Assembly: GCF_900112685.1 (NCBI RefSeq) | Contig: NZ_FOMS01000002.1 | Span: forward strand, 310,001-374,000 | DNA from: Roseivivax sediminis | Lineage (GTDB): Bacteria > Pseudomonadota > Alphaproteobacteria > Rhodobacterales > Rhodobacteraceae | Direction of reading: 5' to 3' | DNA: 64,000 nucleotides | Shown: in pieces, positions 1 to 64,000 of the stretch | Layout: each line of letters opens with the position of its first letter | Position numbering within the stretch: the stretch's first letter is position 1 | Notes under the pieces: model-generated | What the model was told of the DNA's origin: nothing | The model's input: only the letters and a program-made list of their open reading frames with translations | Database searches by the model: none | Position numbers and translations under genes: made by a program

Positions 1-1323
<1,323 letters not shown>

Positions 1324-1342
1324 GGATCCCTCCCGGTCTTGA

Positions 1343-2947
1343 TTACTGCGCGGCCGCGGCCTGCGCCTCCCGCCGGGCATCCTGCATCCAGGTGTCGAGC
1401 GCTGCAATCTCGCTTTGATCCATACGGATGCCGAGGCGCGTGCGCCGGAACACCACGTCCTCCGCGCTGCGGGCGTATTCGCGGCGCATCAGCCAGCGGA
1501 CCTCGGCCTCCGTCAGGCCATGGCCGAAATCGCGGCCGAGATCGGAGTCGGAGGTGGCGCTGCCGAGGAACTCCCAGGATTCGGTGCCGTAGTGGCGGAT
1601 CAGCCGCTCCGCCCGCTTGGGCCCGAGGAACGGGTAGTCGGCGGCCAGCTTGTCGATCTTGGCACGCGCCTCGCTGACCTCGAAATCGCCGCCGGGCAGG
1701 GTGACTCCTGCCGTCCAAGGCCCGCCTAGATCGCTGAAATGCGGCGCGATCTTCTCCAGCGCGCTCTCGGCGAGCCGGCGATAGGTGGTGATCTTGCCGC
1801 CGAAGATGTTCAGCACCGGCGCGCCGGCGCTGTCGTCGACCTTGAGCGTGTAGTCGCGCGTCGCCGCCGTGGCCGAGGAGGCGCCCTCGTCATAGAGCGG
1901 CCGCACGCCGGAGTAGCTCCAGACCACATCGTCGGCGGTGAGCGTCCGCTCGAAGTAGTTGTTGGCGAAGTCCAGCAGGTAGTCGCGCTCCTCGGGCGTG
2001 CATTCGGGGCGCACGTCGGGATCGTCCTGCTCGCTGTCGGTAGTGCCGATCAGGGTGAAGTCCTGCTCGTAGGGAATCGCGAAGATGATCCGCCCGTCGG
2101 TGCCCTGGAAGAAGTAGCACTTGTCGTGATCGTAGAGCTTGCGGCACACGATGTGGCTGCCGCGGACGAGCCGCACGGACTCCGTCGCGTTCGATCGGAT
2201 CTTGGTGCGGATGATGTCCCCGGCCCAGGGTCCGCCGGCATTCACCAGCATCTTCGCGGTGACGGTGCGGGTGGCGCCGGTCTCGCGGTCCTCGAGCTCG
2301 ATCCGCCAGCCGTCGCCGCCGCGTTCGGCAACGCGCACCTTGGTGCGGGTCAGGATATCGGCGCCGCGCGCCTCGGCGTCGCGCGCGTTGAGCACCACGA
2401 GCCGACTGTCCTGCACCCAGCAATCGGAATATTCGAAAGCCTTGCGGAACTTGTCCTTGAGCGGCTTGCCCTCGGGCGCATCGTGCAGGTCGAGCGTCTC
2501 GGTCCCCGGCAGGATCTTCCGCCCGCCGAGGTTGTCGTACATGAACAGCCCGAAGCGGATGAGCCAGGACGGCCGCCGCCCCTTCATCCACGGCATCACG
2601 GTGTTGAGCAGCCGCGACGTGGGTGTCGCGTTCTCGAATCGCATGCTGGGATGGAACGGCAGCACGAAGCGCATGGGCCACGAAATATGCGGCATCGCGC
2701 GCAGGAGCGTCTCGCGCTCGATCAGACTTTCGCGAACGAGCCGGACTTCGAAGTACTCGAGGTAGCGCAGCCCGCCGTGAAACAGCTTCGTCGAGGCCGA
2801 GGAGGTCGCCGAGGCGAGGTCGTGCATCTCTGCCAGGCCGACCTTGAGACCGCGGCCCTGGGCGTCGCGGGCGATGCCGCAGCCGTTGATGCCGCCGCCG
2901 ATGACGAAGAGGTCGTACTGCGCGGATGTCTCGCTCTGGTCTGCCAT
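1343..2947 (-). CDS. glpD: Aerobic glycerol-3-phosphate dehydrogenase GlpD
   Basis: This FAD enzyme of the inner membrane face oxidises glycerol 3-phosphate to dihydroxyacetone phosphate and passes electrons to quinone. The 534-residue protein has the dinucleotide-binding motif GGGINGCG at residues 17–24, followed by the family segment [16 protein letters not shown], and a C-terminal region with RRTRLG typical of GlpD. The length fits the family (about 500–540). It is the first gene of a glpD-glpK pair. The 127 bp upstream, before fliP, should hold the promoter, but I see no convincing -35/-10 pair or operator there. Confidence 0.95.
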
Positions 2948-3074
2948 GGCGCCCTTCCGATCGCGTCGCGTCTGATCGCGCGGTAAGAGGATAGGGCGGA
3001 GAATGAAAGGGCAAGCACTGCGGGCGGTGCATGGGCCTTTGGCACCTGCCTGTTTTGCAGGCGGTAGCGGTCCC

Positions 3075-3884
3075 TCAGAAATAACTGCGCACGAGGCTGC
3101 CGGCGAGCAGCGACCAGCCGTCGGCGAGGACGAAGAAGGCGAGCTTGAAGGGCAGGGAGACGATCGCCGGGGGAACCATCATCATGCCCATCGCCATGAG
3201 CACCGCGGCGACGACGAGGTCGATGATCAGGAACGGCATGAAGATCAGGAAGCCGATCTGGAAGGCGCGCGCGATCTCCGACAGCATGAAGCTGGGCACG
3301 AGGATCGACAGCGGCGCATCCGGAGCGAGCGCGGTGCCGGCGGCGTCGGGCCGCAGCTCCGCCATGGCGGTGAAGGTGTCCGGGTCGGCGCGGCCGGCCA
3401 TGAAGTCGCGGAACGGGCCCATCGCGGCCTCGAAGGCGGCGGCGATGGCCATGTCGTCCTCCAGGAGCGGTTCGATTCCGGCGGCGTAGGCCTCTGTGAA
3501 CACCGGCTCCATCACGAAATAGGTGAGAAAGAGCGCGAGGCTGACGATCAGCATGTTGGGCGGCGATTGCTGCAGCCCGACGGCCTGCCGCAGGATTGCC
3601 AGCACCGTCACCATGAACGGAAAGCAGGTGATCATGATGGCGATGCCGGGCGCGAGGCTGAGCAGCGTGACGAGCGCGATGAGCTGCAGCGTCGTGCCGG
3701 TAAGCGTGCCGCCCTCGCCGCCGAGATCGAGCGTCAGTTCCTGCGCTTCCGCCGGGGCTGCGAGGGTGGCGAGGAGCGCCGCGATCAGGGCCGCGGCGAG
3801 AGCGGGGGGCGCCGCACCTCCTCCGCCCTGACCGGGCGTCGTCGGAGCCGGGCGCGCGGGCCTTCTGGCCGCGCCTTCGGTCAT
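3075..3884 (-). CDS. fliP: Flagellar export gate protein FliP
   Basis: FliP is a membrane component of the flagellar type III export gate. The 269-residue protein has a hydrophobic signal-like segment at about residues 26–48, followed by the conserved stretch SLAPGIAIMITCFPF and QQSPPNMLIVSLALFLTYFV. It ends with further membrane helices containing the conserved PFKLAFFVLADGW. The start is 2 nt after the fliN stop, so it is translated in series with fliN, fliH and fliF. The first 25 residues are Ala/Pro/Gly rich and may be partly misassigned; a later start is possible. No fliQ, fliR or flhB is in view. Confidence 0.93.
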   Translation of the reverse strand: MTEGAARRPARPAPTTPGQGGGGAAPPALAAALIAALLATLAAPAEAQELTLDLGGEGGTLTGTTLQLIALVTLLSLAPGIAIMITCFPFMVTVLAILRQAVGLQQSPPNMLIVSLALFLTYFVMEPVFTEAYAAGIEPLLEDDMAIAAAFEAAMGPFRDFMAGRADPDTFTAMAELRPDAAGTALAPDAPLSILVPSFMLSEIARAFQIGFLIFMPFLIIDLVVAAVLMAMGMMMVPPAIVSLPFKLAFFVLADGWSLLAGSLVRSYF

Positions 3885-3886
3885 GG

Positions 3887-4171
3887 TCAGGCCTGTGTCT
3901 TGAGGTCGGCGACCTCGGTCAGGCGCACGGCGAGCCGGGTCTGCCCGCCTTCCTCGATGACTTCCAGCGCACCGGTGCCGATCAGGCGGTCGCCGACATA
4001 CAGCTCCACCGGATCGTCGAGCTGCTTGTCGAGCGTCAGCACGGAGCCCTCGTCGAGTTGCAGAAGGTCCCGGATCAGCGGGCGGGCGCGGCCGACCGAG
4101 ACGGTAACCTCGATCGGCACGGCTGACAGGCCGTAGGCTTGGGCGGGGGCGGTGTCTGCGCTGTCATCCAT
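3887..4171 (-). CDS. fliN: Flagellar motor switch protein FliN
   Basis: FliN forms the lower part of the C-ring that sets the direction or speed of rotation and docks the export ATPase complex. The 94-residue protein is nearly all one SpoA/FliN domain (about residues 15–90), with the typical pattern VPIEVTVSVGRARPLIRDLL and LDKQLDDPVELYVGDRLI. FliN of this short form is usual in alphaproteobacteria. It overlaps the end of the FliH-like gene by 8 nt, which suggests translational coupling. No fliM or fliG is in the window. Confidence 0.92.
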   Translation of the reverse strand: MDDSADTAPAQAYGLSAVPIEVTVSVGRARPLIRDLLQLDEGSVLTLDKQLDDPVELYVGDRLIGTGALEVIEEGGQTRLAVRLTEVADLKTQA

Positions 4172-4769
4172 GGGTTAGTTGTCCTTCGCTCATCTCGGTC
4201 AGTCCGGCGATGGCGTCGCGGATGCCATCGGCGATGTCTGTCAGGTCGATGTGCTGTTCGCTGTCGGCCAGACGGATGTCGGCCTGGCCCTCGTCGAGCG
4301 TGCCGTCGGCGACGAGGTCGACGGGGAAGCCGACTTCGCGCATGACCAGCGGCTCCACGAGGGGCACCTGTTCGGGCGCCACTGCGACCGTGACGTGCAG
4401 GCCGGCCAGCTCCGCGCTTCGCGCACGAAGTTCGGAGACCACGTGCGCGCCCATCCCGCCCTCGAGGACGGAGGGGAGCACGGTTTCGACAATCTCCTCC
4501 AGCAGCGGGCCCATGGCCTTGAGTACGTGGCTATATGCTTCGTGATAGGTGAAGGAGAGGTCCTTGAGGTTCTGCGCGAAATCGCCGCCCAAGCGTTCGC
4601 GGTCCTCGGTCTGGGCGCGCACGGCATCGTCCCAGCCGGCCCGGTAGCCGGTTTCGTAGGCGCGTTCCTCGCGAACCGTCACCTCCGCCTCCGGGATCGT
4701 GGCGCTGGACCTCGTCGCGCGGGGAGCCGGGTTCGAGAAATCCTGGAGCAGGTCGACAAGGCGGGTCAC
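4164..4769 (-). CDS. fliH: FliH-like flagellar export regulator
   Basis: This is a 201-residue protein placed between fliF and fliN, where flagellar clusters carry FliH, the stator-like regulator that holds the FliI ATPase. It has an N-terminal alanine/glutamate-rich helical part with a Y-G-R-G-W pattern (ETGYRAGWDDAV, about residues 41–52), then an amphipathic region and a C-terminal acidic domain. Sequence similarity to FliH is weak by eye, so position carries much of the call. It overlaps fliF by 4 nt (ATGA) and fliN by 8 nt. FliI is not in the window. Confidence 0.65.
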   Translation of the reverse strand: MTRLVDLLQDFSNPAPRATRSSATIPEAEVTVREERAYETGYRAGWDDAVRAQTEDRERLGGDFAQNLKDLSFTYHEAYSHVLKAMGPLLEEIVETVLPSVLEGGMGAHVVSELRARSAELAGLHVTVAVAPEQVPLVEPLVMREVGFPVDLVADGTLDEGQADIRLADSEQHIDLTDIADGIRDAIAGLTEMSEGQLTHG

Positions 4770-6430
4770 TCGACCTCCTCCGGCGTGTCGAGCCAGCTGC
4801 GGAGGATCTGCACCGCCTCGTCGCGGCGTTCGTCGATGAGCCCGCGCAGCCGCTCGACCGGGTCCTCGGACGTATCCGAGGCCATGTCGAAGCTGCCGTC
4901 TCCGCCGCCGGATAGCATCGGCAGGTTGGCGAACCCGTCGCCATCGTCGACCTCCCCGCTCAGCGCCTCGGCGACCGCGAAGGTGGGAATGCCGTCGTCG
5001 TCATCCGCCTCCGGGCCGGGCGCGGGCAGGGCCGCGACCCCGGCGCCGGTCAGGACCGGGCGCACGACGAAAAGGCCGAGCACCAGAGCCACGAGCGCCA
5101 GCACGCCGAGCTGGATCAGTGTCATCGGGTCGAGCCGGAGTCCGGCGAAGAGACCCGGATCCTCCGCCGCGCTGCCCAGCCCCTCGGGTTGTTCGAACGG
5201 CATGGAGCGGATGGTGATCGAATCGCCGCGCGCCTCGTCGAAGCCGACCGCGGAGGCGACGAGTTCGCGCAGGGCGGACTGTTCCTCCTCCGGCAGGGGC
5301 ACGAAGGCCTGGCTGCCGTCGGCCTGTGTCTCGACCTGTCCGTTGACCAGCACCGCGACGCTCAGCCGCCGGATCGCGCCCGGGGCGCGCATGACCTCGC
5401 GTGTGGTCTCGGAGACCTCGTAATTCAGACGTTCCCGCGTGGTGCTTTCGCTCGATTGCGAGCTGTCGCCGCCGCCAGCCTCACCGTCCGGAAGGTTCGA
5501 GGCCACGGTCACACCCGCGGCGCCCTGGTCCTGGCTCTGTTCCGTCGTCTCCTCGGTGTCGGAGCTGATGACCACGCGGCTTTCGGGGTCGAACACCCGC
5601 TCGCGAATCTGCTCGCTCTCGGTGATGGTGTCGACGCTGACCTCGACCACCGCGTTGCCGATGCCGACGCGCGCCTCCACCAGACGCAGCACGCGTTCCC
5701 GAAGCGCGTCGGCGCGATCCTCGGCACTGGGACCGGACATCGCGTCCTCTTCGGCGGTGAGAAGGCCGCCCCGGCTGTCGATCACCGCGACATCGGCGGG
5801 GGCGAGCCCCGGCACCGCCGCCGCGACAAGGTAGCGGATCGCCTGCGCCTGGCCCGAATCGAGCGCCGCCGAGGCCCCGGTGACGGACACCGAAGCCGAG
5901 GGCGTCACGCTGCGCTGGAACGGATTGGCGCTGCTGGAGGCGATGTGCACGCGTGCGGCCGAGACGTGCGGCGCGGCGGCTATGGTGCGGGCAAGTTCGC
6001 CTTCCTTCGCGCGCCAGTAGGCGGCGTCGAACATCTGCGACGTGGTGCCGAAACCGGTCAGCCCGTCCAGCAATTCGTAGCCATCGGTTCCGTTCGCGGG
6101 CAGGCCTTCCCCGGCCAGCGTAAGGCGCAGCGCGTCCCGCTCCGACGCAGGCACGAAGATGGCGCCGCCGCGCACCTCGTATTGCACGCCGCGGGCATCG
6201 AGCGCGGCGACGATTTCTCCCGACGCGGCCGCATCGAGGCCACCATACAACAAGTTCATGTTCGGCGCGGTGGCGATTCGCGACAAGGCGATCACCGCGG
6301 CGAACATCAGCACCGTCGCGCCGGTCACGACGATCCGGCGCTGCAGGCTGAGCGCGTTCCAGACTGACAGCAATTGCTGCACTTCGACCTCCGAATCCCG
6401 GTCCGACTTCTTCGGATCGAGGACGACCAT
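4766..6430 (-). CDS. fliF: Flagellar MS-ring protein FliF
   Basis: FliF builds the MS ring in the inner membrane, the base on which the flagellum assembles. The 554-residue protein has a first membrane helix near residues 33–50, the family segment NMNLLYGGLDAAASGEIVAAL, a long periplasmic ring-building region, a second helix at about 438–458 (LIQLGVLALVALVLGLFVV), and an acidic C-terminal tail ending DEAVQILRSWL that binds FliG. It is the first gene of the minus-strand fliF-fliH-fliN-fliP run. The start lies 12 nt from a CtrA-box-like site in the divergent promoter region shared with fliL. Confidence 0.95.
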   Translation of the reverse strand: MVVLDPKKSDRDSEVEVQQLLSVWNALSLQRRIVVTGATVLMFAAVIALSRIATAPNMNLLYGGLDAAASGEIVAALDARGVQYEVRGGAIFVPASERDALRLTLAGEGLPANGTDGYELLDGLTGFGTTSQMFDAAYWRAKEGELARTIAAAPHVSAARVHIASSSANPFQRSVTPSASVSVTGASAALDSGQAQAIRYLVAAAVPGLAPADVAVIDSRGGLLTAEEDAMSGPSAEDRADALRERVLRLVEARVGIGNAVVEVSVDTITESEQIRERVFDPESRVVISSDTEETTEQSQDQGAAGVTVASNLPDGEAGGGDSSQSSESTTRERLNYEVSETTREVMRAPGAIRRLSVAVLVNGQVETQADGSQAFVPLPEEEQSALRELVASAVGFDEARGDSITIRSMPFEQPEGLGSAAEDPGLFAGLRLDPMTLIQLGVLALVALVLGLFVVRPVLTGAGVAALPAPGPEADDDDGIPTFAVAEALSGEVDDGDGFANLPMLSGGGDGSFDMASDTSEDPVERLRGLIDERRDEAVQILRSWLDTPEEVE

Positions 6431-6442
6431 GGCCGGGGGCGC

Positions 6443-6457
6443 TTAATAATCGGTTAG
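6443..6457. promoter_or_regulatory. CtrA-box-like site in the fliF/fliL divergent region
   Basis: The sequence reads TTAA, seven bases, then TTAG. The known CtrA recognition site is TTAA-N7-TTAA, so this has one mismatch. It sits in the 72-bp gap between the divergent fliF and fliL genes. CtrA control of flagellar genes is well established in Rhodobacterales, which makes the placement meaningful. A chance match in such a short AT-poor gap is possible but unlikely. Confidence 0.6.
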
Positions 6458-6502
6458 CTGGTTTCCGTTTATCCCTGGTGGCAGAGAAACGGGGAATCGA
6501 AG

Positions 6503-7039
6503 ATGACCGATGCCACGGCCGAGGACGCAGAAGCGCCATCCAAGGCTTCGAAACTGCCGCTCATCCTGGGCGTCGTCCTTGCGCTCTTGGGCGCCGTCGG
6601 CGGGTTCGTCGCGGTGTCCTCCGGAATGCTCCCGCTCGGGGGCGGGACAGAGGCGCAAGGCGATGACGGGCACGCCGCGGAAGGGGTCCGTGCGGATGAG
6701 GAGGCGCATGGCGACGGCCCCGGCGCCCCGGCGCTGGGCGATATCGCCTTTCTGGAATTGCCGGCGCTCGTGGTGTCGCTGGGGCAGGGGGCGAGCAATT
6801 CGCACCTGCGGTTCCAGGCGACACTCGAAGTGCCGAGCGGATACGCCGAGGAGGTGCGCGCGCTGCAGCCGCGCGTCCTGGATGCGATGAACGGCTACCT
6901 CCGTGCGCTCGAGCCGTCGGATATCGAGGCGCAGGATGCGCTCGTCGTCATCCGCGCGCAGCTCACGCGGCGCGTACAGCTTGTGCTGGGAAAAGAACGG
7001 CTGCGCGACCTTCTTGTGCTCGAATTCGTACTCAATTGA
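6503..7039 (+). CDS. fliL: Flagellar basal-body protein FliL
   Basis: FliL is a single-pass inner-membrane protein that surrounds the stators and supports torque. The 178-residue protein has a short cytoplasmic N-terminus, one membrane helix at about residues 18–42, a charged linker, then the periplasmic domain. That domain begins near IAFLELPALVVSLGQG and ends in the usual conserved tail GKERLRDLLVLEFVLN. Length and layout fit the family. The next gene begins 10 nt later, so it is probably the first gene of fliL–(7050)–motE. Confidence 0.92.
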   Translation: MTDATAEDAEAPSKASKLPLILGVVLALLGAVGGFVAVSSGMLPLGGGTEAQGDDGHAAEGVRADEEAHGDGPGAPALGDIAFLELPALVVSLGQGASNSHLRFQATLEVPSGYAEEVRALQPRVLDAMNGYLRALEPSDIEAQDALVVIRAQLTRRVQLVLGKERLRDLLVLEFVLN

Positions 7040-7049
7040 GGGAGCGGAG

Positions 7050-7451
7050 ATGGACCTGATCGCCGACATTCTTCTCGTCACGGGGGCGCTGGCCGCCGGG
7101 TTTTACTGTTTCGTCCTGGCCCGGCGGCTGTCGCGGTTCACGGATCTCGAGGGCGGGGTCGGCGGCGCCGTCGCCGTCCTGTCGGCCCAGGTCGACGATC
7201 TGTCGAAGACGCTGGCCGCCGCGCGGAGCACGACCGGAGCCTCTCAGGACTCGCTTGAGAAACTGACGCAGCGGGCCGAGGAGGTCGCCCAGCGGCTGGA
7301 GCTGCTGGTCGCTTCCATGCACGACTTGCCCGACCAGTCCGATCCGGCGCAGGCCTCGGAACGCGCCTGGACGGGGCCGGAATCCGGGACCGTGCCGGAA
7401 CCGGCCGGGCCGATCTTTTCGCGCCGTGCCAGGACCGGGACGAAGGGATGA
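7050..7451 (+). CDS. Short membrane-anchored coiled-coil protein of the flagellar operon
   Basis: This 133-residue protein has one N-terminal membrane helix (about residues 5–22), then a probable coiled coil (about 40–90, with LEKLTQRAEEVAQRLELL) and a Pro-rich tail. I do not recognise a named family. Its place between fliL and motE, with an ATGA overlap into motE, argues for a motility role, perhaps in stator assembly. I chose the ATG at 7050 because it follows a GGAGCGGAG ribosome-binding site and starts with the membrane helix; the longer upstream frame overlaps fliL. Confidence 0.75.
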   Translation: MDLIADILLVTGALAAGFYCFVLARRLSRFTDLEGGVGGAVAVLSAQVDDLSKTLAAARSTTGASQDSLEKLTQRAEEVAQRLELLVASMHDLPDQSDPAQASERAWTGPESGTVPEPAGPIFSRRARTGTKG

Positions 7452-8182
7452 CGCGGATCCTGAGACACGACGGTACCGGCGCTGCGAGGGCGTCCGCCCG
7501 CACGTCGGGGCGGGGCGCACGGGGCCCGGCGGGCGCCACGAAGAAGACGTCCAAAGGACGCAAGCCCGGGCGTCGGCGCGGTACGCTCGCTCTGATCGGC
7601 AGCCTGCTCGTCGCGTCCGCCATCCTGCGCCTTGGCGACGATGCCAGCCGGCTTGTCGCCCGCGCTGCAGAGGCGCAGGCGAAGGCTCCCGCGACCGCTG
7701 CCGACGGCGGCGGCGCGGAGGTGACCGGGGACTCGGGCGCGCTGCTCGAAGCGCTGGACGCGCGGGAGGCGCGACTCGACAAGCGTGAGCGCGACCTTCT
7801 CATACGGATGCAGGCGCTACGGGTGGCCGAAACGGAGATCGAGCAACGGCTTACCGCGCTGGAAGAGGCCGAGGCATCTTTGCGCGCCACGCTCGACCTG
7901 GCCCGAAGCGCGGCGACGGAGGACCTCAACCAGTTGACCGAGGTCTATGCGCGGATGAAGCCGCGGCAGGCGGCCGCCCTGTTCGAGGAGATGGACCCGA
8001 ACTTTGCCGCAGGCTTTCTCGGGCGAATGAGGCCGGAGAACGCCGCGGCGATCATGGCAGGGCTCACGCCGGACGCGGCGTACCTGATCAGCGTGATGCT
8101 CGCCGGGCGCAATGCCGACGTGCCGAAGGCCAGCGCCCCGGATGACGCGCGTGCGGATGATCCGGCAGGGGAGGGCGGCTGA
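7448..8182 (+). CDS. motE: MotE-type flagellar motor protein (MgtE-N-like domain)
   Basis: The 244-residue protein has a basic N-terminus, one membrane helix near residues 46–62, a heptad-rich helix (ALDAREARLDKRERDLLIRM) and a C-terminal MgtE intracellular-N-like domain containing YARMKPRQAAALFEEMDP and FLGRMRPENAAAIMAGL. This is the layout of alphaproteobacterial MotE, a periplasmic partner of the motor protein MotC. It overlaps the previous gene by 4 nt. No motA, motB or motC is visible. Function in this organism is inferred from family and context. Confidence 0.8.
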   Translation: MTRILRHDGTGAARASARTSGRGARGPAGATKKTSKGRKPGRRRGTLALIGSLLVASAILRLGDDASRLVARAAEAQAKAPATAADGGGAEVTGDSGALLEALDAREARLDKRERDLLIRMQALRVAETEIEQRLTALEEAEASLRATLDLARSAATEDLNQLTEVYARMKPRQAAALFEEMDPNFAAGFLGRMRPENAAAIMAGLTPDAAYLISVMLAGRNADVPKASAPDDARADDPAGEGG

Positions 8183-8289
8183 CGCGGAGCGTCGTCTTGG
8201 CATTCGCCTCCGGAGGATTTAGCGTCCCCGCGGACTGGAACGGAAACGGCGCCGGTTGGCGGTTCGGCAGCAGGCCGAGGGAGAGTGAC

Positions 8290-9003
8290 GTGCGGATCGA
8301 GATGTGGTCGGGGCCGCGCAACCTGTCGACGGCGATGATGTACGCTTTCGGCAACCGGGCCGACATGCACGTCGTCGACGAGCCGTTCTACGCCGCCTAT
8401 CTGGCCGAAACCGGATACGCGCATCCGATGCGGCAGGAAATCCTCGCGGCCCAGCCGCAGGACCCGGACGCCGTCATCGACCAGCTCACCGCGCCGGCCC
8501 CGGACGGCAGCCCGCACCGATATCACAAACACATGGCCCAGCACATGACGCCGTCGGTGCCCCGCGACTGGATCGCCGGCGGGGTGAACGTCTTCCTGTT
8601 GCGGCACCCGGCACGCGTGGTGGCCAGTTTCGGCGCCAAGTATCCCGATCCGGCGCTTGCCGATATCGGCTTCGCCCAGCAGGCGGAGCTGCACGACCGG
8701 CTGATCGGCGCGGGCGGCGCCCCGGTGGTGATCGACAGCCACGACATCCGCGCCGCTCCGGAACTCATGCTGCGCCGGTTGTGTGAGGCGATCGGACTTG
8801 CCTTCGATCCGGCGATGCTGGCCTGGCCGGCGGGAGGGCACGCGAACGATGGGGTCTGGGCGCCCGTCTGGTACGGATCGGTCCACAGCTCGACCGGGTT
8901 CGCCGGCCCGGAAGGACCGCTGCCGGAGCTTGACGGCGCCGGCGCCGAGCTCGCGGACGCGGCGATGCCCGCCTACCGCTACCTTGCCGCGAAAAAAATC
9001 TGA
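8290..9003 (+). CDS. Sulfotransferase-like P-loop protein
   Basis: The 237-residue protein has a sulfotransferase-like fold signature: an N-terminal phosphate-binding strand-loop (MWSGPRNLSTAMMYAFGNR, about residues 5–23), then VVDEPFYAAYL and a central LLRHPARVVASF like the 3'-phosphate-binding part of PAPS enzymes. Such proteins are often mislabelled as branched-chain aminotransferases in databases. I chose the GTG at 8290, which follows GAGGGAG and starts at the conserved strand. A TTG at 8197 would add 31 residues with no family similarity. The substrate is unknown. It follows motE by 107 nt and may not belong to the flagellar unit. Confidence 0.75.
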   Translation: MRIEMWSGPRNLSTAMMYAFGNRADMHVVDEPFYAAYLAETGYAHPMRQEILAAQPQDPDAVIDQLTAPAPDGSPHRYHKHMAQHMTPSVPRDWIAGGVNVFLLRHPARVVASFGAKYPDPALADIGFAQQAELHDRLIGAGGAPVVIDSHDIRAAPELMLRRLCEAIGLAFDPAMLAWPAGGHANDGVWAPVWYGSVHSSTGFAGPEGPLPELDGAGAELADAAMPAYRYLAAKKI

Positions 9004-9129
9004 AAAAATCTCGTCGCTCCGAAACAGGCACTGCACGCGTTACGTGTATGGTGCGTCGGCACCTTGACGCGGTCCGATCCTCTGGTGCGTCCCAGCGCCC
9101 CCCTAGATGGGAACGCCAGAGTTCGAGAG

Positions 9130-9160
9130 CCCGGCATTCCCCCCGGAATGCCGGGTTTTT
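9130..9160 (+). terminator. Rho-independent terminator
   Basis: A perfect 11-bp stem (CCCGGCATTCC at 9130–9140 with GGAATGCCGGG at 9145–9155), loop CCCC, is followed by five T residues at 9156–9160. The T run is only on the plus-strand side. It lies 127 nt after the stop of the sulfotransferase-like gene and just before the convergent DUF1810 gene, so it ends either that transcript or a short RNA encoded in 9004–9129. Confidence 0.88.
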
Positions 9161-9165
9161 CGTCT

Positions 9166-9594
9166 TCACCCCGTCGCGCTGCCCCGGATCGCGTCCCGCG
9201 TATGACTGCAGCGGACCCCGCCATACACCTGCCGCAACACCTCCGGGACCTCGGGTGGCGGCGCCTTCGTGGCCTCGAACAGCGTCATGGAGGAGCGCAC
9301 CTTGAGCGCATCGACGCTGCCGAGGATCGTCTCGGGTGGTGTTCCGGCATGAGACAGGAGAAGCGCGCTGGCCTCGGCCAGTCGCGGACCAAGGACCGGA
9401 TGGGCGAGATAGGCCGATGCCTCTTCCACGCCCGACAGGCCGAAATGCCGTGCCCGGGTCGACCGGCCGAGCGTTTCGAGCTGCGGAAACACCCACCAGA
9501 TCCAGTGCGTCGTTTTGCGGCCGGCGCGAAGTTCCGCGATCACGTCGCCCCAGACCGCGGCCTGCGCCTCCACGAATTCCGACAGCTCTGCCAT
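9166..9594 (-). CDS. DUF1810 family protein
   Basis: The 142-residue cytosolic protein has the DUF1810 pattern: a helical N-terminus, then KTTHWIWWVFPQLETLG (about residues 27–43), ARHFGLSGVEEASAYLAHP and VLGPRL. The family has no established reaction, although some members sit near ADP-ribose-related genes. Length is normal for the family. It converges on the plus-strand terminator at 9130–9160 and lies 45 nt downstream of argG on the same strand, so it might be read through from argG. Confidence 0.85.
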   Translation of the reverse strand: MAELSEFVEAQAAVWGDVIAELRAGRKTTHWIWWVFPQLETLGRSTRARHFGLSGVEEASAYLAHPVLGPRLAEASALLLSHAGTPPETILGSVDALKVRSSMTLFEATKAPPPEVPEVLRQVYGGVRCSHTRDAIRGSATG

Positions 9595-9639
9595 GCGATC
9601 CGACCTAGCGCCAGCGGGACCTCCCGCAAGCGCTTGCGT

Positions 9640-10872
<1,233 letters not shown>

Positions 10873-10979
10873 GTGTCGGCTCCTTCGGCGATGATCGCCG
10901 CGCGGATAGCGGCTTTCGCGCGCCGCGGCAAGGCGACGGCGCTTGCCTCCGCTCCGCGCATGGGGCAGGAGCCGGACCC

Positions 10980-12203
10980 ATGACCGAGTTCCAGTATGCC
11001 GCCCGCGCCGCCGCCGATGCGATGCGCGAGATCTTCCCAGCCACGCCCTGCGCGCGCAACGAGCACCTGTCGGCGCTCTACGGCGCGGATATCTGGCTGA
11101 AGCGCGAGGATCTGGCGCCGGTGCGGTCCTACAAGATGCGCGGCGCGTTCAACGCCATGCGGCACCAGGCGGATGCGCCGCTTTTCGTCTGCGCGAGCGC
11201 GGGCAATCACGCGCAGGGGGTGGCGTTCATGTGCCGACATTTCGGCACCCGAGGCGTGATCTTCATGCCGGTGACGACGCCGCAGCAGAAGATCCAGAAA
11301 ACGCGCATGTTCGGTGGCGACGCGATCGAGATCCGCATGGTCGGTGACTATTTCGACGATTGTCTGAAGGCCGCGCAGACCTTCTGCGACGAGGCCGGGG
11401 GCGCCTTCCTGCCGCCCTTCGACGACGAGGCGGTGATCGAGGGGCAGGCCAGCGTCGCGGCCGAGATCGAGGCGGAGATCGGCGTGCCCGACCATATCGT
11501 GGTGCCGGTCGGCGGCGGCGGGCTGTCTGCGGGGATCCTGTCCTACTTCGGCCCGGAGGTTCAGTACACGTTGGTGGAGCCGGCGGGCGGCGCCTGTCTG
11601 CGCGCGGCGCTGATGGCAGGGGAGCCGGTGGCGCTGCCCAAGGTCGACACGTTCGCGGATGGCGCGGCGGTGGGCCGGATCGGCGCGGCACCCTTCGCGC
11701 GGCTGCGCGATGTCGGGCTCGCCAACACGCTGACCATCCCCGAGGATCGGATCTGCACCACGATGCTGGAGATGCTGAACGTGGAGGGCATCGTGCTGGA
11801 GCCGGCCGGCGCGCTCGCGATCGACGCGCTCAAGGATCTTGGCCAGTCGATCCGCGGTCGGCGCGTGGTGTGCATCGCCTCGGGCGGGAATTTCGATTTC
11901 GAACGGCTGCCCGAGGTCAAGGAACGCGCGCAACGCTATTCCGGGGTGAAGAAGTATTTCATCCTGCGCCTGCCGCAGCGGCCCGGCGCGCTGAAGGATT
12001 TCCTGAACGTGCTCGGCCCCGAGGACGATATCGCCCGGTTCGAGTACCTGAAGAAATCGGCGCGCAACTTCGGGTCGGTCCTCATCGGGATCGAGACGCT
12101 GGAGGCGCGCAATTTCGAGGTGCTCTTCGCGCGGCTCGACGCCAAGGGATTCGTCTACCAAGACATCACCGAGGACGAGACGCTGGCGCAGTTCCTGATC
12201 TAG
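10980..12203 (+). CDS. ilvA: Threonine ammonia-lyase (biosynthetic type, short regulatory domain)
   Basis: A PLP enzyme that turns threonine into 2-oxobutyrate for isoleucine synthesis. The 407-residue protein has the PLP-lysine motif [11 protein letters not shown] with K52, the phosphate-binding loop VGGGGLSAG, and one C-terminal ACT-like regulatory domain (about residues 323–407, starting [17 protein letters not shown]). This is the short form with one regulatory domain, expected to sense isoleucine or valine. The ATG at 10980 follows GGGCAGGAG. Its stop codon overlaps the stop of the convergent Hpt gene by 4 nt. Confidence 0.93.
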
Positions 12204-12526
12204 GCGGCCGTGTAGCGTTCCGCGAGACCGCGTTCGAGAGCTGCTCGGGATGCGTCGAAGACCGGCCTGAGGCGCCCCGGATCCGGGACCGGACGTCCGG
12301 CCCTGGCCGCCGCTTCCCCTTCGGCGCAAAGACGCGCCAGGCCCGACATGCCGAGGTTGAGTGCGCTGCCCTTGAGAAAGTGCAGTGCCGCGGCCAGTTC
12401 CGTGCTCCTGGAGTCCAGCCCGGCGAGCGTGCGGTCTACCTCCCGGAGGAAGACCCCGGCGACCTCTGCAAAGTCGTCCGGCCCGATTTCATCGCGCAGC
12501 TGGTCCACCTGGTGCCAATCGATCAT
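12200..12526 (-). CDS. Histidine phosphotransfer (Hpt) protein
   Basis: This 108-residue helical protein relays phosphate between a histidine kinase and a response regulator. The phospho-acceptor site is H49 in LHFLKGSALNLG, with the expected H-x2-KG-x5-G pattern. It diverges from a response regulator with a PP2C phosphatase domain at 12664, and the two share a 137-bp promoter region; this makes them probable partners. It is a stand-alone Hpt with no kinase domain and no kinase gene nearby. It resembles the small Hpt proteins that feed Rhodobacterales partner-switch systems, but the link is inferred. Confidence 0.88.
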   Translation of the reverse strand: MIDWHQVDQLRDEIGPDDFAEVAGVFLREVDRTLAGLDSRSTELAAALHFLKGSALNLGMSGLARLCAEGEAAARAGRPVPDPGRLRPVFDASRAALERGLAERYTAA

Positions 12527-12589
12527 GCAGCCCTCCGTTGCTGGTCAAACGTGTCACGACGCCGGTGAAGGCGGCGTTAAGCGGTGCGG

Positions 12590-12606
12590 TTCAGTGAAGA
12601 TTAACC
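12590..12606 (+). promoter_or_regulatory. CtrA-box-like site upstream of the response-regulator phosphatase
   Basis: TTCA, seven bases, then TTAACC at 12601–12606. Against the CtrA consensus TTAA-N7-TTAA(C) there is one mismatch, in the first half-site. A further isolated TTAA lies at 12577–12580. The site is about 60 bp before the phosphatase start and about 65 bp before the Hpt start, so it could control either gene. Confidence 0.45.
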
Positions 12607-12663
12607 CCTGGGCGGTAGACCGGAGCGAACAGGCGCGGGGGCGTCGACCGGATAGGATACAGG

Positions 12664-13971
12664 ATGAGCCAACTGCGACGGCTGCCGGACGGGCCGCGCC
12701 ACGGCGCGTGCGTTGTGCCTTCGGCGCCAGGGCCGGCGGGGCAGCCGATCCGGCGCGTGATGGTCGTCGACGACTGCGCCGGTCAGCGTATCATGCTTGC
12801 GCGTCTGCTGGGCCGCTGGGGCTACGAGGTTACGGAAGCGTGCAATGCCGAAGATGCGCTGGGACTTCTGGCCCGCCGACCGCAGGACATCGTGCTGTCG
12901 GACTGGATGATGCCGGGACTCGACGGTCTCGATCTGTGCCGGCGTTTGCGCGGGTTGCCCGATGCCGGTTACAGCTACTTCATCCTGCTTACCTCAAAGT
13001 GCGACAAGGCCGAGGTCGCGCGGGGCCTCGACGCAGGGGCCGACGATTTCCTGAGCAAGCCGGTGAACGCCAACGAACTGCGGGCGCGGCTCAATGCCGG
13101 GGCGCGCGTTGTCGGGATGCAGCGGGAGCTGCAGGAAAAGAACGGCGTGATCTCGGACACGCTGGGCAAGCTGCAGCAGGCCTACGACGCCATCGACCGG
13201 GACCTGAAACAGGCGCGCAACATCCAGCAGGCGTTGGTGCCCGAGCGCACGCTCGACAGGCCCCGCGGCCGGGTCAGCCTGCTGTTCAAGCCCTGCGGCC
13301 ATGTCGGCGGTGACCTTGTCGGCATGTTCAGCCCGGACGAGGCGCAGATCGGCGTTTACGGCATCGACGTGTCGGGCCACGGTATCACCTCCGCAATGGT
13401 GACGGCGCGTGTGGCGGGCTATCTCAACCCCAGGTATGACGACCAGAACATCGGGCTGCGGCGGTGTGCCGGCGGTGTTCATGCCATGCAGCGGCCCGAT
13501 GACGTGGTCCGCCTGTTGAACGAAAGGTTCATCGCCGATCCGGGCGTCGACGAATACTTCACCATGGCCTACGCGACCGTCGATCTGGCCGCCGGCTTGT
13601 TGCGCCTCGTGCAGGCGGGCCACCCGAGCCCCCTGCTGATCCGGCCGGGCGGGCGGATGCAGTTCGTCGGCAGGGGCGGTCTGCCGGTCGGCCTCTTGCC
13701 CGACGCGGCCCACGAGACGCTGGAGATGCAGCTCGAGGAGGGCGACCGGCTGCTGATCTACTCCGACGGCATGACCGAAGCGGCGACGCCGGACGGCAGG
13801 ATGATCGACGACGCGGGCCTGTTGCGCATCGCGGCGGCGTGCGGCGCGGCCAGCGGCACCGAATTCCTCGACGAGCTGTTCTGGCGCCTCGCGCAGGAGG
13901 TCGCGCCGGAGAGCGGCTTTCAGGACGACGTCTCGGCGGCGCTTTTCGAATACGGCCTAAGCCGTGCGTGA
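12664..13971 (+). CDS. Response regulator with PP2C (RsbU/SpoIIE-type) phosphatase domain, RbaY-like
   Basis: The 435-residue protein has an N-terminal receiver domain (about residues 31–150) with acidic pocket D36/D37, phospho-acceptor D80 in LSDWMMPGLDG and K132. A coiled linker follows (about 160–205), then a PP2C-type Ser/Thr phosphatase domain with GGD, YGIDVSGHG, LLIYSDGMTEA and FQDDVSAALF metal-site motifs. Such proteins dephosphorylate anti-anti-sigma factors in partner switching. In Rhodobacter capsulatus, RbaY of this layout acts with RbaV and RbaW and influences gene transfer agent production. The divergent Hpt is a likely phosphate donor. Its 3' end overlaps the convergent Nudix gene by 52 nt. 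Confidence 0.88.
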   Translation: MSQLRRLPDGPRHGACVVPSAPGPAGQPIRRVMVVDDCAGQRIMLARLLGRWGYEVTEACNAEDALGLLARRPQDIVLSDWMMPGLDGLDLCRRLRGLPDAGYSYFILLTSKCDKAEVARGLDAGADDFLSKPVNANELRARLNAGARVVGMQRELQEKNGVISDTLGKLQQAYDAIDRDLKQARNIQQALVPERTLDRPRGRVSLLFKPCGHVGGDLVGMFSPDEAQIGVYGIDVSGHGITSAMVTARVAGYLNPRYDDQNIGLRRCAGGVHAMQRPDDVVRLLNERFIADPGVDEYFTMAYATVDLAAGLLRLVQAGHPSPLLIRPGGRMQFVGRGGLPVGLLPDAAHETLEMQLEEGDRLLIYSDGMTEAATPDGRMIDDAGLLRIAAACGAASGTEFLDELFWRLAQEVAPESGFQDDVSAALFEYGLSRA

Positions 13972-14396
13972 CGCGCCAGATAGGCCCGGTCGCCGCCATT
14001 GCCGAGCTGGCCGGCCGCAAGCTCCGGCGCCATCCACACCGCCATGTGCCCCGGCTCGCTCGGCGGGCCGAGCGGCAGCACCGGGCGGGCAGCATAGATG
14101 ATGCACAGCTTTTCCGCCCAGAGATCGTATTCCGGCATGTAGGTGAACCGTCGGAAGGCGCCGAGCCGGCGCGGCGCGGCGATGCGCCAGCCGGTCTCTT
14201 CCAGCACCTCGCGGTGCAGCGCCTGAAGCGGACTCTCGCCCGGATCTATGCCGCCGCCGGGCAGCTGGAATTCCGGCCAGGGCTCTTCCTGGTGCGTGAC
14301 CAGCACCTCGCCGCCGCGCATCAGCACCGCGTAGGCGCCGGCGCGCAGGGTGTAGCGGCGCCCGCCCTCTGGCGGCGGGCCGAAGCGTTCTGTCAT
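13920..14396 (-). CDS. Nudix hydrolase
   Basis: The 158-residue protein has a complete Nudix box at residues 48–70 (G-x5-E54-x7-R62-E63-x2-E66-E67-x-G69), which binds the metal for diphosphate hydrolysis. The substrate cannot be told from sequence. Conserved flanking parts include EEPWPEFQLPGGG before the box and FTYMPEYDLWAEKLCIIYAA after it. The ATG at 14394–14396 begins the conserved region, whereas the reading frame upstream overlaps hslO. The last 52 nt are antisense to the end of the response-regulator phosphatase gene. Confidence 0.88.
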   Translation of the reverse strand: MTERFGPPPEGGRRYTLRAGAYAVLMRGGEVLVTHQEEPWPEFQLPGGGIDPGESPLQALHREVLEETGWRIAAPRRLGAFRRFTYMPEYDLWAEKLCIIYAARPVLPLGPPSEPGHMAVWMAPELAAGQLGNGGDRAYLARHARLRPYSKSAAETSS

Positions 14397-14474
14397 GTCC
14401 CGGCCCCCTTGGACGCCTGCTTGCGCTGCATATATGGGGCCGATATGCCAATCCGAGGCCCACAAGGAAACCCC

Positions 14475-15494
14475 ATGACTCTCGGCACGAAGCTCGCCTG
14501 GGACGATACCGTCCTGCCCTTTCAGCTCGACCGCTCGGACATCCGTGGCCGGGTGGCGCGGCTCGACGGCGTGCTGGACGGGATCCTCAAGCAGCACGAC
14601 TACCCCCCGCAGGTGGAGGCGCTGGTCGCCGAGATGGCGCTGCTGACGGCGCTGATCGGCGAGACCATCAAGCTGCGCTGGAAGCTGTCGCTGCAGGTGC
14701 AGTCGAAGGGGCCGGTGCGCATGATCGCCACCGATTTCTACGCCCCCGAGAAGGAAGGCGAGCCCGCGCGCATCCGCGCCTATGCCAGTTTCGACCGCGG
14801 CCGCATCTCGGGCGCGCCGATGGACAACGTGGGCGAGGGGTATTTCGCGATCCTCATGGATCAGGGCCAGGGCATGACGCCCTACCAGGGCATCACGCCC
14901 CTCACGACCGATTCGCTGTCGCGCGCCGCAGAGACCTATTTCGCGCAGTCCGAGCAGCTTCCCACCCGGTTCGAGCTGAAGTTCGGCCGCTCCACCGAGC
15001 GCGGCGGGCAGGAGCATTGGCGCGCCGGCGGCATGATGCTCCAGCACATGCCGAAGGCCAGCCCGCATGTCTCGGGCGGTGGCTCGGGCGAGGGCGGCCT
15101 GTTGCAGGCCGCGGACATCCTGGGTGACGACGAGGGCGAGGACTGGAACCGCGCAAACTTCCACCTCGACACGGTCGAGGAAATGGAGCTGATCGGCCCG
15201 TCTCTGCCGCCCACCGACCTCCTGGTGCGCCTCTTCCACGAAGAGACGCCGCGCGTCTTCGACACCCAGCCGGTGCGCTTCGGCTGCACCTGTTCGGAGG
15301 AACGGGTGCGCCAGTCGCTGTCGATCTACTCGGCCAAGGACATCTCGAAGATGACCACGGACGACGGGCTCGTGACCGCCGACTGCCAGTTCTGCGGGGC
15401 GCATTACGTGCTCGACCCCGCGACGCTCGGCTTCGAGGCGACCGAGGATCCCGAAGGCGGCGCGGATGACACGCGGCCGGGCGATGACGGCTGA
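14475..15494 (+). CDS. hslO: Redox-regulated chaperone Hsp33 (HslO)
   Basis: Hsp33 is a cytosolic holdase switched on by oxidation. The 339-residue protein has the usual N-terminal substrate-binding domain and a C-terminal zinc domain with C271-T-C273 and C304-x2-C307, the four zinc-binding and redox-sensing cysteines. It is a little longer than the E. coli protein (292), with an acidic tail. The ATG at 14475 follows AAGGAA. It diverges from the Nudix gene and overlaps the downstream CoA pyrophosphatase gene by 29 nt, so the two are likely co-translated. Confidence 0.95.
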   Translation: MTLGTKLAWDDTVLPFQLDRSDIRGRVARLDGVLDGILKQHDYPPQVEALVAEMALLTALIGETIKLRWKLSLQVQSKGPVRMIATDFYAPEKEGEPARIRAYASFDRGRISGAPMDNVGEGYFAILMDQGQGMTPYQGITPLTTDSLSRAAETYFAQSEQLPTRFELKFGRSTERGGQEHWRAGGMMLQHMPKASPHVSGGGSGEGGLLQAADILGDDEGEDWNRANFHLDTVEEMELIGPSLPPTDLLVRLFHEETPRVFDTQPVRFGCTCSEERVRQSLSIYSAKDISKMTTDDGLVTADCQFCGAHYVLDPATLGFEATEDPEGGADDTRPGDDG

Positions 15495-16089
15495 CCCTTA
15501 CGCGCCGCTTCTCGCCGCGCTGGCCGGGGAGGGGGAAAGCTCGTCCGATTTCGACCTGCATCCCGACACGGTGCTGCCGGAGAACCGCAAGCTGCGCCCG
15601 GCCGGCGTGCTGGTCGCGGTGATGCCGGCCGAGGACGGTCTGCGGCTCATCCTCACCAAGCGATCCTCGCGGCTGAAGCACCATCCGGGGCAGATCGCCT
15701 TTCCCGGCGGCAAGCAGGAAGACATCGACGCCGACGTGACCGCCGCCGCCCTGCGCGAGGCCGAGGAGGAGATCGGCCTGTCGCGCGGCCAGGTCGAGAT
15801 CCTCGGCCACCTGCCGCCGCACGAGACGGTGACGGGCTTCCTGATGTCGCCGGTGATCGGCCGCGTGGGTGGCGCGTTCGATCCGGTGGCCGAACCCGGA
15901 GAGGTCGACGAGGTCTTCACCGTGCCGCTGACCCATGTCACCGACCCCGCGCGCTTCACGGTGCAGTCGCGGCGCTGGCGCGGGACGCGGCGATATTACT
16001 ACACGGTGCCTTACGGACCCTACTACATCTGGGGGGCGACCGCGCGAGTCCTGCGCGGGCTGGCCGAGCGGATGTCCGCGTGCGGCTGA
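15466..16089 (+). CDS. CoA pyrophosphatase (NudL/CoA-Nudix family)
   Basis: This enzyme hydrolyses CoA or its oxidised forms to phosphopantetheine and 3',5'-ADP. The 207-residue protein has the CoA-specific NuCoA motif LTKRSSRLKHHPGQIAFPGG followed directly by the Nudix box (GG…ALREAEEEIGL). The ATG at 15466 follows an AAGGCGGC-like site. A second ATG at 15484 would shorten it by six residues. It overlaps hslO by 29 nt upstream and the CCA-adding gene by 10 nt downstream, so the three genes form a tightly coupled unit. Confidence 0.92.
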   Translation: MTRGRAMTADPYAPLLAALAGEGESSSDFDLHPDTVLPENRKLRPAGVLVAVMPAEDGLRLILTKRSSRLKHHPGQIAFPGGKQEDIDADVTAAALREAEEEIGLSRGQVEILGHLPPHETVTGFLMSPVIGRVGGAFDPVAEPGEVDEVFTVPLTHVTDPARFTVQSRRWRGTRRYYYTVPYGPYYIWGATARVLRGLAERMSACG

Positions 16090-17231
16090 CCGGGGCGGAC
16101 TGGCTGGACGCGCCCGCGACGCAGGCCGTGCTGGGCATGCTGGAAGAGGCCGGCCACCCGGCCTACGCGGTCGGCGGGTGCGTGCGGAACGCCCTGCTGG
16201 GCCGGCCGGTGGACGACGTCGACATCGCCACCCGCGCCCGCCCCGAAGAGGTCACGCGGCTTGCAGAGGCCGCCGGGTTGAAGGCGGTTCCGACCGGCAT
16301 CGCCCACGGCACGGTCACGGTGGTCGCGGACGGCACGGGGTTCGAGGTTACGACCTGGCGCGCGGACGTGGAAACCGACGGCCGCCGCGCCGTAGTCCGC
16401 TTTGCGGACACGCTGGCCGAGGATGCGCGGCGCCGCGATTTCACCATGAACGCGCTCTATGCCGCGCGCACCGGGGATATCGTCGATCCGCTGGGCGGGC
16501 TTCCGGACCTTCAGGCGCGGCGGCTGCGCTTCATCGAGGACCCCGCGCGCCGCATCCGCGAGGATTACCTGCGCATCCTGCGCTTCTTCCGCTTTTCCGC
16601 CTGGTACGCCGACCCGGCCGACGGCATGGACCCCGACGCGCTCGCCGCCATCGCGGACGCGCTGGACGGCATCGCCACCCTGTCGCGCGAACGGGTCGGC
16701 GGAGAGGTCATGAAGCTGATGGCCGCGCCCGACCCCGCGCCTGCCGTTGCCGCGATGCAGGCGACCGGCGTCCTTTCCGCGACCCTGCCGGGGGCGGACG
16801 CGCGGGCGCTTGCGCCGCTCGTGCACATCGAGAATACCGAAGGCATACCGCCGGCCTCCCTGCGCCGCCTCGCCGCGACGGGCTTTTACGACGGAGAGGC
16901 GCTGCGCCTGTCCAAGGCCGACCGCAAGCGGCTTGTCGCGATCGCGGAGGCCGCGTCGGACGGCGCCCCGCCGCGCGCGCTCGGCTACCGCTACGGCGCT
17001 GACACCGCCCGCGATGCGCTGCTGGTCCGGGCCGCGAGCCTCGGCGCGTCGCCCGATCCCGGCGCGCTGGACGCCGCCGGCGAGGGCGCGACGCTCCGCC
17101 TGCCGGTCAGGCCGCGCGACCTGACGCCGGGCTATGAAGGTGCCGCGCTCGGCGCCCGCCTGAAGGAACTGGAGGCCGCCTGGATTGCATCGGACTTCCG
17201 CCTCACCCGCGAGGAGCTGCTGGCGCGCTGA
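16080..17231 (+). CDS. cca: CCA tRNA nucleotidyltransferase
   Basis: It adds or repairs the 3' CCA end of tRNAs. The 383-residue class II protein has the nucleotidyltransferase signature GGCVRNALLG and the metal-binding DVDIATRA near the N-terminus, followed by RRRDFTMNALY and the RNA-binding EDYLRILRFFRFSA helices. It starts with GTG at 16080, inside the last codons of the CoA pyrophosphatase gene, which points to coupled translation. Length is normal for alphaproteobacterial members. Some family members add only CC or only A; one cannot tell here. Confidence 0.93.
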   Translation: MRLTGADWLDAPATQAVLGMLEEAGHPAYAVGGCVRNALLGRPVDDVDIATRARPEEVTRLAEAAGLKAVPTGIAHGTVTVVADGTGFEVTTWRADVETDGRRAVVRFADTLAEDARRRDFTMNALYAARTGDIVDPLGGLPDLQARRLRFIEDPARRIREDYLRILRFFRFSAWYADPADGMDPDALAAIADALDGIATLSRERVGGEVMKLMAAPDPAPAVAAMQATGVLSATLPGADARALAPLVHIENTEGIPPASLRRLAATGFYDGEALRLSKADRKRLVAIAEAASDGAPPRALGYRYGADTARDALLVRAASLGASPDPGALDAAGEGATLRLPVRPRDLTPGYEGAALGARLKELEAAWIASDFRLTREELLAR

Positions 17232-17353
17232 GCCCGCGGTTTGCATCGCGCCGAAGGAGGGCCTAGGTATCGGCCATCCGCATCGGCCGGCCTGGACGCG
17301 CCCCGACGTCCGCCGCCCCGGTCGGCCATCCAGCGACATCGAGGAGCCGTCCG

Positions 17354-19207
<1,854 letters not shown>

Positions 19208-19252
19208 CCCGGCCACTTGCCCTCGCCCGCCGAAGATACAGGTAGCCCCGGC

Positions 19253-21085
<1,833 letters not shown>

Positions 21086-21101
21086 CGAGGCCGCGCGGCG
21101 A

Positions 21102-21977
21102 TCAGACCCGGGCGGCGGTGCCGGCCTGCGTCGGGACGAGCCGCGCTGCCTGCATGCGCACCATATGCGCCAACGCCCCCTCCCCGGGACAGGAGGGGAT
21201 CGACGAGATCGCCCCCGACAGGATGTCGTTCAGCCGCGCGATGGCCCCCTCGCGCCCGAGCCGCGCCACGGCGTTCGGCCTGCCATGGGCGGCGTCCTGC
21301 CCGATGGGTTTGCCGGTCTCGGCCTCGCTCTCGCAGGCGTCGCGCAGATCGTCGGCGACCTGGAACGCCTCCCCGATGCGGGCGCCGAGTTCGGTCCAAG
21401 GCTCCGGGTCCTGCCCGGCGGCAACCGCGCCCATCTGCGTCGCCGCGACGAAAAGCGCGCCGGTCTTGGCGCGGTGATAGGCCGACAGGTCGATCCTCTC
21501 CTCGCTTTCCCAGCCCTGACCGGCGCAGATGCCGCCCGGCATCCCGGTCTGCCGGGCCAGGATCTCGATCAGCGCGACTGCGCGCGTCGGGTCCTGCGGC
21601 GCCGCCCGGGCAAGCGTCTCGAAGGCGATCACGATGAGCGAATCGCCGGTCAGCACCGCCACCGGCTGCGAAAAGGCGCAATGAACGGAGGGTTTGCCGC
21701 GGCGCGTGGCGGCATCGTCGAAACAGGGCAGGTCGTCGTGAACAAGACTGGCGCAGTGAATGAATTCCAGCGCGGCCGCCGCGGCATCGGTGAGGGGCGG
21801 GCGGTCCTCGCCGCAGGCCTCCGCCACCGCCGACAGGATCGTCGGCCGGATCCGTGCGCCCCCCGGCAGGCAGGCATAGGAGAGTGCGGCCGAGAGCTGC
21901 CCCGGCGCCGTCGCCCCGCCACGCGCCCGGGCGAGGGCTTCGCTGATCGCGGCTTCGATGCGGTGGGCGTCGGGCAT
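21102..21977 (-). CDS. crtE: Geranylgeranyl diphosphate synthase, CrtE type
   Basis: It extends prenyl diphosphates to C20 geranylgeranyl diphosphate, the precursor of carotenoids and of the bacteriochlorophyll tail. The 291-residue protein matches Rhodobacter CrtE along its length as I recall it, including CASLVHDDLPCFD, GGICAGQGWESE, AYHRAKTGALFVAATQMGA and SIPSCPGEGALAHMV. The first Asp-rich site is DDLPCFD and the second DDLRD. I chose the ATG at 21977, which follows AGGGAGAC and aligns with the CrtE start. No other crt gene is near. A housekeeping farnesyl diphosphate synthase (IspA) is the alternative, but IspA usually sits beside dxs or xseB, which are absent here. Confidence 0.85.
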   Translation of the reverse strand: MPDAHRIEAAISEALARARGGATAPGQLSAALSYACLPGGARIRPTILSAVAEACGEDRPPLTDAAAAALEFIHCASLVHDDLPCFDDAATRRGKPSVHCAFSQPVAVLTGDSLIVIAFETLARAAPQDPTRAVALIEILARQTGMPGGICAGQGWESEERIDLSAYHRAKTGALFVAATQMGAVAAGQDPEPWTELGARIGEAFQVADDLRDACESEAETGKPIGQDAAHGRPNAVARLGREGAIARLNDILSGAISSIPSCPGEGALAHMVRMQAARLVPTQAGTAARV

Positions 21978-22305
21978 CTCGGGTCTCCCTGCGACCGCGG
22001 ACTGGATCGGCGCCATTGAAAAAGGACGCCGCGCTCGAAATCCGGGGCCGGACACGTGCCGGGGCCTGACAATAAGGCCATCTTACCCGATCCCCCGAAT
22101 CGGCCCCACCCTAGGTGGAGACGCGGTCAGCGTCATCGCCCGTGCCGGATGTCGGGCGCCGAGTGCGACACTGTGGGCGCAACATCGGGTAAGGGCGGTC
22201 TCGCGCCCGCGGCAGCCGAACCGAAAACGGGCCGGGCGACGCGCGCCCGACCCGTAGGGGTAAGGTCCCGATTGCTACGCGCGCCATCGGCGGCGCGCGG
22301 CCCGA
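21978..22305. other. 328-bp noncoding gap between crtE and the ectoine aminotransferase
   Basis: I see no gene here. It holds the crtE promoter region, a perfect 10-bp inverted repeat with widely spaced arms (CTTACCCGAT at 22082–22091 and ATCGGGTAAG at 22184–22193), and a small palindrome CCACC-CTA-GGTGG near 22107–22119. No exact TGT-N12-ACA PpsR site was found by eye. Confidence 0.5.
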
Positions 22306-23682
22306 TCAGGTCCAGTCGAAGAGCTTCTTGGCCGCCTTCGCGGTCTTCTCGGCGATCTCGTCGGCCTCTGCTTCGGTCAGGCAGAACGGCGGCGCGAAGC
22401 CGAGGATGTCGCCCTGCGGCATGGCCCGGGTGATGATCCCGTCCTCGAGCATCGTCCCCGCGAGGAGCGCGCCGATCTTGTCGGATGCCTCGAAGAAGGT
22501 GCGCGAATCGCGGTCCTTCACGAATTCCACCGCGCAGAGCATGCCTTCGCCGCGCACCTCGCCCACATGGGGGTGGTCGGCCAGCGCCTCGGACATGACC
22601 TTGTTGAAGTACGCGCCGGTCTTGCCCGCGTTGGTCACGAGGTCGAGCGTGTCGATCAGCTTGAGGTTGGCAACGCCCGCCGCCGCGCCGATCGGGTGGG
22701 CCGAGTAGGTCCAGCCGTGGCCGATCGGGCCGTTCTCGTCGGTGCCCTGCTCCAGCACCTTCCACATCTTGTCGGACACGATGGAGCCCGAGAGCGGCGC
22801 ATAGGCCGACGTCAGGCCCTTGGCGATGGTCATCAGGTCCGGCTTGATGCCGTAATGGTCCGACCCGAACATCGAGCCGAGCCGCCCGAAGCCGGTCACC
22901 ACCTCGTCGGCGATCAGCAGGATGTCGTACTTGTCGAGCACCGCCTGGATCGCCTCCCAGTAGCCGGCCGGCGGCGGCACGATGCCGCCCGTGCCGAGCA
23001 CCGGCTCACCGATGAAGGCGGCGATGGTGTCGGGGCCTTCCGCCTCGATCAGCTTTTCCAGCTCGGCCGCGCAATGCTGGCTGAACTGCTCCTCGGTCAT
23101 CGAGGAATCTTCACGGCGGAAGTAATACGGCGCCTCGGTGTGGATCACCTGGTTCAGCGGCAGGTCGAACTTCTGGTGGAACAGGTGCAGCCCGGTGAGC
23201 GAGCCGGTCATCAGGCCCGAGCCGTGATATCCGCGCCAGCGCGAGATGATCTTCTTCTTCTCGGGCCGGCCGAGGATGTTGTTGTAGTACCAGACCAGCT
23301 TGATGTTGGTCTCGTTCGCGTCCGAGCCGGACATGCCGAAATAGACCTTCGACATGTGATCCGGCGCGCGATCGAGGATCATCTTGGAAAGCGTGATCGA
23401 CGCTTCGGTGCCGTGGCCGACATAGGCGTGGTAATAGGCCAGTTCGTGCGCCTGCTCCGCGATCGCCTCGGCGATCTCGGTGCGGCCGTAGCCGACGTTC
23501 ACGCAATAGAGCCCGGCGAAGGCGTCAAGAAGCTTCTGGCCGTCCCGCGTCTCGATGTGGCTGTCCTTGCCGCCCTGGATCACGCGCTGGGGCGCGTTGC
23601 CGCGGGCGAATTCCGCCAGGTGGGTCGAGGGGTGGAAGAAATTCTCCCGATCCCATTGTTCGAGCATGTCGTTCTTGAGCAT
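22306..23682 (-). CDS. Class III aminotransferase of the ectoine block (Atf/DoeD-like diaminobutyrate transaminase)
   Basis: The 458-residue PLP enzyme has the class III features D259 in ILLIADEVVTGFGR and PLP lysine K288 in MTIAKGLTSAYAPLSG. On its own it looks like a GABA/putrescine–pyruvate aminotransferase. It is the last gene of the run eutB-eutC-asnC-ssd-atf, whose order matches the Ruegeria pomeroyi ectoine operon. There Atf converts 2,4-diaminobutyrate to aspartate-4-semialdehyde, so that substrate is the best guess. It starts 118 nt after the dehydrogenase gene. A GABA- or polyamine-specific role remains possible. Confidence 0.82.
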   Translation of the reverse strand: MLKNDMLEQWDRENFFHPSTHLAEFARGNAPQRVIQGGKDSHIETRDGQKLLDAFAGLYCVNVGYGRTEIAEAIAEQAHELAYYHAYVGHGTEASITLSKMILDRAPDHMSKVYFGMSGSDANETNIKLVWYYNNILGRPEKKKIISRWRGYHGSGLMTGSLTGLHLFHQKFDLPLNQVIHTEAPYYFRREDSSMTEEQFSQHCAAELEKLIEAEGPDTIAAFIGEPVLGTGGIVPPPAGYWEAIQAVLDKYDILLIADEVVTGFGRLGSMFGSDHYGIKPDLMTIAKGLTSAYAPLSGSIVSDKMWKVLEQGTDENGPIGHGWTYSAHPIGAAAGVANLKLIDTLDLVTNAGKTGAYFNKVMSEALADHPHVGEVRGEGMLCAVEFVKDRDSRTFFEASDKIGALLAGTMLEDGIITRAMPQGDILGFAPPFCLTEAEADEIAEKTAKAAKKLFDWT

Positions 23683-23800
23683 CGTCGCGGTCCTTGACTG
23701 TTCAATCCCGGCGCGGCCTGAGGGGCGTCTTTGCCGAGGGGTGATGTCGGTCCGGGCCGTGCGGGACGGCCCGGTCTAATCGTAAAAGACGGAGGGCGGT

Positions 23801-25285
23801 TCAGGCCCAATCGCGGCAGACGTACTTGATCTCGGTAAAGGCTTCGAGACCCTGACGCGCCCCTTCGCGGCCGAGGCCGGACTGTTTCATGCCGCCGAAC
23901 GGGATCGGCGCGCCGGTCACCTTGGTGCGGTTCACCGCGACCATGCCGAAATGCAGCCCGCGAGAGACGCGGTAGATCCGCCGCGGATCGTGGCTGTGCA
24001 CATAGGCGACAAGCCCGTATTCGGTGTCGTTGGCCCGCGCCACGACCTCTTCCTCGGTGTCGAAGGGTACCAGCGCTGCGACGGGCCCGAAGGTCTCCTC
24101 GTGCAGGATCAGCGCCTCTTCGGGCACGTCGGCCAGCACGGTCGGCTCGTAGAACAGATTTCCGGCGCTGTGGCGCTGACCGCCGCAGAGCAGCCGTGCG
24201 CCCTTGTCCAGCGCGTCCTTGACGTGCTCTTCCTGCTTGGCCACGGCCTTTTCGTTCATCAGCGGGCCGATGTCGGGATCGTCCATGCCGACACCGACGC
24301 TCAGCGCCTGGGTCGCCTCGGTGAACTTCTCGACGAAGGTGTCGTAGATCGCCCGCTCGATGAAGATGCGGTTCGCGCCGAGGCAATCCTGCCCGGAGGT
24401 GGCGAACTTGGCCTTCATCGTCTCGGTCACCGCCTTCTCGAGATCGGCGCCCTTGAAGACGATGACCGGCGCATGGCCGCCCAGCTCCATGATCAGCGAT
24501 TTCACCGTCCCGGAGCATTGCCGGTACAGCAGCCGGCCGATTTCAGTGGAGCCGGTGAAGGACAGGACGCGCACGCGCGAATCCTGCGTCCAGGGCTCGA
24601 CGATCTCGGACGCCTTGCCGGTGACGACGTTGAACACGCCCGGCGGCAGGCCGGCGCGTTCGGCCAGCTCGGCCAAGGCGAGGGCCGAAAACGGCGTCTC
24701 GCCCGAGGGATGCGCGACGATGGTGCAGCCGGCGGCAAGCGCCGCGGCGGCCTTGCGTGTCAGCATCGCGGCCGGGAAGTTCCACGGCGTGATGAGCGCG
24801 GCGACGCCCATCGGCTCGCGCCAGAGCTCGACCTCCGCGTCGGGCAGGTGCGAGGTCACGCCCTCGATGTTCGGGCGGCGCGTTTCCTCGGCGTAGAATT
24901 CGATAAAGTCGGCGGCGTAGTCGATTTCGCCCCGCGCCTCGGAGATCGGTTTGCCCTGTTCGAGCACCATGATCCGGGCGAGGTCTTCCTTGTGCTCCTT
25001 CATCAGCTCGTACCAGCGGCGCAGCAGGCGCGCGCGCTCCTGCGGCAGGCTTTGCGACCAGCTCTGGAAGGCGGTGTCGGCGGCATCGACGGCGGCGCGA
25101 GCCTCGTCGCCCGAAAGCTGCGCGACCTCGCCCAGCCAGGTGCCGTCGGCGGGATTGGACACGGCGAAGGCGGCGCCGGATTCGGCACTCTGCCACTTGC
25201 CGCCGATATAGGAAAAGTTGCGGACAAGGCGCGGATCGGCCAGGTCCGACAGCGGCGATTTGGGGAAGGTGCGATGCACGGTCAT
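23801..25285 (-). CDS. NAD(P)-dependent aldehyde dehydrogenase of the ectoine block (Ssd/DoeC-like)
   Basis: The 494-residue protein is of the succinate-semialdehyde dehydrogenase class: N169 in LITPWNFP, E267 in LIMELGGH and catalytic C301 in SGQDCLGANR. In ectoine catabolism it would oxidise aspartate semialdehyde to aspartate. The usual lysine of the nucleotide-binding KPSExTP motif is replaced: residues 191–197 read AHPSGET, with His at 192. The ATG at 25285 follows a strong AGGAGGAT. It lies between the AsnC regulator and the aminotransferase. A plain GABA-pathway SSADH is the alternative. Confidence 0.85.
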   Translation of the reverse strand: MTVHRTFPKSPLSDLADPRLVRNFSYIGGKWQSAESGAAFAVSNPADGTWLGEVAQLSGDEARAAVDAADTAFQSWSQSLPQERARLLRRWYELMKEHKEDLARIMVLEQGKPISEARGEIDYAADFIEFYAEETRRPNIEGVTSHLPDAEVELWREPMGVAALITPWNFPAAMLTRKAAAALAAGCTIVAHPSGETPFSALALAELAERAGLPPGVFNVVTGKASEIVEPWTQDSRVRVLSFTGSTEIGRLLYRQCSGTVKSLIMELGGHAPVIVFKGADLEKAVTETMKAKFATSGQDCLGANRIFIERAIYDTFVEKFTEATQALSVGVGMDDPDIGPLMNEKAVAKQEEHVKDALDKGARLLCGGQRHSAGNLFYEPTVLADVPEEALILHEETFGPVAALVPFDTEEEVVARANDTEYGLVAYVHSHDPRRIYRVSRGLHFGMVAVNRTKVTGAPIPFGGMKQSGLGREGARQGLEAFTEIKYVCRDWA

Positions 25286-25412
25286 GCCATCCTCCTGAAG
25301 GGGTATGGCAGGAATATGGGCTGCGCCCGCCAGAGGAAGGGACCAAACATCCGCGCCGGGGCAGAGGATTCCTCTGCCTGAGGGCATAAAGCCAGACCGA
25401 ACCGCCTGCGCG

Positions 25413-25895
25413 TCAGTCCGGGGCGGCGAGCAGCCCCAGCGGCGGACCGGCCGAGGTTTTCACCGATTTCGTCACGATATAGGTGTAGTACCGCGCCAGC
25501 CCGATCCGCGACTCCAGAAGGTGGTCGATCAGCCGCTGGTAGGCGTCGATATCGCGCGCCACCACCTGCATGAGGTAGTCGAACCCGCCGCCGAGCGCCC
25601 AGACCCAGGTGATTTCCTCGTGCCTCTGCACGGCCTCTTCGAAGATGCGGAATTCCGGCGCCTTGTGGCTGTCGAGCTCCACCGCCACGAACACCGTCAC
25701 GTGCGGGCCGAACGCCTTCAGCGACAGCCGCGCGCCGTAGCCCTCGATGATGCCGGCGCGTTCGAGCTTCTTCAGGCGTTCCCAGCAGGGGGTCGGCGAC
25801 AGGCCCACGCGCTCGGCCAGTTCGGTCTTGGTGATCCGGCCCTCGCGGGTGAGCGTGCGCAGGATGTCGAGGTCGCGCGCATCGAGGCGGACCAT
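25413..25895 (-). CDS. asnC: Lrp/AsnC-family regulator of the ectoine block
   Basis: The 160-residue protein has an N-terminal helix-turn-helix (about residues 5–50, ITKTELAERVGLSPTPCWERLKKLE split across the recognition helix) and a C-terminal RAM ligand-binding domain. In Ruegeria pomeroyi the AsnC protein at this position activates the ectoine genes in response to pathway intermediates such as 2,4-diaminobutyrate. It starts 3 nt after eutC, so it is made with the enzymes it probably controls. Ligand and role here are inferred from that precedent. Confidence 0.85.
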   Translation of the reverse strand: MVRLDARDLDILRTLTREGRITKTELAERVGLSPTPCWERLKKLERAGIIEGYGARLSLKAFGPHVTVFVAVELDSHKAPEFRIFEEAVQRHEEITWVWALGGGFDYLMQVVARDIDAYQRLIDHLLESRIGLARYYTYIVTKSVKTSAGPPLGLLAAPD

Positions 25896-25898
25896 GCG

Positions 25899-26885
25899 TC
25901 AGCGCGCCCGGATCGGCGTGCCCGCCGCGCCCAGCCGCGTCGCCACGTGGCTGGCGATGGCGGTGTCCTGCGCGCCGGTGCCGGTCAGATCGGCGATGGT
26001 GATATCGCCCGGCGCCTGGCGGCCGGGCCGCGCGCCGGTGACGATCTGGCCCAGCTCGGCCGGATCCTCGGGCGCGGTGCCGGCGGCGCGGGCGGCGCGC
26101 AGCTCTCCCATCTTCTCGGCCTGCGAGACGCGGTCGCAGACATAGAGGTCGGCGCGCGTCAGGCAGGCCGCCTCCAGCTCCTGCTTGCCTTCCTGGTCCG
26201 ATCCCATCGCGGTGACGTGCAGTTCGGGGTGCAGCCAGTCGGCTTTCAGCACCGGGTCGGTCGCCGGCGTCGTGGTGACGACAAGCTGGGACCGGCGCAC
26301 GAGCGTCTCGGCGTCGGTGCAGACCTCCGCCTGGACCCCGAGCGCGGCCTTGAGGTCGGCGGCACATTCCGTGGCGCGCTGCGCGTCGCGGCCCCAGACA
26401 AGCACCCGCTCGAACGGCCGCACGAGGTGGACGGCGCGCATCTGCAGCCGGGCCTGCACGCCAGTGCCGATGACGCCGGCGGTGGTCACGTCCTCAGGGG
26501 CAAGGTGGCGCGCGGCCACGGCGCCCGCCGCCGCGGTGCGGATGTCGGTGAGATAGCCGTTGTCGAGGAACACTGCCTGCACCAGCCCGGTCCTGGCCGA
26601 AAACAGGATCATCAGCCCGTTGAGCGACGGCAGCCCCAGCTTGGGATTGTCGAAAAAGCCGGGCGAGACCTTGACCGCGAAGCCGTCGAAGCCGGGGATG
26701 TACGCGGTCTTCACGTCGACCTCGCCGTTGGCCTCGTGCAGCGCCATCGACATGACGGGCGGCATCACCACCTCGCCGCCGGCGAGCGCGGCGAAGGCGG
26801 CCTCGATCACGTCGACCGTTTCGACATCGAGCGCGACGACCTCGCGCAGCTCGGCCTCGGTCACGATGCGGATGTCATGGCTCAT
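25899..26885 (-). CDS. eutC: Ectoine utilisation protein EutC (ornithine cyclodeaminase fold)
   Basis: The 328-residue protein belongs to the ornithine cyclodeaminase/mu-crystallin family, with a Rossmann motif GVIGTGVQARLQMRAV and a substrate-side segment VKVSPGFFDNPKLGLPSLNG. EutC members sit beside EutB in hydroxyectoine operons and are thought to help convert a hydroxyectoine-derived intermediate into the ectoine route; the chemistry is not fully settled. It overlaps eutB by 11 nt. EutA, the usual third partner, is not in the window. Without the context it would be called an ornithine cyclodeaminase. Confidence 0.85.
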   Translation of the reverse strand: MSHDIRIVTEAELREVVALDVETVDVIEAAFAALAGGEVVMPPVMSMALHEANGEVDVKTAYIPGFDGFAVKVSPGFFDNPKLGLPSLNGLMILFSARTGLVQAVFLDNGYLTDIRTAAAGAVAARHLAPEDVTTAGVIGTGVQARLQMRAVHLVRPFERVLVWGRDAQRATECAADLKAALGVQAEVCTDAETLVRRSQLVVTTTPATDPVLKADWLHPELHVTAMGSDQEGKQELEAACLTRADLYVCDRVSQAEKMGELRAARAAGTAPEDPAELGQIVTGARPGRQAPGDITIADLTGTGAQDTAIASHVATRLGAAGTPIRAR

Positions 26886-27879
26886 AGGGGCGCCCTTCGA
26901 TCGTCATGTCGCCAAGCGTCACGTCGCGGCCCGTCACGACGCGGGTGAAGACCTCCATGTCGAGGTTGCGGCCCGTCAGGATCGTCGCGGTCGGCCCGGT
27001 CAGCGTGACTTTGCCCGTCTGTACTGCGGCGAGCCCGACGACGCAGGCGCCCTCCGCGATCAGCCGATCCTCGTAATAAAGGGTCTGGAGCGCGCGGTAG
27101 ACTTCTTCCTCGCTCACCAGCACGACCTCGTCGAGAAGATCGCGGCACATCGCGAAGGTCAGCTCGTTGTCGAGCCCGATGCCGCCGCCGAGGCTGTCGG
27201 CGAGGCTCTCGACCTCTTCCACCTCCACCGGGCGGCCCGCCTCGAGGCTCGCGGCCATCGCCGCGCCGCGATCCATCGACACGCCGACGAGGCGGATGGA
27301 CGGATTGATCGCCTTGGCCGCCGCGGCGACCCCGGCGGCGAGCCCGCCGCCCGAGAGCGGCACCAGCAACATGTCGAGGTCCGGCTGTTTCGCCAGCATC
27401 TCAAGCCCGATCGTGCCCTGCCCGGCGATCACGTGGGCGTCGTCGAAGGGCGATATCTGCGCAAGGCCCTGTTCCTCGGACAGCCGCTGGCTTTCGGCCA
27501 GCGCGGTGTCCTGCGACCGGCCGCGGATATGGACGTCGGCGCCGAAGGCGCGGATGCCGTCGACCTTGGTCTTGGGCACCAGTTCGGACATGCACACCAC
27601 CGCGCGCAGGCCCCGTTCGCGCGCCGCGAAGGCGACGCCGCGCCCGTGGTTCCCGGTCGAGCAGCAGGTCACGCCGCTGATGCCCTCGGGCAGCTTGGCG
27701 ACGGCGTTGAGCGCGCCGCGCAGCTTGAACGCGCCGATCGGCTGCGTCATCTCGAGCTTGAGCCAGAAGGGCTGGCCGTAGCGCGTCTCCATGTGCGGAG
27801 AGGGCACCATCGGCGTGGCATCGGCGCGCCCGCGCAGGACGGCGGCGGCAGAGAGGATATCGGCAAGAGTCACGGTCAT
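26875..27879 (-). CDS. eutB: Hydroxyectoine utilisation dehydratase EutB
   Basis: The 334-residue fold-type II PLP enzyme resembles threonine dehydratase without a regulatory domain. The PLP lysine is K52 in PIGAFKLRGALNAV, and the phosphate loop is LSGGGLAAGV. The pairing with eutC and the downstream asnC-ssd-atf genes identify it as EutB, proposed to remove the hydroxyl group as water during hydroxyectoine breakdown. The ATG at 27879 was chosen because the longer frame adds unmatched sequence overlapping idi. It begins 79 nt after the idi stop, with no clear terminator between. Confidence 0.86.
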   Translation of the reverse strand: MTVTLADILSAAAVLRGRADATPMVPSPHMETRYGQPFWLKLEMTQPIGAFKLRGALNAVAKLPEGISGVTCCSTGNHGRGVAFAARERGLRAVVCMSELVPKTKVDGIRAFGADVHIRGRSQDTALAESQRLSEEQGLAQISPFDDAHVIAGQGTIGLEMLAKQPDLDMLLVPLSGGGLAAGVAAAAKAINPSIRLVGVSMDRGAAMAASLEAGRPVEVEEVESLADSLGGGIGLDNELTFAMCRDLLDEVVLVSEEEVYRALQTLYYEDRLIAEGACVVGLAAVQTGKVTLTGPTATILTGRNLDMEVFTRVVTGRDVTLGDMTIEGRPYEP

Positions 27880-27958
27880 CGCCCCGACTATGGCCACGCA
27901 AGCGGCGAAATGAAACCCGGGCCTTTCGGAGTGGTGCGGTGAAGCGGCGCCGCGTAGC

Positions 27959-28519
27959 TCAGTCTTCTGAGGCGTTCGAGAAGATGCGGCGGGCGTGCTC
28001 ATCTAGGTAGATGCGCAGCCACGGCGTGTAGCGTTCCGGGCGGGCGGCGACGTCCTTCGTGAGCGCGTCGAGCGGCATCCATGCGGTCTCCATCACCTCG
28101 GCGGGATTGGGCGTGACGGGCAGCGCTGCGGGGGCCTCGGCGGTGAACAGGTCGACGACCTCGTGTTCGATGAGGCCACCGCCGACATCGGCGCGGTATT
28201 CGATCACGTCGCGGTGGGCGAGGGGCAGACCGGTCAGGCCGAGTTCCTCGAAGAGGCGGCGGTGCGCACAGGCCTCCGGCGCCTCGTCCCAGTGGGGATG
28301 GGTGCAGCAGGTATTCGCCCAGAGACCCGGCGTGTGGTATTTCGTGGCCGCGCGGCGCTGCAGAAGCACCGAGGCTCCGGAGAGCACGAAGACCGAAACG
28401 GCCTTGTGGCGCAGACCTTTGCGGTGCGCCTCCAGCTTTTCGACCGGGGTCAGGTGGCCGTCGACCCAGGCGGGGACGGTCAGCGGAGTCTCGGGCGCCG
28501 TGGCGCGCGGTCGTGTCAT
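27959..28519 (-). CDS. idi: Isopentenyl-diphosphate delta-isomerase, type 1
   Basis: It interconverts IPP and DMAPP, the C5 isoprenoid units. The 186-residue Nudix-fold protein has the catalytic-cysteine motif NTCCTHPHW (C72 by alignment to E. coli C67) and a metal-binding acidic run RRLFEELG. In Rhodobacter species idi is the last gene of ppsR-bchG-orf428-bchP-idi in the photosynthesis gene cluster. Here it still follows the pucC-like gene and ppsR on the same strand, but bchP and bchG are missing. The ATG at 28519 matches the length of Rhodobacter Idi (about 176 residues). Confidence 0.93.
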   Translation of the reverse strand: MTRPRATAPETPLTVPAWVDGHLTPVEKLEAHRKGLRHKAVSVFVLSGASVLLQRRAATKYHTPGLWANTCCTHPHWDEAPEACAHRRLFEELGLTGLPLAHRDVIEYRADVGGGLIEHEVVDLFTAEAPAALPVTPNPAEVMETAWMPLDALTKDVAARPERYTPWLRIYLDEHARRIFSNASED

Positions 28520-28690
28520 GGCAGCCTCGAAGGTCGGGCGGTGTCGTATGTCCGGAGGGTCATAGGGCCTTCGCGATGCGGTGAGAACCCGCAACACCGA
28601 CTTGTGCGCGGGCGCTGATCCGGCGCCGCACCGTACCTTCCGTGCGATCGCGTGCGAAACCGTCCGTCGCCCGAACGAAAGCGAACGGGC

Positions 28691-29971
28691 TCATTCCCCT
28701 GCTTGCAGTCGGGCGGCGGGGTTGCGCCCCTCCATCACGAGAAGCGCCAGGATCGCGGCGGCGACGAAGAGGCCCGCTTCCACGGTAAAGACGGCGGCAA
28801 AGGCCGGGGCGTCCGCCGTCAGCCCGCGCATCAGGTCGACCGCCGCGGCCCCGGCGAACCCGCCCGATCCCGCGGCGATGGCCTGCGCCGCGCCCCACAG
28901 ACCCATGCGCGTGCCCTCGCGCTGGCCGCGCCCTTCGCCGGCGAGCTTCATCATCGCACCGATGGCGGCGACCGCGAACATGCCGTTGAAATAGCCGAGC
29001 GCGATGGCCGCCGGCAGCAGCGGCGCGCCCGGTCCGGCCGGCGCGATGCCGGCAATCGTCAGGAGCGCGGCGGCCGATCCGAGGCAGCCCGCCGCGACCC
29101 AGGCCCGGAGCGAGCCGAGCCCGAAGCCGGTCGCGGCGATGCCGACGGTGAGCATGCCGACGAAGACGCCACCGTTCTGCGCCCCGGCAAGCTGCGTCGA
29201 CTGGCCCGGCGTGTAGCCGAAGACGAGTCCGGCATAGGGTTCGAGGATGAGTTCCTGCATGAAATAGGCGATCATCGACAGGAAGACGAAGACGGTGAAG
29301 TTGCGCGCCCGCCGTTCTCGCCAGACCTCGGCCAGAGCGACACGGAACGGCGGCGCCCGGGGGTCCTGCCGGGCGATCAGCCCACGCTCGATGCCGTATA
29401 CGGCGAGGACGGTGAGCGCCAGCATCGCCGCCGCGGTGGCGGCTACGATGACCAGAAGCCGCGCCGGCGAATATGGGTCGAGCAGCCCGCCGATCACGCC
29501 GGCAGTCACCGCGATGCCGAGGATCATCATCAGCCAGGTGATCGTGGCCGCGGCGGCGCGGCGGTGCGGCTCGGTGGCGGTGGCCAGAAGCGCCAGCAGC
29601 GAGGTGCCCGAGGCGCCAGTGCCGATGCCGATCAGCGCGTAGGACAGGATCGACACCGCGAGACCGGGCCAGAACGCGGACGCCAGCAGCACCACGCCGA
29701 GCGCCGCACCGATTCCGCCGAGCGCCAGCACGGCCATGCCGCCGACGATCCAGAACGTGCGGTTGCCGGCGGTGTCGGAACGGAAGCCCCAGCGCGGCCG
29801 GGTGATCTGGATACCGTAGTAGAGCGCCACGAGGAGGCCCGGCAGGGTTGCCGGGAGCGCCAGCTCGACCACCATCAGCCGGTTCAGCGTGGAGGTCGTC
29901 AGCACCACGATCGCACCGAGCGCCATCTGTACGAGGCCGAGCCGGAAGATCGAGAGCCAGCCGAGCGTCAT
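28691..29971 (-). CDS. PucC/LhaA-family (BCD) major facilitator protein, Orf428-like
   Basis: The 426-residue protein has about twelve membrane helices and the family marks RPRWGFRSDT near the second helix and RMGLWGAAQAIAAGSGG near the eleventh. This family (PucC, LhaA, Orf428) handles bacteriochlorophyll delivery or light-harvesting assembly in purple bacteria. Its place, 42 nt after ppsR and before idi, corresponds to Orf428 in Rhodobacter, where bchG precedes it and bchP follows. Those two chlorophyll-tail genes are absent here; only 171 bp separate it from idi. If the organism makes no bacteriochlorophyll, its present role is unclear. Confidence 0.88.
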   Translation of the reverse strand: MTLGWLSIFRLGLVQMALGAIVVLTTSTLNRLMVVELALPATLPGLLVALYYGIQITRPRWGFRSDTAGNRTFWIVGGMAVLALGGIGAALGVVLLASAFWPGLAVSILSYALIGIGTGASGTSLLALLATATEPHRRAAAATITWLMMILGIAVTAGVIGGLLDPYSPARLLVIVAATAAAMLALTVLAVYGIERGLIARQDPRAPPFRVALAEVWRERRARNFTVFVFLSMIAYFMQELILEPYAGLVFGYTPGQSTQLAGAQNGGVFVGMLTVGIAATGFGLGSLRAWVAAGCLGSAAALLTIAGIAPAGPGAPLLPAAIALGYFNGMFAVAAIGAMMKLAGEGRGQREGTRMGLWGAAQAIAAGSGGFAGAAAVDLMRGLTADAPAFAAVFTVEAGLFVAAAILALLVMEGRNPAARLQAGE

Positions 29972-30013
29972 CGCGTGCCCTCGTGCCGGCCGGGCGCCGC
30001 TGCGCGCGCCGGT

Positions 30014-31429
30014 TCAGGTCTCACCGGGGCCCTCGCGGTCCAGCAGGCCGAACTTGCGCAGTTTCACGTAAAGCGACTGGCGCGACAGGCCGAGCATCTC
30101 GGCCGCCGCGACGCGGTTGTTGCGAGTCAGGTGAACGGCGGTCTCGATGCACATCTTCTCGACCGCGTCGGTGGTCTCCGACACGATCTCCTTCAGCGTG
30201 GCGGAGCCGACAAGCGCAATCACCGAGCTTGCGTCCTCTGGCGTGCCGGTCGGTTTGGAACTGCGTACTCCTTCGGCGCGGCTGGCGTCGCGGATGACGA
30301 AGGCGAGCGAAGGGGCGGTGCGGTCGTCGAGGTGGCACACCGACATTTCCACCGCGGTTTCGCCGCCGAGCCGTGTGACGAGCCGGGTGGCATAGAGGCG
30401 CATCTGCCCGAGCCCGCGCGCGTTCTCCACCAGAACCTTCAGGTCGACCTGGCCGCGGCCGAGATAATCCGACAGGCATCGCCCCGCCACGTCCGAGATC
30501 TGCGTGGCCTCGATCAGGTCGAGGAAACTGTCGTTGCAGGTCACGATGGTGCCGTCGAGGCCGGCAAAGAGGATCGCGTCGGTCGAACGGGCGTAGAGGG
30601 CGGAGAGGTCGGCGGCAATGCCGTCCGCGGCGCCGGTGCGGTCGCCCGCCCCCTCGAGCCGGCAGAGGTAATGCCGCGCGCCGGCGGCGCGGAACACCTC
30701 GGCCGAAAGCCGCAGCTCCCGGCCGTCCCGCGCGGTGCTCAGGAGCAGCGGCCCCTCGCCCGCGGCGGCGCGGGCGAGGCGGTCGGAGAAATCCCCGGCC
30801 TCCGTTGCGAAAGCCGAGGCGAGGGGCCGGCCCAGCGATTCGCGCGTGGCGGCCAGCAGCGCGGCGGCAGGGTCGTTGAGGTCGGCGATCCGCCCGTCCG
30901 CGGCGGTCACGAAGACCACGGGCTCCGCGATGCCGCTCAGCAGCACCCGGTAGCGCGTGGCCACGTCGCGTCGCGCCTCGTAGACCTGTTCGAGCGCCAG
31001 TTGCGCCTGCACCAACTGCGTCCGGCATTCGGTGATGGCTCCGAGATCCCGGCCCAGCATGAGAAGCGCGCCGTCGAAACCGTGCGGCACGAAGCTGTAG
31101 CCGACCGGAGCCACCCGTCCGGTCGAGGTGCGGTGGTCGAGCTCCACCGCGCGGCACAGGTCTTCGCCCGCGGCGATCCGCGCGCGGGCGTCGTCGAGCC
31201 TGGCCGCGCTTTCGGGGGTCAGGGCGCCGGTCAGCGGGTGGCCGACAAGGTCCGCGAGCCCGGGATCGGGCAGGCCGGTCCGGCCCGGGACTACCGACAG
31301 AACTCGCCCGTCGGCGGCGATCACCAGCGCCACGTCGCAGGCCGCGCCGACAACCTCGGCGAGATACGCCGGCGGAACCGCCGCGTCGACCGCCTCCGGA
31401 CGGCTGCGGGGGGAGCTGGTCATGGCCAT
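30014..31429 (-). CDS. ppsR: Photosynthesis repressor PpsR/CrtJ
   Basis: PpsR represses bacteriochlorophyll, carotenoid and light-harvesting genes under oxygen. The 471-residue protein has an N-terminal PAS-like region, a coiled Q-linker (about residues 135–155), two further PAS domains (about 160–260 and 275–385) and a C-terminal Fis-type helix-turn-helix (about 425–462, AAAEMLGLSRQSLYVKLRKF). Cys256 and Cys427 fall at the positions of the redox-active C251 and C424 of Rhodobacter sphaeroides PpsR (464 residues). The ATG at 31429 follows GTGAGGAC. It heads the run ppsR–pucC-like–idi. No usual target genes (bch, puf, puc) are in the window. Confidence 0.93.
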   Translation of the reverse strand: MAMTSSPRSRPEAVDAAVPPAYLAEVVGAACDVALVIAADGRVLSVVPGRTGLPDPGLADLVGHPLTGALTPESAARLDDARARIAAGEDLCRAVELDHRTSTGRVAPVGYSFVPHGFDGALLMLGRDLGAITECRTQLVQAQLALEQVYEARRDVATRYRVLLSGIAEPVVFVTAADGRIADLNDPAAALLAATRESLGRPLASAFATEAGDFSDRLARAAAGEGPLLLSTARDGRELRLSAEVFRAAGARHYLCRLEGAGDRTGAADGIAADLSALYARSTDAILFAGLDGTIVTCNDSFLDLIEATQISDVAGRCLSDYLGRGQVDLKVLVENARGLGQMRLYATRLVTRLGGETAVEMSVCHLDDRTAPSLAFVIRDASRAEGVRSSKPTGTPEDASSVIALVGSATLKEIVSETTDAVEKMCIETAVHLTRNNRVAAAEMLGLSRQSLYVKLRKFGLLDREGPGET

Positions 31430-32234
31430 GTCCTCACGTCGGAGCGCACGCCGGCATGCTGCCTCGTGAGCGGCGTGCGCGCAGCGTTTGTCACAAGATT
31501 GGCCCCGGTCAGGGCCCGAACGGCGTCTTCGCGATCGGGCACGAGGCCGCCGGATGCACGGAGGGCGGGGCGGCACGCGTGCTCTGTCACGACCGCAACG
31601 AGCGTGGCGCCGGTTTCGATCCCTTCCGCCCGGGCGCGGCAGACGGGCGCGGGCTCTGCATGCCCCCCGGAACGTGTCAGCGCACGCCGGCTGGCAGCGC
31701 GAACGTAAATCGCCCGGCGGCCCGGCCCGCGGCGTCGTTTCAGCCGAAGCATCGCCGCCGGGCACAGGGGCGCGCGGGTGCGTGGTGGCATCGGATGCTG
31801 CACTTGGCGTTCGCTCCGGTGGGTCGTTCGCGGGGGATGTCACACGTCCTGGTTCCTCGGTCGCCGGGGCCGAGCCGAGGTCAGATGGGTAAATAGTCTC
31901 TCGATGGCGAATTGACACGAGGATAACGTGATCGGGCGGGATCGCGACATCTGCGTGACCTGCGGGCGCGCTGAGATCGGCGGGCGGTGCGTTGCCGCCA
32001 CGCCTCCGGCAGTGTGCCGGGGCGGAACTTTTCGCCAGGGCGGGCTACGGTACCGTCGTTCCGAGGCGGCACGGGGGCGCCTTCGCGGCCGCCATCCCGA
32101 TGGTCGTGGGGGCAGGGCGGCCGGGGGCACGGATCGCCGTTCACGAAATTGTCCGGTATTCCGGACCTTTCATCGCGCAGGGGCGCTGTTATCTCTTGGG
32201 CGTCCGTCCGTTGTTCCCGATCCGAAGGGGTCCG
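31430..32234. other. 805-bp region without a recognisable gene, between ppsR and the cytochrome gene
   Basis: Several frames stay open on both strands but none resembles a known family; their composition is Arg/Pro/Gly rich, as expected for chance frames in GC-rich DNA. The region includes the divergent promoters of ppsR and the cytochrome gene. A perfect palindrome GTCCGG-TATT-CCGGAC lies at 32151–32166, about 70 bp before the cytochrome start. In related phototrophs this neighbourhood can hold ppaA/aerR or bch genes, so it may contain decayed sequence. Confidence 0.5.
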
Positions 32235-32642
32235 ATGATCCGCAAGCTGTCCGTCCTCCTCGCCTGCCTGCTGGCAGGGCCCGCCCCGGCGCAGGACGCC
32301 GCCGCGGGCGCGCGGGCGTTCGCGGCCTGCACCGCCTGCCACGCGGTGATTGCGCCGGACGGGACGGTGTTGCGCGGCGGCGGCCGGGCGGGGCCGAACC
32401 TGTACGGTGCCGCGGGCGCGCTGGCGGGGCGGCAGGCCGGGTTCAATTATTCGCCGTGGCTGCGGCGGCTGGGCGATGCCGGCGTGCACTGGACGCCGGA
32501 CACCTTCGCCGCCTACCTGCGCAACCCGACCGAGTTCACCAAGGCGCAGCTTGGCGAGTCCTCGGCGCGTTCGCGCATGGCGTTCCGCATGGACCGCAGC
32601 GCGGCCGACATTCACGCCTATCTGGCGTCGCTGGAGCGCTAG
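32235..32642 (+). CDS. Class I cytochrome c, cytochrome c2-like
   Basis: The 135-residue protein has a signal peptide (about residues 1–19, cut after PAPA) and one haem site C32-T-A-C35-H36. The middle reads GPNLYGAAG and the C-terminal part has NPTEFTK and SRMAFRMD, where M115 is the probable second haem ligand. These match cytochrome c2, the periplasmic carrier between the bc1 complex and the reaction centre or oxidase, although this protein lacks some loop residues of the Rhodobacter form. Another small soluble c552-type cytochrome is possible. GAAGGGG precedes the ATG at 32235. Confidence 0.82.
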   Translation: MIRKLSVLLACLLAGPAPAQDAAAGARAFAACTACHAVIAPDGTVLRGGGRAGPNLYGAAGALAGRQAGFNYSPWLRRLGDAGVHWTPDTFAAYLRNPTEFTKAQLGESSARSRMAFRMDRSAADIHAYLASLER

Positions 32643-32669
32643 AACCGGGCCGCGGCGCGTGCGGCACGG

Positions 32670-32694
32670 GCGAGGGGCCAGCCCAGCCCCTCGC
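32670..32694 (+). terminator. Hairpin after the cytochrome gene, possible terminator
   Basis: A perfect 9-bp stem GCGAGGGGC (32670–32678) and GCCCCTCGC (32686–32694) with a 7-nt loop lies 28 nt after the cytochrome stop. There is no T run directly after it, so it may stabilise the 3' end rather than terminate by itself. Confidence 0.4.
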
Positions 32695-32737
32695 ACTCCC
32701 CGGGGTTTCTCCCGCCAGACGAAGAAGGGAGTCGCGG

Positions 32738-32763
32738 GCAGGGCGGGCAATCTGCCTACCTTC
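32738..32763. repeat. REP-like palindrome copy (imperfect)
   Basis: The core GGGCGGGCAATCTGCC followed by TACC matches the intergenic palindrome seen in better form at 41982–42002. It sits in the gap between the convergent cytochrome and kpsE genes. Confidence 0.5.
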
Positions 32764-32774
32764 CGAGAGGCCGG

Positions 32775-34478
32775 TCAGGCGGAGACCTGTTCGCGCAGGA
32801 TCGAGGCGGTGAGCGAGATCATCAGGTAGATTCCCGAGAAGATCAGGAACGCCAGGAGCGTGTTCTCGAACTTGCGCGGGTAGCTGGGGTCCTGCGAGGC
32901 GGTGGGCACGACGGCCGTGGTCAGGTAGCGCGCCTGGCTGTCGGCGTCGCGGCGCGCGGTCTCCAGCCGTTCGAGCGCCGATTGCAGCATCATGTCGCGC
33001 GTGGCGAGGTCGGCCTCGGCCAGCTGCACGTTGGTCGCGATGTCGGCGAGCGATTGTTCGCCCTCCTGCGCGCTGGTCATTCGGGTGTTGAGGTCGGCCA
33101 GCAGATCCTCGAGCCGGCGCACGTCGGCGCGGGCGCCGTCCACCCGGCTCTGGTTCGGGCGGGCGTTGTCGAGCAGCGCCTGGAGTTGCAGCCGCTTTTC
33201 CTGGAGCTGGATCTCGAACGTGTTGATCTGGCTGCGCAGCGCGGTGATCCGGCCCTCGGGGTCGAGAAGCGCGCTTTCCTGTTGCAGCCGCACCAGCGTC
33301 GACTGCGCCTCGCGCCGCGCGGCCTGGGCCTCTTCGAGCCCCGCCTCGGCGTCCAGCACGGCGTTGGCCCGCTTGCGCTGCGACAGGTTGTCCACCCGCT
33401 CCTCGGCATAGGAGATGAGCGCGCGCGAGAATTCGGCGGCGGTTTCGGGGTCCGCGGCTGTCACCTCCATCTTCACCACGCCTTCGGTCGGGTCGTAGCC
33501 GATCTCCACGTTGTCCTCGTAGACCTTGTAGGTGTCTTCGGTGGAGGCGCCCGGCTCGAGCCGCTGCAGGGGGTCGATGAAATCCTGGCTGAAATGCGAC
33601 CTGAAGCCGACGTCGCGGTCGAGCCGCAGCATCGCGTCCTTCGAGGCGAGGTAGGATTGCACCGCGATCGCGTCCTGGTTGGTGGCGAACTGGGTGCCGG
33701 ACAGCAGCCCGCCCATGCCGCTGCCCGAGCCGCCATCGGCGGCGAGGATCAGGAATTGCGACTTGGTGGAATAGAGCGGCGTGGCGACGTTGTAGAAGTA
33801 GTGCCCGGCCAGGGCCGTGGGAATGGCGATGAAGAAGAACAGCCGGGTGAGCAGCAGCGCGAACTTGCGCCGCCGCCGCTTGACGAGGTCGCGCTGGATG
33901 CGCCCGATCTCGGCCGCGCGGCGTTCTGCCGGCCCGGGGCCCGGATCGACCTCGGTCGAGGGCAGCGTCTTCTTCTTCAGCGGCATGGTCTGGGGCAGTT
34001 GCACCCGGCCGTCCGACCTGTCCGTGCCCGGCGTCTCCGCAGGCGCGGTTTCGTTCGCCGCGGCCGGCGGGCGGCCGACCTTGTCCTCGCCGGTTTCGGG
34101 GTCGCGGGTGACCACGAGTTCGAGCGTGTTTACGCGCTGGAACGGGTCGATGCCGCGGGCGCGCAAGAGCCGCACGGCATCGAAATCGGAGGTCGGCGCG
34201 AGCCCGTGCTTCTGCGCCACGCGGCGGGCCATGCGCAGCTGGCGGCCGGTCAGCCCCTCTTCGCGGATCGCCTGGATATCGGTGTCGGCGGCGGAGGCGA
34301 TCTCGCCGCTGGGTGGCGCCTTCGGGGCCTCCGGCGCGGCTGTGTCGCTGCCGCGCGGGGCGGGCGGCGCCGGACGCGCGGCGGGATCGGCTTCGGCCAT
34401 GGAGGTGCCGGCCTCCGCGGCGGAGGCGGGGGCGGAGCGGCGGATCCGGAATTTCTTAGCCTTGGGTTTCGTAGTCAT
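32775..34478 (-). CDS. kpsE: Capsule polysaccharide export inner-membrane protein, KpsE-like
   Basis: The 567-residue protein has a long charged and Pro/Ala-rich cytoplasmic N-terminus (about 1–200), a membrane helix at 206–227 (FALLLTRLFFFIAIPTALAG), a periplasmic Wzz-like domain with extended coiled coil (about 360–510), and a second helix at the C-terminus. This is the layout of KpsE, the periplasmic adaptor of ABC-type capsule exporters. It overlaps the KpsT gene by 23 nt. The extended N-terminus is longer than in E. coli KpsE (382 residues). The partner genes for permease (KpsM) and outer-membrane channel (KpsD) are not in the window. Confidence 0.82.
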   Translation of the reverse strand: MTTKPKAKKFRIRRSAPASAAEAGTSMAEADPAARPAPPAPRGSDTAAPEAPKAPPSGEIASAADTDIQAIREEGLTGRQLRMARRVAQKHGLAPTSDFDAVRLLRARGIDPFQRVNTLELVVTRDPETGEDKVGRPPAAANETAPAETPGTDRSDGRVQLPQTMPLKKKTLPSTEVDPGPGPAERRAAEIGRIQRDLVKRRRRKFALLLTRLFFFIAIPTALAGHYFYNVATPLYSTKSQFLILAADGGSGSGMGGLLSGTQFATNQDAIAVQSYLASKDAMLRLDRDVGFRSHFSQDFIDPLQRLEPGASTEDTYKVYEDNVEIGYDPTEGVVKMEVTAADPETAAEFSRALISYAEERVDNLSQRKRANAVLDAEAGLEEAQAARREAQSTLVRLQQESALLDPEGRITALRSQINTFEIQLQEKRLQLQALLDNARPNQSRVDGARADVRRLEDLLADLNTRMTSAQEGEQSLADIATNVQLAEADLATRDMMLQSALERLETARRDADSQARYLTTAVVPTASQDPSYPRKFENTLLAFLIFSGIYLMISLTASILREQVSA

Positions 34479-35115
34479 AGAGCCGCTTCGCTTCTTCCAA
34501 ACTCTCGAACATGTGCAACTGGCCATCCATCAGGACCGCGGCCTTGCGGGCGAACTTCTCCAGCACGTCGGGCTGGTGGCTGACGATGATGATCGTCGTG
34601 GTGCGCAGGCGCTCGGCGAGAATGTCGCCGGCCCGCTTGTTGAACCCGACATCGGTCGAGGACGGCATGCCTTCGTCGATGAGGTAGATGTCGAAGTCGA
34701 GCGCGAGCATCAGCGAGAAGGTGAACCGCGCCTTCATCCCCGAAGAATAGGTGCCGAGGGGCTGGTCGAAATATTCGCCGAGGCCGCAGAGCCAGCGGCA
34801 GAACGCCTCCACATAGTCGGGGTCGAGGCCGTAGAGCCGGGCAATGTAACGCGCGTTCTCGCGCGCGGATATCTTGGAGATCACGCCGCCCATGAAGCCC
34901 AGAGGGAAGGATACCCGGCAATTGCGGCGGATCTGTCCCTCGTCGGGTTTTTCCAGCCCTGCCATCATCTTGATCAGCGTCGTCTTGCCGGTGCCGTTGG
35001 GCGCGAGGACGCCGAGGGATTCGCCAAGGTCCACCTGGAACGACACCCGGTCGAGGATCACCTTGCGGTGCGATCCGGTCCAGAAGGACTTACTGACTGT
35101 GTCGAATTCGAGCAT
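34456..35115 (-). CDS. kpsT: Capsule export ABC ATPase, KpsT-like
   Basis: The 219-residue protein is of KpsT length and has Walker A APNGTGKTT at residues 38–46, signature TYSSGMKARFTFSL and Walker B FDIYLIDEGM, all typical of ATPases that power capsule or O-antigen export. The ATG at 35115 gives the normal KpsT start; the upstream extension has no family similarity. It is the first gene of kpsT-kpsE. Its membrane partner KpsM is not adjacent, so it must be encoded elsewhere or the system is incomplete. Confidence 0.88.
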   Translation of the reverse strand: MLEFDTVSKSFWTGSHRKVILDRVSFQVDLGESLGVLAPNGTGKTTLIKMMAGLEKPDEGQIRRNCRVSFPLGFMGGVISKISARENARYIARLYGLDPDYVEAFCRWLCGLGEYFDQPLGTYSSGMKARFTFSLMLALDFDIYLIDEGMPSSTDVGFNKRAGDILAERLRTTTIIIVSHQPDVLEKFARKAAVLMDGQLHMFESLEEAKRLYDYETQG

Positions 35116-35318
35116 TCCGGCGGCCTCGGGTGACGGTGCGGGGAAAATGGGTCCGCAGGTCAGTGGAAACGGGGCATAAAGGTGGAATTTGGTTAGAGTA
35201 TGTCGGGATTTGGCCACAAAACGCAATCGGGCTGTCGCGTCGGTGTCGGAGGCGCGGCGATGGACGCCTGCGCCCCGCAGCCTAGGTCTCACGCATCACC
35301 AGCGGAGAGGAGATCGAG

Positions 35319-36104
35319 ATGTCTGTGACACGGCGCCGGTTCATGGCGACCACCGGGGCGGCCTGCGGGGCCGCGATCATGTTGCCCTTCCAGGCGATGG
35401 CCGAGCAGCACATGAGCAATACCTTCTCCACCGACGGCGGCGAGATCACCGTGCATCCGGTGAGCCACGCCTCCTTCGTGATGGAGACGCCGATGGGCGT
35501 GATCCATGTCGATCCGGTCGGTGGGGCCGACGCTTATGCCGACCTGCCGGCGCCGGACCTGATCCTGATCACCCACGAGCACGGCGATCACTACGACGCC
35601 GAGACGCTGCAGGCGCTGATGGGCGAGGGCACGCACCTCATCACCAACCCCGCGGTTGCCGAGATGCTGCCGGAGGCGCTGGCCGAGCGCGCCGAGGCCA
35701 TCGGCAATGGCGAGAGCACCGACTGGGACGGCCTCGGGATCGAGGCGATCCCGGCCTACAACACCACCGAAGGGCGGCTCGATTTCCACCCCGGGGGGCG
35801 CGACAACGGCTACGTGCTGAGCTTCGAGGGGTTCCGGGTCTACATCTCGGGCGACACCGAGGACATTCCGGAGATGCGCGCGCTCGAGAACATCGACGTG
35901 GCCTTCGTGTGCATGAACCTGCCGTTCACTATGGATGCGGAGGCGGCGGCGAGCGCGGTCAACGCGTTCGCGCCGGCGCATGTCTATCCGTATCACTTCC
36001 GCGGGCGTGACGGCGGCACCCAGGACCCGGCGGCCTTCGCCGAGATGGTCGAGAGTGCGGAGGTCCTGACGCCGGACTGGTACCCGGACAACGAGTCGCT
36101 CTGA
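35319..36104 (+). CDS. Tat-exported metallo-beta-lactamase-fold hydrolase
   Basis: The 261-residue protein begins with a twin-arginine signal (TRRRFMATTG, then a hydrophobic stretch cut after AMA near residue 28), so it is probably folded with its metals in the cytosol and then exported. The metal motif H86-E-H88-G-D90-H91 (THEHGDHYD) and the later SGDTED belong to the UlaG/L-ascorbate-6-phosphate-lactonase-like branch of the fold. The substrate is unknown. GGAGAGGAG precedes the ATG. It diverges from kpsT over a 203-bp gap and converges on the GntR gene. Confidence 0.85.
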   Translation: MSVTRRRFMATTGAACGAAIMLPFQAMAEQHMSNTFSTDGGEITVHPVSHASFVMETPMGVIHVDPVGGADAYADLPAPDLILITHEHGDHYDAETLQALMGEGTHLITNPAVAEMLPEALAERAEAIGNGESTDWDGLGIEAIPAYNTTEGRLDFHPGGRDNGYVLSFEGFRVYISGDTEDIPEMRALENIDVAFVCMNLPFTMDAEAAASAVNAFAPAHVYPYHFRGRDGGTQDPAAFAEMVESAEVLTPDWYPDNESL

Positions 36105-36113
36105 GCAGTGGAA

Positions 36114-36138
36114 GGGGGGCGGATTGCCCACACTACCG
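36114..36138. repeat. REP-like palindrome copy (imperfect)
   Basis: GGGGGGCGGATTGCCCACACTACC is the same element as at 41982–42002, with a 4-bp GGGC/GCCC core here. It lies in the short gap between the convergent metallo-hydrolase and GntR genes. Confidence 0.5.
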
Positions 36139-36161
36139 GCGCGCTGTCCGGAGCGTGAGGC

Positions 36162-36827
36162 TCAGTTCGCGGGCCGGGATCCGGGCAAAGCCGCCTTCAG
36201 GCGGTGGAAGCTCATGGAAATGTGGGCGCGGCGGATCATGCCGACCGCGGTCATGTCGCCGGAGGCGAGCGCGCCAGCGACCTGGCGCATCTCTTCGCGG
36301 AAAGCTTCTATCTCGCGGCCGAGGTCCAGCGCGGAGATGGTCTTGAGCCAGATCCGCGCGGTGCGGAAGTAGAGGCGTTCGGACACCTCGGCCAGTGCCT
36401 CGTTGCCGATCAGCCGCTGGGTGAAATCGAAATAGGCCATGTTGAGCCGGGCGAAGGCGCGCGCGTCGGGCGCCTCCGCCAGCCGCTCGCCCTCGGCCAC
36501 CAGGCCGCGCGCCTCGTCGAGCACCGACTGCGTCACCGGGCGCGGGGTCATCGTACCCGATAGCTGTGCCAGTTCCTCGCGCAGCGCGTAGACCTCCCCG
36601 AGTTCACGCGCGTCGACATCCGTCACCAGCGTGCCGACGCCGTGGCGTGCCTCCACCAGCCCCTCGTCGGCGAGCCGTGCGAGCACGCGGCGGACCGGCG
36701 TGCGCGACACCCCGAATTCGGAGGCGAGCGATTCCTCCCCCAGCTTGGTGCCGGGGGGGTAGTCGAGCAGGCAGATGCGGCCTCGCAGCTCCGAGTAGAG
36801 CCGTTGATGGCGCGCCTCCGCGCTCAT
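36162..36827 (-). CDS. GntR-family regulator, FadR subfamily
   Basis: The 221-residue protein has an N-terminal winged helix (about residues 6–70, ASEFGVSRTPVRRVLARLADEG) and a C-terminal all-helical FCD ligand domain with ALREELAQLSG and later MIRRAHISM. It overlaps the stop of the deacetylase gene by 4 nt (ATGA) and is the third gene of doeA–deacetylase–gntR, so it most likely senses an intermediate of that pathway. It is not of the MocR/EnuR type that usually controls ectoine genes. Two copies of TGTGTACATC upstream of doeA are plausible operators. Confidence 0.87.
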   Translation of the reverse strand: MSAEARHQRLYSELRGRICLLDYPPGTKLGEESLASEFGVSRTPVRRVLARLADEGLVEARHGVGTLVTDVDARELGEVYALREELAQLSGTMTPRPVTQSVLDEARGLVAEGERLAEAPDARAFARLNMAYFDFTQRLIGNEALAEVSERLYFRTARIWLKTISALDLGREIEAFREEMRQVAGALASGDMTAVGMIRRAHISMSFHRLKAALPGSRPAN

Positions 36828-37978
36828 GCGGCGAGCGTGCGCCGCAGGCCTTCGAGCATCGTCAGGCATTCGGTCAGCTGCTGGCGCGAGACGTATTCGT
36901 CGGGCTTGTGGGCCTGCGCGATTGAGCCGGGGCCGCACACTACCACGGACATGCCAAGCTCCTGGAAGAGCCCGGCCTCCGTGCCGAAGGGCACGACGTC
37001 GGCGGAATTGCCGCCGGTGAGCTGGGCGACGAGGCTGCGCGCCATGTTGTCGTCCATCGGCTCCAGCCCCACGACCTCTCCGATCGTCTCCACGCTGATG
37101 TCGGCCCACGGGGTGACGGCGCGCATCGCCGGCAGAAGCTCCGTCTCGATCAGCTGGGTGAGTTGCTCCTTGACGAACTCCGCGTCGCCGTATTGCACCG
37201 GGCGCATTTCCCATTCGACCTCGGCGCGGCCGGGGATGACGTTGTGCGCCACGCCGCCGGCGAGCTTGCCGATGTTCACCGTGGTCCACGGCGGATCGAA
37301 GCGGCTGTCGCGCGGGGCGCGCAGCTTCAGTTCCTCCGCCAGTTCCATCAGGCGGGAGACGTAGCGCACCGCGTAGGCCACCGCGTTCACCCCGCGGTCG
37401 GGGTTCGAGCCGTGACCTTCGAGCCCCTGGAACCGGGCGGTGTATTCGCAGCAGCCCTTGTGCCCCTCGATGATCCGCATCTCGGTCGGCTCGCCGACGA
37501 CGGCGATGGCCGGCAGGTGGTCGCGTCCCTTGAGGTGCTGAACGAGGTTCTGCGCGCCGAGGCAGCCGACCTCCTCGTCATGGGTGAAGCAGAAATGCAC
37601 CGGGCGGCGCAGGTTCGTGGTCCCGTAGGCGCTGGCCATGGCGATCGACGCGGCGATGAACCCCTTCATGTCGCAGGTGCCGCGCCCCATCAGCAGATCG
37701 CCCCGTTCGGTCATCTGCCAGGGGTCGGTGGACCAGTCCTGGTCGGCCACCGGCACCACGTCGGAATGCCCCGACAGCATCACGCCGCCGCCCATGTCCG
37801 GGCCGATGGAGGCCCAGAGGTTCGCCTTGTCGCCGGTCTCGTCCCGGAACACCTCCACCCGCGCGCCGGCATCCTCGAGCCGGGTCGCCATCGCGTCGAT
37901 CAGCCCGGCATTGGGGTCCGACGACACGGTGGGATGCGCGATCAGGTCGGCCAGGATCTCTTCGGTGCGGTCGAGCAT
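36824..37978 (-). CDS. M20 (ArgE/DapE-type) deacetylase of the ectoine locus, DoeB2-like
   Basis: The 384-residue metallopeptidase-family protein has metal ligands H71 (SGHSDVVPV), D103 (GRGTCDMKG) and the E135–E136 pair (THDEEVGC). It resembles acetylornithine deacetylase. Directly after doeA (2-nt gap), its likely substrate is N-acetyl-2,4-diaminobutyrate, giving 2,4-diaminobutyrate and acetate. The classic EutE/DoeB is of a different (AstE-like) family; an M20 enzyme doing this job has been named DoeB2. A true acetylornithine deacetylase is the alternative, but context argues against it. Confidence 0.83.
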   Translation of the reverse strand: MLDRTEEILADLIAHPTVSSDPNAGLIDAMATRLEDAGARVEVFRDETGDKANLWASIGPDMGGGVMLSGHSDVVPVADQDWSTDPWQMTERGDLLMGRGTCDMKGFIAASIAMASAYGTTNLRRPVHFCFTHDEEVGCLGAQNLVQHLKGRDHLPAIAVVGEPTEMRIIEGHKGCCEYTARFQGLEGHGSNPDRGVNAVAYAVRYVSRLMELAEELKLRAPRDSRFDPPWTTVNIGKLAGGVAHNVIPGRAEVEWEMRPVQYGDAEFVKEQLTQLIETELLPAMRAVTPWADISVETIGEVVGLEPMDDNMARSLVAQLTGGNSADVVPFGTEAGLFQELGMSVVVCGPGSIAQAHKPDEYVSRQQLTECLTMLEGLRRTLAA

Positions 37979-37980
37979 CG

Positions 37981-39177
37981 TCAGTCCTTCACGTACATCT
38001 TGCGGGGGCGGTGGCAGAACGTCTCGGCCGGGCCGTCGTCCTTGATGAGGATGGATTCGGTGATCTCCAGTCCCCAGTCGGACATCCACAGGCCCGGCAT
38101 GAAGTGGAAGGTCATGCCCGGTTCGAGCACGGTTTCGTCCTCCGCGCGGAGGGAGATCGTGCGCTCGCCCCAGTCGGGCGGGTAGCTGAGGCCGATCGGG
38201 TAGCCGCAGCGCGCCCCGCGTTCGATGCCCGCCGATTCCAGCGGCGCGGCGAGCGCGTTGGCGATGTCACAGGCGCGGTTGCCGGCGCGCGCGACCTCGA
38301 GCCCGGCTTCCAGCCCCTCGACCAGCGCGGCTTCGGCCCGCTTGAAGATGTCCGACGGCTCCCCGAGGAAGATCGTGCGGCAGAACGGCGCGTGGTAGCG
38401 GCGGTAGCAGCCGGAGATCTCGAAGAACGTCGCCTCGCCCGGATTGAACGGCTCGCCGTCCCAGGTCAGGTGCGGCGCGGCGGCGTCCGAGCCCGAGGGC
38501 AGCAGCGGCACGATCGCGGCATAGTCGCCCCAGTGGCCGTCCGCGCCCATGATCGCGTCGCGCTGGCATTCGGCCACGACCTCGTTCTTGGGCACGCCGG
38601 GTTCGACACGTTCCACCAGCCCGTCGATCATCTTCTCGGAGATCTTCGCGGCGCGGCGCATGAAGGTCAGCTCTTCCTCCGACTTCACGGCGCGCTGCCA
38701 GTTCACCAGCGCGGTGGCGTCGAGCAGCGTGGAATTCGGCAACTCGCCCGATAGCGCCATGTATGCGCGAGCGGAGAAATAATAGTTGTCGAGTTCCACC
38801 CCGATGCGCGTGCGTTCCAGCCCCATGCCGATGAGGCGCTGGGCCAGATCCTCCATCGGGTGACGTTCGGTCGACTGCACGTAGTTGTCGGCGTAGCCGA
38901 TGACACGGTCGTCGCCCATCCAGACGGTGCGGATGGCGCCGTTGGCATCCTGGTTGCGGCCCCACCAGATCGGATCGGCGTCAGGCAGCACGATCACGCC
39001 CTGATGCACGTAGAAGGACCAGCCGTCATACCCGGTCAGCCACGCCATGTTCGACGGATCGGTGACGTAAAGCACGTCGAGACCGGATCGCTCCATCGCG
39101 CGGCGGGTCTTGTCGAGGCGGCGAGTATACTCTTCCTCGGAAAACGGCAGGTCCTTGGTGAAGCGATGATACGCCAT
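37981..39177 (-). CDS. doeA: Ectoine hydrolase DoeA/EutD (M24 fold)
   Basis: It opens the ectoine ring to N-acetyl-2,4-diaminobutyrate. The 398-residue protein has the pita-bread M24 fold but follows the DoeA family pattern closely: SNMAWLTGYDGWSFYVHQ, ERHPMEDLAQRL, DNYYFSARAYM, LVNWQRAVKSEEEL, YPIGLSYPPDWGERT and WGLEITESI. As in DoeA, the metal-binding residues of true aminopeptidases are not evident. I chose the ATG at 39177, where family similarity begins. It is the first gene of doeA–deacetylase–gntR and diverges from an ABC importer. Confidence 0.87.
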   Translation of the reverse strand: MAYHRFTKDLPFSEEEYTRRLDKTRRAMERSGLDVLYVTDPSNMAWLTGYDGWSFYVHQGVIVLPDADPIWWGRNQDANGAIRTVWMGDDRVIGYADNYVQSTERHPMEDLAQRLIGMGLERTRIGVELDNYYFSARAYMALSGELPNSTLLDATALVNWQRAVKSEEELTFMRRAAKISEKMIDGLVERVEPGVPKNEVVAECQRDAIMGADGHWGDYAAIVPLLPSGSDAAAPHLTWDGEPFNPGEATFFEISGCYRRYHAPFCRTIFLGEPSDIFKRAEAALVEGLEAGLEVARAGNRACDIANALAAPLESAGIERGARCGYPIGLSYPPDWGERTISLRAEDETVLEPGMTFHFMPGLWMSDWGLEITESILIKDDGPAETFCHRPRKMYVKD

Positions 39178-39225
39178 GGGCACGCCTTTCTGACCGGTAG
39201 GGATGACAGCTCCACATTGACAACT

Positions 39226-39235
39226 TGTGTACATC
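39226..39235. promoter_or_regulatory. Candidate GntR operator, copy 1
   Basis: TGTGTACATC, preceded by CT, with palindromic core TGTACA. FadR-type regulators bind short palindromes of this kind. It lies 49 bp upstream of the doeA start codon, a position suited to repression. Confidence 0.5.
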
Positions 39236-39330
39236 TGGTCTGTCAGAACGCGACGCCAAGGCTCCGTTTGCGACATTATGCCGAAAAATTCAGCGGAATT
39301 TGGCTGGAGGCGCGCAGTGCATCCCCAAGA

Positions 39331-39340
39331 TGTGTACATC
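39331..39340. promoter_or_regulatory. Candidate GntR operator, copy 2
   Basis: An exact second copy of TGTGTACATC, here in the near-palindrome GATGTGTACATC at 39329–39340. It is 271 bp before the importer ATPase start. Confidence 0.5.
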
Positions 39341-39611
39341 ATGGGGCGTCACCGGGTCGTGAGGCGAATGGCTGATTCTGCCTTCGGCGCAGCGCGGACC
39401 GGCGCCTGGGCCGGTGCGAACGGTCATTCCGGCCGGGGCCGCCTTGCCATTCTTCCCGCCAGGTGCCGAATATCTGGGCAATGTTCCTGTTTCTGGGCGC
39501 CGGATATGTTAGCCTTGCCAAGACAGTTGCATCGACAAGGCCTTGGCGGTTTAGTCGGGGTTCAGAGACGCGGGCCAACCCGCGCGGGACATATATCAGG
39601 GAGTTTGGCTG

Positions 39612-40712
39612 TTGGGGACCACGGCTGATAGCGACGCGTTCGTCGCGTTCGAACGCGTGCAGAAGAGCTATGACGGCGAGACGCTCGTCGTGAAGGATCT
39701 CAACCTCGCCATGCCGAAGGGCGAGTTTCTGACCATGCTGGGGCCGTCGGGATCGGGAAAGACCACCTGCCTGATGATGCTTGCGGGGTTCGAGACGGCG
39801 ACCCACGGCGAGATCAAGCTCGACGGCAAGCCGATCAACAACATCCCGCCGCACAAGCGCGGGATCGGCATGGTCTTTCAGAACTACGCCCTCTTTCCGC
39901 ACATGACGGTGGCCGAGAACCTGTCCTTCCCGCTTGAGGTCAGGGGCATGGCCAAGGCCGAGCGAGAGAAGAAGGTCAAGCGCGCGCTGGAGATGGTGCA
40001 GATGGGCCATTTCGGCGGCCGGCGGCCGGCGCAGCTTTCGGGCGGACAGCAGCAGCGGATCGCGCTGGCCCGCGCGCTCGTGTTCGAGGCCGAGCTGGTG
40101 CTGATGGACGAGCCGCTTGGCGCGCTCGACAAGCAGTTGCGCGAGCACATGCAGTTCGAGATCAAGCGCATCGCCAACGATCTCGGGATCACCGTCGTCT
40201 ACGTGACGCACGACCAGACCGAGGCGCTGACCATGTCGGACCGGGTCGCGGTGTTCGACGACGGCCGCATCCAGCAGCTCGCCCCGCCGGACGAGCTCTA
40301 CGAGGCGCCGCAGAACAGCTTCGTCGCCCAGTTCATCGGTGAGAACAACACGCTGGAAGGCGTGATCGAGGAGATCGGCGGCAACCGCTGCACGGTGAAG
40401 CTAGACAGCGGGGAGGTGATCGACGCCAACCCGATCAACGTGACCCAGAAGGGCGACCGCACGCGGGTCTCGATCCGCCCCGAGCGGGTGGAATTCAATC
40501 CGGACCTCGGCACCACGGCCCATACGCTGGAAGCCACTGTGCGCGAGTTCATCTACATGGGCGACGTGTTCCGCACGCGCCTGTCCGTCGCCGGCAACGA
40601 CGAGTTCATCGTCAAGACGCGCAACCGCGCCGACCAGAAGCGGCTTTCGCCCGGCGAGACCGTGAAGATCGGCTGGCTGCCCGAGGATTGCCGCGCGCTC
40701 GACGCGACGTAG
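39612..40712 (+). CDS. ABC importer ATPase, PotA-like
   Basis: The 366-residue protein has Walker A GPSGSGKTT at residues 44–52, signature LSGGQQQRIALARAL, Walker B LVLMDEPLGALD and a C-terminal TOBE-type domain (about 285–360), as in the polyamine/spermidine ATPase PotA. It is probably translated from the TTG at 39612, after AGGGAG; the stretch VAFERVQKSYDGE marks the normal start of the domain. It begins a six-gene run: ATPase, binding protein, DUF1330, two permeases and an App1-like gene. The divergent doeA suggests an ectoine-related substrate, but the family mostly takes polyamines. Confidence 0.88.
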   Translation: MGTTADSDAFVAFERVQKSYDGETLVVKDLNLAMPKGEFLTMLGPSGSGKTTCLMMLAGFETATHGEIKLDGKPINNIPPHKRGIGMVFQNYALFPHMTVAENLSFPLEVRGMAKAEREKKVKRALEMVQMGHFGGRRPAQLSGGQQQRIALARALVFEAELVLMDEPLGALDKQLREHMQFEIKRIANDLGITVVYVTHDQTEALTMSDRVAVFDDGRIQQLAPPDELYEAPQNSFVAQFIGENNTLEGVIEEIGGNRCTVKLDSGEVIDANPINVTQKGDRTRVSIRPERVEFNPDLGTTAHTLEATVREFIYMGDVFRTRLSVAGNDEFIVKTRNRADQKRLSPGETVKIGWLPEDCRALDAT

Positions 40713-40835
40713 GATCGCCGCGCTGCGCGGGCTGGCGCGCCGAAAGGTGTGCGGCCGGCGCAGGCGCATCGGAAGGGCCTTGCGTTCCACCCGTAGCCGG
40801 GGCCCGCATCACCAACGGGACTTAGGGAGAAAGGT

Positions 40836-41942
40836 ATGACACTTTCCAAGACGCTTCTCGCCACCACCGCGCTGACGGTCGCCGGCGGCGCCGTCGCCGC
40901 GCAGGAGATGGCAGACAGCATGACGCTGGTCAGCTGGGGCGGGGCCTACCAGTCCTCGCAGCAGCAGGCCTACGTGGAGCCCTACATCGAGAACAACCCC
41001 GAGGTCTCCGCGACCTGGGACGAAAGCTCGAACGAGGCCGTGGCCAAGCTGCGCGCGATGAACGAAGCCGGCAACATCACCTGGGATCTCGTCGACGTGG
41101 TGGCATCGGACGCCATCCGCCTATGCGACGAGGGCCTGGCGATGGAAGTCGACCATGACGAGCTTCTGGCGCCCGGCGAGGCCGAGGATGGCAGCGAGGT
41201 CGATCCCTCGGACGACTTCGGCGACCTGATCGTGTCGGATTGCTACATCCCGCAGATCGTCTATTCGACCACCTTCGGCTACCGCACCGACATGGTGCCC
41301 GAGGGCGCCGACGCGCCCGACGAGATCTGCGACGTCTGGGACCTGGAGACCTATCCGGGCAAGCGCGCGCTGGAAAAGCGCCCCATCAACAACATGGAAT
41401 GGGCGCTCCTGTGCGACGGTGTCGCCAAGGACGAGATCTACGACGTGCTCGCCACCGACGAGGGCCAGGACCAGGCGCTCGCCAAGCTGGACGAGATCAA
41501 GGACGACGTGATCTGGTGGTCGGCCGGCGCCGACACGCCGCAGCTTCTCGCCGACGGCGAGGTGTTCATGGGCTCCACCTATAACGGCCGCCTCTACTCG
41601 GTGATCGAGGAGCAGGACCAGCCGGTGGGCATGATGTGGGACGCGCAGGTCTTCGACCTCGACGGCTGGATCATCCCCGAGGGTCTGCCGGAAGACCGCC
41701 TTGCCCGCGTGAAGGACTTCGTGCGCTTCGCCACCGACACGCAGCGGCTGGCGGACCAGGCGGAGTACATCTCCTACGGCCCGGCGCGCGAGACCTCGGC
41801 ACCGCTGGTTCCCGAGGACATGAAGCAGCACATGCCGACCGATCCCGAGAACTCCGAGAACACGTTCCTCTACAACTACGAGTTCTGGGCCGACTACCGC
41901 GACGACATCGACGCCAAGTTCCAGTCCTGGCTGGCGCAGTGA
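40836..41942 (+). CDS. Periplasmic binding protein, PotD/PotF-like
   Basis: The 368-residue protein has a signal peptide (about residues 1–22) and the extracellular solute-binding fold of the PotD/PotF class, with the opening strand MTLVSWGGAYQSSQQQAYVEPY. It is very acidic, as in many marine or halophilic exported proteins. GGGAGAAAGG precedes the ATG. A 123-bp gap before it and three stem-loops after it suggest it is expressed more strongly than its neighbours. The ligand is unknown: polyamines are typical of the family, while an ectoine or N-acetyl-diaminobutyrate ligand would fit the divergent doeA. Confidence 0.88.
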   Translation: MTLSKTLLATTALTVAGGAVAAQEMADSMTLVSWGGAYQSSQQQAYVEPYIENNPEVSATWDESSNEAVAKLRAMNEAGNITWDLVDVVASDAIRLCDEGLAMEVDHDELLAPGEAEDGSEVDPSDDFGDLIVSDCYIPQIVYSTTFGYRTDMVPEGADAPDEICDVWDLETYPGKRALEKRPINNMEWALLCDGVAKDEIYDVLATDEGQDQALAKLDEIKDDVIWWSAGADTPQLLADGEVFMGSTYNGRLYSVIEEQDQPVGMMWDAQVFDLDGWIIPEGLPEDRLARVKDFVRFATDTQRLADQAEYISYGPARETSAPLVPEDMKQHMPTDPENSENTFLYNYEFWADYRDDIDAKFQSWLAQ

Positions 41943-41949
41943 TCGCGGC

Positions 41950-41969
41950 GGCGGGGTAATCGCCCCGCC
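41950..41969 (+). terminator. Stem-loop after the binding-protein gene
   Basis: GGCGGGG (41950–41956) pairs with CCCCGCC (41963–41969) around a 6-nt loop, 7 nt after the stop codon. No T run follows. Such hairpins often protect binding-protein mRNA or partly stop transcription before permease genes. Confidence 0.5.
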
Positions 41970-41981
41970 CGCAAGAGACCG

Positions 41982-42042
41982 GGGTGGGCAGATTGCCCAC
42001 CCTACCCACCGCCGTCCGCAGGGTGGGGCAATCTCCCCACCC
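41982..42042. repeat. Two REP-like palindromes side by side
   Basis: First copy: GGGTGGGCA (41982–41990), loop GAT, TGCCCACCC (41994–42002), a perfect 9-bp stem. Second copy: GGGTGGGG (42021–42028), loop CAATCT, CCCCACCC (42035–42042), a perfect 8-bp stem. Related, weaker copies lie at 32738–32763 and 36114–36138. All are in gaps between genes. Confidence 0.7.
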
Positions 42043-42104
42043 GGCGCGCGGCGCCAGAGCGACGCGCCGGACAAACGGCGCGCGACACCGACAGGGAACC
42101 CGGG

Positions 42105-42401
42105 ATGCCCAAGGGCTACATCATCGGCCACATCACCGTCCGCGACCCGGAGGCGTACCGCGACTACATCGCGCGCGACACGCCCATCCTGGAGAGCCTC
42201 GGCGGACGTTTCATCGTCCGCGGCGGGCAGAGCGAGGTGATGGAGGGCGAGACCCACCAGCGCCACGTGGTTATCGAGTTCCCCAGCTACGACGCGGCCC
42301 GAGCCGCCTACAACGACAGCGCATACCAGTCCGTCGCCGAGATCCGGCGGCAGAGCGCCGACAGCGTGATCCTGGTGGTCGAGGGGACCCAAGATGAGTG
42401 A
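42105..42401 (+). CDS. DUF1330 protein in the ABC importer operon
   Basis: This 98-residue protein is a ferredoxin-like dimeric alpha-beta barrel of the DUF1330 family, with the typical opening KGYIIGHITVRDPEAYRDYI and VIEFPSYDAARAAYNDSAYQ. The family has no assigned reaction. It lies between the binding protein and the first permease and overlaps the permease start by 8 nt, so it is made with the transporter. A role in handling the imported compound is a guess. Confidence 0.88.
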   Translation: MPKGYIIGHITVRDPEAYRDYIARDTPILESLGGRFIVRGGQSEVMEGETHQRHVVIEFPSYDAARAAYNDSAYQSVAEIRRQSADSVILVVEGTQDE

Positions 42402-44103
42402 CGCCACATCCGATCCGAACAAGATCGAAGCGCCGACGCCGGACGATCCGCTCGCCCAGGCCAAGGCGCTCGACAATGTCGACGACCGCGGGCGGATGCT
42501 CGCTGCCGACGGCACCCCGCTCAAGCGCCAGCTCGCCAAATCCCTGCGGATCCAGAAGATTCGCGCACTGGCCCTGATCGCCCCGCTGCTGCTGTTCGTG
42601 CTCCTGACCTTCATCGCGCCGATCGCGGACATGCTGTTCCGCTCGGTCGAGAACGAGATCGTCTCGGAGACCCTGCCACGCACCGTCGAGGCGCTGGCAG
42701 ACTGGGATTACGACAGTGGCGAGTCCCCCGGGGACGAGGTCTATGCTGCGCTCTACGACGATCTTTTCCTGGCGCAGGAGCGCAAGGAACATACCCGCCT
42801 CGGCACCCGCCTCAACTACGAACTGACGGGGGTGTCGTCGCTCTTCCGCCGCTCGGGCCGCGGCGTCGACGATATTGGAGAGCTCTACCAGGACCAGTTC
42901 GAGGACCTGAACGAACTCTGGGAGGAAGAGCGCACCTGGGCCGAGCTCATGGGCTCGGACGAGTGGCTGGCGGCGCAGGAGGCCTGGGACGAGGAGTCCG
43001 GCGAGCCGCTGCCCGACTTCCAGCTGCGCGAGGGCATGCCGACGCTGCTGCCGGAAACCTCGCGCCAGATGCTGACCTTCGCGGAGTTCATCCGCACCGA
43101 GGACAACGAGAGCCCGCTCGAGGAAGAACCATGGACGCGGGTCTGGGCGGCACTCTACACCGATCTGACGAACAAGGATGTCTCGGGCTATTCGGGTCCG
43201 CATACCGACCTTCTGCAGGAGGCGTCCGCGGCGGTCGGCGATTTCGAGACCACGCCGATCAAGCAGGCCTTCCTCGACATGGACGAGGATTGGGGCGATC
43301 CGGAGGTCTGGGGCACGATCCAGGCGTTCTCGCCCGACTACACCTCGGGCTATTTCCTCAACGCCGTCGACATGCAGAAGACCCCCGACGGCGCGGCGAT
43401 GCGGGACGAGGACGAACGGATCTACGGGCTGCTCTTCAAGCGCACGATGTTCATGTCGCTTGTCATTACCTTCAGCTGCATCCTTCTGGGCTACCCGGTC
43501 GCCTACCTTCTGGCGACGCTGCCGATGCGGTCGGCGAACCTGCTGATGATCCTGGTGCTGCTGCCGTTCTGGACCTCGCTGCTGGTGCGTACGTCGGCCT
43601 GGAAGGTGATGCTGCAGAGCCAGGGGGTGATCAACGACGTGCTCGTCTGGCTGGGCCTCGTCGGAGACGCCAACCGGCTGGTGATGATCAACAACCAGTT
43701 CGGCACCATCGTCGCGATGACGCACATCCTTCTGCCGTTCATGATCCTGCCGATGTATTCGGTCATGTCGACGATCCCGCCGAGCTACGTGCGCGCCGCG
43801 AAATCGCTGGGCGCGACCAACGTCACGGCGTTCCGGCGGGTCTATTTCCCGCAATCGGTGCCGGGGATCGGCGCGGGCTCGATCCTCGTCTTCATCCTGT
43901 CGATCGGCTACTACATCACACCCGAGATCGTCGGCGGCACCACCGGCACGTTCATCTCCAACCGGATCGCCTATCACATCTCCTCGTCGCTCAACTGGGG
44001 CCTCGCGGCGGCGCTGGGCACGATCCTGCTGGCGGTGGTGCTGATCCTCTACTGGGCCTACGACAAGATCGTCGGCATCGACAACGTGAAGCTGGGAGGC
44101 TGA
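42394..44103 (+). CDS. ABC importer permease 1, PotB-like, with large extracytoplasmic insertion
   Basis: The 569-residue protein has one membrane helix at about residues 58–80, then an acidic, non-membrane insertion of roughly 260 residues (about 85–345), and then the remaining helices with the permease core SLVITFSCILLGYPVAYLLA and the ATPase-contacting loop RAAKSLGATNVTAFRRVYFP. PotB-type permeases usually have 280–320 residues, so the insertion doubles the size. By topology the insertion should be periplasmic, where it could contact the binding protein or the cell wall. It is followed closely by permease 2 (4-nt gap). Confidence 0.87.
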   Translation: MSDATSDPNKIEAPTPDDPLAQAKALDNVDDRGRMLAADGTPLKRQLAKSLRIQKIRALALIAPLLLFVLLTFIAPIADMLFRSVENEIVSETLPRTVEALADWDYDSGESPGDEVYAALYDDLFLAQERKEHTRLGTRLNYELTGVSSLFRRSGRGVDDIGELYQDQFEDLNELWEEERTWAELMGSDEWLAAQEAWDEESGEPLPDFQLREGMPTLLPETSRQMLTFAEFIRTEDNESPLEEEPWTRVWAALYTDLTNKDVSGYSGPHTDLLQEASAAVGDFETTPIKQAFLDMDEDWGDPEVWGTIQAFSPDYTSGYFLNAVDMQKTPDGAAMRDEDERIYGLLFKRTMFMSLVITFSCILLGYPVAYLLATLPMRSANLLMILVLLPFWTSLLVRTSAWKVMLQSQGVINDVLVWLGLVGDANRLVMINNQFGTIVAMTHILLPFMILPMYSVMSTIPPSYVRAAKSLGATNVTAFRRVYFPQSVPGIGAGSILVFILSIGYYITPEIVGGTTGTFISNRIAYHISSSLNWGLAAALGTILLAVVLILYWAYDKIVGIDNVKLGG

Positions 44104-44107
44104 GGCA

Positions 44108-45304
44108 ATGGCGACACCCAACGTGGTCATCACCGAAACCCGCACCATGCCCTACGGCTTCACCTGCGGCGTGGTCGCGGCGGCGGGGGCGTTCTTCGGC
44201 CTCTTCGTCGGCACCGCGCAGGGCTCGGGCCTTGTCGGCATCGTGCTCGGCGCCGCGATCTGCGCCGGGCTCGCCTATCTCGCGATGGCTTATCTCGGCA
44301 CCGCGCAGGAGCGGGCGTTCAAATGGGGGGTCGTCGCGCTGTTCGCGCTCGCCGGGCTGCTGATCGGCGGCGTGCCCGGCCTTGTCGTCGGCGCCCTCTT
44401 CGGCTGGTTCCTGGGCTGGTTCATCTACTGGGTCGGGCGCTGCCGCTACCGGATGGCGCTGCCGCCTTACCTCACCGGCGGGCAGGTCCTGTGGCACTAC
44501 AGCTTCCGGGTGATCTGCGGGGCGATCTTCGTCTTCCTGATCACGCCGATCCTCGTGGTGATGCCGCTCAGCTTCAACGCGGAGAACTTCTTCACCTTCA
44601 CGCCCGAGATGCTGTCCTTCGATCCCGAGGGCTATTCCCTGCGCCACTACCGCAATTTCTTCCAGTCGAACGAATGGCAGAGCGCGCTGCGCAACTCCCT
44701 GATCATCGCGCCGATCGCGACACTGCTGGCGGTCAGCTTCGGCACGCTCGCGGCGATCGGCCTGAGCCAGCCGCACGTTCCCGGGCGGCAGGTGATCATG
44801 GCGATCCTGATCTCGCCGATGATCGTGCCGCTGATCATCTCGGCGGCGGGAATGTACTTCTTCTACAGCCGGATCGGGCTGCAGGGCACATATCTCGGGG
44901 TGATCCTCGCGCACGCGGCGCTCGGCATTCCGTTCGTGATCATCACGGTGACGGCGACGCTGGTGGGCTTCGACCGGTCGCTGACGCGGGCCTCGGCCAA
45001 TCTCGGCGCGAACCCGGTGACGACCTTCTTCAAGGTGCAGATGCCGCTGATCCTGCCCGGCGTGATCTCGGGCGGGCTCTTCGCTTTCATCACCTCCTTC
45101 GACGAGGTGGTGATCGTGCTCTTCGTCGGGTCGGCCAATCAGCAGACGCTGCCCTGGCAGATGTTCACCGGCCTGCGCGAGCAGATCTCGCCGACGATCC
45201 TGGCGGTGGCGACGATCCTCGTGGGTATCTCGATCTGCCTGCTGACCACGGTGGAGATCCTGCGCCGCCGGTCCGAGAAGATGCGCGGCATGAGCCCCGG
45301 CTGA
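44108..45304 (+). CDS. ABC importer permease 2, PotC-like, with extra N-terminal membrane helices
   Basis: The 398-residue protein ends in a standard PotC-type permease core (from about residue 135: IFVFLITPILVVMPLSFNAE, with the coupling loop RASANLGANPVTTFFKVQMP). Before it lie about 125 residues with roughly four extra hydrophobic segments (about 15–110) rich in Ala and Gly. PotC proteins are usually 260–280 residues, so this N-terminal module is additional. The stop is 1 nt before the App1-like start. Confidence 0.88.
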   Translation: MATPNVVITETRTMPYGFTCGVVAAAGAFFGLFVGTAQGSGLVGIVLGAAICAGLAYLAMAYLGTAQERAFKWGVVALFALAGLLIGGVPGLVVGALFGWFLGWFIYWVGRCRYRMALPPYLTGGQVLWHYSFRVICGAIFVFLITPILVVMPLSFNAENFFTFTPEMLSFDPEGYSLRHYRNFFQSNEWQSALRNSLIIAPIATLLAVSFGTLAAIGLSQPHVPGRQVIMAILISPMIVPLIISAAGMYFFYSRIGLQGTYLGVILAHAALGIPFVIITVTATLVGFDRSLTRASANLGANPVTTFFKVQMPLILPGVISGGLFAFITSFDEVVIVLFVGSANQQTLPWQMFTGLREQISPTILAVATILVGISICLLTTVEILRRRSEKMRGMSPG

Positions 45305-45305
45305 G

Positions 45306-46286
45306 ATGGTCAAGCCCGTCCTCGCACGTATTGCGCACCCGGTCGAAAAACTCTTCGACCGGGTGTTTCTTCGCCGGGAGCCCGAGCGGGTCGTCATCGA
45401 TCCCTATCTCGGCTACGCCACGCCCGAGGAGATCCTGCTGCGCGGGCGCGTCCTGACCTCGCTGCGCCGCACCACGCCGTCGCCCGAAGCGTCGTGGTGG
45501 GTGAACCTGCGGCAGATGGCGGGGCTGTTCTTCACCCGCGAGGTGTCAGAGCGGACGATCCGCGTCGGAGAGGCGACGGCGGTCAGCGACGAGGAGGGGT
45601 ATTTCACCCTCCACCTGCCGCGCGGCGATGCCGCGCCCGGCTGGTTTGCCGCCGAGGCGGAGATCGACGGTGGCGAGAGCGCGACGCTCGAGGCGCTGGT
45701 CGTCGGCGATGCGCCGTTCCTGGTAATCTCGGACATCGACGACACGGTGATGGAGACCGGGGCCTATTCGCTGGTGCGCAACCTCTGGACCTCGCTCACC
45801 GGCAACGCGCTGACGCGGCATGTCTTTCCCGACGCGGTGGCGCTGATGAAGGGGTTCGAGGCGGCGGGCGCGCCGATCTTCTTCGTCTCGTCGAGCCCGT
45901 GGAACCTGCACTATTTCCTGCGCCGCATCTTCGAGCGGCACGGCCTGCCCAAGGCGCCGGTCTTCCTGCGCGATCTCGGAATCTCAAGGACGCAGTTCAT
46001 CTCGGGCACGCATGGCGACCACAAGGGTGCGGCGATCGATTCGCTGCTCGCGGCGCATCCCGGCGTGCCGGTGATGCTCGTCGGCGATACCGGCCAGCAC
46101 GACCCGAAGGTGTACCTCGCCGCCGCCGAGCGCCATCCCGGCCGCATCGTCCGGGTGATCCTGCGCGAGCCCGGCAAGGGCGCGGACAAGCGCGACCGCG
46201 CCCGCATCGCCGCCCTGGAGGACCGGGGCATCAAGGTCGATCACGGGCCGAGCTACGACGGATTCAGCGCGGCGTTGCCCGACTGA
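45306..46286 (+). CDS. App1-like phosphatase-domain protein (DUF2183)
   Basis: The 326-residue protein has the DUF2183/App1 catalytic domain of the HAD type: nucleophile motif DIDDTVMET (near residues 142–150), then VFFVSSSPWNLHYFL-like sequence, HKGAAIDSLL and LVGDTGQHDPKVY. Yeast App1 is a phosphatidate phosphatase; bacterial members have no proven substrate. The N-terminal part (VVIDPYLGYATPEEILLRGR) matches the family, so the ATG at 45306 is probably right. It begins 1 nt after permease 2. A strong terminator-like hairpin lies inside codons 11–22. Confidence 0.85.
   Translation: MVKPVLARIAHPVEKLFDRVFLRREPERVVIDPYLGYATPEEILLRGRVLTSLRRTTPSPEASWWVNLRQMAGLFFTREVSERTIRVGEATAVSDEEGYFTLHLPRGDAAPGWFAAEAEIDGGESATLEALVVGDAPFLVISDIDDTVMETGAYSLVRNLWTSLTGNALTRHVFPDAVALMKGFEAAGAPIFFVSSSPWNLHYFLRRIFERHGLPKAPVFLRDLGISRTQFISGTHGDHKGAAIDSLLAAHPGVPVMLVGDTGQHDPKVYLAAAERHPGRIVRVILREPGKGADKRDRARIAALEDRGIKVDHGPSYDGFSAALPD
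45336..45371 (+). terminator. Terminator-like hairpin inside the 5' end of the App1-like gene
   Basis: A perfect 12-bp stem, CACCCGGTCGAA (45336–45347) with TTCGACCGGGTG (45354–45365), loop AAACTC, is followed by TTTCTT. It is 31 nt after the permease stop but within the App1-like reading frame. It could end most transcripts of the importer operon, leaving App1 to be made by read-through. Confidence 0.6.
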
Positions 46287-46320
46287 TCGCGCCGCCTTCG
46301 GCCCGAGCCGGCCACCTTTG

Positions 46321-46350
46321 CTTCTTTGGGCTTCAAATACTCAGGGGGGT
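46321..46350 (-). repeat. Dispersed GAGTATTT-type intergenic element
   Basis: On the minus strand this reads CCCCCCTGAGTATTTGAAG followed by CCCAAAGAAG. The same pattern (GGGAGTATTT or GGGATATTTT, then a purine-rich GAAG or GATGAAA tail) occurs at 58389–58425 and 60579–60606. It sits between the App1-like gene and the lytic transglycosylase gene. Confidence 0.5.
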
Positions 46351-46443
46351 TGCCATTGGCACGCCATCGGCCCGAGAGACAATGGCGACGGGCTGGGCCC
46401 CGGTCCGTGTCGCCCGTCCGCCCTGGGGGCCGGCGCCGCCGGA

Positions 46444-46941
46444 TCAGCCCGGCCGCAGGCCGGTCTCCACCAGCATCCCGCGCCGCTTGGCCTCGTAATA
46501 GTAGCCGCGGGCATACCAGCCGACCGCCTTGTCGTGGCTTCCATCGGACACCATCCACGCGCCGCGAAGGTATTTCACCGCGTATTTGAGGTTGGTCTCG
46601 GCATCGAGAAGATCGGAGGGCGCACCGCGGAAGCCCATGGTCCGCGCGGTCGCCGGCAGGATCTGCATCAGCCCGTAATAGGGGCCGTTGCGCGCCCAGG
46701 GGCGATGCGTGCTTTCGCGCACGATCACCCGGTGAACCAGCGGGCGGGGCACGCCGTAACGGTCGGCGTATTCGTTGATGAGCTGGCGCAGCTCGGGCGT
46801 CTCGTTCGGATGGAGAGGCAGTTTCGGTGTCTGCGCTGCAAAGCTACGGGCTTCGCTGTCGTCTATCACCGGTGCCTGCGTGCCGCAGGCGGCCACCCCG
46901 AAAAGCGCCGCAATCGCGAGCGCCAGAGCCGTTTTCCGCAT
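46444..46941 (-). CDS. Lytic transglycosylase lipoprotein (SLT domain)
   Basis: The 165-residue protein has a lipoprotein signal with lipobox GVAAC (C19) and a short SLT domain: catalytic Glu in RVIVRESTHRP, then YYGLMQILPATARTMGF and NLKYAVKYLRGA. It would cleave peptidoglycan glycan strands from the periplasmic face of a membrane. I chose the ATG at 46941 because it begins the lipoprotein signal; the longer frame runs back into the divergent epimerase gene. No substrate-specific partner (flagellar or secretion) is adjacent. Confidence 0.9.
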   Translation of the reverse strand: MRKTALALAIAALFGVAACGTQAPVIDDSEARSFAAQTPKLPLHPNETPELRQLINEYADRYGVPRPLVHRVIVRESTHRPWARNGPYYGLMQILPATARTMGFRGAPSDLLDAETNLKYAVKYLRGAWMVSDGSHDKAVGWYARGYYYEAKRRGMLVETGLRPG

Positions 46942-47104
46942 CGAACCTCGTCCCGGATCGTTTGTCCCTGGCTCGATCATAGACACGAGGCGGCCCACCG
47001 GGGAGCGCGAAAGCCCGGCCCCGCGAGCCGTCGGCAAGCTTCTGCCGACCCCTGCGGGTCGCACTCTGCTTGCCAAACCGCCGCACGCGCCGCATCCTTG
47101 GGCC

Positions 47105-47971
47105 ATGACGGACCACACGCCCACGCTCCTCGCTCTCGGTTACGGTTTCTCGGCCCGAGCGCTCTCGCTCCGGCTGATCCCGGAGGGCTGGCGCATCCTC
47201 GGTACCGTGCGCGACCCCGAAAAGGCGCCTCGCCTCGAAGCGGACGGGGTGGAACCGGTGCCCTGGTCGGCCGAGAACATTGCCGCTGCGCTCGGGCCGG
47301 CGACGCATCTTCTGATGTCCGCCCCGCCGGGCGAGGACGGCGATCCCGCGCTCGCCATCGCGCGCGAAGCGATAGAGGCGAAGGCGCCGGACCTGCACTG
47401 GGCGGGGTACCTCTCGACCACCGGCGTCTACGGCGACCATCACGGCGCTTGGGTGGATGAGACCACGCCGCTCCTGCCGACCACGCCGCGCGGCCAGGCA
47501 CGGGTGGAGGCGGAAGCCGCCTGGGGCTCCATTCCTCACCTGCCGCTGCACGTCTTCCGCCTTGCCGGGATCTACGGGCCGGGCCGCGGCCCGTTCGAGA
47601 AGCTGCGCCGGGGCCGCGCGCAGCGCATCGTCAAGCCCGGCCAGGTCTTCAGCCGTATCCACGTGGACGACATCGCCGCCGTGCTCGCCGCCTCAATCGA
47701 GCGGCCCAATCCCGGCGCGGTCTACAATGTCTGCGACGACGATCCCGCTCCGCCGCAGGACGTGCTGGCCTATGCGGCCGAGCTCCTCGGTCTGCCGGTG
47801 CCGCCCGAGGTGCCGTTCGAGACCGCGGAGATGTCCGAGATGGCGCGCAGTTTCTACAGCGACAACAAGCGCGTGGCCAACGACCGTATCAAGACGGAAC
47901 TCGGTGTAGAACTGGCCTATCCGGATTACCGCTCCGGGCTACTTACCCTGCTCGAGGCCGAAGCGGCCTGA
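47105..47971 (+). CDS. NAD-dependent epimerase/YeeZ-like SDR protein
   Basis: The 288-residue protein has an N-terminal nucleotide-binding loop GYGFSARALSLRL and the extended SDR pieces YLSTTGVYGDHHG, VFRLAGIYGPGRGPFEKLR and FSRIHVDDIAAVLAAS. It belongs to the YeeZ-like branch, whose reaction is not established. The ATG at 47105 begins the Rossmann fold. It diverges from the lytic transglycosylase gene and lies 27 nt before exoD-like. Confidence 0.85.
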   Translation: MTDHTPTLLALGYGFSARALSLRLIPEGWRILGTVRDPEKAPRLEADGVEPVPWSAENIAAALGPATHLLMSAPPGEDGDPALAIAREAIEAKAPDLHWAGYLSTTGVYGDHHGAWVDETTPLLPTTPRGQARVEAEAAWGSIPHLPLHVFRLAGIYGPGRGPFEKLRRGRAQRIVKPGQVFSRIHVDDIAAVLAASIERPNPGAVYNVCDDDPAPPQDVLAYAAELLGLPVPPEVPFETAEMSEMARSFYSDNKRVANDRIKTELGVELAYPDYRSGLLTLLEAEAA

Positions 47972-47998
47972 TCCCACGTCCGCAGGAGGAGACATCCC

Positions 47999-48619
47999 GT
48001 GAGTTCCGCATCCCCGAGCGCGGCGCCCGAGGCGGCGCCCGTGACGACGCTGGGCGAGCTTCTGGCGCGCATCCGCCCCGATCCGGACGAGGATACGGTG
48101 TCGGTGGGGGACATCCTGCGCAAGGTCGGCGATCGGTCCTTTACCGCGGTGATCCTGGTGCCGGCGCTGATCCTCGTGTCGCCGGTGTCGGGTATCCCCG
48201 GAACCCCGACGATCGGCGCGCTGATCATCCTGCTGGCCGTCGGCCAGGCGTTGACGCGGCGCGACCACCTGTGGCTGCCGGGGTTCGTCACGCGGCGCCG
48301 TATCGGGGCGGCGCGGCTGCGCCAGGGGCTCGATTTCCTGCGCCGGCCCGTCGCCTGGATCGACCGGCACAGCCGCAACCGCTGGCGGGTGCTCACCTTC
48401 GGGCCGATGCGGACGCTGGCGCAGGTGATGATCGCGTTCACCGCGTTGACCTGGCCGGCGCTGGAGCTTCTGCCCTTCTTCACCTCGTTCGGCGCGGCGG
48501 CGGTGTCGCTGTTCGCCATCGGCCTTCTGATCCGCGACGGACTCTACATCGTCGGGGGCTACGTCATGGTCGGCGCGGCGTTCGGCGTGGCGTTCGCGAT
48601 CTGGCAGGGCCTCGTCTGA
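47999..48619 (+). CDS. ExoD-family membrane protein
   Basis: The 206-residue protein has several hydrophobic segments (about 48–85 and 135–205) and the family stretch FGPMRTLAQVMIAFTALTWPALELLPF. ExoD was found in Sinorhizobium through an exopolysaccharide and alkali-sensitivity phenotype; the molecular role is unclear. It starts with GTG at 47999 after a strong AGGAGGAG. It converges on the glycosyltransferase gene, 12 nt away. Confidence 0.86.
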   Translation: MSSASPSAAPEAAPVTTLGELLARIRPDPDEDTVSVGDILRKVGDRSFTAVILVPALILVSPVSGIPGTPTIGALIILLAVGQALTRRDHLWLPGFVTRRRIGAARLRQGLDFLRRPVAWIDRHSRNRWRVLTFGPMRTLAQVMIAFTALTWPALELLPFFTSFGAAAVSLFAIGLLIRDGLYIVGGYVMVGAAFGVAFAIWQGLV

Positions 48620-48631
48620 GCGGCGGCGTAC

Positions 48632-49891
48632 TCAGTCGATGACCGGCCGCGGCTCCAGCGTGGCGAGGCGTTCGACCCAGGCGACATGCTCGGGCAGGCA
48701 CACCGTGCGCAGGTCGTAGTTCTGCTGCACGAAGGCGCGGGCGTTCCGGCCAAGCCGGGCGCGCGTCTCCGGGTCGTCGAGCAAGGCGCAGAGCCGGTCG
48801 ACAAGCGCCTCGCGGTCGAAGAAATCGACCATCCAGCCGGTCTCGTCCTCGGTCAGCACCTCGCGCACGGGGCGGGTATCGGAGGCGAGGATCGCGCATT
48901 CGGCGCTCATCGCCTCGAGCAGCGACCACGACAGAACGAAGGGGTAGGTCAGGTACACGTGGGCCTGGCTGACCTGCATCATCGCAAGGAAGCGGTCGTA
49001 GGGCACGCGGCCGAGGTAATGCACTCGCGCCCAGTCTGCGTCGGGGATCTGGCCGCGGACCTCGTCGATGAAGATCTGTTTCCAGGTCTTGCCGTCTGGC
49101 GCCTTGGCGCCGTAGCTGACCTCGTCCCCGCCCAGCATCACGACATGGGCGTTCGGGCGGCGGCGCAGGATCTCGGGCAGCGCACGCATGAAGACGTGGT
49201 AGCCGCGATAGGGTTCGAGGTTGCGGTTGATGAAGGTGATCACCTCGTCGTCGCGGGTCAGCACGCGTCCGTCGGTGACCTCGAGCCGGGCGTCCGGGTT
49301 CGGTTTCACCTCGTCGGTGAAGATACCGTCATGGGTAACGGTGATCCGGTCCTGCCAGCGTTCGGGAAACGTCGAGGCCTGAAAGCGGGTCGGGCTGACG
49401 CCGGCATCCATGATCTCTTCGTGGATGCGGTTGTTGAGGTTCTTCAGGCGGATGCGCATCGCGTCGAGATCCGGCGTCCCGCGGTCGAACTCGGGGTCGA
49501 AGCGGGCGAATTCCTCGGTCGTGAGGTGGTAAAGTTCGCAGTAGAGGCCGAGCCGGGCGTTCGGCCAGACGTCCTTGAGGAACATGCTCTCGCCCCAGCC
49601 GTGATGGGCGAGGATCACGTCGGGGGCGAAGCCGCGCGCCTTGAGCTCCAGCGCGCCCTGGTAGCAGGAGGTGCCGCGCAGGATCTTGGTCTCGAAATCC
49701 TGCAGCCAGGGATGGATGCCGCGGGTGGAGTTGCCCTTGATCTTGTAGGGCAGGACCTTCACGCCCTTCCAGTTGGTCGGCTTGTCGACCTTGGGCGTGA
49801 GCGAGGCGACCTCATGCCCGCGCTTCACCAGTGCGGGGGCCAGGTACTTGTACTGGCCCGGAAAATTCTGGTGGATGATGAGGATCTTCAC
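48632..49891 (-). CDS. Glycosyltransferase, GT4-type
   Basis: The 419-residue GT-B-fold protein has an N-terminal MKILIIHQNFPGQYKYLAPALVKRG and a C-terminal donor-binding part with FVLSWSLLEAMSAECAILAS and a late DNETGW-like EDETGWMVDFF. The enzyme would transfer a sugar to a cell-surface glycan; donor and acceptor cannot be told. Members with this start are common in Rhodobacterales beside surface-glycan or S-layer/RTX genes. It lies downstream of the RTX protein gene, with a terminator between. Confidence 0.87.
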   Translation of the reverse strand: MKILIIHQNFPGQYKYLAPALVKRGHEVASLTPKVDKPTNWKGVKVLPYKIKGNSTRGIHPWLQDFETKILRGTSCYQGALELKARGFAPDVILAHHGWGESMFLKDVWPNARLGLYCELYHLTTEEFARFDPEFDRGTPDLDAMRIRLKNLNNRIHEEIMDAGVSPTRFQASTFPERWQDRITVTHDGIFTDEVKPNPDARLEVTDGRVLTRDDEVITFINRNLEPYRGYHVFMRALPEILRRRPNAHVVMLGGDEVSYGAKAPDGKTWKQIFIDEVRGQIPDADWARVHYLGRVPYDRFLAMMQVSQAHVYLTYPFVLSWSLLEAMSAECAILASDTRPVREVLTEDETGWMVDFFDREALVDRLCALLDDPETRARLGRNARAFVQQNYDLRTVCLPEHVAWVERLATLEPRPVID

Positions 49892-49942
49892 CGCTGCCGC
49901 CCCTTGCCCCGTGCGCTTGCCCGAGGGTCATGCCACATCGGA

Positions 49943-49979
49943 CCGGAAAGGGAAACGCCCGGGCGGTGCCGCCCGGGCG
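49943..49979 (-). terminator. Terminator of the first RTX gene
   Basis: On the minus strand an inverted repeat (CGCCCGGGC at 49971–49979 and its partner at 49956–49964, with a 6-nt loop) is followed by GTTTCCCTTTCC. It starts 14 nt after the stop codon of the RTX gene at 49993. Confidence 0.65.
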
Positions 49980-49992
49980 CGGGCGTTGCGGA

Positions 49993-51882
49993 TCAGATGA
50001 AGATGAAATCTCCGACGCCGAGATCTTCCGCGGCGATGCCTGCGATCTCGATGGTGTGGCCGCCGTAGGTCAGGCGCGCGCCGGCGACTTCGCCGTCGAA
50101 GGCGAAATACGTGATGTCGAGCGCCTCGATCCGTTCCTGCGTGTTGTTGCCCGAGATCCCGCGCAGGCGCAGCACGTCCTCGCCATCGTCGAAATCGTAG
50201 ATCCGGTCGACCTCTCCGTCGGTGAAACCGTTGAAGACGAACACGTCTGCGCCGGCCTGGCCGTACATGTGATCGTTGCCTTCGCCACCGTTGATCGTGT
50301 CGTTTCCACTGCCGCCGAGAATCGTGTCGTTGCGGCCACCCCCGGCAAGGAAATCGTCGCCGTTGCCGCCGCCGATCAGGTCGTTGCCTTCGCCGCCTCC
50401 GATCGAGTCGTCGCCGTCATGACCGGCGAGAATGTCCATTCCGGTCCCGCCGCCGAGATTGTCGTTGCCGTCGCCATCCGAGACTGTGTCGTCGCCGTAG
50501 CTACCGCCGATCACGTCGTCGCCGGCTTCGCCGAAGATCACGTCGTCGCCGGGACCGCCGCTGATCACGTCGTCTTCCAGCCCGCCATTGACGGAATCGT
50601 CGCCGCGTCCGGCCCCGATTGTGTCACGGCCGGCGCCCGCGACGATCTTGTCGTCGCCGAAGCCGCCGCCGATCATGTCGTTTCCGTTGCCGCCGGAGAT
50701 GGTGTCGTTGCCGTCACCTCCGGCGATCAGGTCCCAACCGTCGCCGCCCGAGATCATGTCGTCGCCGCCGCCGCCATTGAGCGTGTCGTCGGTCGGGGGT
50801 CCGCCGATGACGTTGTCGGCGTCGTCACCGATGACGCGGCGCCCTTCGCCGCCGGGGGGCATTCCGGGATTGCCGGTATTGCCGCCCTCGGAATGCATCG
50901 GCAGCGCCTGCACGATCTCGGACGGCGGATTGACGTTCCGCACCGGCTCCGTCGGAGGGGGTGGGCCGTCCGGTTCGGCCGGCTCCTCCGGCCCGTCCGG
51001 CAGCGGGTCCTGTTCCACTTCCACGAGGCCGTTTGCGGTCAGCTCGAACGTGCCGTCGGTGAACTCGAACAGCTCCATCCCGTGCAGTGTGCTGACATGC
51101 GGACCGAGGGTGATCTGCATGGCGGCGCCCGCCATTGCGACCTCCACCGCTGTCGAGGGGAGGTTTACCACCAGCGTGTCGGTGCCGGTGCCGCCGAAAA
51201 TCGCATTGTTGCCGCCGCCGAGGTGAATCCTGTCGTCGCCGCCGTGGCCGCGGATCGTGTCGTCGCCGCCGCCGGCCGCGATCCGGTCGGCAAACGCGGT
51301 ACCGCGCACGGTGTCGGCCGCGGTCGTGCCTTCTATGAGCGGGGGGCCCCCGGGATCTTTCGCCTGGCCGAACCAGACGTTGTAATAATTGCCGTAGCGG
51401 ATCGGGCCGCTTTCCACGCGCTCGTTCATCTCCACCCCGATGCCGATGGCGCCCCAGCTGATGCCGGTCCAGGGGCCGGCATTGCGGATGACGATGTCGT
51501 GGCCGGGGGATTGTTTCCATCCCGCCAGCGCCCGTTCGACATCAGGTTGGCCGTAGGCGGTGATTTCGTAACCGGGGTCGTTGTAGCCCGATTGCAGCCG
51601 CTGCGGTGCGTTCGTCATCGCTCCCGGCGTGCTGCCGTCGGACATGTACGGCCGGTCGGACCAGCTGTGCAGGTTCGCACCCTCTGGCAGGCCGGTGCCC
51701 GGGACCTCGATGTTGTGATACTGATCGAGCGAATGACGCCCGGCGGTCAGCGTCAGGCCGCCGGACAGGGGGATAGCCGGCAACCCCTGTTCCGCGCGGT
51801 ATTCCATGATCAGATGGTACAGATCGAGCTCGACCAGACTCAGGTTATCGGCCGAGGTCGGTGCATAGATATTAATTGGCAT
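49993..51882 (-). CDS. CAP-domain protein with RTX calcium-binding repeats (first of pair)
   Basis: The 629-residue acidic protein starts with a CAP/SCP-like domain (about residues 12–175; H50, H56, and the W-x2-SPGHDIVI signature at 122–132). A short RTX block follows (about 185–235), then a beta region, a Pro-rich linker (about 290–345) and a long run of GGxGxDxx nonapeptide repeats (about 355–545). The C-terminus ends in DFIFI. There is no N-terminal signal, as expected for type I secretion by a C-terminal signal. No type I secretion genes are in the window. The role could be adhesion or surface modification. Confidence 0.85.
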   Translation of the reverse strand: MPINIYAPTSADNLSLVELDLYHLIMEYRAEQGLPAIPLSGGLTLTAGRHSLDQYHNIEVPGTGLPEGANLHSWSDRPYMSDGSTPGAMTNAPQRLQSGYNDPGYEITAYGQPDVERALAGWKQSPGHDIVIRNAGPWTGISWGAIGIGVEMNERVESGPIRYGNYYNVWFGQAKDPGGPPLIEGTTAADTVRGTAFADRIAAGGGDDTIRGHGGDDRIHLGGGNNAIFGGTGTDTLVVNLPSTAVEVAMAGAAMQITLGPHVSTLHGMELFEFTDGTFELTANGLVEVEQDPLPDGPEEPAEPDGPPPPTEPVRNVNPPSEIVQALPMHSEGGNTGNPGMPPGGEGRRVIGDDADNVIGGPPTDDTLNGGGGDDMISGGDGWDLIAGGDGNDTISGGNGNDMIGGGFGDDKIVAGAGRDTIGAGRGDDSVNGGLEDDVISGGPGDDVIFGEAGDDVIGGSYGDDTVSDGDGNDNLGGGTGMDILAGHDGDDSIGGGEGNDLIGGGNGDDFLAGGGRNDTILGGSGNDTINGGEGNDHMYGQAGADVFVFNGFTDGEVDRIYDFDDGEDVLRLRGISGNNTQERIEALDITYFAFDGEVAGARLTYGGHTIEIAGIAAEDLGVGDFIFI

Positions 51883-52006
51883 TCAGACTTGAGCCCATCC
51901 CAGTGCTGTCGCAGTCTCACTACAATAGACACCTTAACGGCGTCCAAGCATTCTGGGATTTTAATGAGCAATGCGGCGAGAATCGGGACTCGAAGCAATA
52001 CTTCGC

Positions 52007-53977
52007 TCAGATGAACAGAAAGTCATCCAGTGTGAGGTCAGCGACGCGCACGTTCTCCAGCAGGATCAACTGGCCGTCATAGGACAAGATTGCGCCCTCG
52101 ACGGTGTCCGTCGGGGTGAGCGCTGCCACTTTGCCGACGAGTCCGCTGCCCGGGGCATTGTCGATGCCGGTGAGGCGCAGCCGGTCCAGTCCGGGTTCGA
52201 AATCGGTGACGATATCGGCTTCGCCGGAAATTAGATCGTTCCAAATGAATATATCGGCGCCGGTGCCCCCCGACAAGATATCGTTGCCCGCGCCACCATT
52301 GATCGAATCGGCGCCCGCCTGTCCGAAGATCGTGTCGTCGCGGCCCCCGCCGGCAAGGAAGTCGTCGCCGCTGCCGCCGTCTATGGAATCGTCGCCCTCG
52401 CCGCCGCCGACGGCATCGTCCCCGTCATGCGCGGCGATGACGTCCTGCCCGGTGCCGCCGCCGAGGCTGTCGTCCCCGAAGCCGCCCGAGACGATGTCGT
52501 CGTTGAAGCCCGCCCCCGAGGTGTCGTTGCCGGCCCCGCCGAAGATCGTGTCGTTGCCCTGGCCGCCGTTGACGATGTCGTCGCCCGCCTCGCCGTTCAC
52601 GAAGTCCTCGCCGCGGCCGGCGCCGATCGTGTCGTTGCCGGTGCCGCCGAGGAGGCTGTCGTCGCCGAAGCCGCCGCCCACGTTGTCGGCGCCGGCCCCG
52701 GCTATCACCGTGTCGTTGCCGTCCGCGGCGGCGATCTCGTCGTCCCCGCCCCGGCCCAGAAGCGAATCGTTGCCGCCCCGGCCGGCGAGCGTGTCGTCGC
52801 CGTCGGTGCCGTCGAGGATGTCCGCGACCTCGGTGCCGATGCGCCGTACGCCTGAGGGCGCCGGCGGCGTCTCTTCCACGTCGGTCACGGTGATTGTGGC
52901 GTCGACCGCTACCTCCGGGCCGCGGATCTCCACGTCGTAGACGTTGTCGCCATCGGTGTCCTCCGGGGCCTCGAAATCCGGGGTGGCGGCAAAGCGTAGT
53001 GCGGTGCCATCCAGGACGAAGGCGGCGGCATCGGCGCCCGACAGCGTCAGCGTGCCGCCGGTGAAGGAGACGGAGAGCACCGCGTCGGTCCGGCCCTCGG
53101 CGTAACCGACGGTCCGGACGTCCGGTGCGGGCGCCTCGGCGATACCGTCGAGCTTGGTGTTCGCCGCGTCCATGGTCACCGTCTCGACGATTTCCGCTGC
53201 CAGCGCGCCGCCGGCGAAGGTCACGGTATAGTCGCCCTCCGGCAGCGGCATCTGGTAGCCGCCCGCCGCCCGGGTCGTGGTGGTGAATTCGCCGACCGCG
53301 CCCGCGGCCGTCACTGTGACCCCGCCGAGCCCCTCGCCGATGTCGTAGACATCGTCGCCGTCCGCATCCTCGATCACCACGCCGAGGAGCTGCGGCGCGT
53401 AATCGGCGCGGTTGCCGAAGACCTGCGTGACCACGAGCGGGCCGATCTCTTCGCTGTCGCCGGCCGGCTTGACGGAGATGCCCAGCTCGACCCGGCGGTC
53501 GTTCATTATCGCGTCGCGGTGGCCCGGCGGATCCTGAATGCCGGTCTCGGTGGTCCGGCTCCAGTCGATGAAGAAGGCGGCGTGAATATGCGCGTCGCCG
53601 CGCCCCGAGGCGTAGACATTCTCGCTCACCCCGGTCCAGTCGTAGCCGGCGGCGATGACGCGGTCGACCGCGCGGCTGCCGCCCGGTCCCGCGTGCCCCT
53701 GATCGTCGATCGCGATCTGGTGGTCGGTCTGCACCTCCGCCGCCTGTGACAGAAGATCGTTCCAGGCCAGCGGCGGCACCGGGTCGAGCGCGGCGAGCTG
53801 CGCTTCGAGCACGGTCATGTTCACCTCGCGAGAGCGGATCGCGGCGGTCGCGTCCGGGTCGAGGGTGGTGCGTGTGGCGGCGTCGAGGATCAGCCGGTCG
53901 AACTCTCCGCCCGGGTCGGTCCGGGCCCGGTTGATGAGTTCCAGAAGGGATTGCTCCAGTGCGGTGGGTTCGGGCAT
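52007..53977 (-). CDS. CAP-domain protein with RTX calcium-binding repeats (second of pair)
   Basis: The 656-residue protein has an N-terminal CAP domain (about residues 5–190; SEN at 118–120 and [11 protein letters not shown] at 149–159), an SdrD/CNA-B-like domain (about 198–275), a cadherin-like segment (about 310–390) and RTX nonapeptide repeats (about 400–590). It ends DDFLFI, like its neighbour. It is thus a calcium-dependent, probably type I secreted protein. I chose the ATG at 53977; the longer frame overlaps the leuS region and lacks similarity. The pair shares layout but the CAP domains differ, so this is an old duplication or domain shuffling. Confidence 0.85.
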
Positions 53978-54153
53978 GGTCCGTCTCGCGGGGATCTTTC
54001 GGGTCTGACGGCCAGAATACAGCGCGCCAGGGGCCTGTGAAGGCGGGAATACCCCCAGTCGCCGCGGCCCGAGGCTCTGGACGTGCCGGTCCTCCCCGCT
54101 TATCACCGCCGCGACCGACACATGCCCGTCAGAGGCCGAAGGGGAGCGCCCGA

Positions 54154-56847
54154 ATGTCCCGCTACACGCCCGCCGAGATCGAGCCGAAATGGCAGAAGGC
54201 CTGGGACGAGGCCCTGACCTTCAAGGCCGAACGCAAGAACGGCAAGCCGAAATACTACGTGCTGGAGATGTTCCCCTACCCGTCGGGGCGCATCCATATC
54301 GGCCACGTGCGCAACTACACGATGGGCGACGTGGTGGCGCGCTACAAGCGCGCGACCGGCCACAACGTGCTGCACCCGATGGGCTTCGACGCCTTCGGGA
54401 TGCCGGCGGAGAACGCCGCGATGGCGTCGGGGGGCCATCCCAAGACCTGGACCTACGACAACATCGACACGATGGTCGAACAGATGAAGCCGCTGGGCCT
54501 GTCGCTCGACTGGTCGCGCATGTTCGCCACCTGCGATCCGGAGTATTACGGCCAGCAGCAGGCGCTGTTCCTCGATTTCCTCGAACAGGGCATGGTCTAC
54601 CGCAAGAACGCGGTGGTGAACTGGGACCCGGTGGACATGACCGTGCTCGCCAACGAGCAGGTCGAGGAGGGGCGCGGCTGGCGCTCCGGCGCGCTGGTGG
54701 AGCGGCGCGAGCTGACGCAGTGGTTCTTCCGCATCTCCGACTTTGCCGAGGATCTGCTGGAGGCGCTGGACGGGCTCGACGACTGGCCCGCGAAGGTCAA
54801 GACGATGCAGGCCAACTGGATCGGCCGCTCGCGGGGCCTGCAATTCGCCTTCTCGACCACCGACGCGCCCGAGGGGCACGACCGGATCGAGGTCTACACG
54901 ACGCGGCCCGACACGCTTCTGGGCGCCTCCTTCGTCGGCATCTCGCCCGACCATCCGCTCGCCCGGCAGCTCGAGCGCGACAGCGAGGAGGTCGCCGCCT
55001 TCTGCGCCGAGTGCCGCCGCACCGGCACCTCGGAGGAAGAGCTCGAGACCGCCGAGAAGAAGGGCTACGACACCGGCATCACCGTGCGCCACCCCTTCGA
55101 CACGAGCTGGGAGCTGCCGGTCTACATCGCCAACTTCATCCTGATGGATTACGGCACCGGCGCGGTGTTCGGCTGCCCCGCGCACGATGCCCGCGACCTC
55201 GAGTTCGCGCGCAAGTACGACCTGCCGGTCAGCTCGGTCTTCGTGCCGGCGATGGGCGAGGAAGGCACCTACATCCTGCCCGAGGACGGCGGCCCGGCCT
55301 ACGTGCCGCCCAAGGTGGAGACGGTGCGCTACCTCAAGCCCTTCGCGGGCGAAGAGGCGATGACCGGCGATAGCGGCGTCGATGCCGCCATCGCCTTCTG
55401 CGAAGAGAACGGCGTCGGGCAGGGCGTGACCAAGTATCGCCTCCGCGACTGGGGCCTGTCGCGCCAGCGCTACTGGGGCTGCCCGATCCCGGTGGTGCAT
55501 TGCGACGCCTGCGGCGTGGTGCCCGAGAAAAAGGAGAATCTGCCGGTCGAGCTGCCCGACGACGTCAGCTTCGATCAGCCGGGCAACCCTCTCGACCGGC
55601 ATCCGACCTGGCGCGACGTGGCGTGCCCGTCCTGCGGCGCCCCGGCGAAGCGCGAGACCGACACGATGGACACTTTCGTCGATTCGTCGTGGTATTTCGC
55701 GCGGTTCACCGCGCCGCGCGCCGGCACGCCGACGGACATGGCCGATGCCGAGTACTGGATGAACGTCGACCAGTATATCGGCGGGATCGAACACGCGATC
55801 CTGCACCTGCTGTACGCCCGCTTCTTTTCCCGCGCGATGCACCTGACCGGCCATCTGCCGGAAAAGAGCCGCGAGCCCTTCGATGCGCTCTTCACGCAAG
55901 GGATGGTCACGCACGCGATCTTCCAGACCTATAGGCGGGAAACGCATCCAGATCCGCAACCCGACAAGCTTGTCAGGCACTACCTCTTTCCTGAAGAGGT
56001 GATCACTTTCCAACATGACGGCATTGAAAAAGCGGTTGAAACGGCTTTTGCGGAGAGTCTTGAGGGTGTGGGGGGCCTGAGCTCGGTGCAGGCACTTGCT
56101 GAAGTGCATCGGATTGCCGACATGAACGGCCGTGGCGTGGAAATCATTCCCTCGGCCAAGATGTCGAAGTCCAAGAAGAACGTGGTCGATCCGGTCTCGA
56201 TCATCTCGCAATACGGCGCCGACACCGCGCGCTGGTTCGTGCTGTCCGACAGCCCGCCCGAGCGGGACGTGGAATGGACCGCCTCTGGCGCGGAGGCCGC
56301 GCATCGCCACCTCTCGCGCGTCTTCCGCATCGCGGCCGAGGCGGCCCGGGCCGAAGACGCCCCGCAAGGGTCGGATGAGGTCCTCCTGCGCGAGATGCAC
56401 AAGACCATCCACGACGTAACGCAGGGGATCGAGAGCTTCGGTTTCAACGCCGGTATCGCGCGCCTCTACGCCTTCACCTCAACCCTGTCGAAATCGGACG
56501 CGGGCGGCGAGGCCAAGCGCGAGGCTGCGCGGACGCTGGCGCAGCTCATGTCGCCCATGACCCCGCACCTCGCGGAAGAGATGTGGTCGATGCTCGGCGG
56601 CGAGGGCCTTGTCGCCGACGCGCCCTGGCCGGTGGCGGACGAGACCATGATGGTCGAGGACACGGTGACCATGCCGATCCAGATCAACGGCAAGCGTCGC
56701 GGCGAGGTCGTGGTGCCCAAGGACATGCCCAAGCCCGAGGTCGAGGAACTGGCGTTGTCGCACCACGCCGTCCTCAAGGCGCTGGATGGCGGCGCGCCCA
56801 AGAAGATCATCGTCGTGCCCGGGCGGATCGTCAATGTCGTGGTGTGA
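54154..56847 (+). CDS. leuS: Leucyl-tRNA synthetase LeuS
   Basis: It charges tRNA-Leu with leucine. The 897-residue protein has HIGH at residues 48–51 (RIHIGHVRN), the editing domain with TTRPDT, the metal-binding cysteine pairs CDACG and CPSCG, and KMSKS at 669–673. KMSKS sits about 50 residues later than in E. coli LeuRS (619–623, 860 residues). The extra sequence lies between [13 protein letters not shown] and [11 protein letters not shown], in DNA of lower GC (55921–56160) than the rest of the gene. GGGGAGCG precedes the ATG. It is followed by lptE with a 14-nt overlap. Confidence 0.96.
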
Positions 56848-57331
56848 CCGGCGCTTCGTGATCGCGGGCCTGGGCGCGCTTGCGCTCCTGCCGGCCTGCG
56901 GCTTCTCCCCGGCCTACGGGCCGGGCGGTGCCGCCGGCCGCCTGCAGGGGCAGGTGGCGCTGGACGATCCCGGCAACCGCGCGGCCTACATGCTGCACCG
57001 CCGGATCGAGGACCGGCTCGGACACGCGCCCTCGGGCCGCTACCGCCTGTCGACCTCCATCGACACGTCCGAGACCGATCTCGGCACCACCTCCACCGGC
57101 ACCACCACGCGTTACCAGGTCCTCGGGCAGGTCGATATCCGCCTGCTGGACACCGCCAGCGGCGCGGTGCTGCTGGAGGACCGCGTGGACAGCTTCACCG
57201 GCTATTCCGCAACCGGCTCGAACGTGGCGACGCTCGCCTCCGAACGCGACGCGGAGGAGCGTCTGATGACGCTGCTGGCCGACCGCATCGTCGACCGCCT
57301 GATCGCCGTCGCGCCCGACCTGCCGGCCTGA
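56834..57331 (+). CDS. lptE: LPS-assembly lipoprotein LptE
   Basis: LptE is the outer-membrane lipoprotein plug of the LptD channel that inserts lipopolysaccharide. The 165-residue protein has a lipoprotein signal with lipobox LLPAC (C22), then [10 protein letters not shown], the usual LptE opening. Its gene overlaps the end of leuS by 14 nt and is followed 4 nt later by holA. The order leuS-lptE-holA is a common proteobacterial arrangement, which supports the call. Confidence 0.9.
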
Positions 57332-57335
57332 GGCC

Positions 57336-58361
57336 ATGAAGCTTTCGCCCCGCGACGCGCCGGCCTATTTCAAGCGCCCCGACCCGGAGGCCGCGGGCCT
57401 TCTGATCTACGGCGAGGACGCGATGCGCGTGGCCCTGCGGCGGCAGGAGGTGATCGCCGCGCTGATCGGCCCCGAGGGCGAGACCGAGATGCGCCTGACG
57501 CGCATGCCCGGCGGCGATCTGCGCAAGGACCGCGCGGCGCTTCTGGACGCGATCAAGGCGCAGGGTTTCTTCCCCGGCCCGCGCGTCGCTTTCGTCGAGG
57601 ACGCCAATGACAGCGTGTTTCCGGCGATCGAGGCGGCGCTGTCCGAATGGCGCCCCGGCGACGCGCAGATCGTCGTGACGGCGGGCGCGCTCAAGGGCTC
57701 GTCGAAGCTGCGCAAGGCCTTCGAGAACGCGAAGCGCGCCTATGCTACGGGCATCTACAACGACCCGCCCGGCCGCGCCGAGATCGAGGAGACGCTGGCC
57801 AAGGCCGGCCTTGCGAAGATCGACCGCGCGGCCTCCGACGCGCTCTTTGAACTCGCCCGCGAACTCGATCCCGGCGATTTCCGGCAGACGGTGGAGAAGG
57901 TCGCGCTCTACAAGCACGGCGACGAGGCGCCGCTGACCGCCGAAGAGGTCGGGCTGATGGCCCCGGCCACGTCGGACGCGGAGGTGGACGACGTCCTTCA
58001 CGCCGTCGCCGAGGGCCGAGCGGCCGAGGTCGGTCCCGTGATGCAGCGCCTGTCGGGGCAGGGCGTCGCCGCGGTGACGCTGGTGATCTTCGCGCTGCGC
58101 CATTTCCGCGCCCTTCACGCCGCCGCCGCCGATCCGGGCGGGCCAGGGCAGGGCATCGCCCGCCTGCGCCCGCCGGTCTTCGGCCCGCGCCGCGACCGGA
58201 TGCTCCGGCAGGCGCAGGGCTGGGGCATGTTCAAGCTCGAACAGGCGCTGCGAATCCTGACCGAAACCGACCTCGCCCTGCGCTCCGCCGGGCAGCGGGC
58301 CCCGGCGATGGCGCTGGTGGAGCGGGCGTTGATCCGGCTGGCGATGCTGGCGCAGCGCTGA
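57336..58361 (+). CDS. holA: DNA polymerase III delta subunit HolA
   Basis: The delta subunit of the clamp loader opens the beta sliding clamp. The 341-residue protein has the HolA-type layout, with an N-terminal RecA-like part (LLIYGEDAMRVALRRQEVIAAL) and a helical C-terminal collar domain (EQALRILTETDLALRS). It follows lptE by 4 nt in the leuS-lptE-holA unit. Length is normal for the family. Confidence 0.93.
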   Translation: MKLSPRDAPAYFKRPDPEAAGLLIYGEDAMRVALRRQEVIAALIGPEGETEMRLTRMPGGDLRKDRAALLDAIKAQGFFPGPRVAFVEDANDSVFPAIEAALSEWRPGDAQIVVTAGALKGSSKLRKAFENAKRAYATGIYNDPPGRAEIEETLAKAGLAKIDRAASDALFELARELDPGDFRQTVEKVALYKHGDEAPLTAEEVGLMAPATSDAEVDDVLHAVAEGRAAEVGPVMQRLSGQGVAAVTLVIFALRHFRALHAAAADPGGPGQGIARLRPPVFGPRRDRMLRQAQGWGMFKLEQALRILTETDLALRSAGQRAPAMALVERALIRLAMLAQR

Positions 58362-58388
58362 GGCGGTGTCCTGCGTGGCGCGGTTCGG

Positions 58389-58425
58389 CGCCTCCGGCGG
58401 GAGTATTTGGGACGAGAAGAAGCAG
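58389..58425 (+). repeat. Dispersed GAGTATTT-type intergenic element
   Basis: GGCGCCTCCGGCGGGAGTATTT followed by GGGACGAGAAGAAG, just after the holA stop. Its pattern matches elements at 46321–46350 and 60579–60606. Elements of this look are frequent between genes in Rhodobacteraceae genomes, from general knowledge. Confidence 0.55.
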
Positions 58426-58501
58426 GGGGCGGTGCGATGGGCCGTTGCGGCGCGCGGGCGGGCGGCGCAGGGTCCGCCGCAGATGATGAGAGGAGCGAGG
58501 C

Positions 58502-59092
58502 ATGGGGTATACGGTGATCGGCACGCGTCACTCGCGGGCCTTCCGCGTGCTGTGGATGCTGGAGGAGCTGGGGCAGGATTACGCGCATGTGCCGGCGGCG
58601 CCACGGGCGGAGGAAGTCACGCGCGTCTCGCCGCTGGGCAAGCTGCCGGTGCTGCTCGACGGCGATCAGGCGATCCCCGATTCGGCGGCGATCCTGACGT
58701 ACCTTGCGGACAAGCACGGCGCGCTGACCTATCCCGCCGGCACGCCGGAGCGCGCGCGGCAGGACGCCTGGACCTTCCGCATTCTCGACGAGCTGGATGC
58801 GCTTTTGTGGACCGCGGCGCGGCACAGCTTCGTGCTGCCGGAAGGCGAGCGGGTGCCGGAGGTGAAGGACAGCCTGAAGGCGGAATACGCGCGCAACCTC
58901 GAGCGGATGGTGCCGGAGATTCCGGGGCCGTACCTCATGGGCGAGCGGATGACCGTGCCCGACCTCCTGCTGGTGCATTGCGGTGGCTGGGCGATCGCGG
59001 CGAAGTTCCCCGAGCCGCCGGCCGCGTTCAAGGCCTACGCAAAGGGTCTCAGGGCGCGGGAGGCCTACCAGCGCGCGGCGGCGCTGCCCTGA
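58502..59092 (+). CDS. Glutathione S-transferase family protein
   Basis: The 196-residue protein has an N-terminal thioredoxin-like GST domain (ending with PDSAAILTYLADKHG, about residues 59–73, where glutathione's gamma-glutamyl part binds) and a helical C-terminal domain. It would conjugate glutathione to electrophiles in the cytosol or act as a glutathione-dependent reductase. The substrate is unknown. GAGAGGAGCG precedes the ATG. It converges on sixA, 4 nt away. Confidence 0.9.
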   Translation: MGYTVIGTRHSRAFRVLWMLEELGQDYAHVPAAPRAEEVTRVSPLGKLPVLLDGDQAIPDSAAILTYLADKHGALTYPAGTPERARQDAWTFRILDELDALLWTAARHSFVLPEGERVPEVKDSLKAEYARNLERMVPEIPGPYLMGERMTVPDLLLVHCGGWAIAAKFPEPPAAFKAYAKGLRAREAYQRAAALP

Positions 59093-59096
59093 GCGG

Positions 59097-59597
59097 TCAC
59101 TCCGCCAGGAGCTCGCGCGGGATCACGAAGGCCTGTGCCGTGGCGCCACCCCAGGCCGCGTCGGGCCACGCGTCGATTTCGAACCGGGCGTGCAGCGTCG
59201 CCCCGGTCGGGTAATCCTGGAAGCGCGGGTGGTCGGGCGGCCCGGCGACGATGCGGGACGCGACCTCCTGGAAGCCGGGATTGTGGCCGATCACCAGCAC
59301 CCGGTTGCCGGTGGCATGATGCAGCGCGCGCAGGACCGTCAGCGGCTCTGCGTGGTAGAGCTGATCCTCGAAGCGCGCGGGCGCGTCGATGTCCAGAAGC
59401 TCCAGCGTCTCGCGCGTGCGCGCGGAGGTCGAGCACAGCACCTCGTCGGGCAGGGTGCCGGAGCTGCGCAGCCAGTCGCCGAGCGCCTTTGCGCTGCGCC
59501 GGCCGCGGCGGTTCAGCGGGCGATCGAAATCGGGCTCCTCGAAGCTCCAGTCCGACTTGGCGTGCCGCATCAGGAGGAGCTGGCGGCCGCGCTTCAT
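59097..59597 (-). CDS. SixA-like phosphohistidine phosphatase
   Basis: The 166-residue protein is a short histidine phosphatase with the RHG-type motif [11 protein letters not shown] (catalytic H at residue 12), the helper [14 protein letters not shown] and the second catalytic His in [12 protein letters not shown]. SixA removes phosphate from histidine in phosphorelay or phosphotransferase proteins. Its start overlaps the argB stop by 4 nt (ATGA), so it ends the yidC–MOSC–engB–argB run. Confidence 0.9.
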
Positions 59598-60487
59598 ACG
59601 CGCTGCTCGTGCCGGGGCAAGTCGGGTGAGCGGATCAGAGAGCCCGCGCCGTGTTCGGTGAAGAGCTCCAGCAGACAGGCATTGGACACGCGGCCGTCGA
59701 GGATGACGACGCCGCGCACGCCCTGTTCGATCGCCTTGAGCGCGGTTTCGGTCTTGGGGATCATGCCGCCGGCGATCACGCCCTCGGCGGTGAGCTTGCG
59801 CACGTCGTCGGGGGAAAGCTGGGTGACCACCTCTCCGGCCGCGTCCTTGACGCCGGGAACGTCGGTCAGGAGCAGCAGCCGGTCGGCGGCGAGCGCCCCG
59901 GCGATGGCGCCGGCGGCGGTGTCGCCGTTGACGTTGAAGGTCTCGTTGGGGTCCATGCCGGTGGCCACGGGGGCGATGACCGGGATGATGCCGGCCGAGA
60001 AGAGGTCGCGCAGGACCTGCACGTTCATCTCGATCGGACGGCCGACGAAGCCGAGTTCCGGATCGTCCGCCTCGCACACGATGAGGTCGTCGTCCTTGCC
60101 CGAGAGGCCCACGGCGCGGCCGCCCTCGTCCATGATCGCCTGCACGATGCGTTTGTTGACGAGGCCGGTCAGAACCATCTCGACGACATCGACGGTAGCC
60201 TGGTCGGTCACGCGCTTGCCGCGCACGAAACGGCTCTCGATGCCGAGCTTCTTCAGGGTGTCGTTGATCATCGGGCCGCCGCCATGCACCACGACGGGGT
60301 TCATGCCGACCTGCCGCATCAGCACGATGTCGCGGGCGAAGCTGGCCATTTCACGGACGTCGCCCATGGCGTTGCCGCCGAACTTCACGACGACGATGGC
60401 GCCGGAATAGCGCTGCATGTAGGGCAGCGCTTCGGACAGCGTGCGGGCGGTGGCGTGCCAGTCTCTGTTCATGTCCTGCGGCTGCAT
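59594..60487 (-). CDS. argB: Acetylglutamate kinase ArgB
   Basis: It phosphorylates N-acetylglutamate in arginine synthesis. The 297-residue protein has [13 protein letters not shown] at the phosphate-binding end, [11 protein letters not shown] and [15 protein letters not shown]. An ATG at 60487 is used here; one at 60472 would give 292 residues, and both fit. A 146-bp gap separates it from engB upstream, and that gap holds a dispersed repeat. It is far from argG (9640–10872). Confidence 0.95.
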
Positions 60488-60559
60488 CTCGTTCCGTCGG
60501 GTCGGGGCCGGGCCGTTATCGGGTGTCAGCGCGCGCGACGCAAGGGGAGGCAGAGGTTC

Positions 60560-60606
60560 GTGGGGGCGCTGCCCCCACACCCCCGGGATATTTTGTGGCA
60601 GATGAA
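60560..60606 (+). repeat. Hairpin plus GATATTTT-type intergenic element
   Basis: GTGGGGGC (60560–60567), loop GCT, GCCCCCAC (60571–60578), then ACCCCCGGGATATTTTGTGG and CAGATGAAA. It resembles the elements at 46321–46350 and 58389–58425. It sits between argB and engB, where it could mark a transcript end or processing site. Confidence 0.55.
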
Positions 60607-60633
60607 ACCCGGAAAAGGGCGGGTGCGCGAGGC

Positions 60634-61290
60634 TCAGGGCAGGGTGGCGATGAGGGCGCGCAGGGTGTTTATTCCCTCGTTCTTTTCCGCTGAGGTGAGC
60701 ACGATCTCCGGGAAGGCGGCGGGGTGCTTGGCGAGCCGGCCGCGGACCTGCGCGAGGAGCGCGTCGCGATCCTTGGCCTTGATCTTGTCGGCCTTGGTCA
60801 GCACCGCCTGGAAGGTCACGGCGGAGCGGTCGAGGAGCGTCATGATCTCGTCGTCCACCGGCTTGATGCCGTGGCGCGCGTCGATCAGCACGAAGGCGCG
60901 GCGCAGGCTGGCGCGGCCGGCGAGGTATGTCTTCAGCAGCGCCTGCCAGCGTTCGACCACGGCGACCGGCGCGTTGGCGAAGCCGTAGCCGGGCAGGTCC
61001 ACGAGGTAGTGGCTGTCGCCGAGCGTGAAGAAGTTGATCTCTTGCGTGCGGCCGGGCGTGTTGGAGGCGCGGGCGAGCCCCTTGCGGCCGGTCAGCGCGT
61101 TGATCAGGGAGGATTTGCCGACATTGGAGCGGCCGGCGAAGCAGATCTCCACCCGGTCGGCGGGCGGCAGCCCGTCCATCGCCACCACGCCCTTGAGAAA
61201 ATCCGCGCCGCCGGAGGCGAAGAGGCGGTGCGCGGCCTCTGCCGCCTGCGGCTCGGGCGGGCCGGCGAGGGGGAAGGGAAGCTCGGTCAC
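60634..61290 (-). CDS. engB: Ribosome-biogenesis GTPase EngB (YihA/YsxC)
   Basis: An essential GTPase for large ribosomal subunit assembly. The 218-residue protein has the G1 loop GRSNVGKS (53–60), [12 protein letters not shown] before G3 [10 protein letters not shown], and G4 TKAD. It starts with GTG at 61290, overlapping the stop of the MOSC gene by 4 nt (GTGA), which points to coupled translation. Length is normal. Confidence 0.95.
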
Positions 61291-62027
61291 GCCGCCACCT
61301 CGGCGCCGGGGGCGAGCGTGCCGCCATCGAGGATCGTGGCGTAGACGCCGAAATCGCGGTGGCCCCAGCGGTCCTGAAGAATGCGCAGGGTGTCGGCGTC
61401 GCGTTCGCCGGTCTCGGGGTTCGCCTCGGTGGCGCGGCACCGTTCGATGCGCTCGGTGACCTTCAGGCGCAGGCCTCCGAGCGTGATCTCGCGCCCGACC
61501 AGGTCGAATTCTTCCCACGGGCTGCCGCCGTCCAGGACGAGGTTGCCGCGGAAGCGGCGGATGTCGAGCGGCTGGCCGATCGCGTCCGACAGGGCGGCGA
61601 GGCTGGCGCGCGACAGGATCGACACCAGTGCGGCGCCGTTGTCGGCCATGCCCTGCGGCGGCGCGGGGACGAGCCTGTGCGGCGCCGGGCGCGCCTCGGG
61701 CCAGAGCGGGCGGACCCAGTCGATCAGGCGCGCGCCCTCGGTGGCGGGGACAAAGGTAAGGTCCGGCCGGTCCGGATGCGTGACGGTGATCGTGCCGTCA
61801 GTGTGGGCCGTCGCGGCAATCTGCGCGAGCCGGGGGCCGGAGGCGACCACGAGGAAGTTGCGCCGCGGTTGCCAGGCGTCCGTGTCGGCGGCGGCGTTCT
61901 CGTGCAGGAGCGCCCAGGCGCGATCGCCAGGGAGGGGCGCCTCGGGCGTGACCGCCACGCTCTCGAGGCGCTCGCGGCCGAGACCCTTGATCGGGTGACG
62001 CCAGATCTCGGCCAGGCGCTGGGTCAT
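61287..62027 (-). CDS. MOSC-domain protein (YcbX-like)
   Basis: The 246-residue protein has an N-terminal MOSC beta-barrel part ([14 protein letters not shown], about residues 6–19) and a C-terminal MOSC sulfur-carrier domain with [20 protein letters not shown] and the cysteine in [19 protein letters not shown]. Such proteins handle molybdenum-cofactor-linked sulfur or reduce N-hydroxylated compounds. It overlaps yidC by 4 nt (ATGA) and engB by 4 nt. This place between yidC and engB is usual in Rhodobacterales. Confidence 0.88.
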
Positions 62028-63904
62028 TTCTTGTCGCCGCCGGACGCGCCGCCGCCGCGCTTGAAGCTGGACTTGATGTTGCCGAACACGTCCGGTGTGT
62101 ACCCTTGGCTGCGCATGATCGCGTATTGCTGCATGAAGGTGATGGTGTTGTTCGCGATCCAGTAGACCACGAGACCCGAGGCGAAGCTGCCGAGCATGAA
62201 CATGAAGACCCACGGCATCCAGGCGAAGATCATCGCCTGGGTCGGATCGGGCGGCGCCGGGTTCAGTTTCTGCTGCAGCCACATCGAAACGCCCAGCAGC
62301 AGCGGCAGGATGCCGATGAACACCAGCGCGAGGATCGTGCCGGCCTCGGGCGCGCCCCAGGGCAGCAGGCCGTAGAAGTTGAAGATCGACGTCGGATCGG
62401 GTGCCGACAGGTCGCGGAACGGGCCGAAGAACGGCGCGTGTCGCAGCTCCAGCGTGACGAAGATCACCTTGTAGAGCGAGAAGAAGATCGGGATCTGCAG
62501 AAGGATCGGCAAGCAGCCCGAGGCGGGGTTAACCTTTTCCTTCTTGTAGAGCTCCATCATCTCCTGCTGGAGCTTCTGGCGGTCGTCGCCGGCACGCTCC
62601 TTCAGTTTCTCCATCTCCGGCTGGAGCTCCTTCATCTTCGCCATGGAGACGTAGGACTTGTAGGCTAGGGGAAGCAGAAGCGCCTTGATCAGCAGGGTCA
62701 GCAGGATGATCGACACGCCCATGTTGCCGATGAGCTGGTTGAGCTCGTGCAGCACCATGAAGATCGGCTTGGTGAGGAAGAAGAACCAGCCCCAGTCGAC
62801 GGAATCGACGAAGCGGTCGACCGGCTGCTGGTCCGGGTCCTGGTCGGCGCCGAAGAGCCGGGAGAGCCAGCCTGGCTGATTCTGGTAGTCGCGGATGACC
62901 TCCCATTCCTTGGCGCCGGCGAAGAGGCGCGTGGAGACGGAGGCGCTGTCGCCCGCGGCGACATTCAGCGTCGGAAGGACCTGTTCGGTCTGGTAGATGT
63001 CGCTGCGCGGATCGTACTTGGCGACGGCGCGGAAGCGCTGGCCGGGATCGGGGATCAGCGTCGACATCCAGTAATGGTCGGTGAAGCCGATCCAGCCGTC
63101 CTCGGTCACCTGGAAGGTCTCGGCCGGCACGCCGAGGCCGGAATCGGTGTCGAGATCGGTCAGGTTGCCCCAGGAGGTCTCCGTCAGTTCCCCGTCGGCC
63201 ATGATGCTGGCGCCTTCGTGGAGGATGAAGAAGTTCTTGGCGTTCGACGGCTCGCCGTGCCGGCGCAGGATGCCGTAAGGGGCGAGCGCGGCGGTCTGGT
63301 CGGTGGCGTTCTCGACGCTCTGGGTGACGGTGAACATGTAGTCCTCGTCGACCGCGATGGTGCGCGAGAAGACCAGGCCCGCGGGGCTTTCCCAGGTGAG
63401 CGTGACCGGATTGTCGGCAGTCAGCGTGGCGCCGTCCTCGGCCTGCCAGCGGGTGTTGGGGCCGGGAACCGCGTCGCCGGCGACACCCTGGCCGGGCGCC
63501 CAGCCATAGAGTGCGTAATAGGCGTCGTCACCGCCCACCGGGTTGAAGAGGTGGACGATTTCGGAATCGTCCTCGAGCGTCTCGGTGTAGTCCTTCAGTT
63601 GCAGGTCGTCGATCCGCCCGCCGGAAAGGGAGATCGACCCGGCCAGGCGCGGGGTGTCGATCTCGATGCGGGGGGCATCTGTGCTGGGATCGGCCGCGGC
63701 GGCGCCGCTGTCGGTGGTGGCCGCGTCGGGCTGTGCGCTCGGGGCGATGGCATCCGGGTTGTCGCCCGGAGTCTGCTCTTCGGTCGCGGTCGGCGCGTTG
63801 GGGTCGGTTTCGGGTTCCGGCGGCGGAAACAGCACGAACCAGATCAGGATCACGACGAAGCTGAGCGCTGTCGCGAGGATGAGGTTCTTGTTCTGGTTGT
63901 CCAT
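62024..63904 (-). CDS. yidC: Membrane protein insertase YidC
   Basis: YidC inserts and folds inner-membrane proteins. The 626-residue protein has an N-terminal helix (about residues 6–24), a Pro/Thr/Ala-rich acidic linker (about 25–85), the large periplasmic domain, then the conserved insertase core with KELQPEMEKLKERAGDD, PASGCLPILLQIPIFFSLYK and GLVVYWIANNTITFMQQYAI, and a basic C-terminal tail. It is the first visible gene of the run. The 96 bp from 63905 to the right edge hold no complete gene; in relatives rnpA and rpmH lie just upstream. Confidence 0.96.
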   Translation of the reverse strand: MDNQNKNLILATALSFVVILIWFVLFPPPEPETDPNAPTATEEQTPGDNPDAIAPSAQPDAATTDSGAAAADPSTDAPRIEIDTPRLAGSISLSGGRIDDLQLKDYTETLEDDSEIVHLFNPVGGDDAYYALYGWAPGQGVAGDAVPGPNTRWQAEDGATLTADNPVTLTWESPAGLVFSRTIAVDEDYMFTVTQSVENATDQTAALAPYGILRRHGEPSNAKNFFILHEGASIMADGELTETSWGNLTDLDTDSGLGVPAETFQVTEDGWIGFTDHYWMSTLIPDPGQRFRAVAKYDPRSDIYQTEQVLPTLNVAAGDSASVSTRLFAGAKEWEVIRDYQNQPGWLSRLFGADQDPDQQPVDRFVDSVDWGWFFFLTKPIFMVLHELNQLIGNMGVSIILLTLLIKALLLPLAYKSYVSMAKMKELQPEMEKLKERAGDDRQKLQQEMMELYKKEKVNPASGCLPILLQIPIFFSLYKVIFVTLELRHAPFFGPFRDLSAPDPTSIFNFYGLLPWGAPEAGTILALVFIGILPLLLGVSMWLQQKLNPAPPDPTQAMIFAWMPWVFMFMLGSFASGLVVYWIANNTITFMQQYAIMRSQGYTPDVFGNIKSSFKRGGGASGGDKK

Positions 63905-64000
63905 GAGGCGCGGATCCCGGTCCTGGCAAGATGGGCGGGGTTCAACAGAGCCGGGCGCGGAAGGTCAAGGAGATTCGGGCGCGGCCACCCGGGCGCATCA

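Follow-up and report, generated by a model that had tools for sequence, protein, structure and literature searches.

A reduced photosynthesis gene cluster with an intact ppsR beside the ectoine operon of Roseivivax sediminis

Genes at the locus

The window analyzed here, a stretch of 64,000 nucleotides, belongs to the Roseivivax sediminis genome G000 (37 contigs, rated 99.96% complete), which was compared with eight genomes of the same genus (G001-G008) and a further relative (G009). Between positions 21102 and 32642 it carries crtE, the operon atf-ssd-asnC-eutC-eutB, idi, a pucC/orf428-like gene, ppsR and a cytochrome c gene, as first described from the sequence (Table 1). The cytochrome gene lies on the plus strand and all the others on the minus strand.

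Table 1. Features of the locus, with positions counted in the window
Feature	Position	Strand	Support
junction abc2/crtE	21086..21101	.	synteny: relatives have crtF-bchCXYZ-puf-dxs beside crtE, abc2 elsewhere
crtE (GGPP synthase type)	21102..22055	-	PF00348 165 bits; 80% DNA identity to G008 crtE; frame open
junction crtE/atf, inferred inversion breakpoint	22056..22305	.	atf joined to sequence at window -155 to -175 in G001, G002, G008; eutB so joined in G003
atf, class III aminotransferase, ectoine operon	22306..23682	-	PRK07482 832 bits, cut-off 687; 84-92% identity to G001, G002, G003, G008
ssd, aldehyde dehydrogenase, ectoine operon	23801..25294, start provisional	-	PF00171; best NCBIfam succinate-semialdehyde dehydrogenase, under cut-off
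asnC, Lrp/AsnC regulator	25413..25895	-	profile matches
eutC	25899..26885	-	PRK08291 477 bits, cut-off 408; TIGR02992 450 bits, under cut-off 472
eutB	26875..27885, start provisional, open frame to 28002	-	TIGR02991 423 bits, cut-off 413
idi, isopentenyl diphosphate isomerase	27959..28597, ATG 28519 or GTG 28597	-	TIGR02150 107.1 bits, cut-off 105.8
scar of bchP deletion	28520..28690	.	bchP here in 9/9 relatives G001-G009 and 80/80 nearest orf428 loci
orf428/pucC-like MFS protein	28691..29971	-	PF03209 361 bits, cut-off 21; 77-82% identity to G001, G002, G003, G008
scar of bchG deletion, 42 nt	29972..30013	.	bchG here in 9/9 relatives and 79/80 nearest orf428 loci
ppsR, intact, DNA-binding region conserved	30014..31429	-	TIGR02040 360 bits, cut-off 275; alignment
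scar of aerR-bchFNBHLM-lhaA-puhABC-acsF-puhE-hemA deletion	31430..32231	.	block 16.5-17.0 kb in G001-G008
cytochrome c gene, hemA end of cluster	32232..32642, start provisional	+	orthologue adjoins hemA in 8/8 same-genus genomes

By its domain alone the crtE product is a polyprenyl synthetase; its best NCBIfam match, FPPsyn (178 bits), lies under the cut-off, and the CrtE model NF045685 gave 123 bits against a cut-off of 460. Though the CrtE model thus stays under its cut-off, the name was kept because the gene is 71-79% identical to the crtE that adjoins crtF in all eight same-genus genomes; to the IspA-like gene that is linked to dxs in G002 and G003 it is 35-37% identical. A replacement of a lost ispA by crtE was rejected, since three PF00348 matches were found in each of the ten genomes searched, G000 included. 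The cytochrome gene was likewise named from its position and from 50-64% identity to the hemA-adjacent gene of the eight same-genus genomes; its profile support is a weak Cyt550 match (38.9 bits), and the shortened frame gave no Pfam match. The idi product falls just below the PRK03759 cut-off (126 vs 127), and PpsR retains its PAS and Fis-type HTH domains (PF08448, PF00989, PF13426, PF02954). The eutB (TIGR02991) and eutC (PRK08291) models both scored above their cut-offs, as in an ectoine utilisation operon. Beyond the cytochrome end, about 10 kb from eutB, lies a DoeA/EutD-like gene (37984-39177; 609 bits vs a cut-off of 613), which is likewise located in G002, G003 and G008.

Gene order in relatives and genes missing from the genome

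The photosynthesis genes of the same-genus relatives lie in one to three pieces. The order eut operon-idi-bchP-orf428-bchG-ppsR-aerR-bch/puh block-hemA-cytc is shared by G001, G002 and G008, and is the same in G003 but with the eut operon inverted. The sequence-only reading had proposed that bchG and bchP are gone from exactly the gaps beside orf428, and comparison bears this out: both genes stand at those places in all nine relatives, while orf428 of the window is flanked by neither. Since the same genes are neighbors in the relatives, with bchG and bchP at those places in 9/9, the arrangement in the window is not a matter of chance. The proposed gap lengths hold in part: that of 42 nt is exact, whereas that of 171 nt applies only if idi starts at ATG 28519 and shrinks to 93 nt with GTG 28597. 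The single orf428 locus that lacks bchG among the 80 nearest begins at a contig end.

Compared with the relatives, G000 lacks at the corresponding places bchP, bchG, the stretch from aerR to hemA (aerR is therefore missing from the locus), crtC-D and crtF-to-dxs, together with one inversion, and bchO-D-I-crtA-I-B, at whose place tspO is left. No convincing remnants of deleted genes were found in the scars tested; the scar at 31430..32231 gave a single 24-nt match to the relatives (E 0.007), located elsewhere in G008. The survivors are idi, orf428, ppsR, cytc, crtE and tspO, each with an open frame, and crtE is the sole survivor found of the crtCDEF-bchCXYZ-puf piece. Its position beside the eut operon reads as the outcome of one inversion plus deletions, to judge from the order in the relatives.

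A check of the whole genome for reaction-centre genes had been suggested, and PF00124 indeed gave 0 matches in the 37 contigs of G000, compared with matches in all eight same-genus genomes. No strong crtB match was found in G000, only a weak second SQS_PSY match (60 bits), while all nine relatives have a strong one. The genome was also searched at the DNA level with most, not the entirety, of three same-genus cluster pieces, namely L034 (part of ppsR through kpsE), L061:1-14000 (pufM through crtC) and L203:4000-11700 (bchO through tspO). These searches recovered ppsR, cytc, kpsE, crtE and tspO with their flanks. Besides many short matches, they otherwise gave a second hemA and, under bchH, a match of 67% that is taken for a probable cobaltochelatase gene. 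Apart from such paralogue-like or short matches no bch or puh genes were found with these queries; as a control, 6/6 cluster-bearing genomes were matched in one of the searches. In the 175 kb of G000 examined, bchG, bchP, bchE, bchJ and pufC were absent, the absence of bchG and bchP being judged at their loci and in these 175 kb rather than genome-wide. The synteny with the relatives and the DNA searches together support the reading of the locus as a reduced and rearranged photosynthesis gene cluster.

Constraint on the kept genes and distribution of PpsR

The kept genes are intact and constrained roughly as in phototrophs. The mean dN/dS of pairs that include G000, compared with pairs among the phototrophs G001, G002, G003 and G008, was 0.50/0.47 for ppsR, 0.22/0.20 for orf428, 0.24/0.23 for crtE, 0.22/0.24 for tspO, 0.23/0.27 for idi and 0.38/0.38 for cytc. 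PpsR of G000 retains 101 of the 110 columns that are invariant in nine phototrophs, and in the HTH stretch it departs only at positions that vary in the relatives too. PpsR and orf428 nevertheless show signs of mild relaxation. Over the columns that do not vary among eight other phototrophs, G000 scored below the left-out phototroph in 8/9 cases for PpsR and 7/9 for orf428 (this comparison left out G006 crtE). The relative-rate counts G000:G003 were 63:45, 58:46 and 75:46 for ppsR and 31:26, 36:23 and 32:17 for orf428, one of three being nominally significant for each gene; the control gene cca likewise gave a nominally significant result.

Putative PpsR target sites were then considered. The motif TGTN12ACA, present in aerR/bchF in 4/4 relatives, does not occur between 19041 and 35201, where the photosynthesis promoters themselves are gone, and none of the eight upstream or intergenic stretches of the kept and eut genes has this spacing (one has a spacing of 15). 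PpsR targets with the standard spacing near the kept genes were therefore rejected. The strict box TGTCADN6HTGACA occurs 0 times in the whole G000 genome vs 2-5 times in four relatives, while the looser TGTCN10GACA, with 102 occurrences vs 85-126 in three relatives, cannot decide.

In the PpsR tree G000 is nested among phototrophs; in the trees of IspA+IspB and of eight window genes it groups with G003 and G008 at 80% and 73%, respectively. Among 394 genomes of the family, PpsR without a reaction centre was found in four genera, that of G000 included, at four separate tree positions. G233 and G323 retain cytc-aerR-ppsR-idi and tspO, and G216 retains ppsR near ccoNO. A further candidate, G224, was dropped: its genome is 89% complete, and one contig of 9.8 kb carries a normal segment of the cluster. 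The reverse, a reaction centre without PpsR, was seen in four genomes (G029, G261, G329, G400), which are 64-79% complete.

Explanations for the kept genes

We favor, at a probability of about 60%, a clean loss of phototrophy in which PpsR was kept for another, perhaps respiratory, role. The simplest history would be that the photosynthesis genes were lost on G000's own lineage. Deletions that broke the kept genes would have been selected against, which would imply non-photosynthetic duties for these genes: idi, cytc and tspO have uses in isoprenoids, respiration and the handling of tetrapyrroles, and PpsR may have persisted as a regulator that responds to redox state or haem and controls respiratory or tetrapyrrole genes. 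After the deletion ppsR lies 42 nt upstream of orf428, and one transcript is probable. According to one report, CrtJ activates cco and represses ubiquinol oxidase (PMC5362033, excerpted text). For crtE without crtB, a use is not evident; this, the missing PpsR boxes, the mild relaxation and the loss of aerR count against the favored reading. The earlier view of a recent loss of phototrophy with the regulator retained stands for the loss, the intact ppsR and the lack of a reaction-centre gene, and the loss falls on G000's own branch among the genomes compared; that it was recent is unsupported.

The order crtE-eut-idi in the window had also suggested an insertion of the ectoine operon that disrupted the cluster. 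We give this next to no credence, since G001, G002 and G008 possess the cluster and have the eut operon beside idi (inverted in G003), so that this position is ancestral; if anything, the photosynthesis piece would appear to sit inside the ectoine region. It is only slightly more credible, and still very unlikely, that the photosynthesis genes were transferred to a plasmid missing from the assembly and that the organism is still phototrophic. Plasmid-borne clusters do exist in Rhodobacterales, but the near-complete genome contains no reaction-centre match, and a single transfer would not have removed genes piecewise around kept ones.

A stronger competitor, which we nevertheless consider rather unlikely, accepts the same clean loss but regards ppsR, orf428 and crtE as functionless remains of a recent decay still under way, with only idi, cytc and tspO being useful. 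The lack of PpsR boxes near the kept genes and of strict boxes anywhere in G000, the mild relaxation in PpsR and orf428 and the presence of crtE without crtB all speak for it, and a recent loss could account for the intact genes. However, the deletions end in short spacers and leave the kept genes unbroken, the scars tested yielded no pseudogene remnants, dN/dS is nearly unchanged, and PpsR without a reaction centre is retained in three other genera.

Several known systems resemble the G000 locus in part. Citromicrobium JLT1363 (PMC3338782, excerpted text) is also a non-phototroph beside a close phototrophic relative with conserved flanking genes; there, however, one hypothetical gene replaces the cluster, whereas G000 lost genes around kept ones and the repressor stays. 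The clusters of R. halodurans (L080), R. marinus (L088) and R. halotolerans (L112) share the order idi, orf428, ppsR, and in L080 and L088 idi also adjoins the eut operon; unlike G000, these clusters contain bchP, bchG, aerR and bch genes. Rhodobacter PpsR/CrtJ is of the same family and, according to the excerpt of PMC5362033, CrtJ has genes of respiratory oxidases among its targets as well, but in G000 the photosynthesis genes that it could repress are missing, as is aerR from the locus. In non-phototrophic Acetobacteraceae, part of the phototrophic equipment outlives photosynthesis as well (PMC12654162, excerpted text); there it is carotenoids, whereas in G000 it is a regulator and a transport-like gene, crtB being lost. 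Phototrophy is patchy in Rhodobacteraceae, with loss vs gain under debate, and it is accepted that losses have occurred (PMC6052148); the excerpted text of that paper describes no kept regulator, and none of the words remnant, relic, pseudogen, partial and traces occurs in it. Among open-access titles and abstract openings, no report of ppsR kept in non-phototrophs was found.

At this locus a loss of phototrophy can be traced for each gene by comparison with close relatives, and the genes that remain can be listed. Since four of the genera searched retain a repressor whose classical targets are missing, a non-photosynthetic job of PpsR becomes testable, and such genomes are natural photosynthesis-free backgrounds for its study. 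As a tentative extension, PpsR, with TspO and sometimes AerR, may form a redox- and tetrapyrrole-sensing module wider than photosynthesis, which would repeatedly outlive phototrophy and steer respiration or haem in heterotrophs with new DNA targets.

Gene identities and absence of the reaction centre

Reading frames and profile matches bore out the genes that a sequence-only reading had placed in the feature. The PpsR profile scored 360 bits (cut-off 275) and that of the PucC-like protein, orf428, 361 bits (cut-off 21). The crtE gene fell below the cut-off of the curated CrtE model and was named by orthology on sequence grounds: it shares 71-79% identity with the crtE preceding crtF in all eight same-genus genomes (G001-G008), versus 35-37% with the IspA-like gene linked to dxs in G002 and G003.

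That reading had also considered a genome devoid of reaction-centre genes. A profile search of the R. sediminis genome (G000; 4.62 Mb, 37 contigs, completeness rating 99.96%) gave no match to the reaction-centre family PF00124, which is present in 8/8 of the other same-genus genomes. In the relatives set of 147 genomes, G000 counted, PF00124 occurred in 44, and the PpsR model passed its cut-off in 44, G000 included; G000 was the only PpsR-positive genome lacking a reaction centre. DNA searches of G000 with three queries from relatives, L034 (inside ppsR to kpsE), L061:1-14000 (pufM to crtC with flank) and L203:4000-11700 (bchO to tspO), returned the genes that remain and flanking sequence, together with a second hemA, many short matches and a 67% match under bchH, taken for a putative cobaltochelatase. 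None of bchG, bchP, pufC, bchE and bchJ, the first three of which lie outside these queries, was found within the 175 kb of G000 examined. The crtB-type match of 9/9 relatives was absent from G000, where only a weaker second match (60 bits) was found. A dispersed repeat of ~35-65 bp, 75-97% alike, occurs at >20 places in G000 and also between photosynthesis-cluster genes in G002 and G008.

Ancestral order and course of the loss

G001, G002 and G008 share the gene order atf-ssd-asnC-eutC-eutB-idi-bchP-orf428-bchG-ppsR-aerR-bchFNBHLM-lhaA-puhABC-acsF-puhE-hemA-cytc. G003 has its eut operon at this position too, in inverted orientation; in G004-G007 and in G009, from another genus, dxs and puf adjoin idi instead. 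Since the operon already stands there in cluster-bearing relatives, the ectoine genes beside idi are older than the loss. A DoeA/EutD-like gene lies past the cytochrome end, as in G002, G003 and G008, so parts of an ectoine region lie on both sides of the photosynthesis piece, eutBC being at the opposite end.

Compared with relatives' loci, three pieces have changed. In the first, bchP and bchG are gone (42 nt left for bchG), and the 16.5-17.0 kb from aerR to hemA are replaced by 802 nt holding no convincing remnants of the deleted genes. In the second, two stretches that lie apart in relatives abut in G000, and crtE is left by itself, with abc2 on one side and atf on the other; its strand is the one that an inversion with breakpoints left of crtE and at atf would give. 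In the third, bchO-bchD-bchI-crtA-crtI-crtB is gone.

Coordinates of features (negative positions lie left of the window start)
Feature	Location	Remark
Gene cluster under study	window 21102-32642	
bchP scar	window 28520-28690	171 (or 93) nt; no match to relatives' loci
Stretch near crtC in relatives	ends near window -188 to -236	~1.2 kb from crtC in G002, G003, G008; ~14 kb in G001
Stretch joined to atf in relatives	window ~-155 to 21081	joined to eutB in G003
Facing stop codons flanking the junction of these stretches	window -184 and -164	
tspO match and match to former bchO neighbour	G000:C2:26878-27729	96 nt between them
DoeA/EutD-like ectoine hydrolase and acetylornithine-deacetylase-like gene	window 36827-39177	
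Dispersed repeat	L034:15960-16038; L061:5852-5920	positions in relatives' loci
tspO-crtI with divergent bchI, bchD	L210 (G233 C12) 8490-13355	identities: crtI 56%, bchI 49%, bchD 38%
ppsR region of G216	L204 (contig C34) 7817-13890	18.7-kb contig, 51.5% GC
Strict PpsR box in G002, G003, G001	L192, L195, L198, around base 1501	outside the pieces studied

The PpsR tree (118 loci tried, of which 92 gave >350 residues and form its rows) nests G000 among the Roseivivax sequences; the clade of G000, G002, G003 and G008 has starred support, and the nearest sister of G000 is not firm. G000 grouped with G003 and G008 in the IspA+IspB tree of ten genomes (80%) and in that of eight window genes (73%). 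Because all tree neighbours have reaction-centre genes, the loss is assigned to the branch leading to G000.

Constraint on the kept genes and PpsR elsewhere in the family

All kept genes, tspO included, have open frames. Protein identities between G000 and G001, G002, G003 and G008 are on par with those among these four (ppsR 48-55% vs 49-58%, orf428 77-82% vs 77-81%, crtE 72-78% vs 73-77%), dN/dS of G000 pairs is close to that of relatives' pairs, and PpsR retains 101/110 columns invariant in nine phototrophs, its helix-turn-helix differing only where relatives also vary. Against this, G000 fell below the left-out phototroph at invariant columns in 8/9 PpsR and 7/9 orf428 comparisons, and relative-rate counts point in that direction too. 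Weighed together, these comparisons indicate that constraint went on, perhaps loosened.

Among 394 family genomes (393 genera, G000 counted; PpsR at E 1e-40 or better), 166 have PpsR, 165 a reaction centre and 161 both. The five with PpsR alone are G000 and, from other genera, G216, G224, G233 and G323. G224 (89% complete) was set aside, as it has an ordinary cluster segment. The PpsR tree requires four separate changes for the rest. G323 (99% complete) carries cytc-aerR-ppsR-idi-tspO with the former bchO neighbour adjacent. G233 (95%) carries cytc-aerR-ppsR-idi and, elsewhere, tspO-crtI, with bchI and bchD below family cut-offs and no crtB or crtA in the 20 kb examined there. In G216 (98%; no reaction-centre match), an Rrf2 regulator comes after ppsR, with ccoN and ccoO of a cbb3 oxidase further along. 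Bacteriochlorophyll genes in these three were checked by DNA similarity to one piece and by neighbourhood at the locus.

Possible role of the retained PpsR

Boxes of standard spacing (TGTN12ACA) were found in G216, where two lie upstream of ppsR, and in G233, where the cytc-aerR interval holds three; the ppsR locus of G323 has none. The strict box (TGTCADN6HTGACA) of L192, L195 and L198 is flanked on one side by a BchJ-like gene (32-34% identity) and on the other by what we take to be carB. A serious rival is that PpsR of G000 is a leftover without function, as there is no TGTN12ACA box at its locus and no strict box anywhere in its genome; for the same reason we can only infer a role for PpsR in redox or tetrapyrrole control in G000. 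PpsR is said to sense haem, and TspO is reportedly a modulator of PpsR/AppA. In Rhodobacter capsulatus, one report describes CrtJ as activator of the cco operon and repressor of ubiquinol oxidase (PMC5362033). The gene is kept with tspO in three genomes, with the cytochrome c gene in three, with aerR in two and near ccoNO in one, and this company is consistent with a redox or tetrapyrrole role.
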